Notes under the pieces: model-generated
Told to the model about the DNA's origin: nothing
Seen by the model: only the letters and a program-made list of their open reading frames with translations
Databases searched by the model: none
Made by a program: the position numbers and the translations under genes
In this document: one piece after another, positions 1-64,000 of the stretch
Numbering within the stretch: the stretch's first letter is position 1
Layout: every line of letters starts with the position of its first letter
Origin: Pedococcus badiiscoriae
GTDB taxonomy: Bacteria; Actinomycetota; Actinomycetes; Actinomycetales; Dermatophilaceae
Direction of reading: 5' to 3'
NCBI RefSeq assembly: GCF_013408925.1
Contig: NZ_JACCAB010000001.1
Span: 1,302,001 to 1,366,000, forward strand
DNA length: 64,000 nt

Positions 1-41
1 GTCAGTCCCTGGACGTGGTGGAACAGGACGACCTCAGCCAT
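1..41 (-). CDS. Dienelactone hydrolase family protein, N-terminal fragment
   Basis: The minus strand from position 41 opens with ATG and reads MAEVVLFHHVQGLT before leaving the window. This start, a short beta strand followed by HHxQGLT, is typical of dienelactone hydrolase family proteins, which are alpha/beta hydrolases acting on lactones or esters. A purine-rich GAGAGGAT lies just upstream as a ribosome binding site. It follows the hydrolase at 75-734 by 33 bases on the same strand, so the two are probably cotranscribed. Only 13 codons and two bases are visible, so the family call is tentative. Confidence 0.55.
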   Translation of the reverse strand, partial: MAEVVLFHHVQGL

Positions 42-74
42 GGCGGATCCTCTCTCGATGTGCGGGTCCGGCCA

Positions 75-734
75 TCATGGCGCGGGGGTCCGACAGGACT
101 GCTCCTCGACCTCACACCGTGCCAGCAGGTGGGTGGCCAAGAAGTCCGCCGACTCGCGGTGCCACCGCGCCGCCTGGCGCAGCATGGCGTGGCTCTCACC
201 CTTGACCGCGTCGTACCGGACGTCGGCGCCCAGCGCCCCCATCGCGGTCGCCAGCGCCCGGGAGGCGCGGGGCGAGGTCATCCTGTCCAGGGTGCCGTGC
301 ATGAACAGCACGTGCAGGCCACGGTGCCAGCGGGGCCGGTCCTGGCGTTCGACCCATGGAGCGAGCGCGGCGATGGCGTCGATGCGCTCGTCGTCGGCGA
401 GGTGCAGCGCCACGCGGCCGCCCATCGAGTGCCCGAGCAGCCCGATCGGCACGCCGGGGTGCCTCGCGGCGATCTGTTCGAGAGCGAGGCGGGTGTCGGC
501 GACCGGACTGGCCGCCTCGCCGTTCCAACCGCGCACGGCATATCGGATGGAGGCGACCGCGATGGCACCTCCGCCTGCCTCCGCGACGGCACGGGCGAAC
601 GGGGCCATCCGCACGACGGCTCCCTGCCAGGGGCGGACCGGACGCCTGCTGCGCGACTTGCCGCCGTGCAGGATCAGCACGACGGCGCGCGGCTGGTCGA
701 CCTCGGTGGGCCAGAGCAGTCGGGGGGCAGGCAC
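75..734 (-). CDS. Alpha/beta hydrolase
   Basis: A 219-residue protein with the alpha/beta hydrolase layout. It has a first strand with an LILHGG oxyanion motif near residue 20, the nucleophile elbow GHSMGG near residue 100, and a late acid/histidine region (HGTLDRM, then KGESHAM). It is therefore a probable serine esterase or lipase-like enzyme; the substrate cannot be read. The start is GTG at 732-734, preceded by GAGGAG at good spacing. The next gene downstream on the strand also appears to be an alpha/beta hydrolase. No signal peptide is visible, so it should be cytoplasmic. Confidence 0.8.
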   Translation of the reverse strand: MPAPRLLWPTEVDQPRAVVLILHGGKSRSRRPVRPWQGAVVRMAPFARAVAEAGGGAIAVASIRYAVRGWNGEAASPVADTRLALEQIAARHPGVPIGLLGHSMGGRVALHLADDERIDAIAALAPWVERQDRPRWHRGLHVLFMHGTLDRMTSPRASRALATAMGALGADVRYDAVKGESHAMLRQAARWHRESADFLATHLLARCEVEEQSCRTPAP

Positions 735-863
735 GGGTTCTCCTCACGGGTGGGGCAGTCGCAGTATTTCGTAGCCGACGCCGAGGCGGATTCCCACACT
801 CGTCGGCTACTGCCACAGCGTGCGCCGGCACGGCCCCGACACGGCCCCGCGGCCGTAGCAGAC

Positions 864-1439
864 TCAGACGTCGGTGACGTGGAAGTTCTTGAACGAGCGG
901 CTGGCCGTCGGGCCACGCTGACCCTGGTAGTGGGAGCCGTACTTCGTTGAGCCGTAAGGGTTCTCGACCGGGCTTGACAGGCGGAAGAAGCAGAGCTGGC
1001 CGATCTTCATGCCCGGCCACAGCTTGATCGGGAGGGTCGCGACGTTGCTCAGCTCGAGCGTGACGTGACCGGTGAAACCGGGGTCGACGAAGCCGGCCGT
1101 CGCGTGGGTCAGCAGGCCGAGGCGGCCGAGGCTCGACTTGCCCTCGACCCGGGCGGCGACGTCGTCGGGGAGGGTGACCGTCTCGTAGATGGAGCCCAGC
1201 ACGAACTCGCCGGGGTGCAGGATGAACGGCTCGCCCGGGTCGACCTCGACGAGGCGGGTGAGGTCGGGCTGGTCCTCGGCCGGGTCGATGAACGGGTACT
1301 TGTGGTTGTCGAACAACCGGAAGTAGCGGTCGAGCCGCACATCCACGCTCGACGGCTGGACCATGTCGGGGTCCCAGGGCTCGAGGACGACTCGCCCGTT
1401 GTCGATCTCGGCCTTGATGTCACGGTCGCTGAGCAGCAC
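864..1439 (-). CDS. dcd: dCTP deaminase, probably dUMP-forming
   Basis: A 191-residue homologue of actinobacterial dCTP deaminase. It begins MLLSDRDI and contains the trimer-forming substrate site with [25 protein letters not shown], the catalytic Glu in LELSN and the C-terminal GQRGPTAS that closes over the nucleotide. From memory, the ATAGF.DPG variant rather than HRIDPGW matches the bifunctional mycobacterial-type enzyme, which converts dCTP directly to dUMP. The start is GTG at 1437-1439 and no strong Shine-Dalgarno is seen. It is divergent from the tRNA-Gly gene. Its product feeds thymidylate synthesis. Confidence 0.95.
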
Positions 1440-1512
1440 GGAGAGAGACTAACGCGAGGGGTATGCCGGAGGCCGTCAGTCTCGCGCGCGCCTTCGGTTA
1501 GACTTCCTGCCG

Positions 1513-1552
1513 CACCGCCCGTGGGCGGTGTTCACGTCGCTCCGGCGACGTG
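1513..1552. other. Two adjacent perfect hairpins immediately before the tRNA
   Basis: Two back-to-back inverted repeats fill the last 40 bases before the tRNA: CACCGCCC/GGGCGGTG at 1513-1530 and CACGTCGC/GCGACGTG at 1533-1552. Each stem is 8 bp and perfect. The second ends one base before the tRNA 5' end, so it would sit in the 5' leader of the pre-tRNA. They could aid processing, or end transcription coming from the left; neither is followed by a T run. Confidence 0.5.
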
Positions 1553-1553
1553 C

Positions 1554-1624
1554 GCCGGTGTAGCTCAATGGTAGAGCGCCAGCTTCCCAAGCTGGACACG
1601 CGAGTTCGATTCTCGTCACCGGCT
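1554..1624 (+). tRNA. tRNA-Gly (anticodon CCC)
   Basis: A complete cloverleaf folds here. The acceptor stem is GCCGGTG/CACCGGC, the D stem GCTC/GAGC at 1563-1577, and the anticodon stem CCAGC/GCTGG with loop TTCCCAA, giving anticodon CCC at 1586-1588. There is a four-base variable loop and a T arm GCGAG-TTCGATT-CTCGT. The discriminator is T1624, as expected for bacterial tRNA-Gly. CCA is not encoded; the next bases are CAA. It would read GGG codons. It is followed directly by a terminator. Confidence 0.97.
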
Positions 1625-1625
1625 C

Positions 1626-1674
1626 AAACGAGTAATGACCCCGACACGCCTTTCGTCGGGGTCGTTACTCGTTT
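1626..1674. terminator. Terminator after tRNA-Gly
   Basis: A 20-bp stem (one T-G wobble) pairs 1626-1645 with 1655-1674 around a 9-base loop. The stem begins AAACGAG and ends CTCGTTT, so it works as an intrinsic-type terminator on either strand. It starts two bases after the tRNA. Confidence 0.85.
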
Positions 1675-1743
1675 ATGGAACGCGCCGAGAATCGGGAGGA
1701 GGCAGGGAGCGAGGCACGAGCGACCGCGTTGCCGACGGCTCTG

Positions 1744-1759
1744 GTCACCGGCTCAAACG
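1744..1759 (+). repeat. 16-bp copy of the tRNA-Gly 3' end
   Basis: The 16 bases GTCACCGGCTCAAACG at 1744-1759 are identical to 1615-1630, which span the end of the T arm, the 3' acceptor strand and the first bases after the tRNA. Direct repeats of a tRNA 3' end are what integrative elements leave as attL/attR, but only 113 bases separate the copies and no integrase lies nearby. It could be an attachment remnant or a small duplication. Confidence 0.6.
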
Positions 1760-1908
1760 CGCGGGCGGGCGAGGCCCGCGGTGACTGTCACTCGCGATAC
1801 GAACTCACGGTTCGCAACCCCTTCGGCCGCCGGAACCACGCGCCGACCAAGGTCGAAACAATTCCGCCTGCGAACCCGACCCAGACCGCAGGCCAGCCCG
1901 CCAGCTGA

Positions 1909-2061
1909 TCACTCGACAGTCGACACCAGAACGTAGCCGGCTCCAGTAAGGAGGCCAATGACGACCGAGACGGCCGCGATCAACCACAAAGGCGTCCGCC
2001 ATGGTCCCGACGGCCCATGGGCGAGCTCCGACTTCACAGGGCGAGCCTGCCAGAGCGCCAT
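1909..2061 (-). CDS. Possible 50-residue membrane peptide
   Basis: From ATG at 2059-2061 this frame encodes about 50 residues ending in one clear membrane segment (WLIAAVSVVIGLLTGAGYVL), then VSTVE and a stop. A second minus-strand frame just downstream (about 1803-1914) also encodes a hydrophobic stretch, VWVGFAGGIVSTLVGAW, but lacks a good start. The two together recall small holin-like or toxin-like membrane peptide pairs, possibly decayed. No convincing ribosome binding site is seen. The rest of 1675-2257 holds no other gene I can support. Confidence 0.3.
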   Translation of the reverse strand: MALWQARPVKSELAHGPSGPWRTPLWLIAAVSVVIGLLTGAGYVLVSTVE

Positions 2062-2257
2062 CCCGGTGGACTTGAGTCCGCACGCACTGACGGGCCGCCG
2101 AGCCGACGCGCAGCTTGGGGGCGAGGCGTGCTCAATTTGCCAAATCCTGAACACTTTGGGCGATTCGCGTCTTTTGTGCCCATAACCGGTTCCGAGATGG
2201 CTCGTTGGCCACGGTGGGTGCCCACGCCGGTCGCCCTCCCCCAACGAAGGGCCCCTC

Positions 2258-3364
2258 GTGATCTCCGACAAGTCCCGAACCAGGATGTTCCCGCGGGCTG
2301 GCCGCGCCCTGGCTGTCCTCGGCGCCGTCGCTCTCGCCGCGGCACTCGTGCCGACAGCCGCCCAGGCCTCAGGTCTGGGTGCCGCTGACCCCTCAGACGT
2401 CCTCAGCCACCCCTACCGCCACGGCGTGGTCCCGACGACCACCGCCGCGCTGCCCAACCTCGGTATCAACAACCTGCGTTATGGCGGAGGGACCAGTGGT
2501 GTCGGCGTGACCACCGGCGCCCCCAAGGTCTACCTCGTGTTCTGGGGCTCACAGTGGGGCACCCAGGGCACGGACGCCAAGGGGAACGCCACGTTCACCG
2601 GTGACCCCAAGAACACGGCGCCGATCCTGCAGGGCTTCTTCAAGGGGCTGGGCACGACGGGCGACTCGTGGTCGGGCGTCATGACCCAGTACTGCGAGGG
2701 CGTGGCCTCCGGAAGCACGAGCTGTCCGACGGGTTCCGCGCACGTCGCCTACCCCACCGGCGGTGCGCTGGCAGGCGTCTGGGCGGACCCTTCCTCCGCC
2801 GCACCGTCGCAGGCCACCGGCAACCAGATCGGCGCTGAAGCGGTCAAGGCCGCGGGGCACTTCGGCAACACGACCGCCGCCTCCAACCGCAACGTGCAGT
2901 ATGTCGTGCTCTCGCCCACGGGGACCCACCCCGACGGCTTCAACACGACGACGTCGCAGTTCTGCGCCTGGCACGACTACACCGGTGACACCAGCCTGTC
3001 CGGCGGCGCGCCGGCCTCGCCGTACGGGCCGCTGGCCTTCACGAACGAGCCGTACGTCACCGACATGGGCTCGAGCTGCGGCGCGAACTTCGTCAACCCC
3101 GGCACCAGCGGAGTCACCGATGGGGTGACGATCGTGGAGGGGCACGAGTACGCGGAGACCATCACCGACCAGTTCCCGGCCGGCGGTTGGACCGACCTGA
3201 CCGGCTACGAGAACGGCGACAAGTGCGCGTGGATCTCCTCCGGTCAGGGCGCGTCGCAGAACATCGCGCTCAGCACCGGTAGCTACCCCGTGCAGTCGAC
3301 CTGGTCCAACGACTTCAACGGCGGCCAGGGCGGGTGCGAGGTCACCCACCCCACCGTCAGCTGA
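2258..3364 (+). CDS. Secreted Exordium-like protein with HEYAE motif
   Basis: A 368-residue exported protein. A positively charged N terminus and hydrophobic core end in AQA at about residue 37, a likely signal peptidase I site. The mature part has VYLVFWGSQWG near residue 90, several cysteines, and VEGHEYAETITDQ with H296 and E297, followed by GWTDLTGYENGDKCAW. The combination HExxE...GW.D..G.EN.DKC is shared, as I recall, with plant Exordium/phosphate-induced proteins and their bacterial relatives. The HE pair looks like a metalloprotease site, but activity is unproven. The start is GTG at 2258, with AAGGG seven bases upstream; ATG at 2285 is an alternative. A very strong terminator follows. 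Confidence 0.75.
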   Translation: MISDKSRTRMFPRAGRALAVLGAVALAAALVPTAAQASGLGAADPSDVLSHPYRHGVVPTTTAALPNLGINNLRYGGGTSGVGVTTGAPKVYLVFWGSQWGTQGTDAKGNATFTGDPKNTAPILQGFFKGLGTTGDSWSGVMTQYCEGVASGSTSCPTGSAHVAYPTGGALAGVWADPSSAAPSQATGNQIGAEAVKAAGHFGNTTAASNRNVQYVVLSPTGTHPDGFNTTTSQFCAWHDYTGDTSLSGGAPASPYGPLAFTNEPYVTDMGSSCGANFVNPGTSGVTDGVTIVEGHEYAETITDQFPAGGWTDLTGYENGDKCAWISSGQGASQNIALSTGSYPVQSTWSNDFNGGQGGCEVTHPTVS

Positions 3365-3382
3365 CTCGGCAGGTCCTCACAA

Positions 3383-3434
3383 CACACATGGCCGTGCCCC
3401 GCGCAGCTTGCTGCGCGGGGCACGGCCATGTGTG
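3383..3434. terminator. Strong terminator of the 2258 gene
   Basis: A perfect 24-bp stem (3383-3406 with 3411-3434) closed by a CTTG tetraloop, 19 bases after the stop codon. No T run follows, which is common in high-GC actinobacteria. Confidence 0.85.
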
Positions 3435-3483
3435 CGCGACGTAACTCGCACGGAGACGGGACGGCATACTCCGCCCGTCCGAT

Positions 3484-3523
3484 CGATGTAGACACGCCGG
3501 GGATGCCCGGCGTGTCTACATCG
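3484..3523. terminator. Terminator of the 3538-7452 gene
   Basis: A perfect 18-bp stem (3484-3501 with 3506-3523) with a GATG loop, 14 bases beyond the stop of the minus-strand repeat-protein gene. With the hairpin at 3383-3434 it insulates the two convergent secreted-protein genes. Confidence 0.8.
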
Positions 3524-3537
3524 CCCTAGGAAGCGGA

Positions 3538-6500
3538 CTACCGGACGACCTGGACCTTCAGGACCTGGGTCGTGCGGCCGACTCGCATGCCGATCAGCCA
3601 GTAGCGCTGGTGGAGCATCGCGTTGCTGAAGGTCACGCCGAGGGCCCAGCGGTTCGGACCCGTCTTGATGAACTTGTTGTCCAGGCCGCGCGGGGCCCCG
3701 GGGTGGGGCATCGCGTCGACGTAGCGAGGCTGGCTCGTCGCGGCTGCCAGCATCGTGTAGGTGCGACCGGCGCGCACCGAGTACACGCCGTTGTTGAAGC
3801 TCGCACCCTGGATCGCGAAGCTGCTCACCATCGCGGTGAGCCGGCTCGTCGAGACGTTGCCAGCCTTGTCGGTCGCTGTCGCGGTGTAGACCACGCTGGC
3901 ACCGCTGATGCGCCGACTGATGGTGCAGGACGCGATGCCCGAGAGCCCATCACGAGCGGTGCAGCGCCCGGCCGGTGCCACGGCGAAGTACGGCATCCGG
4001 GTCGAGACTCCGGTGACCGCAACAGTCGGGCTGGTCCGGTCGATGTTGATGCCGGTGACCGCGACGGTGGCTGCGCCACCGTCGACGGCCGTGATGGTGC
4101 GGGAGACGGACTGTGCCGCACCGTTGCCGGCCAGCGTGACCGGGGCCGGGCAGTCGGTCACCAGTGCAGCACCGTTCGGGGTGCACGTGAAGCGCACCGT
4201 GACGGCACTGCGGTACCAACCGGCCTTGGTATTCGGCTGAGCGCTGCTCACCGTCGCCGTGATCGTCGGGCTGTGACGAGTCGTGGTGCCGGAGGAGGCA
4301 AGGAAGTTGGAGTCGCCCTGGTACAGGACGGCAACCTCGTCAGCCTTGCTGGTGGGCAGCGTGTAGCTCAACGTCGCGACCCCACCGGACAGCGTCGCAC
4401 TCCCGACCAGGTTGCCATCGACGGCGAACAGGACGGTGCCGCTCGGGGTTCCCGCGCCGGGTGACACCGGGGCGATGGTGGCGGTGATGCTGTCGGCTCG
4501 CGTGGTGATGGTCGAGGTCGTCGCCGCCTGGTCGACCACCAGCGCCTGGGGCGTCGCGCCCGAGGGTGCGTACTTCGTCGCCTCCATCGGGGTGAAGACC
4601 GCCCCGATCTGGTGTGCCCCGGGCGTGAGGTTGCCCAACGGCGCACTCGTCGCCTGGGTGTTGCTCACGGTGACGGGCTGACCGAGGTTGGTGCCGTCGA
4701 CGGAGAACTGGATGTCCCCTGCCTGGGCTCCCCCCACCGTTGCGGTGGCGGTGGCGTTCTGGCCGAAGACCGTCACGCTCGGGTTGAGCACCACTGAGAC
4801 CGAGGTCGATGCGAGCCCGACCGTCACGGTCTGGATGACCTGCGGGGCGGCGGTGTAGTCGGCGTTGCCACCCTGGTCGGCCACGACGACACAGGTGCCG
4901 GCGTTGTCGAACGACAGGGTCGTCCCGCTGATCGAGCAGGCTGAGCCGGTCGTGGCCGCCGAGACGGCGAAGCTGACCGGGTTGCCCGACGCACCGCCGG
5001 AGGCGGTGAGGCCCTGGGTGTCGCCCACGGTCGCCGTCGAGGTCAGCGGCGCAAAGGTGATGGCCTGTGCGGCCTGGCCGACCGTGATGGTCTGCTGCGC
5101 CTGCGAAGCCGACACGTAGTCGGCGTTACCGGCCTGGTCGGCGTCCACGACGCAGGTGCCAACGTGGTCGAACGTGACCGTGGAACTGCTGATCGAGCAC
5201 ACCGACGCGCTGGCCGAATCAACGGAGAACGTCACCGGGTTGCCCGACGCACCACCGGTCGCCGCGGCCAGGTAGGTATCTCCCACCACAGCATTGCTGG
5301 GCGCGGTGCTGGTGAACGTGATGGCCTGTGCGGCCTGGCCGACCGTGATGGTCTGCTGCGCCTGCGAAGCCGACACGTAGTCGGCGTTACCGGCCTGGTC
5401 CGCGTCCACGACGCAGGTGCCAACGTGGTCGAACGTGACCATCGAACCGCTGATCGAGCACACCGACGCGCTGGCCGCATCGACCGAGAACGTCACCGGA
5501 TTGCCCGACGCACCACCGGTCGCCGCGACCAGGTAGGTGTCTCCCACCACCGCGGTGCTGGGGGCGGTGCTGGTGAAGTTGATCGCCTGTGAGGCCTGGC
5601 CGACAGCGATCTGCTGCTGCACCTGCGAAGCCGACACATAGTCAGCGTTACCGGCCTGGTCGGCGTCCACGACGCAGGTACCCGAGTGGTCGAACGTGAC
5701 CGTGGAACTGCTGATCGAGCACACCGACGCGCTGGCCGAATCAACGGAGAACGTCACCGGGTTGCCCGACGCACCACCGGTCGCCGCGACCAGGTAGGTG
5801 TCTCCCACCACCGCAGTGGTGGGCGCGGTGCTGGTGAAGTTGATGGCCTGTGCAGCCTGGCCGACAGCGATCTGCTGCTGAGCCTGAGGAGCGGCCGCAT
5901 AGTTGGTGTTGCCGGCCTGGTCGGCGTCCACGATGCAGGTACCCGAGTGGTCGAACGTGACCGTCGAGCTGCTGACCGAGCACACCGACGCGCTGGCCGA
6001 ATCAACGGAGAACGTCACCGGGTTGCCCGACGCACCACCGGTCGCCGCGACCAGGTAGGCGTCTCCCACCACGGCACTGCTGGGGGCGGTGCTCGTGAAC
6101 GTGATGGCCTGAGGAGTCGGGTTGACCGTGATCGTCTGGTTGCTGTTCGCGTCAGGGGAGGCGCCGTTGGTCGCGGTGACGGTGAAGGTGGAGATCCCGA
6201 CGCTGGTGGGGGTGCCGGAGAGCACCCCGCCGCTGGTCAGGGTCAGCCCTGCCGGCAGTGTCCCGGAGGACACCGTGAACGTGGGCGTGGGGTATCCGGA
6301 CGCCCCGAAGGTGTACGAGTACGCCGTCCCCCGGGTCGCGGTGCCCGGTGGGGTGTTCGCTGTGAACTGCGGGGGGATCGACTGGTACGTGAACGCTCCG
6401 ACGGCGGGGAGGGTGACTCCGCCTGCGGTGGTCACGTCGACCCGCTGCTTCCCGCTGGGCGGAGTCGCCGGCCCGGGCACGGTGGCCACCACCTGGGTGT

Positions 6501-7452
6501 CGGTCGAGGACGTCACTGTCGCGGCGTACCCACCGATCGTCACGGTTGCGCCCGTGAGGCCAGTGCCATCAATGGTCACTGAGCTACCGGGCACTCCCGC
6601 TGCGGGCGAGCTCGAGGTGAGAAGAGACGGGTAGAACAACGTGACGCTGCCGTTGCCGGCATGGCCGGAGACTGCGCCGGTCAGCGTGCCCGAGAAGTAG
6701 GAACCTCCGCCGCCGCCGCCGCCATTGTTGCCGCTGCCGTATCGGCCGCCACCGCCGCCGCTGTAACCACCACCGCCGCCGCCGGCGAACCCGGCGGTCC
6801 CGCCGCCACCGCCGAAGCCGCCGACTCCGTAGCCGCCCGAGCCAGAGCCCCCGGCCGCGCCAAACGCGAGAGCCTGACCGCCGCCCCCACTGGCGCTACC
6901 ACCATTGGTGAGGAGGCCGCCGCCACCGCCGGCGGTACCGGCGCCGCCGCCATTACCGCTGGTGCCTCCCGACCCACCACCGTTGAGACCAGGGGTTCCG
7001 GAGGTGCCGGTGCTGGCCTCGGAGGGGAACGTGTTCGATCCCGCGCCTCCGCCGCCGCCCGCCGCAGCAAGGAGGCCGCTCTGGTTCGCGGTGGTGTAGA
7101 GGAACGACCCGCCGCCGCCGCCGGCACCCTTCTGGTACACGATTCCGTTGCTGCCGAGACTTCCGGCGACGATGTGGAGCGTCTGGCCCGGGGTGACGGA
7201 GATCGTGCCGGTCAGCTCGGCGCCGCCCCAACCCCCGCCGTATGCCGCGCCGCCCTGCGCGCCGACGATATCGACGTAGAGCTGGGTGACACCTGCGGGA
7301 ACGGTCCAGTTCTGGACGCTCCCCGTGGCGTTGAAGGTCACCGCGGTGTCAGAGGCGGCTGCGAGGGCCGGAGAGGCTGCGATTGTGGCAGCGGCCGCGA
7401 TGGTGCTCGCGGTGACGCCCGCGGCAAGCAGGCGGCAGCGGAATGAGTTCAT
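3538..7452 (-). CDS. Large secreted repeat protein (glycine-rich, IPT and Ig-like domains)
   Basis: A 1304-residue exported protein with a signal peptide ending SPALA at residue 31. In order it shows: a beta-rich head; a very glycine-rich stretch (about 105-265) rich in GGGGG runs; an IPT/TIG-like domain (about 278-357); a putative Ig domain with the LPAGLTLTSGGVLSGTPT signature (about 360-445); five 87-residue repeats (448-882), each with a pair of cysteines; Ig-like repeats (about 885-1075); and a C-terminal region of about 230 residues. There is no LPXTG anchor or C-terminal membrane segment, so it is released or held non-covalently. An adhesin or matrix protein is likely. No convincing Shine-Dalgarno precedes ATG 7452. 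Confidence 0.8.
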   Translation of the reverse strand: MNSFRCRLLAAGVTASTIAAAATIAASPALAAASDTAVTFNATGSVQNWTVPAGVTQLYVDIVGAQGGAAYGGGWGGAELTGTISVTPGQTLHIVAGSLGSNGIVYQKGAGGGGGSFLYTTANQSGLLAAAGGGGGAGSNTFPSEASTGTSGTPGLNGGGSGGTSGNGGGAGTAGGGGGLLTNGGSASGGGGQALAFGAAGGSGSGGYGVGGFGGGGGTAGFAGGGGGGYSGGGGGRYGSGNNGGGGGGGSYFSGTLTGAVSGHAGNGSVTLFYPSLLTSSSPAAGVPGSSVTIDGTGLTGATVTIGGYAATVTSSTDTQVVATVPGPATPPSGKQRVDVTTAGGVTLPAVGAFTYQSIPPQFTANTPPGTATRGTAYSYTFGASGYPTPTFTVSSGTLPAGLTLTSGGVLSGTPTSVGISTFTVTATNGASPDANSNQTITVNPTPQAITFTSTAPSSAVVGDAYLVAATGGASGNPVTFSVDSASASVCSVSSSTVTFDHSGTCIVDADQAGNTNYAAAPQAQQQIAVGQAAQAINFTSTAPTTAVVGDTYLVAATGGASGNPVTFSVDSASASVCSISSSTVTFDHSGTCVVDADQAGNADYVSASQVQQQIAVGQASQAINFTSTAPSTAVVGDTYLVAATGGASGNPVTFSVDAASASVCSISGSMVTFDHVGTCVVDADQAGNADYVSASQAQQTITVGQAAQAITFTSTAPSNAVVGDTYLAAATGGASGNPVTFSVDSASASVCSISSSTVTFDHVGTCVVDADQAGNADYVSASQAQQTITVGQAAQAITFAPLTSTATVGDTQGLTASGGASGNPVSFAVSAATTGSACSISGTTLSFDNAGTCVVVADQGGNADYTAAPQVIQTVTVGLASTSVSVVLNPSVTVFGQNATATATVGGAQAGDIQFSVDGTNLGQPVTVSNTQATSAPLGNLTPGAHQIGAVFTPMEATKYAPSGATPQALVVDQAATTSTITTRADSITATIAPVSPGAGTPSGTVLFAVDGNLVGSATLSGGVATLSYTLPTSKADEVAVLYQGDSNFLASSGTTTRHSPTITATVSSAQPNTKAGWYRSAVTVRFTCTPNGAALVTDCPAPVTLAGNGAAQSVSRTITAVDGGAATVAVTGINIDRTSPTVAVTGVSTRMPYFAVAPAGRCTARDGLSGIASCTISRRISGASVVYTATATDKAGNVSTSRLTAMVSSFAIQGASFNNGVYSVRAGRTYTMLAAATSQPRYVDAMPHPGAPRGLDNKFIKTGPNRWALGVTFSNAMLHQRYWLIGMRVGRTTQVLKVQVVR
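4807..6111 (-). repeat. Five tandem 261-bp coding repeats
   Basis: Each unit encodes 87 residues starting QAI(T/N)F and ending near VGQA(A/S), with a core of VVGDTYL...GGASGNPVTFSV...VCSISSS...TFDH.GTC.VDADQAGN. Units 1-4 are nearly identical in protein and DNA. Unit 5 (nearest the C terminus) has diverged (VGDTQGLTASGG, DNAGTCVVVADQGGN). Each unit keeps two cysteines, at VC and GTC, probably one disulphide. High DNA identity suggests recent expansion and possible copy-number change. Confidence 0.9.
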
Positions 7453-7788
7453 GGAGTGTGGATGCTTTCTGTCAACAGGTCAACCGTCGGTCGGGACCGC
7501 CGAAGTAGAGCATCGTTCGGGGCCCTTTGTTCGGGTTTTGACAGAGTTGCAACCAGAGGGTTGAGCCGGGGGGTTTGGCCGGTTCGCCACCATGTGGACT
7601 TACCATCCCTTTACTTGCTCCTGCCGAGATGATTACCTTGGCCAGTCTCCGCAACGGTCGCGGAGCCAGGACCGCTGGTCGGCCCACTCGCGTCGAGCGG
7701 CACCGAATGACCGTGCGAACCAGGGGCAGGGGTACGTGGTGTCAGTGTCAGTCCGCAACGGCGCTTCGGTGCCTCACTCCACCGCGCC
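7453..7788. other. 336-bp divergent intergenic region
   Basis: This region holds the promoters of the minus-strand repeat-protein gene and the plus-strand kinase-like gene. It is less GC-rich than its neighbours in places (TTACCATCCCTTTACTT at about 7601-7617). TTGACAG at 7543-7549 and the minus-strand TTGACAGAAAGC near 7470 are possible -35 elements. No RNA element that I recognise was found. Confidence 0.4.
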
Positions 7789-8532
7789 ATGAGCTCGGTC
7801 ACTGACGCTCGCAGGAGTCTGCCGAGCGACGGGGAGATCCCGACCGCGAACCTCTTCGCCTGGATAGCCGAACGCGGCGCCACGCTCATCGATCGTCAGC
7901 ATGAAGTGCTGGAAAGGCTCCAGCTCCGCGAGGAGGATCCCCAGCGCCTCGCGGGCCTGTTCCGCCTCGACCACCTGGCCGCCCAGCTGCGCCGCAACAG
8001 CAACACCGCCCTTGTCTTGGCCGGACTACCCACCATCCGCAGCATCGACGCTCCCACCGTGCTCAGCGAGCTCGCTCATGCAGCCGTCTCGGAGGTCAAC
8101 GGGTACCAACGGGTCACCGTGGGGGCCTTCCCCACCCGGCGTGTGCAGGCACATGCCGCATCCGACCTGGTGCACCTGTTGGGCGACCTCCTCGAGAACG
8201 CCCTGGCGATGGCGCCCCGCACCGGTGGCGTGTGGATCCGCGGCGAGCGGCCCCAGGCCGAGGGGACTGGTGCACCTGCCCTGCTCAGGGTCGGCGACAG
8301 CGGCGCACACGTCTCGGACGAACTTCTGGGCCAGCTCAACGACAGCCTTGCCGGCCTCGCTCGCAACGGAGGCGGCACTGGGGTCGGCCTGGTGGTCACC
8401 CGGGAGATCGCCCGCCGACACTCGCTGACCGTTCACTTCCAGCGGCTCGTGAGCGGCGGGCTGGTCGCCACCGTCGCGCTGCCTGAGGCTCTTTTCGAGA
8501 CACCGGATCCCGCAAGCGCACCGTGGTCCTGA
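7789..8532 (+). CDS. Orphan histidine-kinase-like ATPase, conservon CvnA-like core
   Basis: A 247-residue soluble protein. LFRLDHLAAQLRRN followed by ALVLAG near residues 58-82 matches the dimerisation/His region of nitrate-sensor and CvnA-like kinases. DLLENALAMAP (N box), VGDSGAHVS (G1) and GGTGVGLVVTREIARRH (G2) form the HATPase_c fold. It lacks the membrane sensor part typical of CvnA, and no roadblock (CvnB), CvnC or GTPase (CvnD) gene lies next to it. It may be a stand-alone signalling ATPase or anti-sigma-like kinase. ATG 7789 was taken as the start. No response regulator is adjacent. Confidence 0.75.
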   Translation: MSSVTDARRSLPSDGEIPTANLFAWIAERGATLIDRQHEVLERLQLREEDPQRLAGLFRLDHLAAQLRRNSNTALVLAGLPTIRSIDAPTVLSELAHAAVSEVNGYQRVTVGAFPTRRVQAHAASDLVHLLGDLLENALAMAPRTGGVWIRGERPQAEGTGAPALLRVGDSGAHVSDELLGQLNDSLAGLARNGGGTGVGLVVTREIARRHSLTVHFQRLVSGGLVATVALPEALFETPDPASAPWS

Positions 8533-8606
8533 GCGACGACCTGGCCGTGCAGGCTGGGACTGCCCGCTGCCTCCCGCGTGCGCCGGGGGCCTCATAAGGT
8601 GAGGCC

Positions 8607-9236
8607 ATGAGTCGATCGGCCGCTGTCTCCAACGTCGATGAGCTCGTCGCCGTCCTGGGCGAGCCCGCGGCTCGTGCCCGCGACAAGAGCAGGCAGGCGC
8701 TGCTCGAGGTCGACCGGGACTGGCTGGCGGCGTCACCGTTCTGCATCCTGGCCACCGCCGGTGCTGACGGCACGTGCGACGCCTCCCCGAAGGGCGACGC
8801 AGCCGGGCAGCTCGTCCACGTGATCGACGATCGCACGATCGCCCTGGCCGAACGCCCGGGCAACCGTCGCGCCGACGGCTACCGCAACATCCTGAGCAAC
8901 CCCCACGTCGGGCTGGTCTTCGTCATCCCGGGCCGCGGCGACACGCTGCGCGTCAACGGACGGGCCGAGCTGGTCAGCGACGCGCCATTCTTCGACGAGC
9001 TGGCCGTCCGGGGCCATCGACCCATCCTGGCGGTGGTGGTCCACGTCGAGGACATCTTCTTCCACTGCTCCAAGGCCTTCCTTCGCTCCGAGCTGTGGAA
9101 TCCGACGACGTGGGCTCCAGAGGCGACGGTGCCTCGCCGCGCCGTCATCGCCCACGCAGTTGAACCCAACGGCATGAGCGTCGCGGAACTCGATGACTAC
9201 TACGGGCCCAGCTACGCCGAAAAGCTGTACGGGTAA
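8607..9236 (+). CDS. Pyridoxamine 5'-phosphate oxidase family flavoprotein
   Basis: A 209-residue split-barrel flavoprotein. It shows PFCILATAGADGTCDASPKGD, a typical FMN-binding opening, then AERPGNRRADGYRNILSNPHVGLVF and GDTLRVNGRAEL, as in the MSMEG_1024-type PPOX subfamily, then VHVEDIFFHCSKAFLRS. These proteins bind FMN or F420 and reduce small molecules; true PNPOx activity is unlikely for this subfamily. AAGGTGAGG precedes ATG 8607. The end of the gene is duplicated (see 9218-9255). Confidence 0.85.
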   Translation: MSRSAAVSNVDELVAVLGEPAARARDKSRQALLEVDRDWLAASPFCILATAGADGTCDASPKGDAAGQLVHVIDDRTIALAERPGNRRADGYRNILSNPHVGLVFVIPGRGDTLRVNGRAELVSDAPFFDELAVRGHRPILAVVVHVEDIFFHCSKAFLRSELWNPTTWAPEATVPRRAVIAHAVEPNGMSVAELDDYYGPSYAEKLYG

Positions 9237-9255
9237 CGAAAAACTGTACGGGTAA
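9218..9255 (+). repeat. Tandem duplication of a 19-bp gene end
   Basis: The last 19 bases of the PPOX gene including its stop (9218-9236) are repeated immediately at 9237-9255 with one G-to-A change. This looks like a recent slippage duplication. It leaves the gene intact and gives two in-phase-looking stop segments. Confidence 0.85.
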
Positions 9256-9270
9256 ACATGGATGTGTAGG

Positions 9271-10293
9271 TCAGCGCCAGCCCAGTCCCGGGGCCACGTC
9301 CTTGATGATCGACTCCAGCAGGTGGGCGTTGTAGTCGACACCCAGCTGGTTGGGCACGGTCAGCAGGAGCGTGTCTGCCGCGGCGATCGCCTCGTCCCCG
9401 GCCAGCTGCGTGACCAGCACGTCCGGCTCGGCGGCGTACGTCCGACCGAAGACAGCGCGCAGGTTGGCCTCGATCTGGCCCACCTGGTCCCTGCTGTTCC
9501 CCTCATGACCGAAATACGCGCGATCGAGGTCGGTGGTGATGGGCATGATCGAACGGCTCACCGAGACACGCGGCTCGTGGGCGTGACAGGCTTCCTTCCA
9601 CGCCTCGCGGAAAGCATCGATCTGTTTGCGCTGCTGGACGTGAAACGGCTCGCCGCTCTCGTCCGCCTTCAGGGTCGAGCTCATCAGGTGCATGCCCTTC
9701 TCGGCCGCCCATCGGGCGGTCGCGTCCGAGGCCGCACCCCACCAGATCCGCTCGCGCAGCCCCTTCGAGTGCGGCTCGATCCGGAGCATCCCGGGCGGGT
9801 TGGGAAACATCGGTCGCGGGTTCGGCTCGGCGAAGCCCTCACCTCGAAGCACCTGCAGCAGCACGTCGGTGTGCTGGCGCGCCATGTCGGCGTGGTCCTC
9901 ACCCTCGGCGGGCTCATAGCCGAAGTAGCGCCACCCCTCGATGACCTGCTCGGGCGATCCCCGGCTGAGGCCGAGCTGCAGCCGACCGCCGGCGATGAGA
10001 TCAGCGGAGCCGGCGTCCTCGGCCATGTAGAGCGGGTTCTCGTACCGCATGTCGATCACGCCAGTGCCGATCTCGATGCGTGAGGTCTTGGCACCGATCG
10101 CGGCCAGCAACGGGAACGGTGAGGAGAGCTGGTTCGCGAAGTGGTGGACCCGGAAATAGGCGCCGTCGCCTCCGAGCTCCTCGGTCGCCACGGCGAGGTC
10201 GATCGAGTGGAGCAACGCGTCGGACGCCGTCCGCACCCGCGAGTGGGGCGAGGCCGACCAGTGTCCGAAGTTCAGGAACCCGATCTTCTTCAT
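9271..10293 (-). CDS. LLM class flavin-dependent oxidoreductase
   Basis: A 340-residue luciferase-like monooxygenase, counted from MKKIGFLNFGHW. Family marks are AVATEELGGDGAYFRVHHFANQL, the IEIGTGVIDMRYENPLYMAED segment, GRLQLGLSRGSPEQV, and an FMN-site loop WWGAASDATARWAAEKG. Such enzymes use reduced FMN or F420 and act on alkanes, aldehydes, amines or organosulphur compounds. The ATG at 10291-10293 fits the family better than the upstream GTG at 10335, though the ribosome site is weak. It is the last gene of a minus-strand operon with a nitrilase-type hydrolase, an APC permease and a HisD-like dehydrogenase. Confidence 0.85.
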   Translation of the reverse strand: MKKIGFLNFGHWSASPHSRVRTASDALLHSIDLAVATEELGGDGAYFRVHHFANQLSSPFPLLAAIGAKTSRIEIGTGVIDMRYENPLYMAEDAGSADLIAGGRLQLGLSRGSPEQVIEGWRYFGYEPAEGEDHADMARQHTDVLLQVLRGEGFAEPNPRPMFPNPPGMLRIEPHSKGLRERIWWGAASDATARWAAEKGMHLMSSTLKADESGEPFHVQQRKQIDAFREAWKEACHAHEPRVSVSRSIMPITTDLDRAYFGHEGNSRDQVGQIEANLRAVFGRTYAAEPDVLVTQLAGDEAIAAADTLLLTVPNQLGVDYNAHLLESIIKDVAPGLGWR

Positions 10294-10356
10294 ACAACCG
10301 TCAACCATCGTCAGGCTGGTTTGTTCCACGCCCACGCCAGATGTGCTCCACGGCGG

Positions 10357-11148
10357 TCAGTAGAGGTCGGGCCGCCGGTCGTCGAAGAGGTGGTTGTGCT
10401 CGCTGACCCGTTTGTCACGACCGGCTCGCAGATCCAGCTCGCAGCGCGCCACGCCTGACTCGTCGGCCTCGCCCGCGACCCAGCCTTCGTGATCGATCAC
10501 CGTGGTGCCCTCGGTCCAGTCCTGCCCCCGCTCGGCGCCGCTGCGATCACAACAGATGACCGGCATCTTGTTGGTGCGCGCGGCGGCCTGGGCGATGATC
10601 ACCTCGGGCGGTCGCTCGCCGTCCGGTCTGGGCACCAACGGCCAGTTGGTCGGCACGACGAGCGCATCCGCTCCGCGCAAGGCCGCGCTGCGGGTGTACT
10701 CCGGGAACTCGAGGTCGTAGCAGACCATGAGGCCGAGCCGCCCCCACTCGGTGTCGACGATCGGGGCCGCCGACTGGCCCGCCTGGAAGACCCTCTTCTC
10801 CTGGTCCCAGAGGTGCACCTTGCGGTAGTTCGCCAGGATCCCCGAACGGTCGAACAGCATCGCACTGTTGTAGACGCGGTCGTCCTCGCCCAGCTCGGCA
10901 TACCCGCAGGCCACGATCATGCCCTCGGGCACGGCCCCGATCCACTCACCGATGGCATCGCTGGTGGAGGTGAGCGCCAGGGACCGCGCCTCCTGCGCGT
11001 CCCGGAAGACGTAACCGGACGAGGAGAGCTCGGGCAGCACCAGCAGGTCTGCGTCGCCGCTCGTGGCGATGGCCTCGAGGATCAGCTGGTGGTTGTGAGC
11101 TGGCTCCCCGACCCGGGGAGCCAGCTGCCGACACACCACCGTCGTCAT
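10357..11148 (-). CDS. Carbon-nitrogen hydrolase (nitrilase superfamily)
   Basis: A 263-residue amidase/nitrilase-superfamily enzyme with the catalytic triad visible: E40 in LPELSSSGY, K110 in YRKVHLWD and C143 in VCYDLEFPE. It should hydrolyse an amide, carbamoyl or nitrile bond in the cytoplasm. Its ATG (11146-11148) overlaps the TGA of the upstream APC permease by three bases (ATGA), so the two are translationally coupled. That suggests the permease imports its substrate or precursor. The exact amide is unknown; N-carbamoyl or omega-amide compounds are possible. Confidence 0.9.
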   Translation of the reverse strand: MTTVVCRQLAPRVGEPAHNHQLILEAIATSGDADLLVLPELSSSGYVFRDAQEARSLALTSTSDAIGEWIGAVPEGMIVACGYAELGEDDRVYNSAMLFDRSGILANYRKVHLWDQEKRVFQAGQSAAPIVDTEWGRLGLMVCYDLEFPEYTRSAALRGADALVVPTNWPLVPRPDGERPPEVIIAQAAARTNKMPVICCDRSGAERGQDWTEGTTVIDHEGWVAGEADESGVARCELDLRAGRDKRVSEHNHLFDDRRPDLY

Positions 11149-12632
11149 ACGAGCTCCTCGAGCGCCGGTGCATCGGCTGCGGCCGGCTCCTCCTCCTGCC
11201 CGATCCGCGCACCCACCCGGGCAGCGAGCCCCGGCACGAAGGTCACCAGGACCGCCGCAACGACGAGCACCGCCAGGACCACCCAGGGGAAGACCCGGTA
11301 GGGACCCTCGACGCCGACGACGTTCTTGTAGATCGTGTAGAGCACGAAGGCCATGGCCAGGATCGGCACCACCGCCTGCCAGCGTGGGGCGCGCTGCTCA
11401 CCGTTCATGAACAGGAAGCGGAAGGCGCCGGCGGTGGCCAACGCATACGCGACCAGCAGTGCGATCGTGCCGAGCGTGAGCCAGTAGAAGGTCGCGTCGA
11501 GAACCCCGGTCCCAGCCAACCGTTGACCCACCGAGAAGCACAAGATGAGGGCGGTCACGACGGCGATGGTGCCGATCGGTGCGCCCCGGCGCGTGAGCCG
11601 CACGACCGGGCCGCCGGCCCCGGCGTCCCGAAGCAGGGCGTAGGAGACCCGAGCCGCACCGTTGACCGTGCCGAGCGTGATGGCGAACAGGCTCACGCTG
11701 GCCATGAGGTTGAGCAGGATCCCCATGGCACTCCCGACGTATGCCGTCGCGAGGTCGCCGTAGGGGTCGTCGGCACCGGCGAACGCCTTCACCTGGTCGG
11801 GGCTGCCGCCATAGCCCACGACCTGGCCGACGATGGTGAGCAGGAAGAATGCGGCGACGACGACGATGGTGATCTTCAAGGCGCGAGGTATGCCGCGCTT
11901 CGGGTCCAGGGTCTCCTCACCGAGGGCTGCGGCGCCTTCGAACCCGGCGAAGGCCAGGAAGCCGAACACCGCGGCGCCCGCGATGGTCCCCGCATCGGTG
12001 CCGTGGGGCAGCGCGAAGATGTCCCAGCTGAGCGTCTGACCGTGCGGAGCATGCCCAGTGCCGACCCGTACCAGGATCACGAGGCTCAGCAACGCGACCA
12101 GGGCGGCGCCGACCAGCTCCGAGACGAGCAGCACCTTGGTCAGCACGCGGACCTCCGTCAGCGCGAGGGCCAGCACGATCGCGAGCGCGACCACGGCGGT
12201 CCAGATCCACTCCTTCGTGCCAGTCGGGACGATGTGCAGGCCGGAGAGCACCTTGTTGAAGAACAGGGCGATCTCGATGGTCGAGCCGGTGCCGATGGTC
12301 GTGTACGCCATGGCCAGGGCGGCTCCGGCGACGAAGCCGGCCCGCGGCCCGAGGGTCCGACCGACCAGCGCGTACACCGATCCGGTGTGGGCGATGTAGC
12401 GCGACAGCTTGATGAACCCATACCCGACGAGCACGACACCGACGATGGCGAAGATGAACGCCCAGGTCGCGGCGTGCCCGAGCAGCCCGGCTGCGCCGAC
12501 TCCGAGGAGCGCCATCGCACCCACCGGACCGATGAGCCCGACCGAGAAGGCGGCGGCATCCACGACGCGGAGCTCGCGGCGCAGCACGCCCGGCGCGAAC
12601 TCCTCGAGCTGATCTTGGGAATGACGGGGCAT
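11145..12632 (-). CDS. APC-family amino acid/amine permease
   Basis: A 495-residue membrane protein with about 12 hydrophobic segments, starting at MPRHSQ (ATG 12630-12632). AAGGAACGAGGAA lies upstream; the longer upstream open frame lacks that support. The first helix has FSVGLIGPVGAMALLG, and helix 6 has FGFLAFAGFEGAAALGEET, the classic APC substrate/ion site. It is likely to import an amino acid or amine by proton symport. It lies between the HisD-like gene and the nitrilase gene, which overlaps its stop codon. Confidence 0.9.
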   Translation of the reverse strand: MPRHSQDQLEEFAPGVLRRELRVVDAAAFSVGLIGPVGAMALLGVGAAGLLGHAATWAFIFAIVGVVLVGYGFIKLSRYIAHTGSVYALVGRTLGPRAGFVAGAALAMAYTTIGTGSTIEIALFFNKVLSGLHIVPTGTKEWIWTAVVALAIVLALALTEVRVLTKVLLVSELVGAALVALLSLVILVRVGTGHAPHGQTLSWDIFALPHGTDAGTIAGAAVFGFLAFAGFEGAAALGEETLDPKRGIPRALKITIVVVAAFFLLTIVGQVVGYGGSPDQVKAFAGADDPYGDLATAYVGSAMGILLNLMASVSLFAITLGTVNGAARVSYALLRDAGAGGPVVRLTRRGAPIGTIAVVTALILCFSVGQRLAGTGVLDATFYWLTLGTIALLVAYALATAGAFRFLFMNGEQRAPRWQAVVPILAMAFVLYTIYKNVVGVEGPYRVFPWVVLAVLVVAAVLVTFVPGLAARVGARIGQEEEPAAADAPALEELV

Positions 12633-12669
12633 GGCGTTCCTCGTTCCTTCGGTGGGGATGGGGCAAAGG

Positions 12670-13989
12670 TTAGGCGTGGTACTGCCTGAGACGAAGCGTG
12701 GCCGTGCGCTCGTGCGCCTCCATGCCCTCGAAGTGTGCGATCCGCTCGACATATGGCGCGAGCTCGGGAGTGGCTTCGCGGGTCGCCCGCTGGTAGGTCA
12801 ACGGCCGCAGGAAGCGGGACACCGAGAGGCCGGCGTTGGATCGCGCCCCACGGCCGGTCGGCAGGACGTGGTTGGTGCCTCCCATGCCCTTGTCCGAGTA
12901 TGCGACGGTCGACCACGGCCCCAGGAAGATCGACCCGTAGCTGCTCAGGTGGTCGTGGTACCAGTCGTCCTCGGCCGTCAGCACCTCGAGGTGCTCGGGG
13001 GCGAGCAGGTCCATGAGCTCGACCGCGGTCTCCCGCGTGTCAGCCAGGTACACGGTGCCATAGTCGCGCCATGCGGGGCCCGCGATCTCCCGGGTGGAGA
13101 GCGTCTCGAGCTGCCGGTCGACCGCCAAGATGACGGCCTCTCCCAAGGCCCTGGACGTGGTGACCAGCGAGGCCGGCGACTGAAGACCGTGTTCCGCCTG
13201 ACCCAGGAGGTCCGCGGCGACCATCTCGGGGTCGGCGGTCTCATCGGCGATCACCGCGACCTCGGACGGCCCGGCCAGCAGGTCGATGCCCACACGGCCG
13301 AACAGCTGTCGCTTCGCCTCCGTGACGTAGGCGTTGCCCGCGCCGACGAGCATGTCGACAGACGCCTCGCCGACCAGCCCGAAGGCCATCGCGGCCAGTG
13401 CCTGGACCCCACCGAGGACGAAGGCGCGATCGGCTCCCGACAGGTACGCGGCGTACAGCACCGCTGGGTGACCGGCCTCGGGGGTCACCGGCGGGGTGCA
13501 GACGAGCACGGTCGGGACCTCAGCGGCCTTCGCCACGCCGACGGTCATGAAGGCGCTGGCCAGGATCGGGAAGTTGCCGGCGGGCAGGTAGGCGCCGACC
13601 CGCGGCACGGGCAGGTAGCGGTAGCCCGTGAGCAGTCCCGGCTCCAGCTCGACCTCGAAGTCCGTCAGGCGTTCACGCTGAGCCCGGGCGAAGCGTCCCG
13701 TCCGGTCGGCGCCGACCTCCAGCGCTTCGCGCAGGTCCGCAGGGAGCTCGTCGCCCGTGCGGGCCAGGGCCTCGGCCGAGAGCTCGAGCTCGCCGCCGGC
13801 CCATCCGTCGAGGGTCCGCGAGTAGCGCAGGACGGCGTCTAGTCCGTTGGCCTCGATGTCGCTCAACATCGAGGACACCGTCTCGATGACGTCGGGGCGT
13901 CGCTGCGCGGGCACCCCCCCGATGTCGCCCTTCTTGAGGGTCTCGAACTGCCCAGTGATGCGTGGTCTGTCGCTGTTGCCAATGTGCAT
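12670..13989 (-). CDS. Histidinol dehydrogenase-like enzyme (catabolic HisD paralogue 1)
   Basis: A 439-residue HisD-superfamily dehydrogenase counted from MHIGNSDRP (ATG 13987-13989). It keeps the fold signatures: AYLPAGNFPILASAFMTV, LVGAGNAYVTEAKRQLFG, GIDLLAGPSEVAVIAD, the zinc-site QAEHG, the GTNHVLPT motif and the final His in EGMEAH. The first gene of a catabolic operon with an APC permease, it is not in a his biosynthesis operon. Its pattern (YGSIFLG...YSDKGMGGTNHVLPT, EGMEAH) recalls HpsN, the sulfopropanediol dehydrogenase, more than biosynthetic HisD. Its likely role is NAD-dependent oxidation of a primary alcohol to an acid. No Shine-Dalgarno is visible; it may be leaderless. Confidence 0.8.
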   Translation of the reverse strand: MHIGNSDRPRITGQFETLKKGDIGGVPAQRRPDVIETVSSMLSDIEANGLDAVLRYSRTLDGWAGGELELSAEALARTGDELPADLREALEVGADRTGRFARAQRERLTDFEVELEPGLLTGYRYLPVPRVGAYLPAGNFPILASAFMTVGVAKAAEVPTVLVCTPPVTPEAGHPAVLYAAYLSGADRAFVLGGVQALAAMAFGLVGEASVDMLVGAGNAYVTEAKRQLFGRVGIDLLAGPSEVAVIADETADPEMVAADLLGQAEHGLQSPASLVTTSRALGEAVILAVDRQLETLSTREIAGPAWRDYGTVYLADTRETAVELMDLLAPEHLEVLTAEDDWYHDHLSSYGSIFLGPWSTVAYSDKGMGGTNHVLPTGRGARSNAGLSVSRFLRPLTYQRATREATPELAPYVERIAHFEGMEAHERTATLRLRQYHA

Positions 13990-14060
13990 ACAGCGAAGAT
14001 AAGGAGTCGCGATCAATAGGACAACCCATAGTGAAACGATCGACAATATAGGGTTTCCTT
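13990..14060. promoter_or_regulatory. Divergent promoter/operator region for LysR and HisD operon
   Basis: This is a 71-bp AT-rich gap between divergent starts. It contains AACCCATAG at about 14024-14032 and TATAGGGTT at about 14047-14055, an imperfect inverted repeat. A further AATAGGACAAC lies just before. Neither gene has a visible Shine-Dalgarno, so both mRNAs may be leaderless. This is a plausible site for autoregulation by the LysR protein. Confidence 0.45.
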
Positions 14061-14990
14061 GTGACTCTGGCGCAGCTGAGGGCCTTCCTGATGGTCCTGG
14101 AAACCGGTTCGTTCACGGGTGCCGCGAAGCGCCTCGACACGAGCCAGGCATCGGTGAGCGAGCTCGTCTCCCGACTCGAGGACGAGCTCGGGCTGTCACT
14201 GTTCACCCGAGGAGGACGCCAGCTGGCGCCTACCGCGGCCGCCGCCGAGCTGCGCGTGCACGCCTTGCAAGCCACGGCCGCCGTCGAGAGTGGTCGCAAT
14301 GCACTGCAAGCGATGCGCTCCCTGACCTCGGGGGTGTGCACCTTCGGGGTGCTGCGCAATGCCGCGTACTACGACCTCGCGGATCTGGCCCACCAGTTCC
14401 ACGCACGCTTCCCCGGGGTGCAGCTGCGAATGGTGGGGCTCAACTCCGCCCTGGTCGCAGAGTCCGTCCGGACGGGCGAGCTGGAAGCCGGCCTGGTCGT
14501 TCTCCCCGTCAGCGAGGAAGGGCTGGTCGTGACGCCCCTGTTCGACGACGAAGTCCTGTACTGCTCGAGCACCCGCGCGGCGTCGGCCGGCCCGGTGGAG
14601 ATCCGCGAGCTCGCTGACGTCTCCTTGGTGCTCTACGACGCACACGTCGGCTGGAGCGACCCGACGCGGCTCCAGCTGCGCGAGCGGGCGGTGGCCGCCG
14701 GCGTCGACCTGGTCCCGGTGATCGAGGTCGAACAGGTGGAGACGGCACTCGGGCTGGTCGGTCAGGGCGTCGGCGACACCATCGTCAGCAGCTCGATCGT
14801 CAGATCCCCGACGTTCCCGTCCCATCTGCGGACGTTCCCGTTCGCCGAGCCGCTGAACGACACCATCGCCCTCATCCAACGAGAAGGACAGGTGCTCTCC
14901 CCGGCCACCAGGCAGATGATCGCCCTCACCCGCCATTCCTTGCGCTGGCGCATCCCCGAGCCGCGCGGTCGGCGGCCGAGGTCGTCCTAG
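14061..14990 (+). CDS. LysR-family transcriptional regulator
   Basis: A 309-residue regulator with an N-terminal winged helix (TLAQLRAFLMVLETGSFTGAAKRL, then SQASVSELVSRLEDELG) and a type 2 periplasmic-binding-like effector domain from about residue 90. The start is GTG at 14061 with no ribosome site, perhaps leaderless. It is divergent from the HisD-like/permease/nitrilase/LLM operon, so by the usual LysR arrangement it should control that operon in response to its substrate. Confidence 0.92.
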   Translation: MTLAQLRAFLMVLETGSFTGAAKRLDTSQASVSELVSRLEDELGLSLFTRGGRQLAPTAAAAELRVHALQATAAVESGRNALQAMRSLTSGVCTFGVLRNAAYYDLADLAHQFHARFPGVQLRMVGLNSALVAESVRTGELEAGLVVLPVSEEGLVVTPLFDDEVLYCSSTRAASAGPVEIRELADVSLVLYDAHVGWSDPTRLQLRERAVAAGVDLVPVIEVEQVETALGLVGQGVGDTIVSSSIVRSPTFPSHLRTFPFAEPLNDTIALIQREGQVLSPATRQMIALTRHSLRWRIPEPRGRRPRSS

Positions 14991-14999
14991 CGCGCGGCG

Positions 15000-16130
15000 T
15001 CAGGACGTCCGGCCGGCGAGCAGGCTGGCGGGGGCGAGGTAGCCGTTGGGGTCCAGGGCAACTCCGTTGGCCTCGGCCTCGGCCACGACCGGGGCGGCCC
15101 ATTCGATGTAGACACGCCCATCGCCCTCGGTCAGGAGGACGACCTGGGTCGCATCCTCGCCGACGCATTCGAAGCTGCGCCATGCCCCGACAGGGATGGA
15201 GAGGGTGTCGTAGGGACCGAGCTCGACCGAGACCGGGCTGTCCTGGTTGAGGCTGACCTTCAGACGCCCGCTCTTGACGATCAGGACCTGGGACTGGGCA
15301 AGGCGGTGCTGACCCACGCCTTGACCTGGCTGGGCACGCAGCCAGGCGAGTGACATGCCATGCGGATCCGACAGTCGAGGGCGCTGGAAGCGGTCCTCGG
15401 TCAGCCCGTAGCCGACCACCAGCGCAAGCTGCGCCCCGCCACCCGGCAGCGTCGAGTCCAGGAACGGCTTCTCGCTCCAGACGAGGTCCGCCGGCTTCGC
15501 CAGGCGCTCGCGCATCTCGTCGACGGAGTACCGGCGCAACGCGCCGAGCTGGTCAGCGGACAGTGGCTTGATCAGCTCGACGCCCTCGGGCGCGACACCG
15601 GGCTCCGTCTCGATGATCTTGTTGTCGGCGGACAGGTGCATCCCGTACTGAGCAGCCTTCTCGATCACCGAGGGCGCCCAGATCAGGCCCCCGCTCTCGT
15701 CCCGCCCGAGCGCGGTGAAGAGCCACGCGTCGTCCGTCTTGCTGGTGAAGCCGCGGAAGATCCACGTCGGGATCGAGATGACGTCGCCGTCGGAGACGAC
15801 GGCCTCACCATCGGCGCCGTCCACACCCCACCTGAACTGCCACTCGCCGGCGAAGCAGACGAACACCTCGGCGGTGAAGTGCAGGTGCAGGTTGTTCACC
15901 ACGCCCGCGGGCATCACCGCGCCACCCAGGTTGAAGCCATGGGGCTCGGTCACCGGGATGACCTGGTCAGCATTCTCGGACACGCCCGGTCCGATCAGGG
16001 GATAGTTGATCTTGGCCTCCGAGCCGGGGATCTTCGTGTCCAGGAAGGCAGCCCGGTCTTCCTTGAGGTCCTTGCGCAGGATGGTGCGGTAGGCGAGCTC
16101 TTCTGGAGTGACGACGACTTCGGCAGGCAT
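15000..16130 (-). CDS. Two-domain cupin protein
   Basis: A 376-residue bicupin. The first cupin (about 65-145) has HLHFTAEVFVCFAGEW and IPTWIFRGF; the HxH...E pattern gives likely metal ligands. The second (about 255-345) has QSQVLIVKSGRLKVSL and IPVGAWRSFECVG but lacks the HxH pattern, so only the first domain looks metal-binding. A dioxygenase, isomerase or sugar-acid-binding role is possible. Its ATG (16128-16130) is divergent from the HpcH aldolase across a gap holding a LacI-type operator, which ties it to the same regulon. Confidence 0.75.
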   Translation of the reverse strand: MPAEVVVTPEELAYRTILRKDLKEDRAAFLDTKIPGSEAKINYPLIGPGVSENADQVIPVTEPHGFNLGGAVMPAGVVNNLHLHFTAEVFVCFAGEWQFRWGVDGADGEAVVSDGDVISIPTWIFRGFTSKTDDAWLFTALGRDESGGLIWAPSVIEKAAQYGMHLSADNKIIETEPGVAPEGVELIKPLSADQLGALRRYSVDEMRERLAKPADLVWSEKPFLDSTLPGGGAQLALVVGYGLTEDRFQRPRLSDPHGMSLAWLRAQPGQGVGQHRLAQSQVLIVKSGRLKVSLNQDSPVSVELGPYDTLSIPVGAWRSFECVGEDATQVVLLTEGDGRVYIEWAAPVVAEAEANGVALDPNGYLAPASLLAGRTS

Positions 16131-16165
16131 TTCCGGCGAGCCAACTTTCTTGATGGAAAAAAAAC

Positions 16166-16184
16166 AATGAATACGTATGTATGA
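16166..16184. promoter_or_regulatory. LacI-type operator, copy 1
   Basis: The core palindrome ATACGTAT is at 16171-16178 within AATGAATACGTATGTATGA. It lies 41 bp before the bicupin start and 67 bp before the aldolase start, between divergent genes. It has the central CG typical of LacI-family sites. The same 8-mer occurs only at two other places I could find in the window (20365 and 26033), each upstream of an operon of this locus. Confidence 0.75.
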
Positions 16185-16244
16185 TGGCGAGTGCCAGCAT
16201 GCTTGTCAACCCGAATTGCCTTGCTACGACGGACGGAGGACCCG

Positions 16245-17039
16245 GTGAGAGAGAACCGGCTGCGCGCGACCATGGCCTCGGATCGCGCTGCCGTGAGCGC
16301 GTGGATGTCGATCGGCAGCCCCTACCTGGCCGAGGTGCTGTCCCATTGCGGCTATGACGCCGTGACGGTGGACCTGCAGCACGGCATGTTCGGTCTGGAC
16401 AGCGCGATCACGATGTTGCAGGGAATCAGTGCGGGGCCGGCCGTTCCGATGGCCCGCTGCCCCTCACTCGATCCGGCGATCATCGGCAAGCTGCTCGACG
16501 CCGGCGCCTACGGAATCATCTGCCCGGTCGTCGACACCGCCGTCGAGGCCGCCGCTTTCGTCCGCGCGTGCCACTACCCGCCGGATGGAGCCCGAAGCTT
16601 CGGTCCCTCGCGAGGCTTGCTCTACGGCGGCAGCGACTACGTCGACCACGCCGATGCCACGATCCTCACGTGGGCGATGATCGAGTCGGCACAGGCCCTG
16701 GACAACCTCGGGGAGATCCTTGCGGTCGAGGGCCTGGACGGTGTGTACGTCGGTCCCAACGACCTGGCCCTCTCCCTCGGTGAGACCCCGGGGCAGGCAC
16801 ATCCACCCGCCGGGGTGACGCGGGCGCTCGCGCAGATCGCCGACGCGGCTCGTGCTGCCGGAAAGTGGGCCGGGGTCTTCAGCGCGGACGCCGTGGGCGC
16901 GAAGCAGATGGCGGAGCTGGGCTACCACCTCGTCACGCCCGGCAACGACGTGGGCGTCATGCGCAAGGCAGCCGCCGAGCTCATCGCGCACACCCACGGC
17001 GGCCAACCTGGGGGACCGCCCAGCGGTGGTGGGTACTGA
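16245..17039 (+). CDS. HpcH/HpaI-type class II aldolase
   Basis: A 264-residue 2-keto-3-deoxy-acid aldolase family member. It shows WMSIGSPYLAEVLSHCGYDAVTVDLQHG, RSFGPSRGLLYGGSDY, the metal Glu in MIESAQALDN and the metal Asp in VYVGPNDLALSLG. It should cleave a 2-keto-4-hydroxy acid to pyruvate plus an aldehyde using a divalent metal. GTG 16245 was chosen because GGAGGA sits five bases upstream; the longer frame has none. It probably supplies the carbon-carbon cleavage step of the locus. It is divergent from the bicupin. Confidence 0.88.
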   Translation: MRENRLRATMASDRAAVSAWMSIGSPYLAEVLSHCGYDAVTVDLQHGMFGLDSAITMLQGISAGPAVPMARCPSLDPAIIGKLLDAGAYGIICPVVDTAVEAAAFVRACHYPPDGARSFGPSRGLLYGGSDYVDHADATILTWAMIESAQALDNLGEILAVEGLDGVYVGPNDLALSLGETPGQAHPPAGVTRALAQIADAARAAGKWAGVFSADAVGAKQMAELGYHLVTPGNDVGVMRKAAAELIAHTHGGQPGGPPSGGGY

Positions 17040-17068
17040 CTCAGCCTGCGGTGGTCACGGGTCAGCGA

Positions 17069-18238
17069 TCACGCCGATGCGCGTGGGAGCCAGGCTCGCA
17101 CTGCGTCCGCAAGGCTGTCGGGATCCTCGAGCGGGAGCATGTGACCGCCGTGAAGCGTCACCAGCACCGAGCCCTCACAACCGTCGGCAAGCTCTTGCTG
17201 CAGTGCCGGCGGGCAGGTGTCGTCGAGCTCTCCGGACACGACCAGCACGGGCACAGCGATCGCGCCGAGACTCGCTCGGCTGTCGGGACGGGTTGACTGG
17301 GCCGCAAGCTGACGCAAGAAGCCCTCGACGCCCACGGCGTCGGCCATGCTGACGACAGCCTGGACAGTCGCCGGGTCCTCACGCGCAGCGGGGCCGAGCA
17401 ACGCCGGGGCCAGCTCTCGTGCGATCTGCTCGAGCTCGCCGTCGGTCGCGCGTTGGCGCCACCGGGCCCAGGTGTCCTGCTGCAGCTGCGAAGGGCCTCG
17501 GGGGCTGGCGTTGACGAGCAGGAGGCTGGTCACGCGTTCCGGTGCCTGGCGCATGACCTCCAGGGCGACGATCGCTCCGAGAGAGTGGCCGCCGAGCGCG
17601 AACCGCGGCGGCGCTTCCGCCAGCACGCTCGCCGCCATCTCGGCCACCGAGTCATCGAGGTCGATGCGGCACGGCCACGGCAGGACGACGTCCGATATCC
17701 GCGCGGCGAGCCCATCCCAGAGGTTGGCGTCACACAGCATTCCGCTGAGCAGGACCAGCGGCTCACGGCCCGACGCCAGGGCCCCGCTGGGACGCCCTTC
17801 GGTCAGGCCGGCAAAGACGGCGGCCAGCATCGCGGGCAGGTCGTAGGCCACGACCTCGGCGCCCGAGGCGAACGCCGCCCGCGCTGCCTGCGGTGACGTG
17901 ACGAGGCGGCCACGACCGGTGCGGGACAGAACCACCTCGACGTCACCCGCGCTGTCCTGCACGACCTCTGCGGCCACGAGGCCGTCGGCACCCGCCGCCC
18001 GGGCTACGGCACCGTCCTCGGCCGATTCCACCAGGACGAGCACCGGGGTCCGCGGTCCGACCAGCGCCCGGACCGCGCCGTAACGAGCGACGTCCGGCAC
18101 GACGATGAAATCCAGGCCTGAGGCCGCGTCGCGCGGGTCCTGCTCGGCGCCGAGGAGTGCACCGAGCAGCCGCTCACGCCGTCGCAGCCGTTGTTCGAAG
18201 GTGGGCGCGCCCGCTCCAGGCGGCAGGACGGAGCTCAC
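17069..18238 (-). CDS. Alpha/beta hydrolase with an N-terminal barrel-like domain
   Basis: A 389-residue protein starting with GTG at 18236-18238, five bases after the SDR stop. From about residue 160 to the end it is an alpha/beta hydrolase: LVLLSGMLCDANLWDG, nucleophile elbow GGHSLGAIVALEV, acid SGELDDTCPP, and His in HGGHMLPLEDP. The first 150 residues are not a usual hydrolase extension. FIVVPDVARYGAV, PVLVLVES, GADGLVAAEV and ASGAEVVAYDLPAML look like alternating strands and helices of a partial TIM barrel. It may hydrolyse a lactone or ester in the pathway. The fusion is uncommon in my experience. Confidence 0.75.
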   Translation of the reverse strand: MSSVLPPGAGAPTFEQRLRRRERLLGALLGAEQDPRDAASGLDFIVVPDVARYGAVRALVGPRTPVLVLVESAEDGAVARAAGADGLVAAEVVQDSAGDVEVVLSRTGRGRLVTSPQAARAAFASGAEVVAYDLPAMLAAVFAGLTEGRPSGALASGREPLVLLSGMLCDANLWDGLAARISDVVLPWPCRIDLDDSVAEMAASVLAEAPPRFALGGHSLGAIVALEVMRQAPERVTSLLLVNASPRGPSQLQQDTWARWRQRATDGELEQIARELAPALLGPAAREDPATVQAVVSMADAVGVEGFLRQLAAQSTRPDSRASLGAIAVPVLVVSGELDDTCPPALQQELADGCEGSVLVTLHGGHMLPLEDPDSLADAVRAWLPRASA

Positions 18239-18243
18239 GGCGC

Positions 18244-19005
18244 TTATCGTGCCACCATGCCTGCCGACAGGTCGATGTCGGCGCAGTGCAGCCCGGTCAT
18301 GTGCAGCATCGCCACCACCGCATCGCCTACCTCGGACTCCTCGACGAGACGACCCAGAGCCGCCCGTCCGGCGAAGGCTTCCTCGGCCTGCTGCTCGCTG
18401 ATGCCGAGCCGCTGAGACTCGAGCCGGAAGTTTCGCGCCATCCGCTCGCCCCGCACCGGCCCCGGAGACAGGCTGTTCACGCGCACACCGGACGTGCCGA
18501 CCTCGGCTCCGAGCGTGGTCGTGAGACCGATCACCGCCATCTTCGACGCGGTGTAGGGGGTGCGCATGGCAAGGGGCCGCTTGCCGCTGACCGAGGCCAG
18601 GTTGATGACGTCGCCCTGACCGCGCGCGATCATCGGAGGCAGAAAAGCCCTGCACATCAGGAAGATCCCGCGGACGTTGACCGCGAAGACCTCCTCCCAC
18701 TCGTCGAGCTCGATCTCGACGAGCGGCTTCACCGGCCCTGCCACCCCGGCGTTGTTCACCAACACGGAGATGACCTCGTCAGACAGCTCCGCGCGCAGTG
18801 TGGAGACCGAGTCGGCATCGGCGACGTCCACGATGCCGACTCGGGAGTTCCCGGCGATGAGGGCGGCCGTGTCTCGCAGCGGCCCTTCACGACGCCCCGC
18901 GACGATGACGCGGTATCCCGCCTGGGACAACGCGATCGCTATGGCGCGGCCCAGCCCGTTGCCCGCGCCGGTGACCAGCGCGGTCCGGGCCGCTTGGTCA
19001 GGCAT
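18244..19005 (-). CDS. Short-chain dehydrogenase/reductase
   Basis: A 253-residue classical SDR. It has TGAGNGLGRAIA (cofactor glycine motif), DVADADS after strand 3, NNAGVAG, the catalytic Ser in NLASVSG and YTASK (Tyr and Lys), then SPGPVRGERM. The start MPDQAARTALVTGAG (ATG 19003-19005) overlaps the end of the upstream HisD-like gene by 8 bases, so the two are translationally coupled. It probably carries out an NAD(P)-linked oxidation of a hydroxyl group in the same pathway. Confidence 0.92.
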   Translation of the reverse strand: MPDQAARTALVTGAGNGLGRAIAIALSQAGYRVIVAGRREGPLRDTAALIAGNSRVGIVDVADADSVSTLRAELSDEVISVLVNNAGVAGPVKPLVEIELDEWEEVFAVNVRGIFLMCRAFLPPMIARGQGDVINLASVSGKRPLAMRTPYTASKMAVIGLTTTLGAEVGTSGVRVNSLSPGPVRGERMARNFRLESQRLGISEQQAEEAFAGRAALGRLVEESEVGDAVVAMLHMTGLHCADIDLSAGMVAR

Positions 19006-20317
19006 GCGCGGTGAACTGGTGCTCACTCCAGTCGAGGGGTGCCCCGGCATACTTCGCCGCACGCACGTCGCCCGAACGGGCATGCCCCTCGAAGAGCTCG
19101 ACCCGTGCGGCGCGACCGCACAGCTCGCCGAGCATCGCGCTGGAGTCGGTGTCGGTCACCTCTTGGTAGGTCACTGTCTTGAGGTACTTGCCCACCCAGA
19201 GGCCGCCGGTGAAGCGGGCGCTCCCCCGAGTCGGCAGTACGTGGTTCGTCCCGATCACCTTGTCGCCGTATGAGACACAGGTCCCCTCACCGAGGAACAG
19301 CGCGCCGTAGTTCTGCATCTTCTCCAGGGCCTGCCGAGGGGAGCTCGTGAGCACCTGGACGTGCTCGGAGGCGAACGTGTCAGCGACCGCGAAAGCCTCG
19401 TCGATCGAGTCGACGACGAGCACCTGGCCGTGGTCGCGCCACGCCGGGCCCGCATAGTCGCGCGTCGGCATGTCCACCAGGATCCGCTCGATATGGTCCA
19501 TCGCAGCCCTGGCGACGGTCTCGCTCGTGGTCACGAGGACGGCAGGCGAGTCCGGTCCGTGTTCGGCCTGGCTCAGCAGGTCGACGGCCACAATGAACGG
19601 GTCGGCGTCCTCGTCGGCGATGACCAGGATCTCGGTGGGCCCTGCGAACAGGTCGATGCCCACCTGCCCGAAGAGCTGACGCTTGGCCTCCGCCACGTAG
19701 GCGTTCCCCGGGCCGGCAATGAGATCGACCCGGCCGATCGACTCGGTGCCGATGGCCAGGGCGGCCATGGCTTGCACTCCGCCCAGCAGATAGATCTCGT
19801 CGGCCCCCGCCATCGACATCGCCGCCACGGTGGCGGCGGGGATCTGTCCCCTGATCGGCGGTGTGCAGGCTGCGACGCGCGGTACCCCTGCGACCTTCGC
19901 GGTCACGATCGTCATGTGGGCCGAGGCGGTGAGCGGATAGCGACCACCGGGGACGTAGGCCCCGACCGCGGAGATCGGGACGTTCTTCTGTCCGAGGTGC
20001 ACGCCGGGCAGCGTCTCCACCTCGAAGTCGGTCAGGGACGCGCGCTGGGCCTCGGCGAACCGGCGGACCTGGGCCTGTACGAACTCGATGTCTCGGATGA
20101 CCTGCTCGGGAACCCCGGCCACGATCTCGGCGATCTGCCCCGCGGACAGCCGGAAGGACTCGGGGCTCCAGCTGTCGAACTTCGTCGAGTACGTCCGCAC
20201 GGCCTCGTCCCCGCGAGCACGGACGTCGTCCAGCACCTCACGAACGGTCGCGGCCACCTCCTCGCGGCCACTGGTGAGCGACTCAGCGGGGACGGCCTGC
20301 TTGAGCTGGGTGATCAT
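18998..20317 (-). CDS. Histidinol dehydrogenase-like enzyme (catabolic HisD paralogue 2)
   Basis: A 439-residue HisD-superfamily protein. Signatures are GAYVPGGRYPLTASAHMTI, LIAGPGNAYVAEAKRQLFG, GIDLFAGPTEILVIADEDADP, QAEHGPDSPAVLVTT, EHVQVL, YGDKVIGTNHVLPT and a C-terminal EGHARSGDVRAAKY. The last part matches the EGMEGHARAADVRLAKY pattern I recall for HpsN-type dehydrogenases but with two residues deleted before the His. It is the first gene of the HisD-SDR-hydrolase operon, behind an ATACGTAT operator 48 bp upstream. It is likely to be an NAD-dependent alcohol-to-acid dehydrogenase for a small polyol-like compound, not a histidine biosynthesis enzyme. Confidence 0.82.
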   Translation of the reverse strand: MITQLKQAVPAESLTSGREEVAATVREVLDDVRARGDEAVRTYSTKFDSWSPESFRLSAGQIAEIVAGVPEQVIRDIEFVQAQVRRFAEAQRASLTDFEVETLPGVHLGQKNVPISAVGAYVPGGRYPLTASAHMTIVTAKVAGVPRVAACTPPIRGQIPAATVAAMSMAGADEIYLLGGVQAMAALAIGTESIGRVDLIAGPGNAYVAEAKRQLFGQVGIDLFAGPTEILVIADEDADPFIVAVDLLSQAEHGPDSPAVLVTTSETVARAAMDHIERILVDMPTRDYAGPAWRDHGQVLVVDSIDEAFAVADTFASEHVQVLTSSPRQALEKMQNYGALFLGEGTCVSYGDKVIGTNHVLPTRGSARFTGGLWVGKYLKTVTYQEVTDTDSSAMLGELCGRAARVELFEGHARSGDVRAAKYAGAPLDWSEHQFTAHA

Positions 20318-20357
20318 GACGCCTCTCGAAGGATGAAGACGGGGATGCGAGCCGACT

Positions 20358-20377
20358 CAAATGTATACGTATGCACA
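20358..20377. promoter_or_regulatory. LacI-type operator, copy 2
   Basis: ATACGTAT at 20365-20372 sits within AATGTATACGTATGCACAC, 48 bp upstream of the HisD paralogue 2 start and about 108 bp downstream of the lacI-type gene. It aligns with copies 1 and 3 over TGNATACGTATGYAY. Confidence 0.75.
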
Positions 20378-20479
20378 CGTCGTCGTCAAGAGTCGGTTGC
20401 CTCATCGTTCGACAGCCATAGACCGGGTCGCCCCGCACCCTGCGCCGGCCAACGCGACGCACCGCGCAGGCGACTTCCC

Positions 20480-21496
20480 TTACGTGGAAAGGCTGCTCGC
20501 CACCGAGCCGGTGCCGTGGTGGGTGCCGCGCAGGACCAGCTGGGTCGGAAAGACGTGCGTACGAGCCGGGCTGTCGTCGCCACCCAGTCGACGGACCAGC
20601 AGATCCGCCGCGGCGACCGCCATGCCCGACAGGTCGACGCGCGCAGTGGTGAGGTTGAAGCATGGCCACGCGGCCATCGCGATGTCGTCGAAGCCGACGA
20701 TCGCCACGTCGTCGGGGACCGACAGGCCCATGCGCTGCGCCTGGTTGAGCGCCCCGACCGCGACGAGGTCACCGACGCAGAACACAGCCGTCGGGCGGTG
20801 CCGCCCGGTCATCAACGCCGCGAAACCGCGTTCACCGTCGTCGAAGCCGAACCCGGTGCGGGCCACCCGACGCTCGGGCAGGTCGATGCCGGCCTCGACC
20901 AGGGCGGCGCGGAAGCCGGCCTCGCGGTCACGGCTGGTGCTGGAGTCGGCACTGCTGAACACCGCTGCAATCCGCCGGTGACCCTCACGCACCAGGAGCC
21001 GGGCGACGTCAGCTGCGCCGCCGTGGTTGTCGGCGGCGACGCCGTCCACCTTGCGCCTCCCCGACAAGCGGTTCAGCTCGACGAAGGGAAGCCCCTTGTC
21101 GAGCAGGCCCTTGGACAGCGACGAACCGATCAGCGTGGTGGTGAGGACGACCCCGTCAACCGAGCGGTCCAGGAGACGCTCGTAGGTGGCCCGGTCGTCA
21201 CCACGCTCCGCCAGCAGCAGCATCCGGAGACCGTGGTGGGCGAAGCGGTCGTGCAACGGCTCGACGAGGGCGGGGTAGAGCGCGTTTCGCAGGTCGGCGA
21301 CCATCGCGATCTGATGGGTCGAGCGTGTGGAGAGGCTTCGGCCGAGCTCGCTGGGGACGTAGCCGAGCTCGGTGGCAACCCGCTGGACCTTCTGCCTGGT
21401 CGCGTCGGCCACGCGCGGATCGTCACGCAACGCCCTGGACACGGTCGGCTGCGACACCCCCGCCGCGCGCGCGACGTCGTGACTGGTCACTGCCAT
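20480..21496 (-). CDS. LacI-family transcriptional regulator
   Basis: A 338-residue repressor. The N-terminal helix-turn-helix reads TSHDVARAAGVSQPTVSRALRDD, with hinge LGYVPSELGRSL. A sugar-binding-protein-like effector domain follows, ending with VGDLVAVGALNQAQ, VGFDDIAMAAW and TTARVDLSGMAVAAADLL. AAGGGAGG precedes ATG 21496. It lies in the middle of the 15-26 kb catabolic locus. The three ATACGTAT palindromes in front of the flanking operons are its natural candidate targets. Confidence 0.95.
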   Translation of the reverse strand: MAVTSHDVARAAGVSQPTVSRALRDDPRVADATRQKVQRVATELGYVPSELGRSLSTRSTHQIAMVADLRNALYPALVEPLHDRFAHHGLRMLLLAERGDDRATYERLLDRSVDGVVLTTTLIGSSLSKGLLDKGLPFVELNRLSGRRKVDGVAADNHGGAADVARLLVREGHRRIAAVFSSADSSTSRDREAGFRAALVEAGIDLPERRVARTGFGFDDGERGFAALMTGRHRPTAVFCVGDLVAVGALNQAQRMGLSVPDDVAIVGFDDIAMAAWPCFNLTTARVDLSGMAVAAADLLVRRLGGDDSPARTHVFPTQLVLRGTHHGTGSVASSLST

Positions 21497-21610
21497 GGCT
21501 GCCTCCCTTCCCCGTCGTCTGTCGCCCGACTGTACCGAGGCGCATGTGTGGCTCAGTAGACGGCTACGACGGGGGCAGGGCGGTTGGCCGCCCTGCCCCG
21601 CGACCTTGGC

Positions 21611-22888
21611 TCAGAGCATGCCTGCCGGTTCGTCACTGAGGATCTGGGCCATGACGTCGAACTCGTTGAACATCTGCCAGTCCTCGGTGATCTGCCCGTG
21701 CGAGATGTAGAGCTGGTTGATGCCCCAGAGGTGGACGCGGCGGTTCGTCGGCTCGCGATAGAGCGCGTAGCCCCGATGGGTTCCCTGGGCGGTCCACCGG
21801 ACCGAGACCCGGTAGCCCTCGACCTCGTTGCCCATCCAGTACACCTCGTCGACCTGCATGCCGAGGTCCGGGAAGGTCGCCATCAGCGCGCGCGCCATGC
21901 CCTTGATGTCCTGGCGTCCGTAGCCAGCCCTGTTGGACGTGCCCTTCCAGCGCGCGGTCGCCGCATACGCCTTGTCCACAGCGCTGAGGTCGCGGCGGTT
22001 GTACACGTTGTGCCAGAGCGACCGCACGAAGTGCTCGACGTCGAACGCGCGGGTCCCGGACTCCGGGTAGGGCTCCGGCAACCGGCCCCCTGCGAGGCGT
22101 TGGACCTCACCTTGGTGGCGGTCGGCGACCGTGCGGTTCAGCTCGTTGCCGTACTCGCGAGCGGCCCACGCCGGATCGATGCCTAGCTGCATGAACCTCG
22201 AGACCATGTTGTAGAGGACCCACTCCTCGAAGATCTCGTTCTCACGGATCACGCAGTTGGCCAGGCCCCACAGGTTGACCTTGCGGCCGGTGGCAGGGCC
22301 CCACCGCCACGCGCCGAGATGGTGCCCGGTGGTGATGTACCGGTGGGAGGTGACGAAGCCCTGGTCCTCGTCACCGGCCCAGATGACCTCGTCGGCCCAC
22401 GAACGGGTGTCCGGAAACGCGTGCAGCGCACCCATGGTCGCCTCGACGACGCGCTCTACCCCGTAGTGGGGACCGCTGTCGTCGTAGACAAAACAGCCGG
22501 GAGAGTAGGTGTCGTAGATGTAGCCGACGTCCTGGTCCTCCCAGATCCGATGGGTGATCCGGACGATGTAGTCCACGATGTCGGTGTAGGTGTCTTCGAA
22601 GCCGCGCATCGACTGGACACGAGCACCTCGCTCACGCTCGGCGCGCACCGTGTCACTCCCGGTCCCAGGGCGCACCGCGATCCGGAAGTCGCTCGGCATC
22701 GCCCGGCGGGACTCGCCGGCGCCGATGGTCGCCGCCTGGATGGGGTGGGGGGTCACGCCCGGATCGGGTATGCCGTCGTGCCCGACAACGAGGCCGGTGG
22801 GCTGGGGGGCGCGACCGGCCGGGGAGGCGGCGCTCGCGGGCGCCGCCTCCTGGCGGGTCGATCCGTTTTCCACGCCGTCAGACTCCAT
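21611..22888 (-). CDS. Tandem SnoaL/NTF2-like domain protein
   Basis: A 425-residue protein with two related SnoaL-like folds, about 100-250 (DTYSPGCFVYDDSG, WADEVIWAGDEDQGFVTSHRY, NLWGLANCVI) and about 280-420 (WKGTSNRAGYGRQDIKG, VDEVYWMGNEVEGYRVSVRW, HLWGINQLYIS). The parallel WGxxN and hydrophobic pocket motifs show an internal duplication. SnoaL-like proteins act as hydrolases, isomerases or lyases on polar or cyclic substrates. The first 63 residues are Ala/Pro-rich and probably disordered. The ATG overlaps the stop of the ABC binding-protein gene (TGATG), so it is translated with the importer. It is the last gene of that operon. Confidence 0.78.
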   Translation of the reverse strand: MESDGVENGSTRQEAAPASAASPAGRAPQPTGLVVGHDGIPDPGVTPHPIQAATIGAGESRRAMPSDFRIAVRPGTGSDTVRAERERGARVQSMRGFEDTYTDIVDYIVRITHRIWEDQDVGYIYDTYSPGCFVYDDSGPHYGVERVVEATMGALHAFPDTRSWADEVIWAGDEDQGFVTSHRYITTGHHLGAWRWGPATGRKVNLWGLANCVIRENEIFEEWVLYNMVSRFMQLGIDPAWAAREYGNELNRTVADRHQGEVQRLAGGRLPEPYPESGTRAFDVEHFVRSLWHNVYNRRDLSAVDKAYAATARWKGTSNRAGYGRQDIKGMARALMATFPDLGMQVDEVYWMGNEVEGYRVSVRWTAQGTHRGYALYREPTNRRVHLWGINQLYISHGQITEDWQMFNEFDVMAQILSDEPAGML

Positions 22889-23910
22889 CAGCCCGAGCAG
22901 TTGACGTCGTAAATGTACTGCTTCGCCTTGTCGGAGTTCACCGTTTCGGGCGTGACGAAGATGGCGTCAGCGGCCTGGTTGCGCGGGACCGACTTGCCCT
23001 GCATAGCGGCCACGGCGGAGTCGACACCCGTGGCACCTTCACCGCGCGGGAACTGCACCACCGTTCCCGTCAGCGAGCCGTCCTTCAGGGCGGCGACGAT
23101 CGGCTCGGAGGTGTCGTAGCCGACCACCTTGACCTTGCCGGACTTCCCCGCCTCGCGTACGCCTGTCAGGGCACCCGTGGTGTTGTTGGTCTCCGCCCCG
23201 AACACCCCGACGAGGTCGGCGTTGGTCGCGGCAGTGGTGGAGACGATCGAGGCCGCCTTGCTGACGTCGTTGGCGCTGAACTGGATCGGGAGGACCTTCA
23301 TGTTCGGGTACTTGGCGATCGCCTTCTGGAAGCCGTCGGTGCGCGCCTTGGAGACGACCGAGCCGGTCGCGTTGTCGATGATGAGGACCGTGCCCTTCTC
23401 ACCCACCGCCTTGGCGAGCGCGTCCCCGGCGAGGCCGCCCCCCTGCACCCCGTCCGACTGGATGTTGGTGGTCATGATGCTGGTGTCCGAGAGGTCGCCG
23501 TCGATGCCGATGATCTTCACGCCGGCCTGCTTGGCGGCGGTCAGGGGGCCGATCATCGCCGTCGGGTCAGTGATCGAGATCATGATCGCGCCGGGCTTGG
23601 TCGCGACGACCGCATTGAGGATCTTCGTCTGCTCCGGGACACCGAAGGTTGGCGCACCCTGGTAGGAGAAGTCGACGCCGAGCTTGCTCGCCTCGGTCTT
23701 CGCACCGCAGGAGACGGTGTTGTAGAACGGGTTTCCCGTCAAGCCGGGGATGTAGACGATCTTGCCCATGGCGGCGGACGAGCTGCTGCTGGATGCCCCA
23801 CCGCTCGATGTCGACGTCGATGTCGATGCGCCCGGTCCCGCGCAGCCTGTCGCCAGGGCGACGGAGGCGACGCCGACGGTTGCCGCGGCCCACTTGCTGA
23901 TGCCTGTCAT
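22888..23910 (-). CDS. Sugar-type ABC transporter substrate-binding lipoprotein
   Basis: A 340-residue periplasmic-binding-protein-like lipoprotein of the ribose/autoinducer (RbsB) class. The signal ends in lipobox LATGC with the modified C23, then a Ser/Thr-rich linker. The mature domain has IVYIPGLTGNPFYNTVSCGAK, ISITDPTAMIGPL, IIGIDGDLSD and VVGYDTSEPIV. AAAGGATCACC precedes ATG 23908-23910, so the longer upstream frame is not used. It captures the ligand for the permease and ATPase encoded just upstream. Confidence 0.93.
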   Translation of the reverse strand: MTGISKWAAATVGVASVALATGCAGPGASTSTSTSSGGASSSSSSAAMGKIVYIPGLTGNPFYNTVSCGAKTEASKLGVDFSYQGAPTFGVPEQTKILNAVVATKPGAIMISITDPTAMIGPLTAAKQAGVKIIGIDGDLSDTSIMTTNIQSDGVQGGGLAGDALAKAVGEKGTVLIIDNATGSVVSKARTDGFQKAIAKYPNMKVLPIQFSANDVSKAASIVSTTAATNADLVGVFGAETNNTTGALTGVREAGKSGKVKVVGYDTSEPIVAALKDGSLTGTVVQFPRGEGATGVDSAVAAMQGKSVPRNQAADAIFVTPETVNSDKAKQYIYDVNCSG

Positions 23911-23966
23911 GGTGATCCTTTGCTGGGGTGAGATGGGTTCCTGCGTTGCTGGGTAAAGGTTTCCGG

Positions 23967-25094
23967 TCAACCCTTGTCGCGGGCGCGACGCTTGAGCTGG
24001 TCGAGGTAGACGGCGCCGATGAGGATGAAGCCGATGGCGACGTTCTGCCAGAAGGGCTGGACGTTCTGCACGACGAGTCCGTTCTGGAGGACGGTCGGGA
24101 TGAAGATGCCGATGACGGTTCCGAGCACGACGCCGTACCCGCCGTAGAGGCTGGTGCCGCCGAGGATGACGCCGGTGATGACGGTCAGGGCGTCCTGCGA
24201 GTGGCCGCCGATCGTCGTGGTCGAGAACCGGACCAGCGACATCATCCCCGCGAGCCCGGCCAGGGCGCCGCTGATCGCATACAGCTTCACCAGGTGGGCA
24301 TTGACGTTGATCCCGGCGCGCCGGGCCGCCTCGTCGTTCGAGCCGATGACGTAGGTGTGCCGGCCGAAGCGGGTGTAGCGGAGCACTGCGCCCCCGATGA
24401 GGACGACGACCAGTGACAGCCAGACGATCCACGGCATGCCCAGCACGTCATCGATCTGGAGCTGGATCATCGACTTCTGCGACACCGAGATGTCGTTGCC
24501 GTTCGTCATCAGGTTCGCGATACCCAGGGCCGCGCCCAAGGTACCGAGGGTGGTGATCAACGCAGGCACGCGCAGGCGCGTCACGCAGAACCCGTTGAAC
24601 AGGCCCCAGGCGACGCCACCGAGCAGGGCCGCGACCAGCCCCGCCAGAGCCGTCCCATAACCCTGACCGCCGACCCAGGTCATCGTCTTGACCGCGCAGA
24701 TGCCGGCGAACACCAGCACCGACCCGATCGAGAGGTCGAAGCCGGCGGCGACCATGACATAGGTCATCCCGACCGACATGACCAGGACGATCGAGGTGTC
24801 CACGACCAGGTTCTTGACGTTCGCCTGCGTGGGGAAGGTGGTCGGGGAGAGGGCGCTGAATATCACGAACATCACCACCAGCACCGCGAACATGTAGGCG
24901 GGCGAGGAGCTGAACCCACGGCGGATGAGCCGGCTGCGTGCCGAGACCCCGCTGGCCGCCACCGCGTCGACGGCGTCGCCCGCAGGGCCACCGGCGGGCT
25001 CGGTGGGAGTGGTGATGGCGAGCTCCGAGGGTGCGGACGAGGCGGCATACCCCTTCTCCGTGCCCAGCTCGGGGTCGCGCTCGATCCGGCTCAT
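23967..25094 (-). CDS. RbsC-type ABC transporter permease
   Basis: A 375-residue inner-membrane permease. The N-terminal 65 residues are hydrophilic and Pro/Ala-rich. About 10 membrane segments follow, with the BPD_transp_2 signatures VAAGFDLSIGSVLVFAG, LRVPALITTLG, IGSNDEAARRAGI (the ATPase coupling helix) and VILGGTSLYGGYGVVLGT. It forms the channel of the sugar-type importer. Its ATG overlaps the ATPase stop (ATGA at 25091-25094). Confidence 0.94.
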   Translation of the reverse strand: MSRIERDPELGTEKGYAASSAPSELAITTPTEPAGGPAGDAVDAVAASGVSARSRLIRRGFSSSPAYMFAVLVVMFVIFSALSPTTFPTQANVKNLVVDTSIVLVMSVGMTYVMVAAGFDLSIGSVLVFAGICAVKTMTWVGGQGYGTALAGLVAALLGGVAWGLFNGFCVTRLRVPALITTLGTLGAALGIANLMTNGNDISVSQKSMIQLQIDDVLGMPWIVWLSLVVVLIGGAVLRYTRFGRHTYVIGSNDEAARRAGINVNAHLVKLYAISGALAGLAGMMSLVRFSTTTIGGHSQDALTVITGVILGGTSLYGGYGVVLGTVIGIFIPTVLQNGLVVQNVQPFWQNVAIGFILIGAVYLDQLKRRARDKG

Positions 25095-25852
25095 GACGCC
25101 ACGTCCAGGGAGCCGGTCATCGCACCCACGAGATCGTCGACAGTCGCGCTGTTCGTGAACTCGGCAACCCGGCGACCCAGCCGAAGCACCTGGATCGAGT
25201 CCGAGACCTCGAGCACCTCAGGCATGTTGTGGCTGATCAGCACGACCGCGACCCCCTCGTCGGCGACGCGGCGGATCAGGTCGAGCACCCGCCGGGTCTG
25301 CCGAACGCCGAGTGCCGCGGTCGGTTCGTCCATGAAGACCAGGCCTTTGGCCCACATCACCGAGCGGCAGATGGCGACGCTCTGTCGTTGTCCACCGGAC
25401 AGGGCCGCGACGGATGCGTCCATGTCCTTGACGTCGGTGCCGAGCGAGGTGAAGGTCTTGAACGCCTCGCGGCGCATCCGCTTCTTGTCGAGCACGCCCA
25501 GCTTGCCGAGCAGACCTGGCATCAGGAGCTCACGGCCGATGTAGGCGTTCTCGGCCGGCCCGAGGTCGGGCGCCAGCGCCAGATCCTGGTACACCGTCTC
25601 GATGCCGCAGTCCCTCGCGTGAGTCGGGGACTGGAACTCGACCTCCTTCCCGTTCATCAGGATCGTCCCGCCCTGCGGGGGCATCACTCCGGAGAGGATC
25701 TTGACGAGAGTGCTCTTGCCGGCTCCGTTGTCGCCGATGAGGGCGGTGACCCGGCCGGGCGCGGCATGAAAGTCGGTCTCCCTGAGCACCTGCACGTGCC
25801 CGTAGCTCTTCACGATGCCTCGGGCTTCGAGGAGGTAGGACGTTTCTGCCAT
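25091..25852 (-). CDS. ABC transporter ATPase, single-domain RbsA type
   Basis: A 253-residue ATPase with Walker A GDNGAGKST, Q loop TVYQDLALAPDL, signature LSGGQRQ, Walker B GLVFMDEP followed by TAALG, and switch His in LISHNMPEV. The LAPDLGPAENAYIGRE segment is typical of carbohydrate importers of the CUT2 class. CUT2 ATPases often have two fused domains; this one has a single domain and presumably dimerises, as in FrcA-like systems. It is the first gene of the importer operon, with an operator 181 bp upstream. Its end overlaps the permease start. Confidence 0.93.
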   Translation of the reverse strand: MAETSYLLEARGIVKSYGHVQVLRETDFHAAPGRVTALIGDNGAGKSTLVKILSGVMPPQGGTILMNGKEVEFQSPTHARDCGIETVYQDLALAPDLGPAENAYIGRELLMPGLLGKLGVLDKKRMRREAFKTFTSLGTDVKDMDASVAALSGGQRQSVAICRSVMWAKGLVFMDEPTAALGVRQTRRVLDLIRRVADEGVAVVLISHNMPEVLEVSDSIQVLRLGRRVAEFTNSATVDDLVGAMTGSLDVAS

Positions 25853-26191
25853 CTCCGAACCTTTCTCAGTGGATCGCGGATGCTGGCGCGGGGAGCCCGG
25901 ACTCGGCCATCGCCTCAGCGACCTCGGTCATGCGCAGCAACTTCACGACCGCGAGGCTGCCTCCTACGGCTCGAGGAACCGATGGCATTGACTGCATGTC
26001 GGCGACAGTAACGAACTCGAAGCCGAATTGGAATACGTATGTACAAAATTGTTATCGGCCCCCGCGCAGGCCAGAACCCAGTCGCCGCAGGCGCGCCGGA
26101 TCATCGAGGCCCGCGGTGCTCTGGTGGTCGGCCCGCTGCTACGGCGGGTGGACAGGCACCTGCCCTGACTCGCAGCAGGCGCGCCCCAGCG
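25853..26191. other. 339-bp region upstream of the importer operon
   Basis: It lies between the kup stop and the ABC ATPase start, both on the minus strand. It holds the third ATACGTAT operator and, overlapping it on the minus strand, TTGTACATACGTATTCC, which could include a -35 element. A weak hairpin CCCGC/GCGGG lies near 26136-26152 as a possible kup terminator. No coding region convinced me. Confidence 0.5.
26026..26046. promoter_or_regulatory. LacI-type operator, copy 3
   Basis: ATACGTAT at 26033-26040 within TTGGAATACGTATGTACAA, the only strongly AT-rich stretch in the leader of the ABC importer operon. It aligns with the copies at 16171 and 20365. Confidence 0.72.
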
Positions 26192-28090
26192 CTACAGGAC
26201 GACGGCCGCGCCCATAGCGACGGTCCGGTCCTCGGGCAGCCGGAAGTACTCGATCGGTGACGCGGCGTTGTGCGCCAGCCCCAGGAACACCCGCTTGCGC
26301 CACGGACTCATCTCGCGGCCTGACCCCCGTTGGAGGCTGATCCGCGACAGGAAGTAGTAGGCCGTGTCCGGGTCCACGTCGAGGATCCCCAGGTCCCGGG
26401 CGAGGGCGAGCGCCGCCGGGATGTCCTGGTCCTCCTGGAACCCGAACCGCAGGGTCAGGTGGGTGATCGCGTCATACGGATCGCCCAGGTGGTCCAGCTC
26501 GATGCGCTGCTCGTCGGGCACGTGCGGTGTGTTCTCCGACGTGGTGCTGACGATGAGGACGGTCTCGTGGATGACGTGGTTGAACAGCGCGTTCTCCCGC
26601 AGCGCCAGCGGCGTGGAGTCCTTGTTGGGGTGAAGGAAGACGGCGGTGCCGGCCACCTTGCCGACCGGGTCCCCGTGCAGCCACTCGATGAACGGTTCCA
26701 GCGGCCCTTCCATCTCCGTACGACGCGCGGTCACCAGGGTGCGCCCGCGCTGCCAGGTGAGCATCACCGTGGCGACGACGAGCGCGATCAGCAGCGGCAA
26801 CCACCCACCATGGGCGACCTTCGTCAGGTTGGCGCCGAAGTAGGTCAGCTCCAGCACTGCCAGCGGCACTCCGATCATCGCCAGCCGACCACGGCTCCAT
26901 CCCCACGCCGACTCGGCGAAGATGAGGAAGAGGGTCGTGGTGATCAGGAACGTGCCCGTCACCGCTAGTCCGTATGCCGTGGCGAGGCGCTCGGAGGAGC
27001 GGAAGAGCACGAGGAGCAGGATCACCCCCACGAACAGTGACCAGTTGACCGCCGCGATGTAGATCTGGCCACGCTCGTGCTTGGACGTGTGGCGCACGGT
27101 CAGCCGGGGCAGGAAGCCCAGCCGCTCGGCCTGGCGGGACACCGAGTAGGCCCCCGAGATGACCGCTTGCGAGGCGATGACGGTGGCAAGCGTCGCCAGG
27201 ATCACCAGGGGGACGACGAGCGCATGGGGGACCATCCGGAAGAAGGGGTTCGCCGACGTGGTCGGGTCCTTCAGGATGAGGGCCCCCTGACCGAGGTAGT
27301 TGAGGGTGAGGGCGGGAAACACCACGAGGAACCACGCACGCCGGATGGGCCCCGATCCGAAGTGCCCCATGTCGGCATACAAGGCCTCGGCGCCCGTGAT
27401 GGCCAGGACGACGGCACCCATGGCGACGAACGCGATGGTCGGGTGCTCGACCACGAACAGCACCGCGTAGTGGGGCGACAGGCCGCGCAGGATGGCGGGG
27501 TCACGCATGACCTGTGCGCCACCGAGAGCGGCGAGCACGGCAAACCACAGCACCATGACGGGGCCGAAGAACCGGCCCACCAGGTGGGTCCCGAAACGCT
27601 GGACGCCGAACAGGACGGCGATGATGGCCGCCCCGATGGGGACGACGAGCTTGTCGAGCTCGGGAGCCGTGACCGAGAGGCCCTCGATCGCCGACATCAC
27701 CGAGATCGCCGGGGTGATGACGCTGTCGCCGTAGAACAGCGACGCCCCGAGCACGCCGAGGAGCATGACCAGCCCGAACCGCTTGCCGCCGGGCCGCACT
27801 GCACTGCGCGCCAGGGCCGCCAACGCCATGACGCCTCCCTCGCCGTCGTTGTCGGCGCGCAGGATGAAGACCACGTACTTCACCGAGACCACGAGGGTGA
27901 TCGACCAGAAGACCAGCGAGATCACGCCGTACACGTCACCCGGAGTGGGCCTGACCATGTTGTGGTCGATGGAGAAGACGGTCTGGATCGCGTAGAGGGG
28001 GCTGGTGCCGATGTCGCCGAAGACAACGCCCAGCGCCCCCAACGCCAGAGGGACCCACCCGGCGGTGGACTGGTCGACATTCTTGGTCAC
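26192..28090 (-). CDS. kup: KUP/HAK/KT potassium uptake protein
   Basis: A 632-residue proton-coupled K+ transporter. The N terminus GALGVVFGDIGTSPLYAIQTVF is diagnostic for Kup, as are YVVFILRADNDGEGGVMALAAL, GASLFYGDSVITPAISVMSA and ALYADMGHFG. About 12 membrane helices fill the first 450 residues, and a cytoplasmic C-terminal domain follows. The start is GTG at 28088-28090, with GGGAGGATCC upstream. It is expected in the cytoplasmic membrane for K+ uptake. No riboswitch is visible in the short 45-bp gap upstream. Confidence 0.96.
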   Translation of the reverse strand: MTKNVDQSTAGWVPLALGALGVVFGDIGTSPLYAIQTVFSIDHNMVRPTPGDVYGVISLVFWSITLVVSVKYVVFILRADNDGEGGVMALAALARSAVRPGGKRFGLVMLLGVLGASLFYGDSVITPAISVMSAIEGLSVTAPELDKLVVPIGAAIIAVLFGVQRFGTHLVGRFFGPVMVLWFAVLAALGGAQVMRDPAILRGLSPHYAVLFVVEHPTIAFVAMGAVVLAITGAEALYADMGHFGSGPIRRAWFLVVFPALTLNYLGQGALILKDPTTSANPFFRMVPHALVVPLVILATLATVIASQAVISGAYSVSRQAERLGFLPRLTVRHTSKHERGQIYIAAVNWSLFVGVILLLVLFRSSERLATAYGLAVTGTFLITTTLFLIFAESAWGWSRGRLAMIGVPLAVLELTYFGANLTKVAHGGWLPLLIALVVATVMLTWQRGRTLVTARRTEMEGPLEPFIEWLHGDPVGKVAGTAVFLHPNKDSTPLALRENALFNHVIHETVLIVSTTSENTPHVPDEQRIELDHLGDPYDAITHLTLRFGFQEDQDIPAALALARDLGILDVDPDTAYYFLSRISLQRGSGREMSPWRKRVFLGLAHNAASPIEYFRLPEDRTVAMGAAVVL

Positions 28091-28135
28091 AAGTCGAGGA
28101 TCCTCCCACGACTTCCCAAGGCGACGGACGGGCGG

Positions 28136-28600
28136 TCAGTACTCGCCCTTGATGACGAAGTAGGAGCCACGGATCGTCCCTGCCAGCTTCGACTTCTGAC
28201 GCGCGAACTTGAAACGGTCGGCGAGCTCAGCGGGCACCTCCATCCCGTCCGAGAGCTTGAACCCGACGGCGCGCTTTCCCCCGTCCGCGATGGTGTAGAG
28301 CACGTTGACCGACAACCCGGACTCGTAGAAGACATACGTCCACCGGATGCCGTCGACCTCGAAAGCCGTCGCCTCCAGGGGTCGAGAGGCGATGACGAGG
28401 TCGCGCTCATCCTTGAGGATGTGGTGCACCGAGTCGACCAGGGCCTTCGCCTCGTCGGCGGGCTCGACCGTGAAGTCGTGGGAGTACTTGTTCTTGAAGT
28501 ACCGCGCCTCGTTGGCCCTCAGCCCGGCGAGCGCCTCAGTGACGGGTGACGACTCGAGGCCGACCGTGGACACCTTCTCGAAATCGACGACGTAGGCCAT
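28136..28600 (-). CDS. Conserved-looking protein of unknown function
   Basis: A 154-residue soluble protein starting MAYVVDFEKVSTVGLESS. Charged helices alternate with strands: KYSHDFTVEPADEAKALVDSVHHIL, then RPLEATAFEVDGIRWTYVFYESGLSVNVLYTI, ending GSYFVIKGEY. I do not recognise the family. ATG 28598-28600 was chosen because GAGG precedes it at six bases; a GTG two codons earlier is the alternative. It lies 45 bp upstream of kup on the same strand, so a link with kup is possible but unproven. A tandem repeat lies just before its start. Confidence 0.65.
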   Translation of the reverse strand: MAYVVDFEKVSTVGLESSPVTEALAGLRANEARYFKNKYSHDFTVEPADEAKALVDSVHHILKDERDLVIASRPLEATAFEVDGIRWTYVFYESGLSVNVLYTIADGGKRAVGFKLSDGMEVPAELADRFKFARQKSKLAGTIRGSYFVIKGEY

Positions 28601-28612
28601 GGCCACCTCTGC

Positions 28613-28672
28613 TCGTGGGTTCTGTTCGTGGGGGTTGTGTTCGTGGGGGTTCTGTTTCGTGGGTTCTGTTCG
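28613..28672. repeat. Short tandem repeat, TCGTGGG(GG)TT(C/G)TGT units
   Basis: About four and a half imperfect copies of a 13-16 bp unit fill the gap between the MMPL gene and the 154-residue protein gene. On the minus strand this region would be the leader or promoter of the latter. Copy-number change here could alter expression. Confidence 0.7.
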
Positions 28673-28677
28673 CCACG

Positions 28678-30909
28678 CTAGCTGCTCGGCTGGTCGGCTC
28701 GCTCGTCCTGCTCGGCGGCTTCCGCGACGGCCGCACCCTTGAGCTTGCGCGGCCAGGCACTGAAGTCGCCCAGGAGCGTGAGCAGCGCCGGCACCAGGAT
28801 GCTCCGCACCACCAGCGCGTCGATGAGTACGCCCAGCCCCATGACGAACGCCAGCTCACGGAACTGCCGCAAGGGGATCAGCGCCAGCATCCCGAAGCTC
28901 GCCGCCAGCGTGACGCCGGCTGCGGTGATGGCGCCGGAGGTCTCCGGGATGCGCTCCGCGATCGCCTTGCGCAACGTCGTGTGGTTGGCCCGGGTCCAGA
29001 CATGGCCGACCCCGTAGATGTTGTAGTCGGATCCCAGCGACAGGAGCAGCACCGAGGCCGCGAAGGGAACGTAGAACGCAACCCCCTCGTGGCCGAGCCG
29101 GTCCTGGAAGACCAGGGTCAGACAACCCAGCGACGCGGCCAGGGCGAGCACGCTGCAGCCGAGAAGCAACACCGGCGCGACGACAGCCCGCAGGAACACC
29201 ATCAGCAGGACCAGGTTCACCAGCAGCACCGCGATGGCGATCCGACGCAGGTCGGCGTTGGTCGCGGCCACGAGCTCGCTCGCGATGGCGGTGTCACCGG
29301 CCACGCCGTAGCGCGCGCCCGTCAGCCCGGCCTGCTGCAGCAGGGCCGGCATCCGGTGCGACAGCCTGTCCAGGTCCCCGATGGCGGTGGGTCCGAGGGG
29401 GTCGTGGTCGAGGACGACGAGGAAGCGAGCGGCGTCGCCACTCTTGGTGACCAGGGCCCCGCTCACCACCTCCGGAGGCAACGCGGCGGGGCTGAGGACC
29501 CCCGCGACTCCCGGCTGGTGCTGGAGCTCGCTGGCGAGGCGGGTGAGCTTCTGCTGGTCACTGCCGACCCCGTTGCCCTGCAGCAGCACCTCGGTCGGCG
29601 CGACGATCCCCGGGGCGAACCCCGAGGTCGCCGCCTGCGCGGCCGCGTGCGGGGCGCTGTCGGCAGGCAGCGACGCGACGAAGGACACCCCGAGCTTGAG
29701 ACGATCGGCATCGATGGCGAGGGTGGCGAGGCCGACGACACACGCCCCGCCCAGGACGAGCGCCACCACCCTGACGGTGAGCACCCGGGCGGCGGCGCGC
29801 GCCAAGGGCAGCGACCAGGGGCGCCGGGGTCGCGACGGCCAGAACAGCATGCGACCGAAGATCGCCATCAGCGCCGGCAACAGCGTCAGGGACACGACCA
29901 CCGCGCACAGCACCGACAGCGAGAGCACGGGCCCGAAGGCGCGGAAGAAACCTGACCTCGCGACGAGCATCGCTGCGCTGCCTGCGGCCACCGCGATCCC
30001 GGCGACCAGCACGATCCTGCCGGTGTGCGCCGCCGAGGCCTTGGCCGCCGTCAGCCGGTCCATGCCCTCCTGCAGACCGGTGCGCATGCTGGAGAGATAG
30101 AAGATGGCGTAGTCGGTCACGATGCCCAGCACCAGCGCCAGCACCAGCGGTTTGAGCTCCTCCGGGGCGCCCCCCTGGACGAAGCGTCCGGCATAGTTGG
30201 TGACCCGCACGGCCAGGAAGTAGGACGCCGCGGCGGTCACCAGCGCCACCAGCGGTGCGACGAACGAACGGAACTTGAGGGCCACGATCCCGATGACCAC
30301 CACCAAGGTCGCGCCCTCCAGCAGCAACAGGTGGCCGTAGAGGATCGAGGACTGCGCCAGCTGTGCGGGGACTGTCCCGGTCACGCCGACCAGGTGGTCA
30401 TCCGCCTGGTTCATCTGCCGTCGACCGAACCCCTTCGCAGCCTCGACCTCGGCGCCGAAGGTGGTGCCCGGCTTGGTGAAGATGTAGGTCAGGGCGGTGG
30501 TGCCCTGCTCGGACGACGACGGGAAGACCCGCTGGGTGTTGATGATGGGCACCGCCGCCACCATGGGTCCGACGTCACCGGCCTGGTGCTTGGCCACCGC
30601 CACGGCACGATCCAGCACCCGCTGCTGCGCTGCCTGCGACAGACCGTGTTCGTCGTGCTGGACGAGCATGGTGCGTGAGAGGACCGGGAACCCGAAGGCC
30701 TTGGCGGACGCAGTCTCGGTCGCGATGGCCCGGCTGTTCGGCGGCGCGAAACCACCCAGGTCAGCGTTCGGGACGCTCGCGGGGAGCCAGACGGCGGCCG
30801 CGATCCCGCCCGCCACCCATCCCAGGACGACGAACCACCGGAGCCTGACCACGAGCCAGGCGTACATCCTGGCGAGCGAGCCGACCTCAGACTTGCGCCA
30901 CGACCTCAT
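28678..30909 (-). CDS. MMPL/RND-family transporter
   Basis: A 743-residue membrane protein starting MRSWRKSEVG (ATG 30907-30909, with GGGAAGG upstream). It has the MMPL plan of two repeats: a first helix WFVVLGWVAGGIAAAVWLP, a long extracytoplasmic domain, a helix cluster containing LVLALVLGIVTDYAIFYLSSMRTG, then a second helix, loop and cluster with LLSLGSDYNIYGVGHVW. The D-Y pairs in both clusters are the usual proton-relay motif. It likely exports lipids or hydrophobic compounds. It is divergent from the FAD protein at 31074. Confidence 0.92.
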   Translation of the reverse strand: MRSWRKSEVGSLARMYAWLVVRLRWFVVLGWVAGGIAAAVWLPASVPNADLGGFAPPNSRAIATETASAKAFGFPVLSRTMLVQHDEHGLSQAAQQRVLDRAVAVAKHQAGDVGPMVAAVPIINTQRVFPSSSEQGTTALTYIFTKPGTTFGAEVEAAKGFGRRQMNQADDHLVGVTGTVPAQLAQSSILYGHLLLLEGATLVVVIGIVALKFRSFVAPLVALVTAAASYFLAVRVTNYAGRFVQGGAPEELKPLVLALVLGIVTDYAIFYLSSMRTGLQEGMDRLTAAKASAAHTGRIVLVAGIAVAAGSAAMLVARSGFFRAFGPVLSLSVLCAVVVSLTLLPALMAIFGRMLFWPSRPRRPWSLPLARAAARVLTVRVVALVLGGACVVGLATLAIDADRLKLGVSFVASLPADSAPHAAAQAATSGFAPGIVAPTEVLLQGNGVGSDQQKLTRLASELQHQPGVAGVLSPAALPPEVVSGALVTKSGDAARFLVVLDHDPLGPTAIGDLDRLSHRMPALLQQAGLTGARYGVAGDTAIASELVAATNADLRRIAIAVLLVNLVLLMVFLRAVVAPVLLLGCSVLALAASLGCLTLVFQDRLGHEGVAFYVPFAASVLLLSLGSDYNIYGVGHVWTRANHTTLRKAIAERIPETSGAITAAGVTLAASFGMLALIPLRQFRELAFVMGLGVLIDALVVRSILVPALLTLLGDFSAWPRKLKGAAVAEAAEQDERADQPSS

Positions 30910-31073
30910 CGTCCAGCCTTCCCTGTATCGAGCCGGGACCATCCCACCTCGGGCAGGCCCACACCCGCGACCACACGACGCACAGGGTATGCCGCGTTGC
31001 CACCAGCAGGGGCCCCACGGCATACCCGGCGGGATCCGTAGACGCGCCGCGGCCGGCGTGACAGCGTGGCTCC

Positions 31074-32441
31074 ATGAGGCGCACCATCGAGGCCGACTAC
31101 CTGGTGGTGGGGGCCGGGGCCATGGGGATGGCCTTCACCGACGCGCTCACCGACCATGCGGATGTCCGCGTGGCCCTCGTCGACCGGCGTCACGGGGTCA
31201 GCGGACACTGGCTCGAGGCATACCCGTTCGTGCGGCTGCACCAGGCCTCGGTGTTCTACGGCGTCCCGTCGACCAGGCTCGGCACCGGCCAGCTCCAGCA
31301 GCACGGCCCCGAGAAGGGCCTGCAGGAACGCGCCTCGCAGTCGGAGATCTGCGCCTACTACGCGCGGATGCTGGATCGGATGGTGCAGTCGGGCAAGGTC
31401 GAGTTCTTCCCCAACAGCGACTACGTCGGCGAGCGCACGGTCGTCTCGCGGATCTCGGGTGAACGGCTCGAGGTGTCGCAGGGATGCCGAGTCGTCAACG
31501 CCCACTACCTGGCGCCCAGCATCCCTGCGGAGAAGCCGCCGCCGTTCGGGGTCGCCGACGACGCCCGGGTGGTGCCCGTCAATGCGCTAGCACGGCTGGA
31601 GGAGGCCCCCAGCCAGTACGTCGTCGTGGGCTCGGGCAAGACCGCGACCGACGCCTGCATCTGGCTGCTCTCGCGGGGTGTCGACCCCGACGCGATCTGC
31701 TGGGTGCGGGCCCGTGACCCGTGGATGATGAACCGGGCCGTCGTCCAGCCCGACCCCGCGGTCTTCCTCGGCATGGCCGCCGACATCTGGCAGGCGGGTG
31801 CCAGCGCGAGCTCGCTGGAGGACCTGTTCCTGCGACTCGAAGCCGCCGGGGTCATGCTGCGCATCGACCGCACGGTCGTTCCCACCATGGCCAAGGCGCC
31901 GACGCTCGCCACCTGGGAGCTCGAGCAGCTGCGCACCCTGGAGAACGTCGTTCGCCGCGGACACCTCGAGTCCGTCGACCGGGGCAAGCTCACCTTCGCC
32001 GACGGCTCGGTCGCCGTCGCGGACGACGCCCTCGTCGTGCACTGTGCCGCCGACGGGCTGAAGTACCCCCCGCTCGTCCCCCTCTGGCAGCGCGAGGAGA
32101 TCACCCTGCAGGCGATCAGGGCCGGCTTCCCGTGCTTCGGTGCCGCGCTGGCGGGCTACGTCGAGGCGACTCGCGACGACGACGACGAGAAGAACCGGCT
32201 GTGCCCGCCGACGCCGTACGGCAACTCGATGGCGCAGTGGGTGAGGATGAACGTCCTGGGCACGCGGGCCACGATGGCGTTCTCGGCCGAGCCCGACATC
32301 AAGGAGTGGTCCAACCAGGTGCCGCTCAACCCGGCGCGCATCCCACCCGGGTATCCCGGATCGGCAGGACTGGACGAGGCCCGCGAACGCCTGGCCACAC
32401 ATACCGGTCCCGGGCTGGCCCGGCTCGCCGAGCTGATGTGA
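31074..32441 (+). CDS. FAD/NAD(P)-binding oxidoreductase, FMO-like
   Basis: A 455-residue flavoprotein. An N-terminal FAD motif VVGAGAMGMAF (about 11-21) is followed by a dinucleotide Rossmann motif VVVGSGKTATDACIWLL near 186-202, the two-nucleotide-site plan of flavin-containing monooxygenases. GVSGHWLEAYPFVRLHQAS after the FAD domain is also FMO-like. The substrate is unknown. ATG 31074 is the first Met of the frame. It ends before a strong terminator facing the secreted-protein gene. Confidence 0.8.
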   Translation: MRRTIEADYLVVGAGAMGMAFTDALTDHADVRVALVDRRHGVSGHWLEAYPFVRLHQASVFYGVPSTRLGTGQLQQHGPEKGLQERASQSEICAYYARMLDRMVQSGKVEFFPNSDYVGERTVVSRISGERLEVSQGCRVVNAHYLAPSIPAEKPPPFGVADDARVVPVNALARLEEAPSQYVVVGSGKTATDACIWLLSRGVDPDAICWVRARDPWMMNRAVVQPDPAVFLGMAADIWQAGASASSLEDLFLRLEAAGVMLRIDRTVVPTMAKAPTLATWELEQLRTLENVVRRGHLESVDRGKLTFADGSVAVADDALVVHCAADGLKYPPLVPLWQREEITLQAIRAGFPCFGAALAGYVEATRDDDDEKNRLCPPTPYGNSMAQWVRMNVLGTRATMAFSAEPDIKEWSNQVPLNPARIPPGYPGSAGLDEARERLATHTGPGLARLAELM

Positions 32442-32456
32442 GCTCAGGGACGCAGG

Positions 32457-32488
32457 GAGGGGGCGGACCGATCACGGTCCGCCCCCTC
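32457..32488. terminator. Bidirectional terminator
   Basis: A 14-bp perfect stem (32457-32470 with 32475-32488), loop ATCA, between the convergent flavoprotein and secreted-protein genes. Confidence 0.8.
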
Positions 32489-32503
32489 GCTCAGCTGCTC
32501 AGG

Positions 32504-34507
32504 TCAGGATGACTTGATCGTCTGGACCGCGGAGTAGTTGCCGAGCACCGTCGGGGTGGACGACACGTAGGCGCGCACCAGGTAGGTCCGGCCCTTGGCG
32601 GTGTCCCACGAGAGGGCGGCGACGCCGTTCTTGGAGACGGTCCGCGCGAAGGAGACCCACTTGTGGTTGACGTACGTCTCGTAACGCACCGGGACGTTGC
32701 TCGCGCTCGGGTTGAGCAGGAGCTTGCCGTAGGTGAAGCCCTTGGCCGTCGACAGGGTCAGCGTGGGCAGGAACCGGACCGAGGCGGTCGCGGTCGCCGA
32801 GGCGATGTCGGTCGTGCCATAGGTGTCGGCCAGGTAGGCCCGGTAGCTCGTGATCTGGCTGACCGGCAGGGTGTAGGACCACTTGCCGTAGCTGTCGGTC
32901 GTGGCGGTGCCGGCCAGGGTGGCGAAGGTGCCGTTCTTGAGCAGCCGGATCTCCACCGAGTTGCCGGGTGCGGCAGTCCCAGTGAGCAGGACGTTGCCCG
33001 CACCGACCCGGGTCAGGCTGTTGGCCGTGGGGACGGTGTAGGTCGGCTCGAAGTCGTACGTCGTGGTGCTGACGGACGGCTTGCCCGCGTTGACCGTGGA
33101 CAGCCCGACGTTCACCTTGTCGACGGCGAAGGTGCCGTTGCGCTGGTTGTCGCCGCCCGACCCGACCACGAGGGACAGGGCACCGGAGCCGCCGAAGTCC
33201 TTCGCGTTCGTGGCGAACACGGCGTCGGGGTGGTGGGCCATGAACGAGGCGAGCGTGACCAGCTGGCCAGCGTTGTCGTCCGGACCCTCGACCACGCGGA
33301 AGAGGCCGTTGTAGGCGTCCCAGCTCTGCCAGGTGCCGTTCTGGACCGCGCCCTGGTCGCTGTTGTTCGCGGGCTCGAAGTTGAGCGTCGTGTCCTTGAC
33401 GATGTCGCCGGTGGTGGCGTCGGGGCCGTCGGAGTCGATCGACAGACGCAGGTATGCCGGCTGCTGGAGTGCCGAGCCGGCCTTGCCTGCCATGTGCTCC
33501 TCGAAGGTGGAGTAGCCCAGCCCGCGGATGGTGTCGACCTTCTTGCCGTCCACAGCGGTGGTGCGCCAGAACTGCGTGGCGTCGGAGTTGTCCCAGACCG
33601 TCATCTGACGGCTGCCCTTGCCCAGGACCGGAGTCTTCGGCCCGAGGACGAACTTCTGCGCGATGTACGTGGCCGAGCCAGCGCCGCTGTTGCCGCCGTA
33701 GTTGTAGGCCGAGGCGTTCCAGCTGCCGTTGGCGTCCTTGACGACGACGGAGCTGTTCGTCGGGGAGCCGGCCTCAGGCTCGAAGTCCCACAGGGACGTC
33801 TGCCCTGCGGACGTGGCGACCACGCGGTCGATGCCCAGCTTGGCGTTGGTCTGCGTGTCGCCGCCGCAACCGGCGATGAGGGACAGACCGCCGCCGTAGC
33901 CGTTGTTGTAGATCTTGGCGTCGGGGTTCGCGGTGATGTAGTCGGCCAGGGCCGTCACGCCGCTGGGGCCACCGTCGGTGGTCCAGTTGGAGCCCGGCCC
34001 GGCGCTCCAGGTCTGCCACTCGCCGGCGACGACCGCGCCCTGCGTGGGGTTCAGTGCCGGCTCGAAGTAGAGGCTGTCGATGTTGGCCTGGGTGCCATCC
34101 CGGTCGACGGTGAGCCGCAGGTACGCCGGCTGCTTGCCGGCAGGCGTCATCGTGGAGTACTTGAGGGCGCTCAGAGCCGAGAGGTTCGTCCCGTCCAGGG
34201 AGGTGTTGCGGTAGAGCTCAGTCTGGTTGATGGAGGCGCCGATGTTGAAGAAGAGGGCACCCTGGCCGAGCGGGGCCTTCGGCGTCAGCTCGAACGACTG
34301 AAAGGGAGTGAGGTCTGCGCCGTTGTCGCAGTTGTAGGCCATCGGGGCCCAGTTCTGCGCCGAAGCGTTGGACGGCGAGACGACGCTCAGCGTGGTGCTG
34401 TCAGGGCCAGAAGTGGCGCTGGCGGGGGACGCCAGGGCGACTGCCAGTGGCGCGCACACTGCGGCGCCAGCGGCAAGGACCGAGACGGCTTTGGACGGGA
34501 ATCTCAT
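32504..34507 (-). CDS. Secreted protein with duplicated N-terminal domain and Ig-like tail
   Basis: A 667-residue exported protein from MRFPSKAVSV (ATG 34505-34507). The signal peptide ends SPASA at about residue 31. Two homologous regions (about 35-255 and 256-470) each carry a sequence like QPAYLRL(T/S)(V/I)D, then (F)EPA, then QGAV..G.WQ(T/S)W, then GGLSL or GALSLV followed by GGD.Q.N. The tail (about 480-660) looks like two Ig-like beta domains (GTAAPGNSVEIRL; VPVRYETYVNHKW). There is no anchor. The duplicated domain resembles unclassified actinobacterial exported proteins, and I know no enzymatic signature in it. A carbohydrate- or surface-binding role is a guess. Confidence 0.75.
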   Translation of the reverse strand: MRFPSKAVSVLAAGAAVCAPLAVALASPASATSGPDSTTLSVVSPSNASAQNWAPMAYNCDNGADLTPFQSFELTPKAPLGQGALFFNIGASINQTELYRNTSLDGTNLSALSALKYSTMTPAGKQPAYLRLTVDRDGTQANIDSLYFEPALNPTQGAVVAGEWQTWSAGPGSNWTTDGGPSGVTALADYITANPDAKIYNNGYGGGLSLIAGCGGDTQTNAKLGIDRVVATSAGQTSLWDFEPEAGSPTNSSVVVKDANGSWNASAYNYGGNSGAGSATYIAQKFVLGPKTPVLGKGSRQMTVWDNSDATQFWRTTAVDGKKVDTIRGLGYSTFEEHMAGKAGSALQQPAYLRLSIDSDGPDATTGDIVKDTTLNFEPANNSDQGAVQNGTWQSWDAYNGLFRVVEGPDDNAGQLVTLASFMAHHPDAVFATNAKDFGGSGALSLVVGSGGDNQRNGTFAVDKVNVGLSTVNAGKPSVSTTTYDFEPTYTVPTANSLTRVGAGNVLLTGTAAPGNSVEIRLLKNGTFATLAGTATTDSYGKWSYTLPVSQITSYRAYLADTYGTTDIASATATASVRFLPTLTLSTAKGFTYGKLLLNPSASNVPVRYETYVNHKWVSFARTVSKNGVAALSWDTAKGRTYLVRAYVSSTPTVLGNYSAVQTIKSS

Positions 34508-34852
34508 ACGGAGAGTGCTCCTAGGTTCAAAAGAGTGACAAAGGGGGGTAGGCGTGGCGGACTCCTTGGACACGTCCAGGTGGTTCCCCCTCGCCAGGGG
34601 CCGACACGTCGTGCGGCCCGGCAACCCAGGTGAAACTAGGACGCTTGGGTACTCCCTGTCCCGGGAATGGAAATATCCGACATGTCCCGACCGAAAGGAC
34701 GATCAACGGCGGCCTCCGGGAGCGTGTCGCCCGGCTCCCGCGCGCCTCGCGGACCTGACTGCGCACAGGTTTGGGCGACCTCACCGAGACCTCGTCGATG
34801 GGCAGTGGGCCCCGGGTCTGTGCACAGACGTCCGGGCACCTCGCCGATGCGT
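34508..34852. other. 345-bp leader region of the secreted-protein gene
   Basis: The leader (read on the minus strand) has a GGGCCG/CGGCCC hairpin near 34598-34620, a CACG/CGTG extension, and a GGCGAGGGGGAACCACCTGG stretch. The last two recall fragments of c-di-AMP riboswitches, but the other conserved blocks are missing. AGGAG lies 10 bases before the ATG. No gene was supported on either strand. Confidence 0.4.
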
Positions 34853-35374
34853 TCAGCCGGGGGTGATCCAGGCCAGCAGGGTGACGAAGCCGATGACGGC
34901 ACACACCACGAACAGGACCGCCAGGGCGATCGCGATGATCGTGGCCGCGTCCGGGCCTCCCTCTCCGGACGGGGTGGCTGCCGGGGGCGTCGTCGGTGCC
35001 TGCGTCTGCTCGGCCCGTCGTCGCAGGGCGTCGACCCGCTTGTTGCCCTCCCGCTCACGCACCGACCGCGGCAGGCTGCTCCACATCTGGCCGAAGTGGT
35101 CACCGTGCCGCTCACGCCAGGCCTCGACCGCCTCGTCGACGTCGTGGCCGCGTCGGGCCGTGCCGAACCAGGCCGCCCCTGCCGCCGGCAGATCCCGCAT
35201 CGCGTAGTTGACCTCGCCGAGCAGCTCCAGGGCCTCGGCGTCGAACTCGCCGGCCAGGTGACCGACCAGGCGCTCGCGGGCCTTCCACTCCCGCCCGGCT
35301 TCGAGGTCCGCCCGGGCGCGGAGCACGGCGTTGCTCGTCCGGCTCGAAGGCTGGGTGCTCGCTTCCTCGGTCAC
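34853..35374 (-). CDS. DUF6584 family protein with C-terminal membrane helix
   Basis: A 173-residue protein. An N-terminal helical domain has LRARADLEAGREWKARERLVGHLAGEFDAEALELLGEVNYAMRD, the TPR-like signature I associate with DUF6584. A Pro/Ala linker (APTTPPAATPSG) and one membrane helix (IIAIALAVLFVVCAVIGFV) end the protein. The GTG start at 35372-35374 (VTEEAST) is preferred over the longer frame, though its ribosome site is weak. Function unknown; a tail-anchored membrane protein. The next gene in the window, fadE5, is divergent. Confidence 0.72.
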   Translation of the reverse strand: MTEEASTQPSSRTSNAVLRARADLEAGREWKARERLVGHLAGEFDAEALELLGEVNYAMRDLPAAGAAWFGTARRGHDVDEAVEAWRERHGDHFGQMWSSLPRSVREREGNKRVDALRRRAEQTQAPTTPPAATPSGEGGPDAATIIAIALAVLFVVCAVIGFVTLLAWITPG

Positions 35375-35508
35375 ACCACGTGAGTATGCCGTGCCCTCCG
35401 TCGCGCGCCCACCGGGCACGCGCGGGGCAGGCGCCGGGGCAGGGGCCACGCAGGCGCGCCGCACGGATCGTCCGTTTGGTGGTGAATCCCACAGAGGGGT
35501 TGCAATTG

Positions 35509-35547
35509 TTACCAGCCGGTAGCAACATGGATGTTACCGATCGGTAA
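35509..35547. promoter_or_regulatory. Two TetR-type operators upstream of fadE5
   Basis: A perfect palindrome TTACCGATCGGTAA at 35534-35547 and a near copy TTACCAGCCGGTAG at 35509-35522 lie 25 bp centre to centre, in the AT-richest part of the intergenic region, 51 and 76 bp before the fadE5 start. The spacing (about 2.5 helical turns) and sequence fit a TetR-family repressor binding in tandem. No tetR gene is in the window. Confidence 0.7.
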
Positions 35548-35597
35548 TGGTCGGCCGAGCCCGAGTCACACCGAGTCACACCGGAGGATTCCCCGCC

Positions 35598-37475
35598 ATG
35601 GGTCACTACAAGAGCAACCTGCGCGACCTGGAGTTCAACCTTTTCGAGGTCTTCGGGCGCGGCGACGTGCTGGGCACCGGCCCCTACGCCGACGTCGATG
35701 CGGACACGGCCAAGGAGATGCTGAAGGAGGTCTCGCGGCTGGCCGAGAACGAGCTGGCCGAGTCCTTCGCGGACGCCGATCGCAACCCCCCGGTCTACGA
35801 CCCCAAGACCTACTCGGTGACGATGCCCGAGTCGTTCAAGAAGAGCTACAAGGCGTACGTCGACTCCGGCTTCTGGGGTGTGGACGTACCCGGCGAGCTC
35901 GACGGCACCGTGGTCCCTCCCAGCCTCAAGTGGGCCATGAACGAGATGGTGCTGGGCGCCAACCCGGCCGTCGCGATGTTCGCCGCCGGGTACTCCTTCG
36001 GCAAGCTCCTCTACATCCTCGGCAACGACGAGCAGAAGAAGCTCGCCCGCTGGATCATCGAGAAGGGCTGGCACTGCACGATGGTGCTGACCGAGCCCGA
36101 CGCCGGCTCCGACGTGGGCGCCGGCCGCACCAAGGCCACCGAGAACGCCGACGGCACCTGGAACATCACCGGCGTCAAGCGGTTCATCACCTCCGGCGAG
36201 TCCGACATGGTCGACAACGTCGTGCACTTCGTCCTGGCACGCCCCGAGGGGGCCGGGGCCGGCACCAAGGGCCTGTCGCTGTTCATCGTCCCCAAGTTCC
36301 ACGTCGACCTCGAGACGGGCGAGCTGGGCGAGCGCAACGGCGCCTACGTCACCAACCTCGAGCACAAGATGGGCCTCAAGGTCTCCACCACCTGCGAGAT
36401 CACGTTCGGCGACAAGGAGCCGGCCACCGGCACCCTGCTCGGCGACACCCACGACGGCATCGCCCAGATGTTCCGGGTCATCGAGCACGCCCGGATGCTG
36501 GTCGGCACCAAGGCGATCTCGACGCTGTCGACGGCATACCTGAACGCTCGCGACTATGCCAAGGAGCGCGTCCAGGGCGCCGACCTGACGCAGCAGACCG
36601 ACAAGGCGGCCCCGCGCGTCACCATCACCCACCACCCGGACGTGCGGCGTTCGCTGATGACCCAGAAGGCGTATGCCGAGGGGCTGCGCGCGCTGGTCAT
36701 CTACACCGCGACGCAGCAGGACGTCGTCGACCAGGCGTTCATCGAGAGCGGCAGCGAGGAGCTGGTCAAGGACAGCCCCGCCGAGATGGCCAACCGGGTC
36801 AACGACCTGCTGCTGCCCATCGTCAAGGGCGTCGGGTCCGAGCGCGCCTGGGTGCTGCTCGGCACCGAGTCGCTCCAGACGCTCGGAGGGTCCGGCTTCC
36901 TGCAGGACTACCCCATCGAGCAGTACATCCGTGACGCCAAGATCGACACGCTCTACGAGGGCACCACGGCGATCCAGGGCCTCGACTTCTTCTTCCGCAA
37001 GATCATCAAGGACAAGGCCCAGGCACTCTCGCACGTCGCGATGCAGATCCAGGAGTTCGCCAAGGACCTCGGCGCCAGCGGTGGCCGGCTGGACAGGGAG
37101 CGCGAGCTGCTCGGCGCCGGTCTCGAGGATGTCCAGGGCATCCTCGGCTACATGGTCGGCGAGCTGATGAAGTCCGACCCGCGCCAGGAGGGTGGCGACC
37201 TGACGAACCTGTACAAGGTCGGCCAGAACACCTCACGGCTGTTGCTGTCCGCCGGCGACCTCATCATCGGCTGGCTGCTGCTGCGCCAGGCGGCCGTGGC
37301 GGCTAAGGCCCTTGAGGGAGAAGGACTCTCGGCCAAGGACCGCGACTTCTACGAGGGCAAGATCGCTGCCGCGTCCTTCTTCGCGCGCAACGTGCTGCCC
37401 AAGATCGCGGCCGAGCGCCAGATCGCTGAGGCGACCGACAACGCCCTGATGGACATCCCCGAGTCTGCGTTCTGA
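35598..37475 (+). CDS. fadE5: Acyl-CoA dehydrogenase, FadE5-like
   Basis: A 625-residue acyl-CoA dehydrogenase that closely follows mycobacterial FadE5 as I recall it: it begins [20 protein letters not shown], has [79 protein letters not shown] and the catalytic-base region [18 protein letters not shown]. The enzyme does the first oxidation of fatty acid beta-oxidation with FAD. ATG 35598 has GGAGGA ten bases upstream; the frame extends upstream without support. It appears monocistronic, behind two TetR-like operators, followed by a terminator. Confidence 0.93.
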
Positions 37476-37494
37476 CCCGATCCCCCACCGGGGG

Positions 37495-37542
37495 ACGACG
37501 AAGGGGCGGTACCGGATCACTCCGGTCCCGCCCCTTCGTCGT
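37495..37542. terminator. Terminator between fadE5 and the DUF6458 gene
   Basis: A long imperfect stem (about 22 bp with one internal mismatch) with outer arms ACGACGAAGGGGCGG and CCGCCCCTTCGTCGT, loop TCAC, 20 bases after the fadE5 stop and 16 bases from the end of the convergent DUF6458 gene. Confidence 0.82.
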
Positions 37543-37558
37543 GCGCTCGCGGCGAGGG

Positions 37559-37813
37559 TCAGGCGTGCGGGTCGACGTCGACCTCGTCGACCCGGGTGCC
37601 GGTGGCGGGGTCGGTGTGGCTCACCCGACGCGAGGAGTAGCCGGCGCCGGTGGCCCTGCGGGTCACGATGAGGGAAAGGACGATGGCCAGCACGCCCGCG
37701 GCCATGCAGATCCAGCCGATGGCGTTGAGGTCGACTGCACCGACAGACGCATGGAGGGCGAAGGTCAGGATCGCCCCTACCACGATGAGGAAGATGCCCA
37801 GTCCGATGTACAT
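37559..37813 (-). CDS. DUF6458 family small membrane protein
   Basis: An 84-residue protein starting MYIGLGIFLIVVGAILTFAL, with a second helix WICMAAGVLAIVLSLIV and a charged C-terminal tail. This is the whole DUF6458 pattern known from actinobacteria; function unknown. ATG 37811-37813 has AGGAG seven bases upstream, which fixes the start; the longer frame to 38047 is not real. Confidence 0.88.
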   Translation of the reverse strand: MYIGLGIFLIVVGAILTFALHASVGAVDLNAIGWICMAAGVLAIVLSLIVTRRATGAGYSSRRVSHTDPATGTRVDEVDVDPHA

Positions 37814-37911
37814 TCTCGCTCCTGTGTGTCGCGGGTTCGGGGAATGACCCGATATGTCGACTGTAGCCCGTGATGACCCTGACCTGCGCGAATGCAACGC
37901 CGCGTCGCAGG

Positions 37912-39768
37912 TCAGACGCCGCGCAGGTCCAGGGTCAGCTCGGTGGTGGCGCCGTCGACGAGGACCACGGGGATGCCCCAGTCCTGCTGGTAGAGGTGGC
38001 ACGCCGCGTGCTCGGGCACCTCGCCGGTCTCGGGGTCGCCGTCGCACGAGGCCGCCTGGACCGAGATGTGGAGCACCCCGTCGCCGGCCGCGGGGTCGAG
38101 GGTGAGGGTGCGCGTCAGGCCTTCGGCGCTGCCGCCGCCCCCGCGCAGCAGGCCCTCAGGGGTCGAGGACACCATCAGCCGGGTCGGGTCACCCCAGCGG
38201 AAGTCGAGCTTCTGCCCGGTCGGTGGCGTGAAGTTCACCCGCAGGCTCAGGGGACCCGGCGCGACCTCGGTGCGGGGCCGCTGGGTCCGCCGGGCCAGGC
38301 CATCCACCCGTTGAGCCTTGTCGGGCAACGCGACGCGCACCAGCTGGTGGGCCGCCGACTCGACGACGACCAGACGGGCGCGGCCCTGGTCGTCGAGCTC
38401 GACGACGGCGTCGGACGGCTCGCGCAGTCCGGTCGCGAGCGTGCTGACTTCCGTGGTGGCCGGGTCGAACCGGCGGATCGCACCGTTGTAGGTGTCACTG
38501 ATGGCCACGGAACCGTCCGGCAGGGTGGTCACGCCCAAGGGGTGCTGCAGCAGGGCCTCGGCGGCCGGGCCGTCCCGGTGCCCGAAGTCGAACAGGCCCT
38601 GACCCACGTGGGTGGTGACCACGAAGCCTTCGTCCGTGACGTCGAGGGACCGCAGCGCGGAGGTCTCGGAGTCCGCGACCCAGAGTCGTGAGCCGTCCTC
38701 GGACACCGCAAGACCCGACGGCTGCGCGAACCACGCCTCGTCCGCGGCGCCGTCCCGAATGCCCTCAGCAGACGTGCCCCCGAGCACGGCGACGGTGTTG
38801 TCCGCCGGATCCGTGGCGAGGTGGAGGGCCCAGAGCTGATGGGTACCGGCCATGGCGACCACAACCCTGTCGATGAACCAGGCCAGGTCCCACGGTGTCG
38901 AGAGATCCTGGGTCAGGGCCCGACCGCTGCCGGACCGTTCGCGCAGCTGCCTGCCGGACCCGGCCAGGACGGTCCAGGCGCCGTCGGCCAGGCGCAGCCC
39001 CATGACGCGGTGGTTGACCGAGTCGGCGACCACCACGTCGTAGCCGACCCGCTCGGCCGTGTCTGCCGGAAGCACCAGGACCCCCTGGGGCTCGTTCAGC
39101 CCGTCGCCTGTCGGCCCGGCGAACCGGCGCCGCTCGGTCTCGAGGTCCGGCTCGAGCCACACGAGCTGGTGGTGCGCCGTGTCGGACACGAGGAACGAGC
39201 CGTCTGCCAACCCGGCCGCCTTGCCCGGGAACCGCAGCGCGGTCTGGGCAGGTGCAGGCGGGGCGTACGGGGAGTTGCCTTGGCGCAGTGTGCCTTTCGC
39301 GCTGTGCTCCGCGATCAGCTCCTCGACGAGGACGGACAGCCCGTGGCCGTGCCCCTCGCCGGAGAGGGAGGCGACGATGTAGCCCTCGGGGTCGATGACG
39401 ACCAGGGTGGGCCACGCGCGGGCGGTGTAGGCCTGCCAGGTCACCAGCTCGGGGTCGTCGAGGACGGGATGGTGGACGGCATACCGCTCGACCGCGGCGG
39501 CGAGCGCGTCCGGGTCGGCTTCGTGCTCGAACTTCGGGGAGTGAACCCCGATCAGGACGAGGGAGTCCGCGTACTTCTCCTCCAGCGGGCGAAGCTCGTC
39601 GAGGACGTGCAGGCAGTTGACGCAGCAGAAGGTCCAGAAGTCGAGCACCACGATCCGGCCGCGAAGGTCAGCCAGGGTCACCGGCTCACCACCGGTGTTG
39701 AGCCACCCCCGTCCGGCCAGCTCGGGCGCGCGCAGCCGCGCCACCCTCCTGTCAGTCGCCTGCTTCAC
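37912..39768 (-). CDS. Thioredoxin-like protein with NHL repeats (NHLRC2-like)
   Basis: A 618-residue protein. Residues about 20-140 are a thioredoxin fold with FWTFCCVNCLHVLDEL, holding a CVNC redox pair, and WPTLVVIDPEG as the cis-Pro segment. From about 165 to 490 a beta-propeller of NHL repeats follows (GLADGSFLVSDTAHHQLVWLE; LNEPQGVLVLP; QPSGLAVSEDGSRLWVADSE; HPLGVTTLPDGSVAISDTYN), then a C-terminal beta domain. This is the human NHLRC2-like plan; it may act in thiol redox. The start is GTG at 39766-39768, overlapping the nitrilase stop (GTGA). Confidence 0.9.
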   Translation of the reverse strand: MKQATDRRVARLRAPELAGRGWLNTGGEPVTLADLRGRIVVLDFWTFCCVNCLHVLDELRPLEEKYADSLVLIGVHSPKFEHEADPDALAAAVERYAVHHPVLDDPELVTWQAYTARAWPTLVVIDPEGYIVASLSGEGHGHGLSVLVEELIAEHSAKGTLRQGNSPYAPPAPAQTALRFPGKAAGLADGSFLVSDTAHHQLVWLEPDLETERRRFAGPTGDGLNEPQGVLVLPADTAERVGYDVVVADSVNHRVMGLRLADGAWTVLAGSGRQLRERSGSGRALTQDLSTPWDLAWFIDRVVVAMAGTHQLWALHLATDPADNTVAVLGGTSAEGIRDGAADEAWFAQPSGLAVSEDGSRLWVADSETSALRSLDVTDEGFVVTTHVGQGLFDFGHRDGPAAEALLQHPLGVTTLPDGSVAISDTYNGAIRRFDPATTEVSTLATGLREPSDAVVELDDQGRARLVVVESAAHQLVRVALPDKAQRVDGLARRTQRPRTEVAPGPLSLRVNFTPPTGQKLDFRWGDPTRLMVSSTPEGLLRGGGGSAEGLTRTLTLDPAAGDGVLHISVQAASCDGDPETGEVPEHAACHLYQQDWGIPVVLVDGATTELTLDLRGV

Positions 39769-40565
39769 AGCCGCCGGTCCTGCAGGACGGGGAACTCTTC
39801 GCGCCAGGTGCCCACGGCCGCCAGGTCGACGTCGACGCTGAGCACCTCCTCGCCGGATCCCGCCATGGCCAAGGCCTCGCCGGTCGCCGAGATCACCTGG
39901 GAGTGCCCGCCCATCGTGGTGCCCGCGTGGGTGCCGGCCGTGTTGCACGCGATGACGACGCACTGGTTCTCGATCGCGCGCGCATGCGACAGCAGGGTCC
40001 AGTGCCGCACTCGCGCCGCCGGCCACGCAGCCGGGACGATGAAGGCCATGGCACCCGCGTCGAGCTGTCGGCGGTAGAGCTCGGGGAACCTCAGGTCGTA
40101 ACAGGTCGAGAGCCCTGCCCGCCCCGCGCCACCGGGCAGGTCGACGAGGACGATGTCCTCGCCGGCGTCCATCAGGGCGGGCTCGCCCGACCCGAACCCG
40201 AACCGGTGGATCTTGCGGTAGGTCGCGACGAGACTCCCGTCCGCGGCGTAGACGAGCGAGGTGTTCCAGAGCCCCCGCCCGTCGGAGCCGACCTCGCCGG
40301 ACGTGGGACGTTCGACGATCGACCCGGCGTGGAGCATGACCTGGGCATCGCGCGCCGCCGCCGACATGGCGGCCCCGATCGGACCGTCGACCGGCTGGGC
40401 GCGGTCGGCCCACTCGCGGTACGAGAACCCGCCGGGCGCCCAGAGCTCGGGCAGCACCACCAGGTCGTGGCCCGCCTGCGCCCGGACGAGGTCCGCGACG
40501 CGCGGGATGCGCTCGGACATCGGCTCGTCATCGCCGTAGGCGACCTGGACGACTGCAATGCGCAT
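39765..40565 (-). CDS. Carbon-nitrogen hydrolase (nitrilase superfamily)
   Basis: A 266-residue amidohydrolase of the nitrilase fold: catalytic Glu in LPELWAPGG, Lys in YRKIHRFG and Cys in TCYDLRFPEL. It probably hydrolyses an omega-amide or similar. It sits between the CopD-CtaG gene (3-base gap) and the thioredoxin-NHL gene (4-base overlap), forming a three-gene operon. It differs from the other nitrilase at 10357-11148, so this is a separate paralogue, likely for amide repair or housekeeping (Nit-like). Confidence 0.9.
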   Translation of the reverse strand: MRIAVVQVAYGDDEPMSERIPRVADLVRAQAGHDLVVLPELWAPGGFSYREWADRAQPVDGPIGAAMSAAARDAQVMLHAGSIVERPTSGEVGSDGRGLWNTSLVYAADGSLVATYRKIHRFGFGSGEPALMDAGEDIVLVDLPGGAGRAGLSTCYDLRFPELYRRQLDAGAMAFIVPAAWPAARVRHWTLLSHARAIENQCVVIACNTAGTHAGTTMGGHSQVISATGEALAMAGSGEEVLSVDVDLAAVGTWREEFPVLQDRRL

Positions 40566-40568
40566 GGC

Positions 40569-42578
40569 TCAGCCCTTCCGCTCGGAGCGCTTCTTCAGCT
40601 GCGCCAAGTGTGCGTTGTATGCGAGGAGCTCGGCATCCCCGTCCCGGTCGGCCTGGCGGTCCTTGCGCTTGGTCTCGGCCCGGTCCGCGCGGACCCAGGC
40701 CACCGCGACCAGGAGCGTGAGGATCACGGTCGGAGCCTCGCCGATGCCCCACGCGATGGCGCCGGCCTCCCGCTGGTTGCCCAGCACGCTGGTCATCCAC
40801 GGCAGCTTCAGCGCCTCGAAGAAGTCGGGGGCCAGCACCGTCGTGCTGCCGGTCATGACCACACCGAAGAACGCGTGGAACGACATGGTCGCGAACAGCA
40901 CGACGAGCAGCATGATCGGCGGCCACCTCTTGGGGCCGGGGTCGATCCCGATGAGCACCCAGGTGAACAGGTAACCGGTCAGCAGGAAGTGCACGATCAT
41001 CAGGACGTGGCCGGTGTGGGTGCGCAGGGCCAGCTCGAACAGCGGCGAGTAGTAGAAGATCGCGAGGCTGAAGAAGAACAGTGCGGCCGCCACGACGGGG
41101 TTGGCAGCCACCTTGAGCAGTCGCGAGTGCACCACCTGGAGGAGGACCTCGCGCGGCCCCCAGGTCTTGTCGGTGCGTGCGGGCAGCGCACGCAGGGCGA
41201 GCAGGATCGGCGCCGCGGGCACGAGCAGCAACGGCACGAGCATCGCGATGACCATGTGCATGACCATGTGCATGGAGAAGAGCACCCTGCCGTACACGCC
41301 CGGGGCCCCCGACGTGGCATAGGCGAAGACGGCCCAGCCCAGGACCCAGACGACCGTCCGGTGCACCGGCCACGCGTCACCCCGAAGTCGCAGTCGCCGC
41401 ACCCCGGCCAGGTAGGTGCCCACGGCCAGGACCGCGACGCTCAGCCACAGCCAGTCGGTCACCCACGCCGTCAGCCACGAAGCCCCCGACAGCGGTCCGG
41501 GGTCCGGGTACCCGGTCAGGGCGAAGGTGCGCGACGCGTCCGCCACCGGCGCGTCCGGCACCGGCGGCGCACTGCGTGCCAGGGCGACCGCCGTCCCGAT
41601 GGCGATCCCCATGACGACGAGCTCGGTGCCCACCAGCCGCACGAAGACTGCGGTCCTGCCGTGTGCGAGCCCCGGCAGCAGCGAGCGGCGCTGCCGCCAG
41701 CCGGCATACCCGAGCAGGACAAGGGCCACGGTCTTGACGAAGATCAGGACGCCGTAGCGGGTGCCGAGGCCGCTCAACGAACCGAGCCGGATCCACGCAC
41801 TCTGCAGCCCCGACAGCGCCACCGCCGCGTAGCACCAGCCGGCCAGCACCGAGAAGCGCGCGGCCGTGGGGGCGAGGTCGCGCCCCAGGATCGGCCTCAG
41901 CACCGCGAGCGCGAGCAGCCCGCCCACCCAGACCGTGACGGCGACGAGGTGGACGGCCAGCGCGTTGACGGCGGTGCCGTGGTCGGTCGCACCGGCCGCG
42001 TGCCCTGCCAGCGCGAGCGGCAGCACGCCGAGCACTGAGGCCACCGAGAGCCACGCCATCGCCGCGCGGCTCGTGACCAGGAGCGCCGCGACGGAGATGA
42101 GGGCCGCGACGCCCGCCGTGATGAGCGCGACCCTCGTCGGCTCGATCTGCCACGCGAACGTCGTGAACTGCTGCCCGAACGTCGGGTCGGACAGCGGGAT
42201 CCCGATCAGGTCGGCCATCGCGAGCACGGCACCGACAGCCCCGGAGAGCGCCCACAGCCCTGCCGCGATCCCGGCGAGCCTGGTGGCGGTCACCCTGCGG
42301 TTGGTGCGCGTGGTCTCCGGCACGAGGTATGCCGCGTGGAGGAGCAGCCCGACCGTCACCGCGGCAGCGAGGTCGTGCACGACGCGCGCGTAGAGCACGC
42401 CCCAGCGGACGACGACCCCCGGGTCGCCGACGACCGGTGCCGCGGCGGCCTCGCCCACCAGGGCCGCCAGCGGCAGCGCCAGCAGGGCCGCGAGCGCCAG
42501 GCCCAGGAGCGGCAGCCGCCGCAACGGCGCCGCGGGCGCTGGTGGAGCGCCCACGGTCCGGGCGGCGGGGGAGGTCAT
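40569..42578 (-). CDS. CopD-CtaG fusion, copper delivery/cytochrome oxidase assembly
   Basis: A 669-residue membrane protein with about 16 helices. The first half is CopD-like (VVHDLAAAVTVGLLLHAAYLVPE; DHGTAVNALAVHLVAVTVWVGGLLALAVLRP), with His residues in membrane segments. The second half is the caa3-type CtaG fold (GVYGRVLFSMHMVMHMVIAMLVPLLLV; VHFLLTGYLFTWVLIGIDPG; SFHAFFGVVMTGS). The fusion is common in actinobacteria and serves copper handling for cytochrome oxidase assembly. It is divergent from the 42605 gene with only 26 bases between starts. Confidence 0.9.
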   Translation of the reverse strand: MTSPAARTVGAPPAPAAPLRRLPLLGLALAALLALPLAALVGEAAAAPVVGDPGVVVRWGVLYARVVHDLAAAVTVGLLLHAAYLVPETTRTNRRVTATRLAGIAAGLWALSGAVGAVLAMADLIGIPLSDPTFGQQFTTFAWQIEPTRVALITAGVAALISVAALLVTSRAAMAWLSVASVLGVLPLALAGHAAGATDHGTAVNALAVHLVAVTVWVGGLLALAVLRPILGRDLAPTAARFSVLAGWCYAAVALSGLQSAWIRLGSLSGLGTRYGVLIFVKTVALVLLGYAGWRQRRSLLPGLAHGRTAVFVRLVGTELVVMGIAIGTAVALARSAPPVPDAPVADASRTFALTGYPDPGPLSGASWLTAWVTDWLWLSVAVLAVGTYLAGVRRLRLRGDAWPVHRTVVWVLGWAVFAYATSGAPGVYGRVLFSMHMVMHMVIAMLVPLLLVPAAPILLALRALPARTDKTWGPREVLLQVVHSRLLKVAANPVVAAALFFFSLAIFYYSPLFELALRTHTGHVLMIVHFLLTGYLFTWVLIGIDPGPKRWPPIMLLVVLFATMSFHAFFGVVMTGSTTVLAPDFFEALKLPWMTSVLGNQREAGAIAWGIGEAPTVILTLLVAVAWVRADRAETKRKDRQADRDGDAELLAYNAHLAQLKKRSERKG

Positions 42579-42604
42579 GACGACAGCCTAAGTATGGTGG
42601 AGGC

Positions 42605-43462
42605 ATGTCCCTGCACCCGGCAGCCCCTGAAGACCTGGCCGGACTCGTCGCGGCCTACCAGCAGACGACGCAAGCCATCATCGACCTGGGCCGTTCGTGC
42701 TCGGATGCCGACTTCGACCTGCCCACGGCCTGTCCCGGCTGGACCGTCAAGGACCAGATCTCGCACGTCGTCGGTCTCGAGTCGTGGCTGCACACCGGTG
42801 AGGTGCCGCGGGTCGACCTGCCCGACTACGACCACGTCCGCCACGAGGCCGGCAAGTTCATCGAGCGGTCCGTGGAGCTCCGGCGGGGGATGCTGGGGGC
42901 CAAGGTCGTCAACGAGCTGGAGACCATCGTGGCGCACCGGGTGGAGCAGTTCAGCGCCCCCGGGATGACCCTCGAGTCCGTGGTGCGGGGAGCCTGGGGG
43001 CCGGCGCCCGCCGGCGAGAACCTGCGCACCCGGGTCCTCGACATCTGGACCCACGAGCAGGACATCCGCCAGGCCTTGCGGCGACCGGGGAACCTCGACT
43101 CGGGCGGCGCCGCGGTGTTCATGGACATGTTGTTCTCCCAGCTCCCCAAGCTCGTCGCCCGCAACGCCGGGATCGAGCCCGGCAACGTCGTCATCTTCGA
43201 CGTGACCGGCCCGGTGCTGGGTCGCGCGGGGGTCTGGGTCGAGGAGGGCGAGGACGGCGGCAAGCCACGCGGCATACCCCTGTTCTCCGGCGTGGCCCAC
43301 GACGGGGACCCGCGCGACGTGTTCACCACCATCACGCTCTCCACCGACGCGCTGACCCGGCGCGCGGCCGGGCGTGGGTCCGTCGACGACATCCACTTCA
43401 CGGTGCACGGCGACGAGTCCGTCGCGCGCCGCGTGCTGGAGAACGTCGTCCTCGTTCCCTGA
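42605..43462 (+). CDS. Mycothiol-dependent maleylpyruvate isomerase-like protein
   Basis: A 285-residue protein with the MDMPI N-terminal DinB-like four-helix bundle: CPGWTVKDQISHVVGLE carries the first metal His, and DIWTHEQDIRQALRR carries the later metal ligand pair. The C-terminal part (about 170-285) is the SCP2-like domain of the MDMPI family. Such proteins use mycothiol, the actinobacterial thiol, as cofactor; the substrate here is unknown. GTGGAGG precedes ATG 42605. Confidence 0.88.
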   Translation: MSLHPAAPEDLAGLVAAYQQTTQAIIDLGRSCSDADFDLPTACPGWTVKDQISHVVGLESWLHTGEVPRVDLPDYDHVRHEAGKFIERSVELRRGMLGAKVVNELETIVAHRVEQFSAPGMTLESVVRGAWGPAPAGENLRTRVLDIWTHEQDIRQALRRPGNLDSGGAAVFMDMLFSQLPKLVARNAGIEPGNVVIFDVTGPVLGRAGVWVEEGEDGGKPRGIPLFSGVAHDGDPRDVFTTITLSTDALTRRAAGRGSVDDIHFTVHGDESVARRVLENVVLVP

Positions 43463-43463
43463 G

Positions 43464-43535
43464 TGGTCGGCTGAGTGGTCGGCCGACTTGGTCGGCTGGG
43501 GTTGGTCGGCTGGGCTCGGTCGGCTGAGGGGTCGG
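43464..43535. repeat. Short tandem repeat of GGTCGGCTG-like units
   Basis: Six imperfect copies of a GGTCGG(C/T)-containing 9-15 bp unit (GTGGTCGGCTGA, GTTGGTCGGCTGGG and variants) follow the isomerase-like gene. They lie between its stop and the MarR operator. Similar simple repeats occur at 28613-28672. Confidence 0.7.
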
Positions 43536-43553
43536 TCCTTGCCTGCCCACTCT

Positions 43554-43601
43554 TTGCTTGCATCACACAACCATGTCGTGATATTTGTATGCGGCAAGCA
43601 A
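43554..43601. promoter_or_regulatory. MarR-type operator region
   Basis: TTGCTTGC at 43554-43561 and GCAAGCAA at 43594-43601 form an 8-bp inverted repeat 40 bp apart. The right half also pairs with TTGTATGC at 43585-43592 as an imperfect 17-bp palindrome (6 of 8 pairs). The region is 32 bp before the marR start, as expected for autorepression. Confidence 0.55.
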
Positions 43602-43632
43602 TCTTCTGTTCGCTCCCACTCCTAGGCTCACC

Positions 43633-44136
43633 ATGTCCCCGCACCACCTCGACCGGCAGACCGCTGAGCGCGTCAGCGTCGGCCTCATCCGGTTGATGAA
43701 GCTCCTGCAGGCCATGCGGCAACACGCGCCGCGCATCCACCCGGCCGTGGACGCCAGCGCCTACCCGATCCTGTTCAACCTCGCCGCAGAGCCGCGGCGC
43801 GTCTCGGTGCTCGCCGAGTGCGTCCACTCGGACGTCTCGACGGTGAGCCGGCAGGTGAGCACCCTCGAGGCCCACGGGCTGGTCGACAAGGTCAGCGACC
43901 CGGACGACGGCCGCGTCCAGGTCGTCCGGCTCAGCGACGAGGGGCAGGCCCTGGTCGCCGACATCCAGCAGCAGCGGACCGAGTGGTTCCGTGAGCTGAT
44001 GGCCGACTGGACGCCTGAGGAGGCCAGCGACTTCGCGGGTCACCTGGAGCGGTTCGGCGCAGACCTCGAACGACAGCGCACCAAGACAACTCTTCCCACT
44101 CGCTCGATACTTTCTACTCGCTCAACGGAGAACTGA
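43633..44136 (+). CDS. MarR-family transcriptional regulator
   Basis: A 167-residue winged-helix regulator, counted from MSPHHLDRQ (ATG 43633; the frame runs upstream but without support). It shows YPILFNLAAEPRRVSVLAECVHSDVSTVSRQVSTLEAHGLV, the recognition helix and turn, and then the wing with DPDDGRVQVVRLSDEG. Its stop is one base from the MFS gene start, so the two form a classic repressor-pump pair controlled by drug or phenolic ligands. Confidence 0.93.
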   Translation: MSPHHLDRQTAERVSVGLIRLMKLLQAMRQHAPRIHPAVDASAYPILFNLAAEPRRVSVLAECVHSDVSTVSRQVSTLEAHGLVDKVSDPDDGRVQVVRLSDEGQALVADIQQQRTEWFRELMADWTPEEASDFAGHLERFGADLERQRTKTTLPTRSILSTRSTEN

Positions 44137-44137
44137 C

Positions 44138-45817
44138 ATGGCAGCCGCCGCCCCCGCCCGTCCCGACGGACCCCTCACCCACCGGCAGATCGTCACGATC
44201 CTGGTCGGCCTGATGATGGGGATGTTCCTCGCCGCTCTCGACCAGACCATCGTGGCCACGTCCATCCGCACGATCGCCGACGACCTCAAGGGACTCGACC
44301 AGCAGGCCTGGGCCACCACGGCCTACCTGATCACCTCGACCATCGTGACCCCGCTCTACGGCAAGCTGAGCGACATCTACGGCCGCAAGAAGTTCTTCTC
44401 GGCCGCGATCACGATCTTCGTGGTCGGCTCGGTGCTGTGCACCCTCTCCCAGTCGATGCTCCAGCTGGCGTTCTACCGCGCCGTCCAGGGGCTCGGCGCC
44501 GGTGGCCTGTTCTCCCTGGCCCTGGCCATCATCGGAGACATCGTGCCGCCTCGGGAGCGCGCCAAGTACCAGGGCTACTTCCTCGCCGTGTTCGGCACCT
44601 CGAGCGTCCTCGGCCCGGTCATCGGCGGGTTCCTGGCCGGCCAGTCGAGCATCCTGGGCGTCACCGGCTGGCGTTGGGTGTTCCTCGTGAACGTGCCGAT
44701 CGGCATCGCCGCGCTGCTCGTCGTGTCGCGCACCCTGCACCTGCAGCACACCCGCCTCGACCACCGGATCGACTGGTGGGGCGCGGCCATGCTGACCCTC
44801 GGGCTCGTCCCGCTGCTGCTGGTCGCCGAGCAGGGCCGTGACTGGGGCTGGGGTTCCGGCCGCTCGATCGCCTGCTACGCCGTCGGGATCATCGGCGTCA
44901 TCGCGTTCCTGCTCGTCGAGCGTGCCATGAAGGACGAGGCACTCCTGCCGCTCACGCTCTTCCAGGAGCGGACGGTCGCCGTGGCGTCCGGCGCCTCGGT
45001 GCTCATCGGCATGGCCATGTTCGGTGGCCTTGCCTCCCTGCCGCTCTACCTGCAGATCGTCAAGGGCGCGTCGCCGACCAAGGCAGGCCTGCTGCTGCTT
45101 CCCCTGACGCTGGGCATCATGGCCGGATCGATCGTCTCGGGCCAGATCATCAGCCGGACCGGCCGCTACCGGCGGTTCCCCATCATCGGCTCGGCACTGC
45201 TGGCGCTCTCGCTGTACGTCTTCCACTTCATCAAGGCGGACACCCCGCTGTGGGAGACCAGCATCGTGATGGTCGCCTTCGGACTCGGGCTCGGCTTCAA
45301 CTTCCAGCCGCTCACCCTCGCCGTGCAGAACGCCGTGTCGCCGCGGCTGATCGGCGTCGCGACCTCGTCGGCGACGTTCACGCGACAGATCGGCGGCACC
45401 CTGGGGACCGCGGTGTTCCTGTCGATCCTGTTCTCCACGGTGCCGGACAAGATCAAGGCAGCCCTCACCACGGCGTCCGGGACCAAGGAGTTCCGGTCCG
45501 CGCTGGCCGATCCGGCCAACGCCCAGTTCGCCAAGGGCATGGCTTCGGCGGCGGCTCAGGGCGGCGGGACGTCCGGGAGCGTGCTCAAGGACAGCTCGTT
45601 CCTCAACCACCTCGACCCGAGGCTGGCCAAGCCGTTCCTCCAGGGCTTCTCCGACTCGATGGACCTGGTGTTCCTCGTGGGCGCCGGGGTGATGGTGCTG
45701 GGCTTCCTCGTGATGCTGCTGCTCCCGCACGTCGAACTGCGTGGCGGGTCTGCCTACTCCGAGCGCGGGGCGGCCGACAAGGCCGACGCGGACGCGGCGG
45801 TCGCGCCCCAGGTCTGA
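44138..45817 (+). CDS. MFS drug efflux pump, DHA2 (EmrB/QacA) family
   Basis: A 559-residue, 14-helix transporter. DHA2 marks: FLAALDQTIVATSIRTIADDL (motif D1), GKLSDIYGRKKFF (motif A), RAVQGLGAGGLFSLALAIIGD (motif B-like) and GTSSVLGPVIGGFLAGQ (motif C, antiporter). A proton-drug antiporter, it is likely to confer efflux of cationic or hydrophobic compounds. It is one base downstream of marR. Confidence 0.95.
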   Translation: MAAAAPARPDGPLTHRQIVTILVGLMMGMFLAALDQTIVATSIRTIADDLKGLDQQAWATTAYLITSTIVTPLYGKLSDIYGRKKFFSAAITIFVVGSVLCTLSQSMLQLAFYRAVQGLGAGGLFSLALAIIGDIVPPRERAKYQGYFLAVFGTSSVLGPVIGGFLAGQSSILGVTGWRWVFLVNVPIGIAALLVVSRTLHLQHTRLDHRIDWWGAAMLTLGLVPLLLVAEQGRDWGWGSGRSIACYAVGIIGVIAFLLVERAMKDEALLPLTLFQERTVAVASGASVLIGMAMFGGLASLPLYLQIVKGASPTKAGLLLLPLTLGIMAGSIVSGQIISRTGRYRRFPIIGSALLALSLYVFHFIKADTPLWETSIVMVAFGLGLGFNFQPLTLAVQNAVSPRLIGVATSSATFTRQIGGTLGTAVFLSILFSTVPDKIKAALTTASGTKEFRSALADPANAQFAKGMASAAAQGGGTSGSVLKDSSFLNHLDPRLAKPFLQGFSDSMDLVFLVGAGVMVLGFLVMLLLPHVELRGGSAYSERGAADKADADAAVAPQV

Positions 45818-45838
45818 CGCAGGAATCGTCTGACGCAG

Positions 45839-45882
45839 AAAGCCGACAACGCGCCGGGAAGTCCCGGCGCGTTGTCGGCTTT
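45839..45882. terminator. Terminator between MFS pump and bkdC
   Basis: A 20-bp perfect stem (45839-45858 with 45863-45882) with loop AAGT. The arms begin AAAGCC and end GGCTTT, so it works for both convergent genes. Confidence 0.88.
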
Positions 45883-45906
45883 GCGCGTTCCGTCGAGGGT
45901 TTGGGC

Positions 45907-47355
45907 TCAGCCCCAGACCAGGCCGCGCGCCGGGTCGGCGAGGATGGCGCCGACGTCGGCGATGAACTTGCTGCCGAGCTCGCCATCCACGAGGCGGTGG
46001 TCGAAGGACAGCGCCAGCTGGGTGACCCAGCGCGGCTCGATCGTCTCGGTGCCGTCCGCCGCGGTGACCACCCAGGGCTGACGACGGATCGCACCGAAGG
46101 CCAGGATCGCCGACTCACCCGGGTTGATGATCGGCGTGCCCGTGTCGACGCCGAAGACACCCACGTTGGTGATCGTGATGGTGCCGCCGGACATCTCGGC
46201 CGGCTGCGTACGACCCTCGCGGGCCGTCGCAGTCAGCGCGCCGATGCACTCGGCCAGCTCGCGCATCGAGAGCTGGTCGGCGTCCTTGATGTTGGGGACT
46301 ATCAGACCCCGCGGGGTGGCCGCGGCGATGCCGAGGTTGACGTAGTGCTTGACCACGATCTCCTGGGCAGCCTCGTCCCACGTGGCGTTGATCTCCGGGT
46401 GACGTCGGATCGCGAGCGTCATCGCCTTGGCCAGCACCAGCAGCGGGGTGACCTTGACGTCCTTGAACTCGCGGTCCTTCTTGAGCCGCTCGACCAGCTC
46501 CATGGTGGCCGTCGCGTCGACCGTGACCCACTCCGTGACGTGGGGGGCGGTGAATGCCGACCCGACCATCGCCTGAGCCGTCATCTTGCGGACACCCTTG
46601 ATCGGGATCCGCGTCTCACGCTCGCCGGCGCGCTGGATGACAGGAGCCTGGTATGCCGGCTGGCCACCGTCCGCGGGCGCACCGCCCGTGGTGCCCGCGG
46701 CGTGGGCCTCGATGTCGGCGCGGGTGATGATGCCGCCCTCGCCGGAGCCGGTGATAGCGGCGAGGTCGATGCCCAGGTCCTTGGCGTACTTGCGGACCGG
46801 CGGCTTGGCCAGCGCGCGAGCGCCACCCTCCCGGACGACCGGAGACGGCTGTGCCACCGGAGCAGGCTGCGCTGACGGCGCCTCCGCAATGGCTGTCTTG
46901 CGCGGACGGCGCTTGGCCTCGGTCTGCTTGACGCCGTAACCGACGAGGACGGCGGTGCGACCGGTCGACGTGGTGCCGCCGATCTTGCCCTCCTCGATCT
47001 CCTCCTCGGCATCGGCGGCCGCGGCTGCGGCCGCCATCTTCGGGGCGGGCGATCCCTCGATGCCGGGCTCGACGGCCCCGGCGGCGGGGGCGTCCTGCAC
47101 GGGGGCGGGGCCGCCCGCGGTGTCGACGGAGATGATCGGCGTGCCGACCTCGACCGTGTCGCCCTCGGAGACGTGCAGCGCCGTCACGGTGCCGGCGAAC
47201 GGCACCGGCAGCTCGACGAGCGACTTCGCGGTCTCGATCTCGACGATGATGTCGTTGACCTTCACCGTGTCGCCGACCGTGACGTTCCAGGTGACGATCT
47301 CGGCCTCGGTCAGGCCCTCACCGGGGTCGGGGAGCTTGAACTCTTTGACTGACAT
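45907..47355 (-). CDS. bkdC: Dihydrolipoyl acyltransferase (E2) of a branched-chain 2-oxoacid dehydrogenase
   Basis: A 482-residue E2. The lipoyl domain (1-80) has K44 in IETAKSLVE. An Ala/Pro linker leads to the peripheral subunit-binding domain KPPVRKYAKDLGIDLAAITGSG (about 192-230). The catalytic domain (from about 255) ends in LSFDHRLVDG, with the active His. With E1 alpha and E1 beta upstream it forms bkdABC. The complex makes acyl-CoA from branched-chain (or related) 2-oxoacids. No E3 gene is in this window. Confidence 0.93.
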   Translation of the reverse strand: MSVKEFKLPDPGEGLTEAEIVTWNVTVGDTVKVNDIIVEIETAKSLVELPVPFAGTVTALHVSEGDTVEVGTPIISVDTAGGPAPVQDAPAAGAVEPGIEGSPAPKMAAAAAAADAEEEIEEGKIGGTTSTGRTAVLVGYGVKQTEAKRRPRKTAIAEAPSAQPAPVAQPSPVVREGGARALAKPPVRKYAKDLGIDLAAITGSGEGGIITRADIEAHAAGTTGGAPADGGQPAYQAPVIQRAGERETRIPIKGVRKMTAQAMVGSAFTAPHVTEWVTVDATATMELVERLKKDREFKDVKVTPLLVLAKAMTLAIRRHPEINATWDEAAQEIVVKHYVNLGIAAATPRGLIVPNIKDADQLSMRELAECIGALTATAREGRTQPAEMSGGTITITNVGVFGVDTGTPIINPGESAILAFGAIRRQPWVVTAADGTETIEPRWVTQLALSFDHRLVDGELGSKFIADVGAILADPARGLVWG

Positions 47356-47375
47356 GGGTTCTCGCTTTCCCTGGC

Positions 47376-48347
47376 TCAGAAGGCCAGTGAGCGGTCGACG
47401 GCGTCGAGCACCCGGTCGAGGTCGGGGAGGAACTCCTCCTCGAGCTTGCTCGGCGGGTACGGCAGGTTGTACCCGCCGACCCGGAGCACGGGCGCCTCGA
47501 GGTGGTAGAAGCAGCGCTGCTGGAGCGCCGCGGCGATCTCGGCGCCCATGCCCAGGAACGTCGACGCCTCGTGGACGACGACGGCCCGGCCGGTCTTCTC
47601 GACGGACGCCGCGACGGTGTCGAGGTCCAGCGGGCTCAGCGTGCGCAGGTCGATGACCTCGAGGTTCTTGCCCTCGGCGGCGGCCGCCTCGGCCGCCTGG
47701 AGGCAGGTCTTGACCATCGGGCCGTAGGCGATGAGCGTCGCGTCGGTGCCCTCGCGGACGACGTTCGCCTCGAGCAGCCCGCGCTGGGCGACGTCGGCGA
47801 CCTCGCCCTTGTCCCAGTAGCGGCGCTTCGGTTCGTAGAAGAGCACCGGGTCGTCGGACTCGATGGCCTGCTGGATCATCCAGTAGGCGTCCTCGGCGTT
47901 GGAGCAGCAGACGACCTTGAGGCCCGCGGTGTGCGCGAAGTAGGCCTCGTTGGACTCGGAGTGGTGCTCGACCGCGCCGATGCCACCGCCGACAGGGATC
48001 CGGATGACCATCGGCAGCGTGATCTTGCCGAGGGACCGGGCCCGCATCTTGGCGACCTGGCTGACGATGTGGTCGAACGCCGGGTAGATGAACCCGTCGA
48101 ACTGGATCTCCACGACGGGGCGGTAACCACGCAGCGCCATACCGATCGCGGTGCCGACGATGCCGGCCTCCGCGAGCGGGGTGTCGATGACCCGGTCCTC
48201 GCCGAAGTCCTTCTGGAGGCCGTCCGTGACGCGGAAGACGCCACCGAGCTTGCCGATGTCCTCACCCATGAGGACGACCTTGGGGTCGCGCTCCATGGCA
48301 GCGCGCAGGCCGTTGTTGATGCCCTTGGCGATCGTCATGCTGGCCAT
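47376..48347 (-). CDS. bkdB: 2-oxoacid dehydrogenase E1 beta subunit
   Basis: A 323-residue E1 beta subunit. VVLMGEDIGKLGGVFRVT and DRVIDTPLAEAGIVGTAIGMAL, with VEIQFDGFIYPAFDHIVSQVAKMRARS, are typical of the branched-chain and pyruvate E1 beta chain. HHSESNEAYFAHTAGLKVV and the end SKLEEEFLPDLDRVLDAVD complete it. ATG at 48345-48347 overlaps the E1 alpha stop by one base (TGATG), and GGAGGG lies nine bases before. The frame continues upstream without support. Confidence 0.94.
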   Translation of the reverse strand: MASMTIAKGINNGLRAAMERDPKVVLMGEDIGKLGGVFRVTDGLQKDFGEDRVIDTPLAEAGIVGTAIGMALRGYRPVVEIQFDGFIYPAFDHIVSQVAKMRARSLGKITLPMVIRIPVGGGIGAVEHHSESNEAYFAHTAGLKVVCCSNAEDAYWMIQQAIESDDPVLFYEPKRRYWDKGEVADVAQRGLLEANVVREGTDATLIAYGPMVKTCLQAAEAAAAEGKNLEVIDLRTLSPLDLDTVAASVEKTGRAVVVHEASTFLGMGAEIAAALQQRCFYHLEAPVLRVGGYNLPYPPSKLEEEFLPDLDRVLDAVDRSLAF

Positions 48348-49546
48348 CAGTGACCACCCTCCTGCGTGAAGCCGGCGTGGTAGGCCGCGAACTCCTTGCG
48401 CTCGGCCTCCACGACCGGGTGCTCCTCGACGTAGATGTGGTCGAACATCGACTCGGGCGTCGGGTCGGGCATGGACAGGCAGCCCTCGCGGACCGCGACC
48501 GCCAGCTCGTCGCCCTCCACCTCGACGGCGTCGAAGAACGCCTGGTCGGCCTTCTGGGTGTGCACGAGGTAGGACTTCAGGCGCTCGATCGGGTCGCGGT
48601 GCTTCCAGACCTCGACCTCGGCGGAGACGCGGTACTTCGTCGGGTCGTCCGAGGTGGTGTGCGCACCCATCCGGTAGGTGTAGGCCTCGACGAAGGTGGG
48701 GCCGTTGCCCGAACGGGCCGCGTTGAGCGCCTGCTGGGTCACGGCATACACCGCGAGCACGTCGTTGCCGTCCACGCGGACGCCGGGGAAGCCGAAGCCG
48801 CGGGCACGCTGGTAGAGCGGGATCCGCGTCTGGCGCTCGTTCGGCTCGGAGATGGCCCACTGGTTGTTCTGGCAGAAGAAGACGACCGGGGCGTTGTTGA
48901 CCGCGGCGTAGACGAAGGACTCGTTGACGTCACCCTGGGCGGTCGCGCCGTCGCCGAAGTAGGCGATCACCGCGGCGTCGCGCTCGGGGTCGCCGGTGCC
49001 GACGTCGCCGTCGCGCTGGATGCCCATGGCATAGCCGGTCGCGTGCAGCGTCTGGGCGCCGATGACGATCGTGTAGAGGTGGAAGTTCTTCTCGTTCGGG
49101 TCCCAGCCGCCGTGGTTGACGCCACGGAAGAGCCCGAGCAGGTTGAGCGGGTTGACCCCGCGGCACCAGGCGACGCCGTGCTCGCGGTAGGTCGGGAAGG
49201 CGTAGTCCTGCGGGCGCATCGCGCGACCGGAACCGACCTGCGCCGCCTCCTGGCCGAGCAGGCTGGCCCAGATGCCCAGCTCGCCCTGGCGCTGCAGGGC
49301 GGTGGCCTCGGCGTCGACCCGGCGGATCAGCACGAGGTCGCGGTAGAAGCCGCGCAGGTCCTCGTCGGAGAGGTCCTTGACGTACTCGTCGTACTCGGTG
49401 TTCTCGACGCGCTGGCCCTCGGGAGTCAGCAGCTGGACCATCTCGGGTCCGCCGTCACCGACCTCGGGCACCGGGGCGGTCAGCTCGGCCAGCACCTCGT
49501 CCTCATGCTCGACGCTCGTGGCGCCGGCGACTGCGTTGTCGCTCAC
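48347..49546 (-). CDS. bkdA: 2-oxoacid dehydrogenase E1 alpha subunit
   Basis: A 399-residue thiamin-diphosphate E1 alpha subunit. TDP motif: YFGDGATAQGDVNESFVYAA...NN. The phosphorylation-loop-like segment YRMGAHTTSDDPTKYR is characteristic of branched-chain E1 alpha. The start is GTG at 49544-49546, with AAGGAG five bases upstream. It is the first gene of bkdABC; the 156-bp gap before it holds GATATC near 49649 and an A-rich run, a plausible promoter. Confidence 0.94.
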   Translation of the reverse strand: MSDNAVAGATSVEHEDEVLAELTAPVPEVGDGGPEMVQLLTPEGQRVENTEYDEYVKDLSDEDLRGFYRDLVLIRRVDAEATALQRQGELGIWASLLGQEAAQVGSGRAMRPQDYAFPTYREHGVAWCRGVNPLNLLGLFRGVNHGGWDPNEKNFHLYTIVIGAQTLHATGYAMGIQRDGDVGTGDPERDAAVIAYFGDGATAQGDVNESFVYAAVNNAPVVFFCQNNQWAISEPNERQTRIPLYQRARGFGFPGVRVDGNDVLAVYAVTQQALNAARSGNGPTFVEAYTYRMGAHTTSDDPTKYRVSAEVEVWKHRDPIERLKSYLVHTQKADQAFFDAVEVEGDELAVAVREGCLSMPDPTPESMFDHIYVEEHPVVEAERKEFAAYHAGFTQEGGH

Positions 49547-49702
49547 TGGAACTCCTTCTTCACCCGGGCGGGGTCTCCGCCGTCGTGGGGCGGCTGGTGT
49601 GGGGCGCGCTTGTGGCGGCGCTCACAGGGGGGCCTTACCCGGCCAAGATATCGGGACGGCGGAAAATCTCAGAATCCGGACTCCCGCCGCAGGTGGGGCG
49701 GG

Positions 49703-50749
<1,047 letters not shown>

Positions 50750-50758
50750 GGCCCCAGC

Positions 50759-51886
50759 CTAGGAGGGCGGCAGGGCGGGGTCGACCGGGTGCTCGGCGAG
50801 GAACTCCCCGGCCACCCGGATGAGCACGTCGTTGGCCTCGGTCTCGCCGATGGTCGCGCGGACGCCGTCGGTGCCGTACTGCCGCAGCATCAGCCCTTCA
50901 CGCTGGGCCGCCGCGGCGAAGTCGCCCGAGCGGTCGCCGAGCGCGAACCACACAAAGTTGGCCTGGGTGTCGGGGATGAACCAGCCCTGGCCGCGCAGCT
51001 CCTCGACCACCCGGGTGCGTTCTGCCACCAGGGCGTCCACCCGCTCCTTGAGCTCGTCGAAGGCCTTGAGTGACGCCACTGCCGCCGCCTGGGCGATCGA
51101 GTTCACGCCGAAGGGGGTCGCCGTCTTGCGCAGGGCCGCCGCGACCGGCGGGTGCGCCACGGCATACCCGACGCGCAGGCCGGCCAGGCCGTAGGCCTTG
51201 GAGAAGGTGCGCAGCACCATCACGTTGGGGCGGTCGCGGTAGAGCTCGAGGCTGCGCGGGGCCTGCTCGTCGGTGACGAACTCGACGTAGGCCTCGTCGA
51301 TGACGACGAGCACCCGGCTCGGCACGGCGTCGAGGAACTGCTCCAGCTCGGCGTGGGTCACCATCGGGCCGGTGGGGTTGTTGGGGGTGCACACGATGAC
51401 GACCTTGGTGCGGTCGGTGATCGCGGCCTGCATGGCATCGAGGCGGTGGCGGGCGTGGTCGTCCAGCCCGACCTGCACCGACCTCGCACCCGCGAGCGCG
51501 GTGACGATCGGGTAGGCCTCGAACGACCGCCACGCGTAGACGACCTCGTCCCCCGCGTCGCAGGTCGCGGCGATGACCTGACCGAGGACGCCGACGGACC
51601 CGGTGCCGGTGGCGAGGTGCTCGGCGGGCACCCCGAGCGTGTCCGCGAGGGCCTGGGTGAGCTCGGTGACCGCCATGTCGGGATACCGGTTGATCGCGCC
51701 CGCTGCCTCGCGCACCACCTCGAGCACCGACGGCAGCGGCGGGTACGGGTTCTCGTTGGACGAGACCTTGTATGCCGTGACGCCCTCGGGCGCGGCCGCG
51801 GGCTTGCCGGGGACGTAGGCAGGCACCTGGTCGAGGGCCGCGCGCAGGCGGACGTCAGTGGTGTTCTCGGGGGCGGCGTTGCTCAT
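50759..51886 (-). CDS. pat: Aromatic amino acid aminotransferase (Pat/HisC-like)
   Basis: A 375-residue class I/II PLP aminotransferase. [31 protein letters not shown] and [17 protein letters not shown] give the PLP and Schiff-base Lys. The [15 protein letters not shown] stretch and the [10 protein letters not shown] end resemble mycobacterial Pat (aromatic aminotransferase) more than biosynthetic HisC, as recalled. It would convert phenylalanine or tyrosine to the 2-oxoacid. ATG 51884-51886 is used; a GTG three codons upstream is the alternative. Context with paaN and paaI fits aromatic amino acid breakdown. Confidence 0.85.
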
Positions 51887-51913
51887 GCGGCTCACTCTAG
51901 GCGGGGCCGGGAG

Positions 51914-52294
51914 TCACTCGTCGCGGTCGGGAATGACCCAGTGCAGGATCATCGACACCACGGTGATCACCAGGGCGCCGAGCACCGCATCCCAGAAGAA
52001 GTGGTCGATCGTGAAGCTCAGCCCGAGCGGCCCGGAGATCCACTCGGTCAGCTGGAGCATGAACGCGTTGACGATGAACGTGAACAGCCCGAGCGTCAGG
52101 ACGATGAACGGGAAGCTCAGCAGCTTCGCGATCGGCTTGACCACCGTGTTGACCAGTCCGAACACCAGCGCCACGAGCACCACGGTCGCGAACTTCGAGC
52201 CGAACTTGCCTGCCCCGAACGAGATGCCCGGCAGCAGCCAGGCCGCGACCCACAGTGCCACCGCGTTGATCGCGATCTTGATGAGGATGCCCAT
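51914..52294 (-). CDS. Phage holin family 4 (YvlD-like) membrane protein
   Basis: A 126-residue protein with four hydrophobic segments. The pattern INAVALWVAAWLLPGISF, VFGLVNTVVKPIAKLLSFPFIVLTLGLFTFIVNAFMLQL is the one I know for the YvlD/holin_4_2 family. These are chromosomal membrane proteins; the holin name is historical and no phage gene is nearby. It lies 27 bp downstream of paaN and 27 bp upstream of pat, in one run of genes. Confidence 0.88.
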   Translation of the reverse strand: MGILIKIAINAVALWVAAWLLPGISFGAGKFGSKFATVVLVALVFGLVNTVVKPIAKLLSFPFIVLTLGLFTFIVNAFMLQLTEWISGPLGLSFTIDHFFWDAVLGALVITVVSMILHWVIPDRDE

Positions 52295-52321
52295 GCAGTG
52301 ATCGTGCCAGATCGGCGGCGA

Positions 52322-54046
52322 CTACACGTGGCGACGGGAGGTGACGACGCGGAACCGGCTGGCCACGAACGCAGCATCGACGTAGGCCGCGTTGGCCGCC
52401 GGGTTGGCCCCCGTGCCGTGGAGGTCGCTGAACGCCGCCGTCTGGTTGACGAACACCGGACCGGTCAGGTTCTCGGACAGCGCGACCCCCGCGTCGGCGG
52501 CGGCGTCCCGCGCGGCGTCGAGGACGTCGTCGCTCGTCGAGTAGACCGCGGCCGTCATCGCCCCGTACTCGCGCACCGTGTCGCGGAACTGCGCCAGCGA
52601 CTGGTCGGTGCCGCTCGTGGCGATGAGGAAGGTGACCGGTCCGAAGCACTCCTGCGTGTAGACGTCCTCGCGGCTCGCGTCCATGCTCACCAGGCCCGGG
52701 GCGCGCACGACCGCGTCGGGGTATGCCGGGTGGCTGACCTCTCGGGAGTCCAGCACGACGGTGCCGCCGGCCTCATCGGCGAGCGCGGCGAGACCGGCCG
52801 CGTTGGCACGGACCCCGTCGTTGACCGTCGCGCCGAGCAGCTCGACCGCCCGGGCGTCGTCGCCGGTCAGCTTGCCCACGGCGGCCGCCAGGCGGCCACC
52901 GAAGTCCTCGAACGACAGGTGGCCCTCGTCGGTGTCGATGCCGTCGCGCGGGACGTAGATGTTCTGCGGGGTGGTGCACATCTGTCCCGAGTAGAGCGTG
53001 AGCGAGAACGCGAGGTTGCCCAGCACCCCCCGCAGGTTGTCGGTCGAGTCGACGACGATCGTGTTGACGCCGGCCTTCTCGGTGTAGACGAGCTGGCCGC
53101 GGGCCGCGCCGTGCTCCTCGAGCCAGCCGCCGAAGCCCGGACCGCCGGTGTAGTCGATGATCCTGACCTCGTCGCGTTCGGCGAGCACCTTGGCCAGGCC
53201 CTCGCCGTCGGCCTCGGGCGCGAGCTGGACCAGGTCGGGACTGAAGCCGGCCGCACCCAGCACGTCGCGGCACACGGCGACGGAGATGGCGAGGGGGAGC
53301 ACGGCCCGCGGGTGCGGCTTGACGATGACCGGGTTGCCGGTGACCAGCGAGGCGAACAGGCCCGGGTAGCCGTTCCAGGTGGGGAAGGTGTTGCAGCCGA
53401 TGACGAGCGCGACACCACGCGGCACGACGCGGTAGTCCTTCTGCATCCGCAGCGGGGCGGGGTTGCCCTCCTTGTCACGGCCGGGCTTCTCCCAGACGAC
53501 GGACTGGGGGATGCGCTCCTGCTCGACGAGACCGGCCACGATCGACTCGAGGGCGCGGTCCTGCGCGTGCGGCCCCGCGGCCTGGAACGCCATCACGAAC
53601 GGCTGGCCCGTCGTGTGCATCACCGCGTGGGCGATCTGGAACGAGCGGGCGTTGATCTGCTCGACGATCTCGACACAGATCGCGGCACGCGTCCGGGCCC
53701 CGGCGTCACGCCACGCAGGCGCTGCGTCCGCGGCCGCCGCGAAGGCCGCGTCCAGGTCGAGGTGGGGGTAGGTGATGCCGAGCGCGGGACCGTAGGGCGA
53801 GATCTCCTCGCCGACCCACTGGCCATCGGTGCGCACGTCGCCCAGCGCCCCGAAAGCACTGTCGCGCAAGGCTTCGTAGGCCGCCTGGCCCGCGTCGGCG
53901 GACCCCTCGCCGTAGACCCGGGGCGACGGCGACTCGGGGAACCGGCTGAAGTACGAACGGTCCGCCAGCGCCTGGGTCGCCTGCGCGATCACCTGAGCGT
54001 GCTTGTCGACGAGGGGGTGGGTGGTGGGCGCCGTTGCCGTGGTCAT
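52322..54046 (-). CDS. paaN: Phenylacetate degradation aldehyde dehydrogenase-like protein PaaN
   Basis: A 574-residue aldehyde dehydrogenase-superfamily protein. The PaaN pattern starts HPLVDKHAQVIAQATQAL...RSYFSRFPESPS; the Rossmann part has VVPRGVALVIGCNTFPTWNGYPG and KPHPRAVLPLA. SLTLYSGQMCTTPQNIY has the catalytic Cys. The ending GTGANPAANAAYVDAAFVASRFR fits the stand-alone PaaN subfamily. In phenylacetate catabolism PaaN oxidises a pathway aldehyde. The rest of a paa gene set is not in the window except paaI. Confidence 0.88.
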   Translation of the reverse strand: MTTATAPTTHPLVDKHAQVIAQATQALADRSYFSRFPESPSPRVYGEGSADAGQAAYEALRDSAFGALGDVRTDGQWVGEEISPYGPALGITYPHLDLDAAFAAAADAAPAWRDAGARTRAAICVEIVEQINARSFQIAHAVMHTTGQPFVMAFQAAGPHAQDRALESIVAGLVEQERIPQSVVWEKPGRDKEGNPAPLRMQKDYRVVPRGVALVIGCNTFPTWNGYPGLFASLVTGNPVIVKPHPRAVLPLAISVAVCRDVLGAAGFSPDLVQLAPEADGEGLAKVLAERDEVRIIDYTGGPGFGGWLEEHGAARGQLVYTEKAGVNTIVVDSTDNLRGVLGNLAFSLTLYSGQMCTTPQNIYVPRDGIDTDEGHLSFEDFGGRLAAAVGKLTGDDARAVELLGATVNDGVRANAAGLAALADEAGGTVVLDSREVSHPAYPDAVVRAPGLVSMDASREDVYTQECFGPVTFLIATSGTDQSLAQFRDTVREYGAMTAAVYSTSDDVLDAARDAAADAGVALSENLTGPVFVNQTAAFSDLHGTGANPAANAAYVDAAFVASRFRVVTSRRHV

Positions 54047-54100
54047 GCGGTCATCGTAAACGGCTGCAGGCCGACCCCTGGCCGTCGCAATCTCCCGGGG

Positions 54101-54778
54101 TCAGCGCCTCCGCGGCAGGTAACGGTGCTCGGGCCGGCCGGTGCTGCCGTAGCTGAGGTCGAGGTCGAGCAGCTGCTTGCTCACCAAGGACGCGAGGTAC
54201 CGCTGCGCGGTCGGCCTGCTGGCGCCGAGGATCTCGGCCACTTCCGTGGCGCCGATCGGGCCCTTAGCCGTCGTGACGATCTCGAGCACCCGGGCCATCG
54301 TCGGCTGGAGGGCCCGACCGGCCACCGCGCGTCGCGTCGAGGTGCCCCGGAGGCTGAAGAGGGTGTCGACGACGTGCTGGTCGGCCTCGCCCTCCTGGTC
54401 GACCCGTTCGGTCCACGCGCGGTAGGCCTCCAGCTGCTCGCGCAGGGCGACGAAGCTGAACGGCTTGACCAGGTAGTAGAACGCCCCGAGCTGCATCGCG
54501 GTGCGCACGGAGTCGATGTCCCGGGCCGCCGTCACCAGCAGGAAGTCGGGCACCCGGTCTCCCGAGGCGGCCAGCCGCCGCACGAGCTCGAGTCCGCTGA
54601 AGTCGGGCAGGTACATGTCGAGCAGCAGCAGGTCGGGCGCCTGGGACGCCACGAGGTCAGCCGCCTCGGAGGCCGTGTGCGCCTCCCCGACCACGGCGAA
54701 CCCCTCGATGCGGGCCACGCTGAGGGCATGGGCCTGGGCCACGTGGTAGTCGTCGTCGACCACGAGGACACGGATCAC
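54101..54778 (-). CDS. Response regulator, CitB/DcuR type
   Basis: A 225-residue regulator. The receiver has D9-D10, the phospho-acceptor D54 in LLLLDMYLPD, and K in YYLVKPFSF. The C-terminal part (about 155-225) has a winged-helix DNA-binding domain (KGPIGATEVAEILGASRPTAQRYLASLVSKQLL) like CitB, DcuR and DctR. It overlaps the kinase stop by four bases (ATGA at 54775-54778). It lies 54 bp upstream of paaN on the same strand and is divergent from the ABC importer, so those operons are its likely targets. Confidence 0.93.
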   Translation of the reverse strand: MIRVLVVDDDYHVAQAHALSVARIEGFAVVGEAHTASEAADLVASQAPDLLLLDMYLPDFSGLELVRRLAASGDRVPDFLLVTAARDIDSVRTAMQLGAFYYLVKPFSFVALREQLEAYRAWTERVDQEGEADQHVVDTLFSLRGTSTRRAVAGRALQPTMARVLEIVTTAKGPIGATEVAEILGASRPTAQRYLASLVSKQLLDLDLSYGSTGRPEHRYLPRRR

Positions 54779-56382
54779 TCGACGACCTCCTTGCGCCGCA
54801 TCGGCAGTGTCACGTCGAACCTGGCACCGTCGGGACTGGTGGCGGTGATGGTCCCGCCGTCGCGGGTGACGAGCCGGTGCACCAGCGCCAGGCCCACCCC
54901 CCGGCGCATGCCGCGCCGCGGCTCCTTGGTGGAGAACCCGTCGACGAACACGTCGTCGAGCCGGTCCGCCGAGATGCCTGGCCCGGTGTCGCTGACCGAC
55001 ATCTGAATCACCCCGTCCTCGCAGCCCAGCGACACCATGACCTCGCCGCGCGGGTGGTCCCCCACGGTCCGGGGGTCGTCGGCGACCGCGTCGACGGCGT
55101 TGTCGATGAGGTTGCCCAGCACCGTCACGATCGGCACCTCGTCGGCGACGGGAGTGGTCAGCCTGCTGGCCGGGTCGAGCCGCACCCGGACGTCGCGCTC
55201 TGCCGCCACGGTGGTCTTGGCCAGCAGCAGGGCGGTGACCACCGGCGAGCCGATCCGCGACCGGACCTCCTCGCCGACCAGGGCCGTGTCGGCCTGCAGG
55301 TGCCGGCTGTACCGGGTCGCCTCGTCGACCTCGCCGAGCTCGAGCAGCACCGACAGGACGTGCAGCCGGTTGGAGAACTCGTGCTCCTGGGCACGCAGCG
55401 CGGTGGTCAGTCCCTCGACCGAGTCGAGCTGCCTCAGCAGGGCCTCGAGCTCGGTCCGGTCACGGATGGTCACCACCCAGCCCGCTTGGCGCTCACCGAC
55501 GACGACAGGCATCCGGTTGAGCACGAGCAGGTGCTCGTCCGTCACGGCCACGAGGTCCTGACCCGCGACCTCGCCGGTGACCACCCCCCGCAGCCGGTTG
55601 TCGGGCAGGACGTCGACGACCCGCTGGCCAAGCACGGCGCCCTGGATGTCGAGGAGTCGTCTCGCCTCGTCGTTCAGGACGTTGATCCTCCCCGACGGGT
55701 CGATCCCCAGGACCCCCTCGCGTATGCCGTGCAGCATCGCCTCGCGCTCCTGGACCAGGGCGACGATCTCGGCAGGTTCGAGCCCGAACGTCACCCGCTT
55801 GATCCCGCGGGCCAGCAACAGGGATGCCCCCACCCCGAGCGCCAGGGCGGCGCCCGTGTAGAGCAGGACATCCGCCATCTCGTGGGTGAACCGGACGCCC
55901 ACCTCCGACTCGAGCAGCCCGACCGAGACCTCGCCCACCGGCCTGCCGTTGGCATCGAAGATGGGCGCGCGCGCGTTGGCGGACCGGCCGAGGCTGCCCT
56001 GGTCGACCCCGGTGTGCACCCGGCCGTCGAGGGCGACGACGGGCTCCTCGATCTTCTGTCCGACCAGGGCCGGGTTGGGGTGGGAGTACCTCGTGCCGTC
56101 GCGCCCGATGATGACGACGTAGGACGCCCCGGAGTCGCGGCGGACCGCCTCGGCGAGCCGGCGGAGGACGTGGTCGGGGTCGCCGGCCTCGACCGCGGTC
56201 GCCACCTGGGGCACGTGTCCCAGCGAGACGGCGATGCTGCGGGTCTGCTCGACCGCCTGCTGGTCGGTGGCACGGCTCGTGACCCGGGTGAACAGCGCGA
56301 GTCCGAGGGCCATCGTCACAGCCATGATCCCGAGGACGGCGAAGAGAATCCGGGAGGCCAGGGTGCGGCCCATTCGCGGCAT
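54775..56382 (-). CDS. Sensor histidine kinase, CitA/DcuS type
   Basis: A 535-residue membrane kinase. Helix 1 (ILFAVLGIMAVTMALGLALF) is followed by an extracytoplasmic sensor domain of about 130 residues with VIIGRDGTRYSHPNPALVGQ and VSVGLLESEVG (sCache, as in CitA/DcuS). Then come a second helix, a PAS domain, the His motif AQEHEFSNRLHVLSVLLELG and an HATPase with NLIDNAVDAVADD and SDTGPGIS. CitA/DcuS sensors respond to organic acids such as citrate, fumarate and malate. ATG 56380-56382 (MPRMGRT) with GAGGAGACGT upstream is the start; the frame to 56571 is not real. Confidence 0.93.
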   Translation of the reverse strand: MPRMGRTLASRILFAVLGIMAVTMALGLALFTRVTSRATDQQAVEQTRSIAVSLGHVPQVATAVEAGDPDHVLRRLAEAVRRDSGASYVVIIGRDGTRYSHPNPALVGQKIEEPVVALDGRVHTGVDQGSLGRSANARAPIFDANGRPVGEVSVGLLESEVGVRFTHEMADVLLYTGAALALGVGASLLLARGIKRVTFGLEPAEIVALVQEREAMLHGIREGVLGIDPSGRINVLNDEARRLLDIQGAVLGQRVVDVLPDNRLRGVVTGEVAGQDLVAVTDEHLLVLNRMPVVVGERQAGWVVTIRDRTELEALLRQLDSVEGLTTALRAQEHEFSNRLHVLSVLLELGEVDEATRYSRHLQADTALVGEEVRSRIGSPVVTALLLAKTTVAAERDVRVRLDPASRLTTPVADEVPIVTVLGNLIDNAVDAVADDPRTVGDHPRGEVMVSLGCEDGVIQMSVSDTGPGISADRLDDVFVDGFSTKEPRRGMRRGVGLALVHRLVTRDGGTITATSPDGARFDVTLPMRRKEVVE

Positions 56383-56454
56383 ACGTCTCCTCGTCCCGGG
56401 TGGGTGGTCCCACCGCTGGCGCCGGCCGGCGCCGTCCCCAGCATGACTGAGCAG

Positions 56455-56502
56455 AACGCACAAAACCACGGCTATCGCGGCATACGGGGGCAACGCACAG
56501 AA
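56455..56502. promoter_or_regulatory. Direct repeats in the kinase/importer divergent promoter
   Basis: AACGCACAAAA at 56455-56465 and AACGCACAGAA at 56492-56502 are near-identical 11-mers, 37 bp apart, in the 188-bp gap between the CitA-like kinase and the ABC importer. A spacing of about 3.5 helical turns and the divergent setting make them candidate sites for the adjacent response regulator. Confidence 0.45.
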
Positions 56503-56570
56503 GGGTTCCGCGCCGAAGGGACCCGCTCCTACGGTGACGCAACTCATCGTCGAGGAAAGAGGTTCGGCCA

Positions 56571-57377
56571 ATGGCGGCCATCGAACTGCGGAACGTCACC
56601 AAGAAGTTCGCGACAGCGGACGGCGGCACCTACACCGCCCTGAAGGACCTGTCGCTGACCGTGGAGGAGGGACAGTTCTGCGCGGTCGTCGGACCGACGG
56701 GCTGCGGCAAGTCCACGACCCTCACCCTCGTCTCCGGCCTCGAACGCCCCTCGCGCGGCGAGGCCTTCGTCCACGGCCAGGAGGTCAAGGGCATCGAGAC
56801 CGGCACCGGGTTCGTCTTCCAGCAGGATGCCGTCTTCCCGTGGCGCTCGGTACTGGACAACGTCGCCGCGGGTCCGATCTACCGGGGCAAGGACCGGAGC
56901 GAGGCAACCGCCCAAGCCCGTGACTGGCTGCGCCGCGTCGGGCTGTCCGGTTTCGAGGACCGCTTCCCCCACCAGCTCTCCGGCGGCATGCGCAAGCGCG
57001 TCGCGCTCGCCCAGACCCTGATCAACGAGCCGCGGATCCTGCTCATGGACGAGCCGTTCAGCGCTCTCGACGTGCAGACCCGGGCGATCATGTCGACCGA
57101 GCTGCTGCACCTGTGGGACCAGACCAAGCCGGCCGTGGTGTTCGTGACCCACGACCTCGAGGAGGCCATCGCCCTCGCCGACAAGGTCGTCGTGCTGACT
57201 GCCGGACCGGGCACGGTGAAGGCCGAGTTCGAGATCGACCTGCCCCGCCCGCGTGTGGTGCAGGAGATCCGGTTCGACCCCCGGTTCATCGAGCTCTACG
57301 AGCAGATCTGGGAGGCCCTGCGCGCCGAGGTCGCCGAGGCGTACGACCGCACCACCCGGACGGCGGTGGCGTCATGA
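56571..57377 (+). CDS. ABC transporter ATPase, nitrate/sulfonate/taurine (NitT/TauT) family
   Basis: A 268-residue ATPase: Walker A GPTGCGKSTTL, Q loop FVFQQDAVFPWRSVLDNV, signature LSGGMRKRVALAQ, Walker B ILLMDEPFSALD and switch VTHDLEEAI. The VFPWRSV and LSGGMRKR variants are typical of the SsuB/TauB/NrtD class. It is the first gene of a three-gene importer (ATPase, permease, binding protein). GAGGAAAGAGG precedes the ATG. Its stop overlaps the permease start. Confidence 0.94.
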   Translation: MAAIELRNVTKKFATADGGTYTALKDLSLTVEEGQFCAVVGPTGCGKSTTLTLVSGLERPSRGEAFVHGQEVKGIETGTGFVFQQDAVFPWRSVLDNVAAGPIYRGKDRSEATAQARDWLRRVGLSGFEDRFPHQLSGGMRKRVALAQTLINEPRILLMDEPFSALDVQTRAIMSTELLHLWDQTKPAVVFVTHDLEEAIALADKVVVLTAGPGTVKAEFEIDLPRPRVVQEIRFDPRFIELYEQIWEALRAEVAEAYDRTTRTAVAS

Positions 57378-58294
57378 TGGACACCTCCAGTGCCGACTCG
57401 CACACGACCGACAGCGTCGTGGCCCTGGCGGCGGAGTTCGGCCGCATCGAGGTCCAGGGAGACATCGCAGGGCCGCGGCGGCGCGGGCCCCGGGGCATGC
57501 GTCGGCGCCTGGTCCTCGCGGGAGTGCGGACGGCCATCGTCGTGGTGGCGCTTGCGGTCTGGCAGCTGTGCGTGCAGGCCAAGATCGTCGACCCGTTCTT
57601 CTGGGGCGAGCCCACGGGTGTCTGGCACACCCTCATCGACTGGTTCACTGTCGGGACCACCCAGGGCTCGCTCGGCCAGCAGGTCCTCGTCACGCTCGAG
57701 GAAGCCGTGATGGGCTTCATCATCGGGTCGATCCTCGGCATCGTCTGCGGCATCGCCCTGGGTCGGGTGGCGGTGCTCTCGGAGATCTTCGGGCCGTTCC
57801 TCAAGGCCGCGAACTCGATCCCCCGCATCATCCTCGGCGCCATCTTCACGGTGGCCTTCGGCTTCGGGATCCAGTCCAAGGTGATCCTCGCGGTCGTCCT
57901 GGTGTTCTTCGGTGTCTTCTTCAACGCCTACCAGGGCTCGCGTGAGGTGGACCGCAACCTCATCGCCAACGCCCGGCTGCTGGGCGCCTCGCGCTGGCAG
58001 GTGACCCGCGACGTCGTCCTGCCGTCCGCGTTCACCTGGATCCTCGCGAGCCTGCACATCAGCTTCGGGTTCGCCCTCATCGGCGCGCTGGTCGGCGAGA
58101 TCCTCGGCGCCAACGCAGGCCTGGGCCTGCTGATCCGCTCCTCGCAGAACAACTTCGACATGAACGGCGTGCTCGCCGGCATGGTGCTCGTCGCCATCAT
58201 CGCGCTCACGGCGGAAGCCCTCATCAGCCTGCTCGAGCGACGCCTGCTCCGCTGGCGCCCTCCCCAGACCCACGGAGGTGCGGCAGTCCAGTGA
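57374..58294 (+). CDS. ABC transporter permease, NitT/TauT family
   Basis: A 306-residue permease counted from the ATG at 57374 (MMDTSS), overlapping the ATPase stop. Six or so helices, with the coupling-loop motif EVDRNLIANARLLGASRWQVTRDVVLPSAFTWILA, typical of BPD_transp_1. A soluble N-terminal segment of about 55 residues precedes helix 1. ATG 57377 is the alternative start. Confidence 0.94.
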   Translation: MMDTSSADSHTTDSVVALAAEFGRIEVQGDIAGPRRRGPRGMRRRLVLAGVRTAIVVVALAVWQLCVQAKIVDPFFWGEPTGVWHTLIDWFTVGTTQGSLGQQVLVTLEEAVMGFIIGSILGIVCGIALGRVAVLSEIFGPFLKAANSIPRIILGAIFTVAFGFGIQSKVILAVVLVFFGVFFNAYQGSREVDRNLIANARLLGASRWQVTRDVVLPSAFTWILASLHISFGFALIGALVGEILGANAGLGLLIRSSQNNFDMNGVLAGMVLVAIIALTAEALISLLERRLLRWRPPQTHGGAAVQ

Positions 58295-58386
58295 GAGCAG
58301 GCCGCACCAACTGCGGCACCCCCCGCACGATCCGCATCACCCGCACCATCACACGCAGCACCACCACGCAGCTCAAAGGAGAGTTC

Positions 58387-59472
58387 ATGTCCACCACTCA
58401 ACGCTTTGCAACCCTCGGGGTCGCACTGCTTGCCGCCTCGAGCCTGGCCGCCTGCGCCAACAACGCCTCCGGGTCCTCCGGCGCGGCAGCTGGCGGCGGC
58501 TCGTCGTCCAGCTCCTCGGCGGCCGCCAACGCCCCCCAGGTCACCATCATGGTCGGCGGCATGAGCAAGCAGATCTACCTGCCGTTCATGCTCGCCAAGC
58601 GCCTCGGCTACTACGACAAGGCCGGCGTCAACGTCAACCTCATCGACGAGCCCGCCGGTGGCGACGCCACCCAGAACATGCTCGCCGGCCAGGTCCAGGG
58701 CGTCGGTGGCTTCTACGACCACAACATCGCCCTGCAGGCGCAGGGCAAGTCGTCCGAGGCTGTCGTGTCCATGCTCCAGATCCCCGGCGAGGTGGAGCTG
58801 TGCCGCAGCGACCTCAAGGGCAAGGTCAAGAGCCCGGCCGACTTCAAGGGTCGCTCGCTCGGCATCACCGACACCGGCTCGTCGACCGACTTCCTCACGC
58901 AGTACCTGAGCAAGAAGAACGGCGTCGACCCGACCCAGGAGACCCGTCGTGGTGTGGGCGCCGGCCAGACCTTCATCGCCGCGATGAAGCAGAAGGCCAT
59001 CGACTGCGGCATGACGACCGAGCCGACGGTGTCCAAAGCACTGTCCGACGGAACGGCCTTCATCCTGCTCGACATGCGCACGGCCGACGGGTCGAAGGCC
59101 GCCCTCGGTGGCACCTACCCGGCGACGTCGCTGTACATGCCGGTCGACTGGGTGAACGCGCACAAGGACACCGTCCAGAAGCTCGTCAACGCCTACGTCG
59201 CCACCCTGAAGTGGATCCAGGGCCACACCGGGGCGCAGATCGCCGACCAGATGCCCGCTGACTACTACAGCGGCGTCGGCAAGGCGGCCTACGTCAAGGC
59301 GCTGGACAGCGAGCGCGGCATCTTCAACCCGACCGGCCTCATGCCGGCCGACGGCCCGCCCACCTGCCTCGCAGTGCTGAGCGAGTTCAACCCGAAGGTG
59401 AAGGGCAAGGCGATCGACCTGTCCAAGACCTACACGAACGACTTCGTGCAGGCAGCGACGCCGATCAGCTGA
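58387..59472 (+). CDS. ABC transporter substrate-binding lipoprotein, NitT/TauT family
   Basis: A 361-residue lipoprotein. The lipobox is SLAAC with C23, followed by a Ser/Gly/Ala linker. The mature domain has MSKQIYLPFMLAKRLGYYDKAGVNVNLID and the downstream LGITDTGSSTDF and CGMTTEPTV segments characteristic of SsuA/NMT1-like binding proteins. AAAGGAGAG precedes ATG 58387. It is the last gene of the importer, 92 bp after the permease. With the CitA-like sensor and paaN/paaI nearby, the ligand may be an organic or aromatic acid, but the sequence does not show this. Confidence 0.92.
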   Translation: MSTTQRFATLGVALLAASSLAACANNASGSSGAAAGGGSSSSSSAAANAPQVTIMVGGMSKQIYLPFMLAKRLGYYDKAGVNVNLIDEPAGGDATQNMLAGQVQGVGGFYDHNIALQAQGKSSEAVVSMLQIPGEVELCRSDLKGKVKSPADFKGRSLGITDTGSSTDFLTQYLSKKNGVDPTQETRRGVGAGQTFIAAMKQKAIDCGMTTEPTVSKALSDGTAFILLDMRTADGSKAALGGTYPATSLYMPVDWVNAHKDTVQKLVNAYVATLKWIQGHTGAQIADQMPADYYSGVGKAAYVKALDSERGIFNPTGLMPADGPPTCLAVLSEFNPKVKGKAIDLSKTYTNDFVQAATPIS

Positions 59473-59492
59473 CCGGCTCCGCCCCCCCCACT

Positions 59493-59533
59493 CGGGAGGT
59501 ATGCCGCGGGTTCGCACCGCGGCATACCTCCCG
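59493..59533. terminator. Terminator of the NitT/TauT importer operon
   Basis: A 17-bp perfect stem (59493-59509 with 59517-59533) around GTTCGCA, 21 bases after the binding-protein stop. Both arms contain the GGTATGCC/GGCATACC sequence found often in this window. Confidence 0.85.
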
Positions 59534-59588
59534 TTGCGTTGTGCCCGGTCTCTGCCAGACTCCGGATCATGCACCCGGAGGAAGGTCG

Positions 59589-60020
59589 GTGACCGCGGAC
59601 CTCACGCACGTCCTGACGATGTGGGACGGCGACGAGGCTTCCCGGGCACTCGGCATGGAGGCGACCGTCATCGAGGTCGACCACGCCGTGGTGCGCATGA
59701 CGGTCACCGCCGCGATGGTCAACGGCCACGACATCGCCCACGGGGGCTACCTGTTCACGCTGGCCGACTCGACCTTCGCGCTCGTCTGCAACTCCGGTGG
59801 CCACCCCACGGTCGCCGCCGGCGCGGACATCACGTTCATCGCGGCGGCTCGCCGTGGCGACGTCCTCGTCGCGCAGGGCTGGGCGCGCGCGTCGTACGGG
59901 CGCAGCGGCCTCACCGACGTCACCGTCACGCGGGAGGCCGACGGCGCCGTGATCGCCGAGTTCCGCGGCCGGTCGCGCACGCTGAGCTCCGCCCCCACGC
60001 GAGCGGACGAGCAGCTCTAG
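59589..60020 (+). CDS. paaI: Hotdog thioesterase PaaI
   Basis: A 143-residue hotdog-fold protein. VRMTVTAAMVNGHDIAHGGYLFTLADSTFALVCNS is the PaaI/hydroxyphenylacetyl-CoA thioesterase signature, with Asn in VNGH and Asp in LADS. PaaI hydrolyses stalled aryl-CoA intermediates in phenylacetate degradation. The GTG start at 59589 has GGAGGAAGG just before; no in-frame ATG fits. It follows the importer on the same strand but after a terminator. Part of its 3' end is duplicated downstream at 60151-60205. Confidence 0.9.
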   Translation: MTADLTHVLTMWDGDEASRALGMEATVIEVDHAVVRMTVTAAMVNGHDIAHGGYLFTLADSTFALVCNSGGHPTVAAGADITFIAAARRGDVLVAQGWARASYGRSGLTDVTVTREADGAVIAEFRGRSRTLSSAPTRADEQL

Positions 60021-60081
60021 CCACCCGTCCGTCACTGGCGGGCCGGCGAGCAGCCCCAGCCGCCCCTCCATCACTGGGGCC

Positions 60082-60276
60082 GGCGAGCAGCGCCGGCCAC
60101 ATCACCATTTCGGGCTCCTATGCCGTGCCCCACGCTCAGGGGCACGGCAAGCGCGCGGGACGTACGGGCGCCAGGGGCCTCGCCGACGTCACCGTCACTG
60201 AGAAGGGCGGCGAGCAGCGCCGGCCCCATCACCATTTCGGGTTCCTATGCCGTGCCCCACGCTCAGGGGCACGGCA
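60082..60276 (+). repeat. Pair of 68-bp direct repeats ending in a terminator-like hairpin
   Basis: Copies at 60082-60149 and 60209-60276 differ at two bases and start 127 bases apart. Each ends with a hairpin: TGCCGTGCCCC, loop ACGCTCA, GGGGCACGGCA. The second copy extends the stem to TATGCC...GGCATA at 60246-60278. The unit GGCGAGCAG(C/T) also recurs just before, so the array has grown in steps. Either hairpin could end transcription of paaI. Confidence 0.85.
60151..60205 (+). pseudogene. Decayed fragment of paaI between the 68-bp repeats
   Basis: The 55 bases between the two 68-bp repeats match part of the paaI coding sequence at about 59882-59936, including CGTACGGGCG, GGCCTC and GACGTCACCGTCAC, with several substitutions and indels. 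One frame still gives GLADVTVTEKGGEQ against PaaI GLTDVTVTREADG. It is a non-functional remnant of a tandem duplication. The rest of 60021-60441 shows no gene. Confidence 0.7.
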
Positions 60277-60441
60277 TAGCGTCGAGAGCGCCGTCCTCAC
60301 CATGCCCGCCACCGAGCCCCGGATCGCCGTGACGGCGCCGTTGCGGACCGCGAGTCCACCGCGGGGACGTGGATCCGGGCTCGTCCACAGGGCTGGGCGC
60401 GATGCCTGTCAGGAGCTGGCCCGGCGCGCCAGGCTGGGTGC

Positions 60442-60915
60442 ATGTTCGAGACCCGGAGCGCGTCGATCGCCCGATTGGTGGCGGCCTGGGAGGACGCCCA
60501 GGATTCCCTCACTCTGGAGGAGAGCGTCGGGCTGGCCTTGCGGAGCCACCGCAGCGTGATGGGCCTGGGCCAGCGTTCCTACGCGCAGGACCGTGGCTGG
60601 AGCAAGAGCCACGGGGCTCGACTGGAGAGCGCGCCGCAGACGCTCAAGCTCGCGGATGTCCTCTCCGCGCTCGAGGGGACGGGTTACCACCTGGTGCTGC
60701 ACCGGGACCGGGACGACGCGCCCGTCGCGCCGGTGGAGTGGCCGGTCACCGAGCTGGTGGCACGGTTCAGTGACGGTCGCCGGCTACCGGCCGCGGCCAA
60801 CCCGGTGCGCTCGTGGTGCGCGCATTCCTGGTTCTTCACCCGCCACCCCGAGGCCAAGGAGACACCGGACTGGACGTGGACCACCCGGAGGCGATGGGAC
60901 GGTCGCACCGACTGA
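60442..60915 (+). CDS. Helix-turn-helix (XRE-like) protein
   Basis: A 157-residue soluble protein. The segment LALRSHRSVMGLGQRSYAQDRGWSKSHGARLESAPQTLKLADVLSALEGTGYHLVL (about 32-87) has the length and pattern of an XRE-type helix-turn-helix. The C-terminal part (WPVTELVARFSDGRRLPAAANPVRSWC) is unfamiliar. It may be a DNA-binding regulator. The first Met, ATG 60442, was used; GGTGC is the only weak ribosome site seen. It runs in the same direction as galE. Confidence 0.6.
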   Translation: MFETRSASIARLVAAWEDAQDSLTLEESVGLALRSHRSVMGLGQRSYAQDRGWSKSHGARLESAPQTLKLADVLSALEGTGYHLVLHRDRDDAPVAPVEWPVTELVARFSDGRRLPAAANPVRSWCAHSWFFTRHPEAKETPDWTWTTRRRWDGRTD

Positions 60916-60968
60916 CCGCGCGGTGATAGCGCACGCGGGGAACCCAGCGCGCGGCATACGGTAGGGCC

Positions 60969-61985
60969 ATGCGCGTCCTCGTCACCGGCGGTGCCGGCTA
61001 CATCGGATCCCACACCGTCGTCCAGCTCGTGGCGGCGGGCCACGAGGTCGTCGTCGTCGACAACTTCTCCAACGCCAAGCCCACCGTGGTCGGGCGCCTC
61101 GAGGCGCTCACCGGGACGCCCCTCGAGGTGCACGCCTTCGACCTGACCGACCGCGACAAGGTCGAGTCGCTCTTCGCGGCGCGCCAGTTCGACGCGGTGA
61201 TCCACTTCGCCGGGCTCAAGGCCGTGGGCGAGAGCGTGGACGTGCCGCTGGAGTACTACCAGAACAACCTCGACTCGACCTTCGCGCTCGTGCGCGCCAT
61301 GCAACGGCACGGCTGCTACCGCCTCGTCTTCTCCTCCTCCGCCACGGTCTACGGCGACAACGCGCCCGTGCCGATGAAGGAGGAGTACCCGACCTCGGCG
61401 ACCAACCCCTACGGCTGGACCAAGGTGATGATCGAGCAGGTGCTGCGGGACGTCGCGAGCACCGACGAGCGGTGGAGGATCGCCCTGCTGCGCTACTTCA
61501 ACCCGGTCGGTGCGCACGCCTCGGGAACGATCGGCGAGGACCCCCAGGGCATCCCCAACAACCTCATGCCGTTCATCGCCCAGGTCGCGGTCGGCAAGCT
61601 GGAGAAGCTCAACGTCTTCGGCGGCGACTACGACACCCCCGACGGGACGGCCCTGCGCGACTACATCCACGTCGAGGACCTGGCCGCCGGTCACCTCGCC
61701 GCCCTGACCAAGCTCGGCAGCACCGACGAGCGGGTCTCGACCTGGAACCTCGGCACCGGCCACGGGACGTCGGTCCTCGAGGTGCTGCACGCCTTCGAGA
61801 AGGCGTGCGGCCACGAGCTGCCCCACGAGATCGTGGAACGACGCGCTGGCGACATCGCCGCCTCGTATGCCGACCCCTCACGTGCGGAGCGCGAGCTCGG
61901 GTGGAAGGCCACCCGCACCATCGAGGACATGTGCGCCGACCAGTGGCGCTGGCAGCGCGGCAACCCGCTGGGCTACCCGGACTGA
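60969..61985 (+). CDS. galE: UDP-glucose 4-epimerase
   Basis: A 338-residue extended SDR. It begins MRVLVTGGAGYIGSHTVVQL (NAD glycine motif), has VIHFAGLKAVGESV, the SSSATVYG serine, YGWTKVMIEQ (Tyr and Lys), LRYFNPVGAH and LRDYIHVEDLA. It converts UDP-glucose and UDP-galactose for cell-wall and capsule sugars. ATG 60969 has GGTAGGGCC just upstream. It appears to be first of a plus-strand set with the phosphatase and TPR protein. Confidence 0.97.
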   Translation: MRVLVTGGAGYIGSHTVVQLVAAGHEVVVVDNFSNAKPTVVGRLEALTGTPLEVHAFDLTDRDKVESLFAARQFDAVIHFAGLKAVGESVDVPLEYYQNNLDSTFALVRAMQRHGCYRLVFSSSATVYGDNAPVPMKEEYPTSATNPYGWTKVMIEQVLRDVASTDERWRIALLRYFNPVGAHASGTIGEDPQGIPNNLMPFIAQVAVGKLEKLNVFGGDYDTPDGTALRDYIHVEDLAAGHLAALTKLGSTDERVSTWNLGTGHGTSVLEVLHAFEKACGHELPHEIVERRAGDIAASYADPSRAERELGWKATRTIEDMCADQWRWQRGNPLGYPD

Positions 61986-62030
61986 GACCCCCGACTGGGA
62001 CCCCGGGTGTCCGAGCCGTTGAATGGACCC

Positions 62031-62552
62031 ATGGCAGCCCAGCGTCCCTATCGAGTCACCGTCGTCTGCACCGGCAACATCTGCCGCTCCCCGATGGGCG
62101 AGTTCATCCTGCGCGAACGGTTCGAGGACGCGGGCCTGGGCGGCGTCGTGGAGGTCGACTCCGCGGGCACCCACTCGTGGGAGGTGGGCAGCCCCGCCGA
62201 CCCACGGACCTTGGCGGCGCTGGCGCGGAACGGCCACGGCGACTTCGGGGGCCGCGACCACGTCGCGCGCAAGTTCGAGCCCTCCTGGCTGTCTGAGGTC
62301 GACCTCGTGCTGGCCGCCGACGCCGGACACCACCGCGAGCTGACCAGGCTCGCCCGCACGCCGGAGCAGCGCGCCAAGATCAGGCTGTTCCGCTCGTTCG
62401 ACCCCGACGCCGCCCGCTCCGGCATGCTCGACATGGACGATCCCTGGTACGGCGACGACTCCTCCTTCGACCAGACGTACGCCGAGGTGGTCGCGGCCGC
62501 TGACGGCGTGGTCGCCCACGTACGCCGCGAGCTCGACCAGGGGAATAGTTGA
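62031..62552 (+). CDS. Low-molecular-weight protein tyrosine phosphatase
   Basis: A 173-residue phosphatase with the P-loop CTGNICRS (C13 and R19, C-x5-R) and the general-acid Asp in DMDDPWYGDDSSF. Length and motifs match bacterial LMW-PTPs linked to exopolysaccharide and stress control. ATG 62031 (MAAQRPYRV) is preferred to the GTG at 62007 because the family starts close to the first strand. The stop lies inside an AT-rich palindrome (62544-62565). Confidence 0.93.
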   Translation: MAAQRPYRVTVVCTGNICRSPMGEFILRERFEDAGLGGVVEVDSAGTHSWEVGSPADPRTLAALARNGHGDFGGRDHVARKFEPSWLSEVDLVLAADAGHHRELTRLARTPEQRAKIRLFRSFDPDAARSGMLDMDDPWYGDDSSFDQTYAEVVAAADGVVAHVRRELDQGNS

Positions 62553-62565
62553 ATATCGAACTATT
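62544..62565. promoter_or_regulatory. AT-rich palindrome before the TPR gene
   Basis: A 22-bp imperfect palindrome with arms AATAGTT and AACTATT and an ATAT centre (18 of 22 positions match their complement). It spans the stop codon of the phosphatase gene and lies 13 bases before the TPR ATG. It is strikingly AT-rich for this genome, so it could be an operator or a promoter -10 region. Confidence 0.5.
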
Positions 62566-62577
62566 GTTGAGCGGGGC

Positions 62578-62970
62578 ATGACGACGAACAGCACGCCTTT
62601 CGCCCTTCGGCTCGAGTGGGCCCGCAGCCGCTTCGACGACGGCGACTTCAGCGCTGCCGTCGCCCTGCTGCGCGAGCTCGTCGAGGAGTCCGAGTCCGAG
62701 ACGTCCGAGCACCTGCACGGCACCGCCGACCTGCGGCTGATGCTGGCCCGGGCATACTTCGGCTCGGCGCAGCTGGGCCGCGCGGAGACCCTGCTCCGTG
62801 CACTCGCCGAGGAATCGCCCGACGACGGCTACGTCCACCTGCTGCTCGGCCGCACCCTGCAGCGGCAACGCCGCTACACCGACGCGCAGCGCCACCTGGC
62901 CCTCGCCGAGGTGCTGGGAGACTACGAGCGCCCCGCCGCCTACGGAGGCGTCTCGGTCGCGACCCGCTGA
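62578..62970 (+). CDS. Tetratricopeptide repeat protein
   Basis: A 130-residue protein with about three TPR units: ALRLEWARSRFDDGDFSAAVALLRELVEE, ADLRLMLARAYFGSAQLGRAETLLRALAEE and GYVHLLLGRTLQRQRRYTDAQRHLALAEVL. TPRs mediate protein contacts; the partner is unknown. ATG 62578 has GAGCGGGGC just before. It lies right after a palindrome, so it may be separately controlled from the phosphatase gene. Confidence 0.85.
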   Translation: MTTNSTPFALRLEWARSRFDDGDFSAAVALLRELVEESESETSEHLHGTADLRLMLARAYFGSAQLGRAETLLRALAEESPDDGYVHLLLGRTLQRQRRYTDAQRHLALAEVLGDYERPAAYGGVSVATR

Positions 62971-63021
62971 GAGCGGGGCCTCCGCTGAGCCCAAGCCTCC
63001 GCAGCGACGGGCTCGCCCGGG

Positions 63022-64000
63022 TCAGCGGCCGCCGGCCAGCTTCCGGTCGCGCTGGTCGACACCCGCAGGGCCGTAGGGGTAGTCGTCCATCTGGGGAGCG
63101 CTGACCTCGGACAGCCGGTCGAGCTGCTCGGCGGACAGGTCGAGGTCGGCCGCCGCGAGGTTGTCGCGCAGCTGCTCGACGGTACGGGCGCCGAGGATCA
63201 CCGACGTGACCGCCGGCTGGGCGCCGACCCAGGCGAGCGCGACCTGCGCGGGCGTGACCCCGGCCTCCTTCGCCACCTCGACCACGGCGTCGATGACCGC
63301 CCAGGTGCGCTCCTGCTGGTTGCGCGGCCCGTACGCCTCCATGCCCCGCTCCGGGTCCTCGCCCAGGCGCGACTCCCCCTTCGGCGTCGTGTCGCGCTGG
63401 TACTTCCCGGTGAGCCACCCCCCGGCCAGGGGTGACCAGGGGAGCAGTCCCAGCCCGCCGTCGAGACAGGCCGGCACGACCTCGTGCTCGATGTCGCGGA
63501 CCAGCAGGTTGTACTGCGGCTGCAGCGTCACCGGTGCTGTCCAACCGTGGGCCCGCGCCGTGTGGACGGCCTTGGTGACCTGCCAGCCGAGGTAGTTGGA
63601 GAAGCCGTAGTAGGAGATCTTGCCGGCGCTGACGGCGTCGTCGAGGAAGCGAAGGGTCTCCTCCAGCGGCGTCACGGCGTCCCACGCGTGCATCTGGTAG
63701 AGGTCGATGTGCTCGACGTCGAGCCGGCGCAGCGAGTCGTCGAGGGCGCGCCGCAGGTGACGGCGGGAGAGGCCGAGGTCGTTCGGCCCGTCGCCCATCG
63801 GGAAGCGGCCCTTCGTCGCGATCACGAGCTGGTCCGCGTCGGTCGGGTGGGCAGCCAGCCAGCGACCGATGATCTCCTCGGACACCCCGGCGCTGTAGAC
63901 GTCGGCGGTGTCCAGGAAGGTGCCACCGGCCTCGACGTAGGCCTCCATGATCTGGCCTGACGTGGTCTCGTCCGCCTCCGCCCCGAACGTCATGGTGCCG
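63022..64000 (-). CDS. Aldo/keto reductase, N-terminus outside the window
   Basis: The reading frame is open to the window edge; the in-window ATG (63993) is the internal Met of a (L)GTMTFG motif, so the true start is upstream. Visible parts: GTFLDTADVYSAGVSEEIIGRW with the catalytic Asp and Tyr, VIATKGRFPMGD with the Lys, IDLYQMHAWDAVTPLEETLRFL with the His, and SVILGARTVEQLRDNL for the cofactor. An NADPH-dependent aldehyde or ketone reductase, it resembles Tas/YajO-like enzymes. Confidence 0.9.
   Translation of the reverse strand, partial: GTMTFGAEADETTSGQIMEAYVEAGGTFLDTADVYSAGVSEEIIGRWLAAHPTDADQLVIATKGRFPMGDGPNDLGLSRRHLRRALDDSLRRLDVEHIDLYQMHAWDAVTPLEETLRFLDDAVSAGKISYYGFSNYLGWQVTKAVHTARAHGWTAPVTLQPQYNLLVRDIEHEVVPACLDGGLGLLPWSPLAGGWLTGKYQRDTTPKGESRLGEDPERGMEAYGPRNQQERTWAVIDAVVEVAKEAGVTPAQVALAWVGAQPAVTSVILGARTVEQLRDNLAAADLDLSAEQLDRLSEVSAPQMDDYPYGPAGVDQRDRKLAGGR

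Follow-up and report, generated by a model that had tools for sequence, protein, structure and literature searches.

A three-site operon cluster of Pedococcus badiiscoriae predicted to be controlled by a single LacI-type repressor

Within the window, that is the whole 64,000-nucleotide stretch of DNA that was analysed, a group of catabolic and transport genes very probably forms a regulon in which one LacI-type repressor controls import and breakdown of one sugar-acid-like compound, and we put the probability of repression at three promoters, relieved by the compound and coupled to its breakdown by the enzymes of the locus, at roughly 0.88. The repressor (20480..21496, minus strand) would occupy a 14-bp palindrome with the consensus TGCATACGTATGCA at each promoter and thereby block transcription of the divergent bicupin and aldolase genes, of the hisD-SDR-hydrolase genes and of the ABC importer-SnoaL genes, until a hydroxy-acid-like inducer, either the compound taken up or one of its first products, would bind its sugar-binding domain and cause its release. 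We infer this binding, repression, induction and the accompanying enzyme chemistry from the site, its conservation, its linkage and the HisD residues as computed below, and that a single compound is involved is a fair inference because the same operator stands before import genes and catabolic genes alike. No paper describing this regulon or its compound was found in the titles and abstract beginnings of the literature matches listed.

Three palindromic sites in front of three transcription units

The window contains three copies of the 8-bp palindrome ATACGTAT, at 16171, 20365 and 26033, exactly where the initial annotation had placed them, and the gene starts around each copy confirm that all three are intergenic; the expectation, which had been given as below 0.1 chance copies in 64 kb, was computed as 0.05. 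The proposal was to be given up if the 8-mer proved common elsewhere in the genome, and it withstood this check: an exact search of the rest of the 3,386,878-base genome returned 0 copies, making the three in the window the genome total, and likewise 0 copies of its reversed-letter control in the genome. Ten other genomes of the genus, which are without this LacI, carry 0-3 copies each (10 in total), and three per genome is therefore unremarkable alone; the remarkable point is that three copies lie inside 9.9 kb, all at gene starts. The looser pattern TGNATACGTATNCA, allowing up to two mismatches, matches just two further places in the genome as against seven for its reversed control, so that nothing past the three sites stands out. 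The wider alignment TGNATACGTATGYAY suggested earlier fits sites 1 and 2, but not the first position of site 3, which is G and not T.

Scored with a matrix built from the relatives, the three predicted operators, none assigned to a strand, reach 21.7-26.6 of a maximum of 26.8 bits, against 7.3 for the best place elsewhere in the window that does not overlap them. Operator 1 (TGAATACGTATGTA, 16168..16181; 25.3 bits) is flanked by the divergent starts of the bicupin gene at 16130 and the aldolase gene at a likely GTG at 16245, and on the bicupin side a promoter-like TTGACA-17-CATCAT has its -10 ending 2 bases short of the 8-bp core. Operator 2 (TGTATACGTATGCA, 20362..20375; 26.6 bits) lies upstream of the hisD-SDR-hydrolase genes, about 51 bp from the hisD start at 20317 (core centre to start codon), and overlaps the -10 of a promoter-like TTGACG-18-TACATT; this adjoining or overlapping of promoter-like elements by operators 1 and 2 lends support to the regulon. 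Operator 3 (GGAATACGTATGTA, 26030..26043; 21.7 bits, with one weaker half-site) precedes the ABC importer-SnoaL genes at about 184 bp from the ATPase gene start at 25852, again from core centre to start codon, and a search of its surroundings gave no promoter-like match. In contrast to most relatives, the lacI gene of the window has no site directly upstream, which, like the weaker and more distant operator 3, speaks against the regulon.

The regulator, the importer and the putative pathway enzymes

The regulator is a 338-residue protein with the helix-turn-helix VTSHDVARAAGVSQPTVSRAL, and Pfam LacI and Peripla_BP_3 matches (PF00356, 59.8 bits; PF13377, 122.3 bits, each above cut-off) confirm the family to which it had been assigned, no NCBIfam equivalog cut-off being reached (best CytR, 174.8 of 436 bits). 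It resembles local catabolic repressors of the RbsR/CytR/GntR type in domain architecture, in the even palindrome with central CG, in a gene position adjoining the targets and, among relatives, in probable autoregulation, but a HisD paralogue, a bicupin and a double SnoaL protein among its predicted targets set it apart. A perfect 12-bp stem (21572..21599, minus strand; 11/12 pairs G-C, 4-nt loop, no T run) lying between lacI and the SnoaL gene is a possible terminator.

The putative importer consists of a sugar-type (ribose-like) periplasmic binding protein (22888..23910; Pfam, NCBIfam), an RbsC/AraH-like permease (23967..25094) and a 253-residue, half-length relative of the AraG/RbsA ATPases (25091..25852; the latter two from profile matches), all on the minus strand; the ribose-type binding protein and the BPD_transp_2 permease match the CUT2 type, whose ATPase is a tandem protein of about 500 residues as against the 253 found here. 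The 376-residue bicupin (15000..16130, minus strand; Pfam Cupin_2) has His82, His84 and Glu88 of its N-terminal cupin invariant in 26 aligned sequences, and its AlphaFold model (pLDDT 94) appears to share its fold with oxalate decarboxylase, quercetin dioxygenase and seed globulin storage proteins. These matches, at TM about 0.5, assign no reaction, and the bicupin fold was therefore rejected as a guide to the substrate; the same holds for the double SnoaL-domain protein (21611..22888, minus strand; residues 1-98 of low model confidence), whose modelled domains resemble many polyketide cyclases and epoxide-hydrolase-like folds.

The histidinol-dehydrogenase-family enzyme HisD1 (18998..20317, minus strand; Pfam and alignment), a member of a GRYPL clade, would probably act on a terminal 1,2-diol (CHOH-CH2OH), removing four electrons to give a hydroxy acid, which three further enzymes would take on to pyruvate and an aldehyde. 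These are an SDR oxidoreductase (18244..19005, minus strand; Pfam, NCBIfam), counterparts of which, 54-70% identical, lie near HisD in many related loci, an alpha/beta hydrolase (17069..18238, minus strand) with a PcaD-like C-terminal part and an N-terminal extension of about 150 residues, and a 264-residue HpcH/HpaI-family class II aldolase (16245..17039, plus strand; Pfam, NCBIfam), the start codons of the last two having been chosen manually. The aldolase shares its family and a near full-length match with HpcH/HpaI, GarL and YfaU, but falls under every listed equivalog cut-off (HpaI 165.6 of 368.8 bits, others lower).

The genome holds three PF00815 genes, of which HisD1 sits in the catabolic locus. 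It has this domain and the catalytic and zinc residues in common with biosynthetic HisD, but differs from another HisD of the genome, described next, in having Lys for Tyr and GRYPL for GRAVY. That HisD1 might itself be biosynthetic was rejected, since it is neither the sole HisD of the genome nor linked to his genes; a separate HisD is found at 2872047, followed by an ORF that by eye is aminotransferase-like. A paralogue, HisD2 (12670..14046, minus strand), is linked in relatives, adjoins a divergent LysR-family gene (14061..14990, plus strand; Pfam) and has no ATACGTAT ahead of it here.

The closest solved relative of HisD1 is HpsN, the sulfopropanediol (DHPS-3-) dehydrogenase (8v35, 8wwe), and one might accordingly suppose that HisD1 is an HpsN and that the locus degrades 2,3-dihydroxypropanesulfonate (DHPS), the more so as HisD1 has the same fold family and retains the zinc ligands Gln248/His251/Asp352/His411, the catalytic Glu318/His319 and Lys353 (CpHpsN numbering; roles in HpsN according to the consulted sections of PMC11382572). 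The same sections, however, point to a diagnostic sulfonate-contacting His126 and a GRY[A/S]H motif; HisD1 has GRYPL and another residue in place of this histidine, which is found at HpsN position 126 in 0/57 aligned rows, and sulfonate breakdown is therefore not supported. Furthermore, no SuyAB, Xsc or CuyA-type lyase was found among the scanned window genes, HisD1 belongs to a putative LacI-linked regulon whose scanned neighbours are without a sulfolyase, and the HpsN network, as given in those sections, comprises Alpha-, Beta-, Gamma- and Deltaproteobacteria and Desulfobacteria. We regard DHPS as a very unlikely substrate.

The operator among LacI relatives

Returning to a LacI-controlled regulon, 80 loci encoding LacI relatives were collected by helix-turn-helix words among the matches listed, a sample thus enriched for one DNA-binding type and whose counts are not independent, since the loci are related to one another and query sequences were taken from three (L040, L046, L085). 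Among these listed matches ATACGTAT is present in 72/80 loci, in a total of 149 copies where 1.7 are expected from an order-2 Markov model, and in 64 of the 80 a copy is found no more than 320 bp ahead of the lacI match; out of 64 same-composition palindromes the runner-up by loci has 19 copies in 18. Eight of the 80 listed loci are without the exact 8-mer, six of which have a near match with up to two mismatches, some maybe by chance, and within 400 bp of 47 of the 149 sites no homologue of a window gene is present; both counts speak against the regulon. The flanks outside the fixed core, which were not used in selection, give TGC...GCA and so extend it to the 14-bp palindrome. An even palindrome with central CG is typical of LacI-family operators according to the consulted part of PMC4052901, and the present site has this form and recurs beside related regulator genes.

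In the relatives the operator is found ahead of lacI, bicupin, HisD and SnoaL genes as well as of non-orthologous importers, namely CUT1-type ABC systems in 5/37 loci and MFS transporters in 4/37 (types assigned from one member each), and in a Bacillus locus it stands ahead of a weak GntP match. That the same operator accompanies relatives of the LacI, bicupin, HisD and SnoaL genes in at least 20 named genera argues for the earlier suggestion that one repressor may serve all three sites. A Humibacillus relative (L040, L046) has no site near lacI and two sites elsewhere, one before the bicupin gene and one before the SnoaL and importer genes. In the AT-rich genome of Bacillus locus L104 the 8-mer occurs 155 times as against 97 for the reversed control, so that the weight of this case is limited to the longer palindrome and where it lies; in some other carriers too the 8-mer does not outnumber the control downwards, the numbers being 3 versus 7 (G553) and 2 versus 2 (G018), and in such genomes the evidence is the position of the site and not its genome-wide count.

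The sites could in principle serve another regulator, for instance the LysR protein, which is a recurring neighbour in relatives, or a LacI encoded elsewhere, with the local LacI acting elsewhere. The sites nevertheless track the LacI gene, being directly upstream of it in most of the listed loci, as given above, whereas LysR is clustered in only 14/38 loci and a site is near LysR in 3/37 loci and in 6/80 of those among the matches listed; since the palindrome is furthermore of LacI-typical form, again by the consulted part of PMC4052901, we regard another regulator as very unlikely. Chance clustering of the 8-mer, although congeners reach up to three copies, is exceedingly improbable and was rejected, given the tight grouping at gene starts, and the recurrence at related loci with the counts found there. 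Thirteen control loci from the same bacterial family, each only about 4 kb and encoding a LacI paralogue, have no ATACGTAT, which contradicts chance and supports the LacI-controlled regulon.

Spread of the unit and its significance

The association of the operator with its genes extends to two Bacillota plasmids. Four Priestia operators and a Geobacillus operator are placed between lacI and hisD, and a Salmonella plasmid has a related TGCATTCGAATGCA pair, which together suggests that regulator and target may have moved jointly across phyla. A tentative reading, which we consider possible though rather doubtful, sees an old mobile catabolic unit in which LacI and the ATACGTAT operator accompany a third functional clade within the HisD family, with the signature G[R/K]YP[L/M], Lys353 retained and His126 lost. 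This clade would oxidise a carboxylate counterpart of DHPS, for example turning 3,4-dihydroxybutyrate into malate or a C4 aldonate into tartrate, and the unit would have expanded to a multi-operon pathway in Actinomycetota.

In some Bacillota the unit is barely more than LacI and HisD, one having a malic-enzyme-like neighbour. The gene neighbourhoods of HisD relatives on plasmids of Novosphingobium, Hymenobacter and Rhizobium prompted the idea of aromatic or flavonoid degradation. It is kept here as no more than a possibility, because in these neighbourhoods HisD is 56-63% alike but the SDRs reach just about 35-43%, and searches with the hydrolase, bicupin, aldolase and SnoaL sequences found no match. 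The closest plasmid HisD (70%), from Arthrobacter StoSoilB3, is in a different neighbourhood without ATACGTAT.

These comparisons suggest that many actinobacterial 'histidinol dehydrogenase' annotations, and likewise those on several plasmids of other phyla, may denote members of a distinct catabolic clade. The locus offers a ready regulon definition for a widespread pathway, comprising a regulator, a predicted 14-bp operator and its targets; the operator is usable for finding more pathway genes, and the putative repressor would provide a direct route to the substrate through inducer screening.

The three sites and their surroundings

The initial annotation had reported the palindrome ATACGTAT at 16171, 20365 and 26033 of the window, and precisely these copies are found, with 0.05 expected from dinucleotide shuffling of the window. 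No further copy occurs in the 3,386,878-base single contig holding the window, so that the 8-mer is not common genome-wide, and its backward-letter control has zero copies there. The looser pattern TGNATACGTATNCA, with at most 2 mismatches, has 5 places in the whole contig, 3 of them operators 1-3, against 7 for the reversed control, and therefore sites beyond these do not stand out. Furthermore, since 10 congeners carry 0 to 3 copies of ATACGTAT each (10 in total), three copies per genome are not by themselves unusual; what is unusual is that three lie inside 9.9 kb, each preceding genes.

The minus strand encodes, from right to left, an ABC ATPase (25091..25852), a permease, a ribose-type binding protein, a double SnoaL protein (21611..22888), LacI (20480..21496), the HisD-family protein HisD1 (18998..20317), an SDR and an alpha/beta hydrolase, and likewise a bicupin (15000..16130), from which the plus-strand HpcH/HpaI aldolase gene (16245..17039) diverges. 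Operator 1 (16168..16181) occupies the gap between the divergent bicupin and aldolase genes, operator 2 (20362..20375) lies between the end of lacI and hisD, and operator 3 (26030..26043) precedes the ATPase gene. A promoter-like TTGACA-17-CATCAT on the bicupin side ends 2 bases before the core of operator 1 and a promoter-like TTGACG-18-TACATT overlaps operator 2; no such element was found at operator 3. lacI may have a transcript of its own, since a 12-bp stem (11 G-C pairs) separates it from the SnoaL gene. A Kup-type potassium transporter gene (26192-28090), just upstream of operator 3 on the same strand, shows no sign of regulon membership. The ABC ATPase has half the usual RbsA/AraG-type length, and the PcaD-like hydrolase (17069-18238) has an N-terminal extension of ~150 residues without Pfam match, its counterpart in one relative (L083) being only 243 aa long.

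Conservation of the site beside LacI relatives

Of 186 genomes from the window's family, 16 encode a LacI relative at E 1e-40, the window's genome among them. An alignment of four LacI proteins retrieved at least 570 stretches from public genomes encoding a relative, the best 80 of which (1.516 Mb in total) form the locus set, including L040, L046 and L085, the sources of query sequences. ATACGTAT has 149 copies in 72 of these 80 loci, with 1.7 expected under an order-2 Markov model, and the runner-up by locus number among 64 same-composition palindromes has 19 copies in 18 loci. In 64 of the 80 a copy lies upstream of the lacI match at a distance of at most 320 bp, and there is none in 13 loci (~4 kb each) from the window's bacterial family whose LacI proteins are only 30-39% alike. 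The notion of one LacI regulon over the three sites is thus supported as far as regulation is concerned (72/80 relative loci with the site, 0/13 paralogous ones). Carriers of the site among these best 80 loci include Amycolatopsis, Streptomyces, Nakamurella, Saccharopolyspora, Pseudonocardia, Humibacillus, Arthrobacter, Actinophytocola, Nocardia, Prauserella, Zhihengliuella, Pseudarthrobacter, Tamaricihabitans, Phytohabitans, Microbacterium, Subtercola, Agilicoccus, Dactylosporangium, Leucobacter and Bacillus.

Although only the 8-bp core was fixed by selection, the three positions next to it on each side also read TGC and GCA at 58-72%, which is independent evidence for a 14-bp site, the predicted operator. 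On the relatives' matrix operators 2, 1 and 3 score 26.6, 25.3 and 21.7 of 26.8 bits, and the next place in the window 7.3. Site presence by HisD identity is 53/55 loci at 58% or above, 6/8 at 45-58% and 13/17 below; 6 of the 8 loci without the exact 8-mer hold a place at most 2 mismatches from the consensus, some perhaps by chance.

Homologous segments starting within 400 bp of a site encode LacI in 64, bicupin in 38, HisD in 28 (HisD and HisD2 matches overlapping) and SnoaL in 13 of the 80 loci, and for 47 of the 149 sites no homologue of a window gene is that close. In the 37 of the 80 loci covered by gene clustering (60 sites, 5 without assigned gene), sites precede LacI in 25, bicupin in 15, HisD in 12, SnoaL in 5, CUT1-type ABC binding-protein genes in 5 and MFS genes in 4, the importer types being judged from one member each. 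Unrelated importers have hence gained the same predicted operator, which matches the prediction for uptake control of one compound.

HisD1 and its possible substrate

The closest solved relatives of HisD1 are 2,3-dihydroxypropanesulfonate (DHPS) 3-dehydrogenases (HpsN; 363-380 bits), whereas histidinol dehydrogenases reach at most 265. According to the HpsN study PMC11382572, HpsN is recognised by His126 within a GRY[A/S]H motif and coordinates zinc through Gln248, His251, His411 and either His126 or Asp352; Glu318, His319 and Asp352 are important for activity, and Lys353 contacts the sulfonate. Of these residues HisD1 keeps Gln248, His251, His411, Asp352, Glu318, His319 and Lys353, but lacks His126, its motif being GRYPL. 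In an alignment of 57 HisDs (47 from clustered loci, including HisD1, its paralogue HisD2 and the Bacillus one; 9 from plasmids; and the genome's other HisD) no sequence has His in the His126 column. Lys fills the Lys353 column in 55 of them; the remaining two are the genome's other HisD, with Tyr, and the mis-framed row L050. This other HisD, the third of the genome, lies elsewhere ahead of an aminotransferase-like ORF and presumably serves histidine biosynthesis. Since HpsN-like residues are kept, His126 is lost and the genome has a separate HisD, HisD1 is predicted to be a HisD-family dehydrogenase for a substrate other than DHPS or histidinol, and the retained Lys353 together with the lost His126 suggests an anionic group other than sulfonate. 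An approximate tree (HpsN not included) places HisD1 among the plasmid copies and separates it from the group of HisD2 and its relatives.

HisD2 (12670..14046, minus strand; GNFPI) lies with a divergent LysR gene within 9271-14990, beside genes for an amino-acid permease, a carbon-nitrogen hydrolase and a luciferase-like monooxygenase. The region holds no ATACGTAT and may be a second module of the same pathway, under LysR control. In relatives (e.g. L074, L083, L028) the LacI regulon is repeatedly accompanied by HisD2-type and LysR genes.

Reach, spread and proposed function

TTGAATACGTATTCAA lies between lacI and hisD on a Geobacillus plasmid, and a Priestia megaterium plasmid (L113, 6785-6978) has four AGGAATACGTATTCCT copies between divergent lacI and hisD, whose 60-66 bp spacing suggests cooperative binding or looping. 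In a Bacillus genome, where the bare 8-mer is common (155 copies), TTGAATACGTATTCAA precedes hisD, a malic-enzyme-like gene follows it, and GAATACGTATTCAA precedes a gene whose GntP-permease match is weak and falls short of the cut-off (21.3 against 22.5 bits). Two copies of a related palindrome, TGCATTCGAATGCA, separate lacI from hisD on a Salmonella plasmid. Common descent of the LacI-operator-HisD unit is no more than suggested, the LacI proteins next to these HisDs being just 30-40% alike to that of the window. The association is not universal: ATACGTAT is absent from the stretches fetched around Metabacillus and Arthrobacter plasmid HisDs, and likewise from those of Rhizobium, Novosphingobium, Mesorhizobium and Hymenobacter. 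A Subtercola genome has two more copies, 47 bp apart (L119, 8093 and 8140), immediately ahead of a further LacI-like gene (30% alike); their right flanks are TTG-type instead of the GCA of the window's regulon, and they perhaps belong to a different LacI with a similar core. Horizontal spread of the locus is likely, since at E 1e-40 this LacI is absent from the ten congeners and the SnoaL protein from 395 other searched genomes of the order.

LacI-family proteins in general repress by promoter occlusion until a compound or early intermediate releases them, and the LacI protein of the window would act likewise, with the imported compound or an early intermediate as its effector. In the catabolic order we infer, HisD1 would convert CHOH-CH2OH to a hydroxy acid, the SDR would yield a keto acid, the hydrolase would open a lactone or ester and the aldolase would release pyruvate; structure models of bicupin and SnoaL gave general fold matches only. 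In the Geobacillus, Salmonella and Priestia stretches, whose gene tables are incomplete, no catabolic gene other than hisD has an obvious tie to LacI, and the HisD product may thus enter central metabolism directly; in our view conversion of 3,4-dihydroxybutyrate to malate or of a C4 aldonate to tartrate would fit. A local LacI regulon is, as a kind, ordinary, and the interest of this one lies in its breadth, the substrate question and the separate HisD clade.
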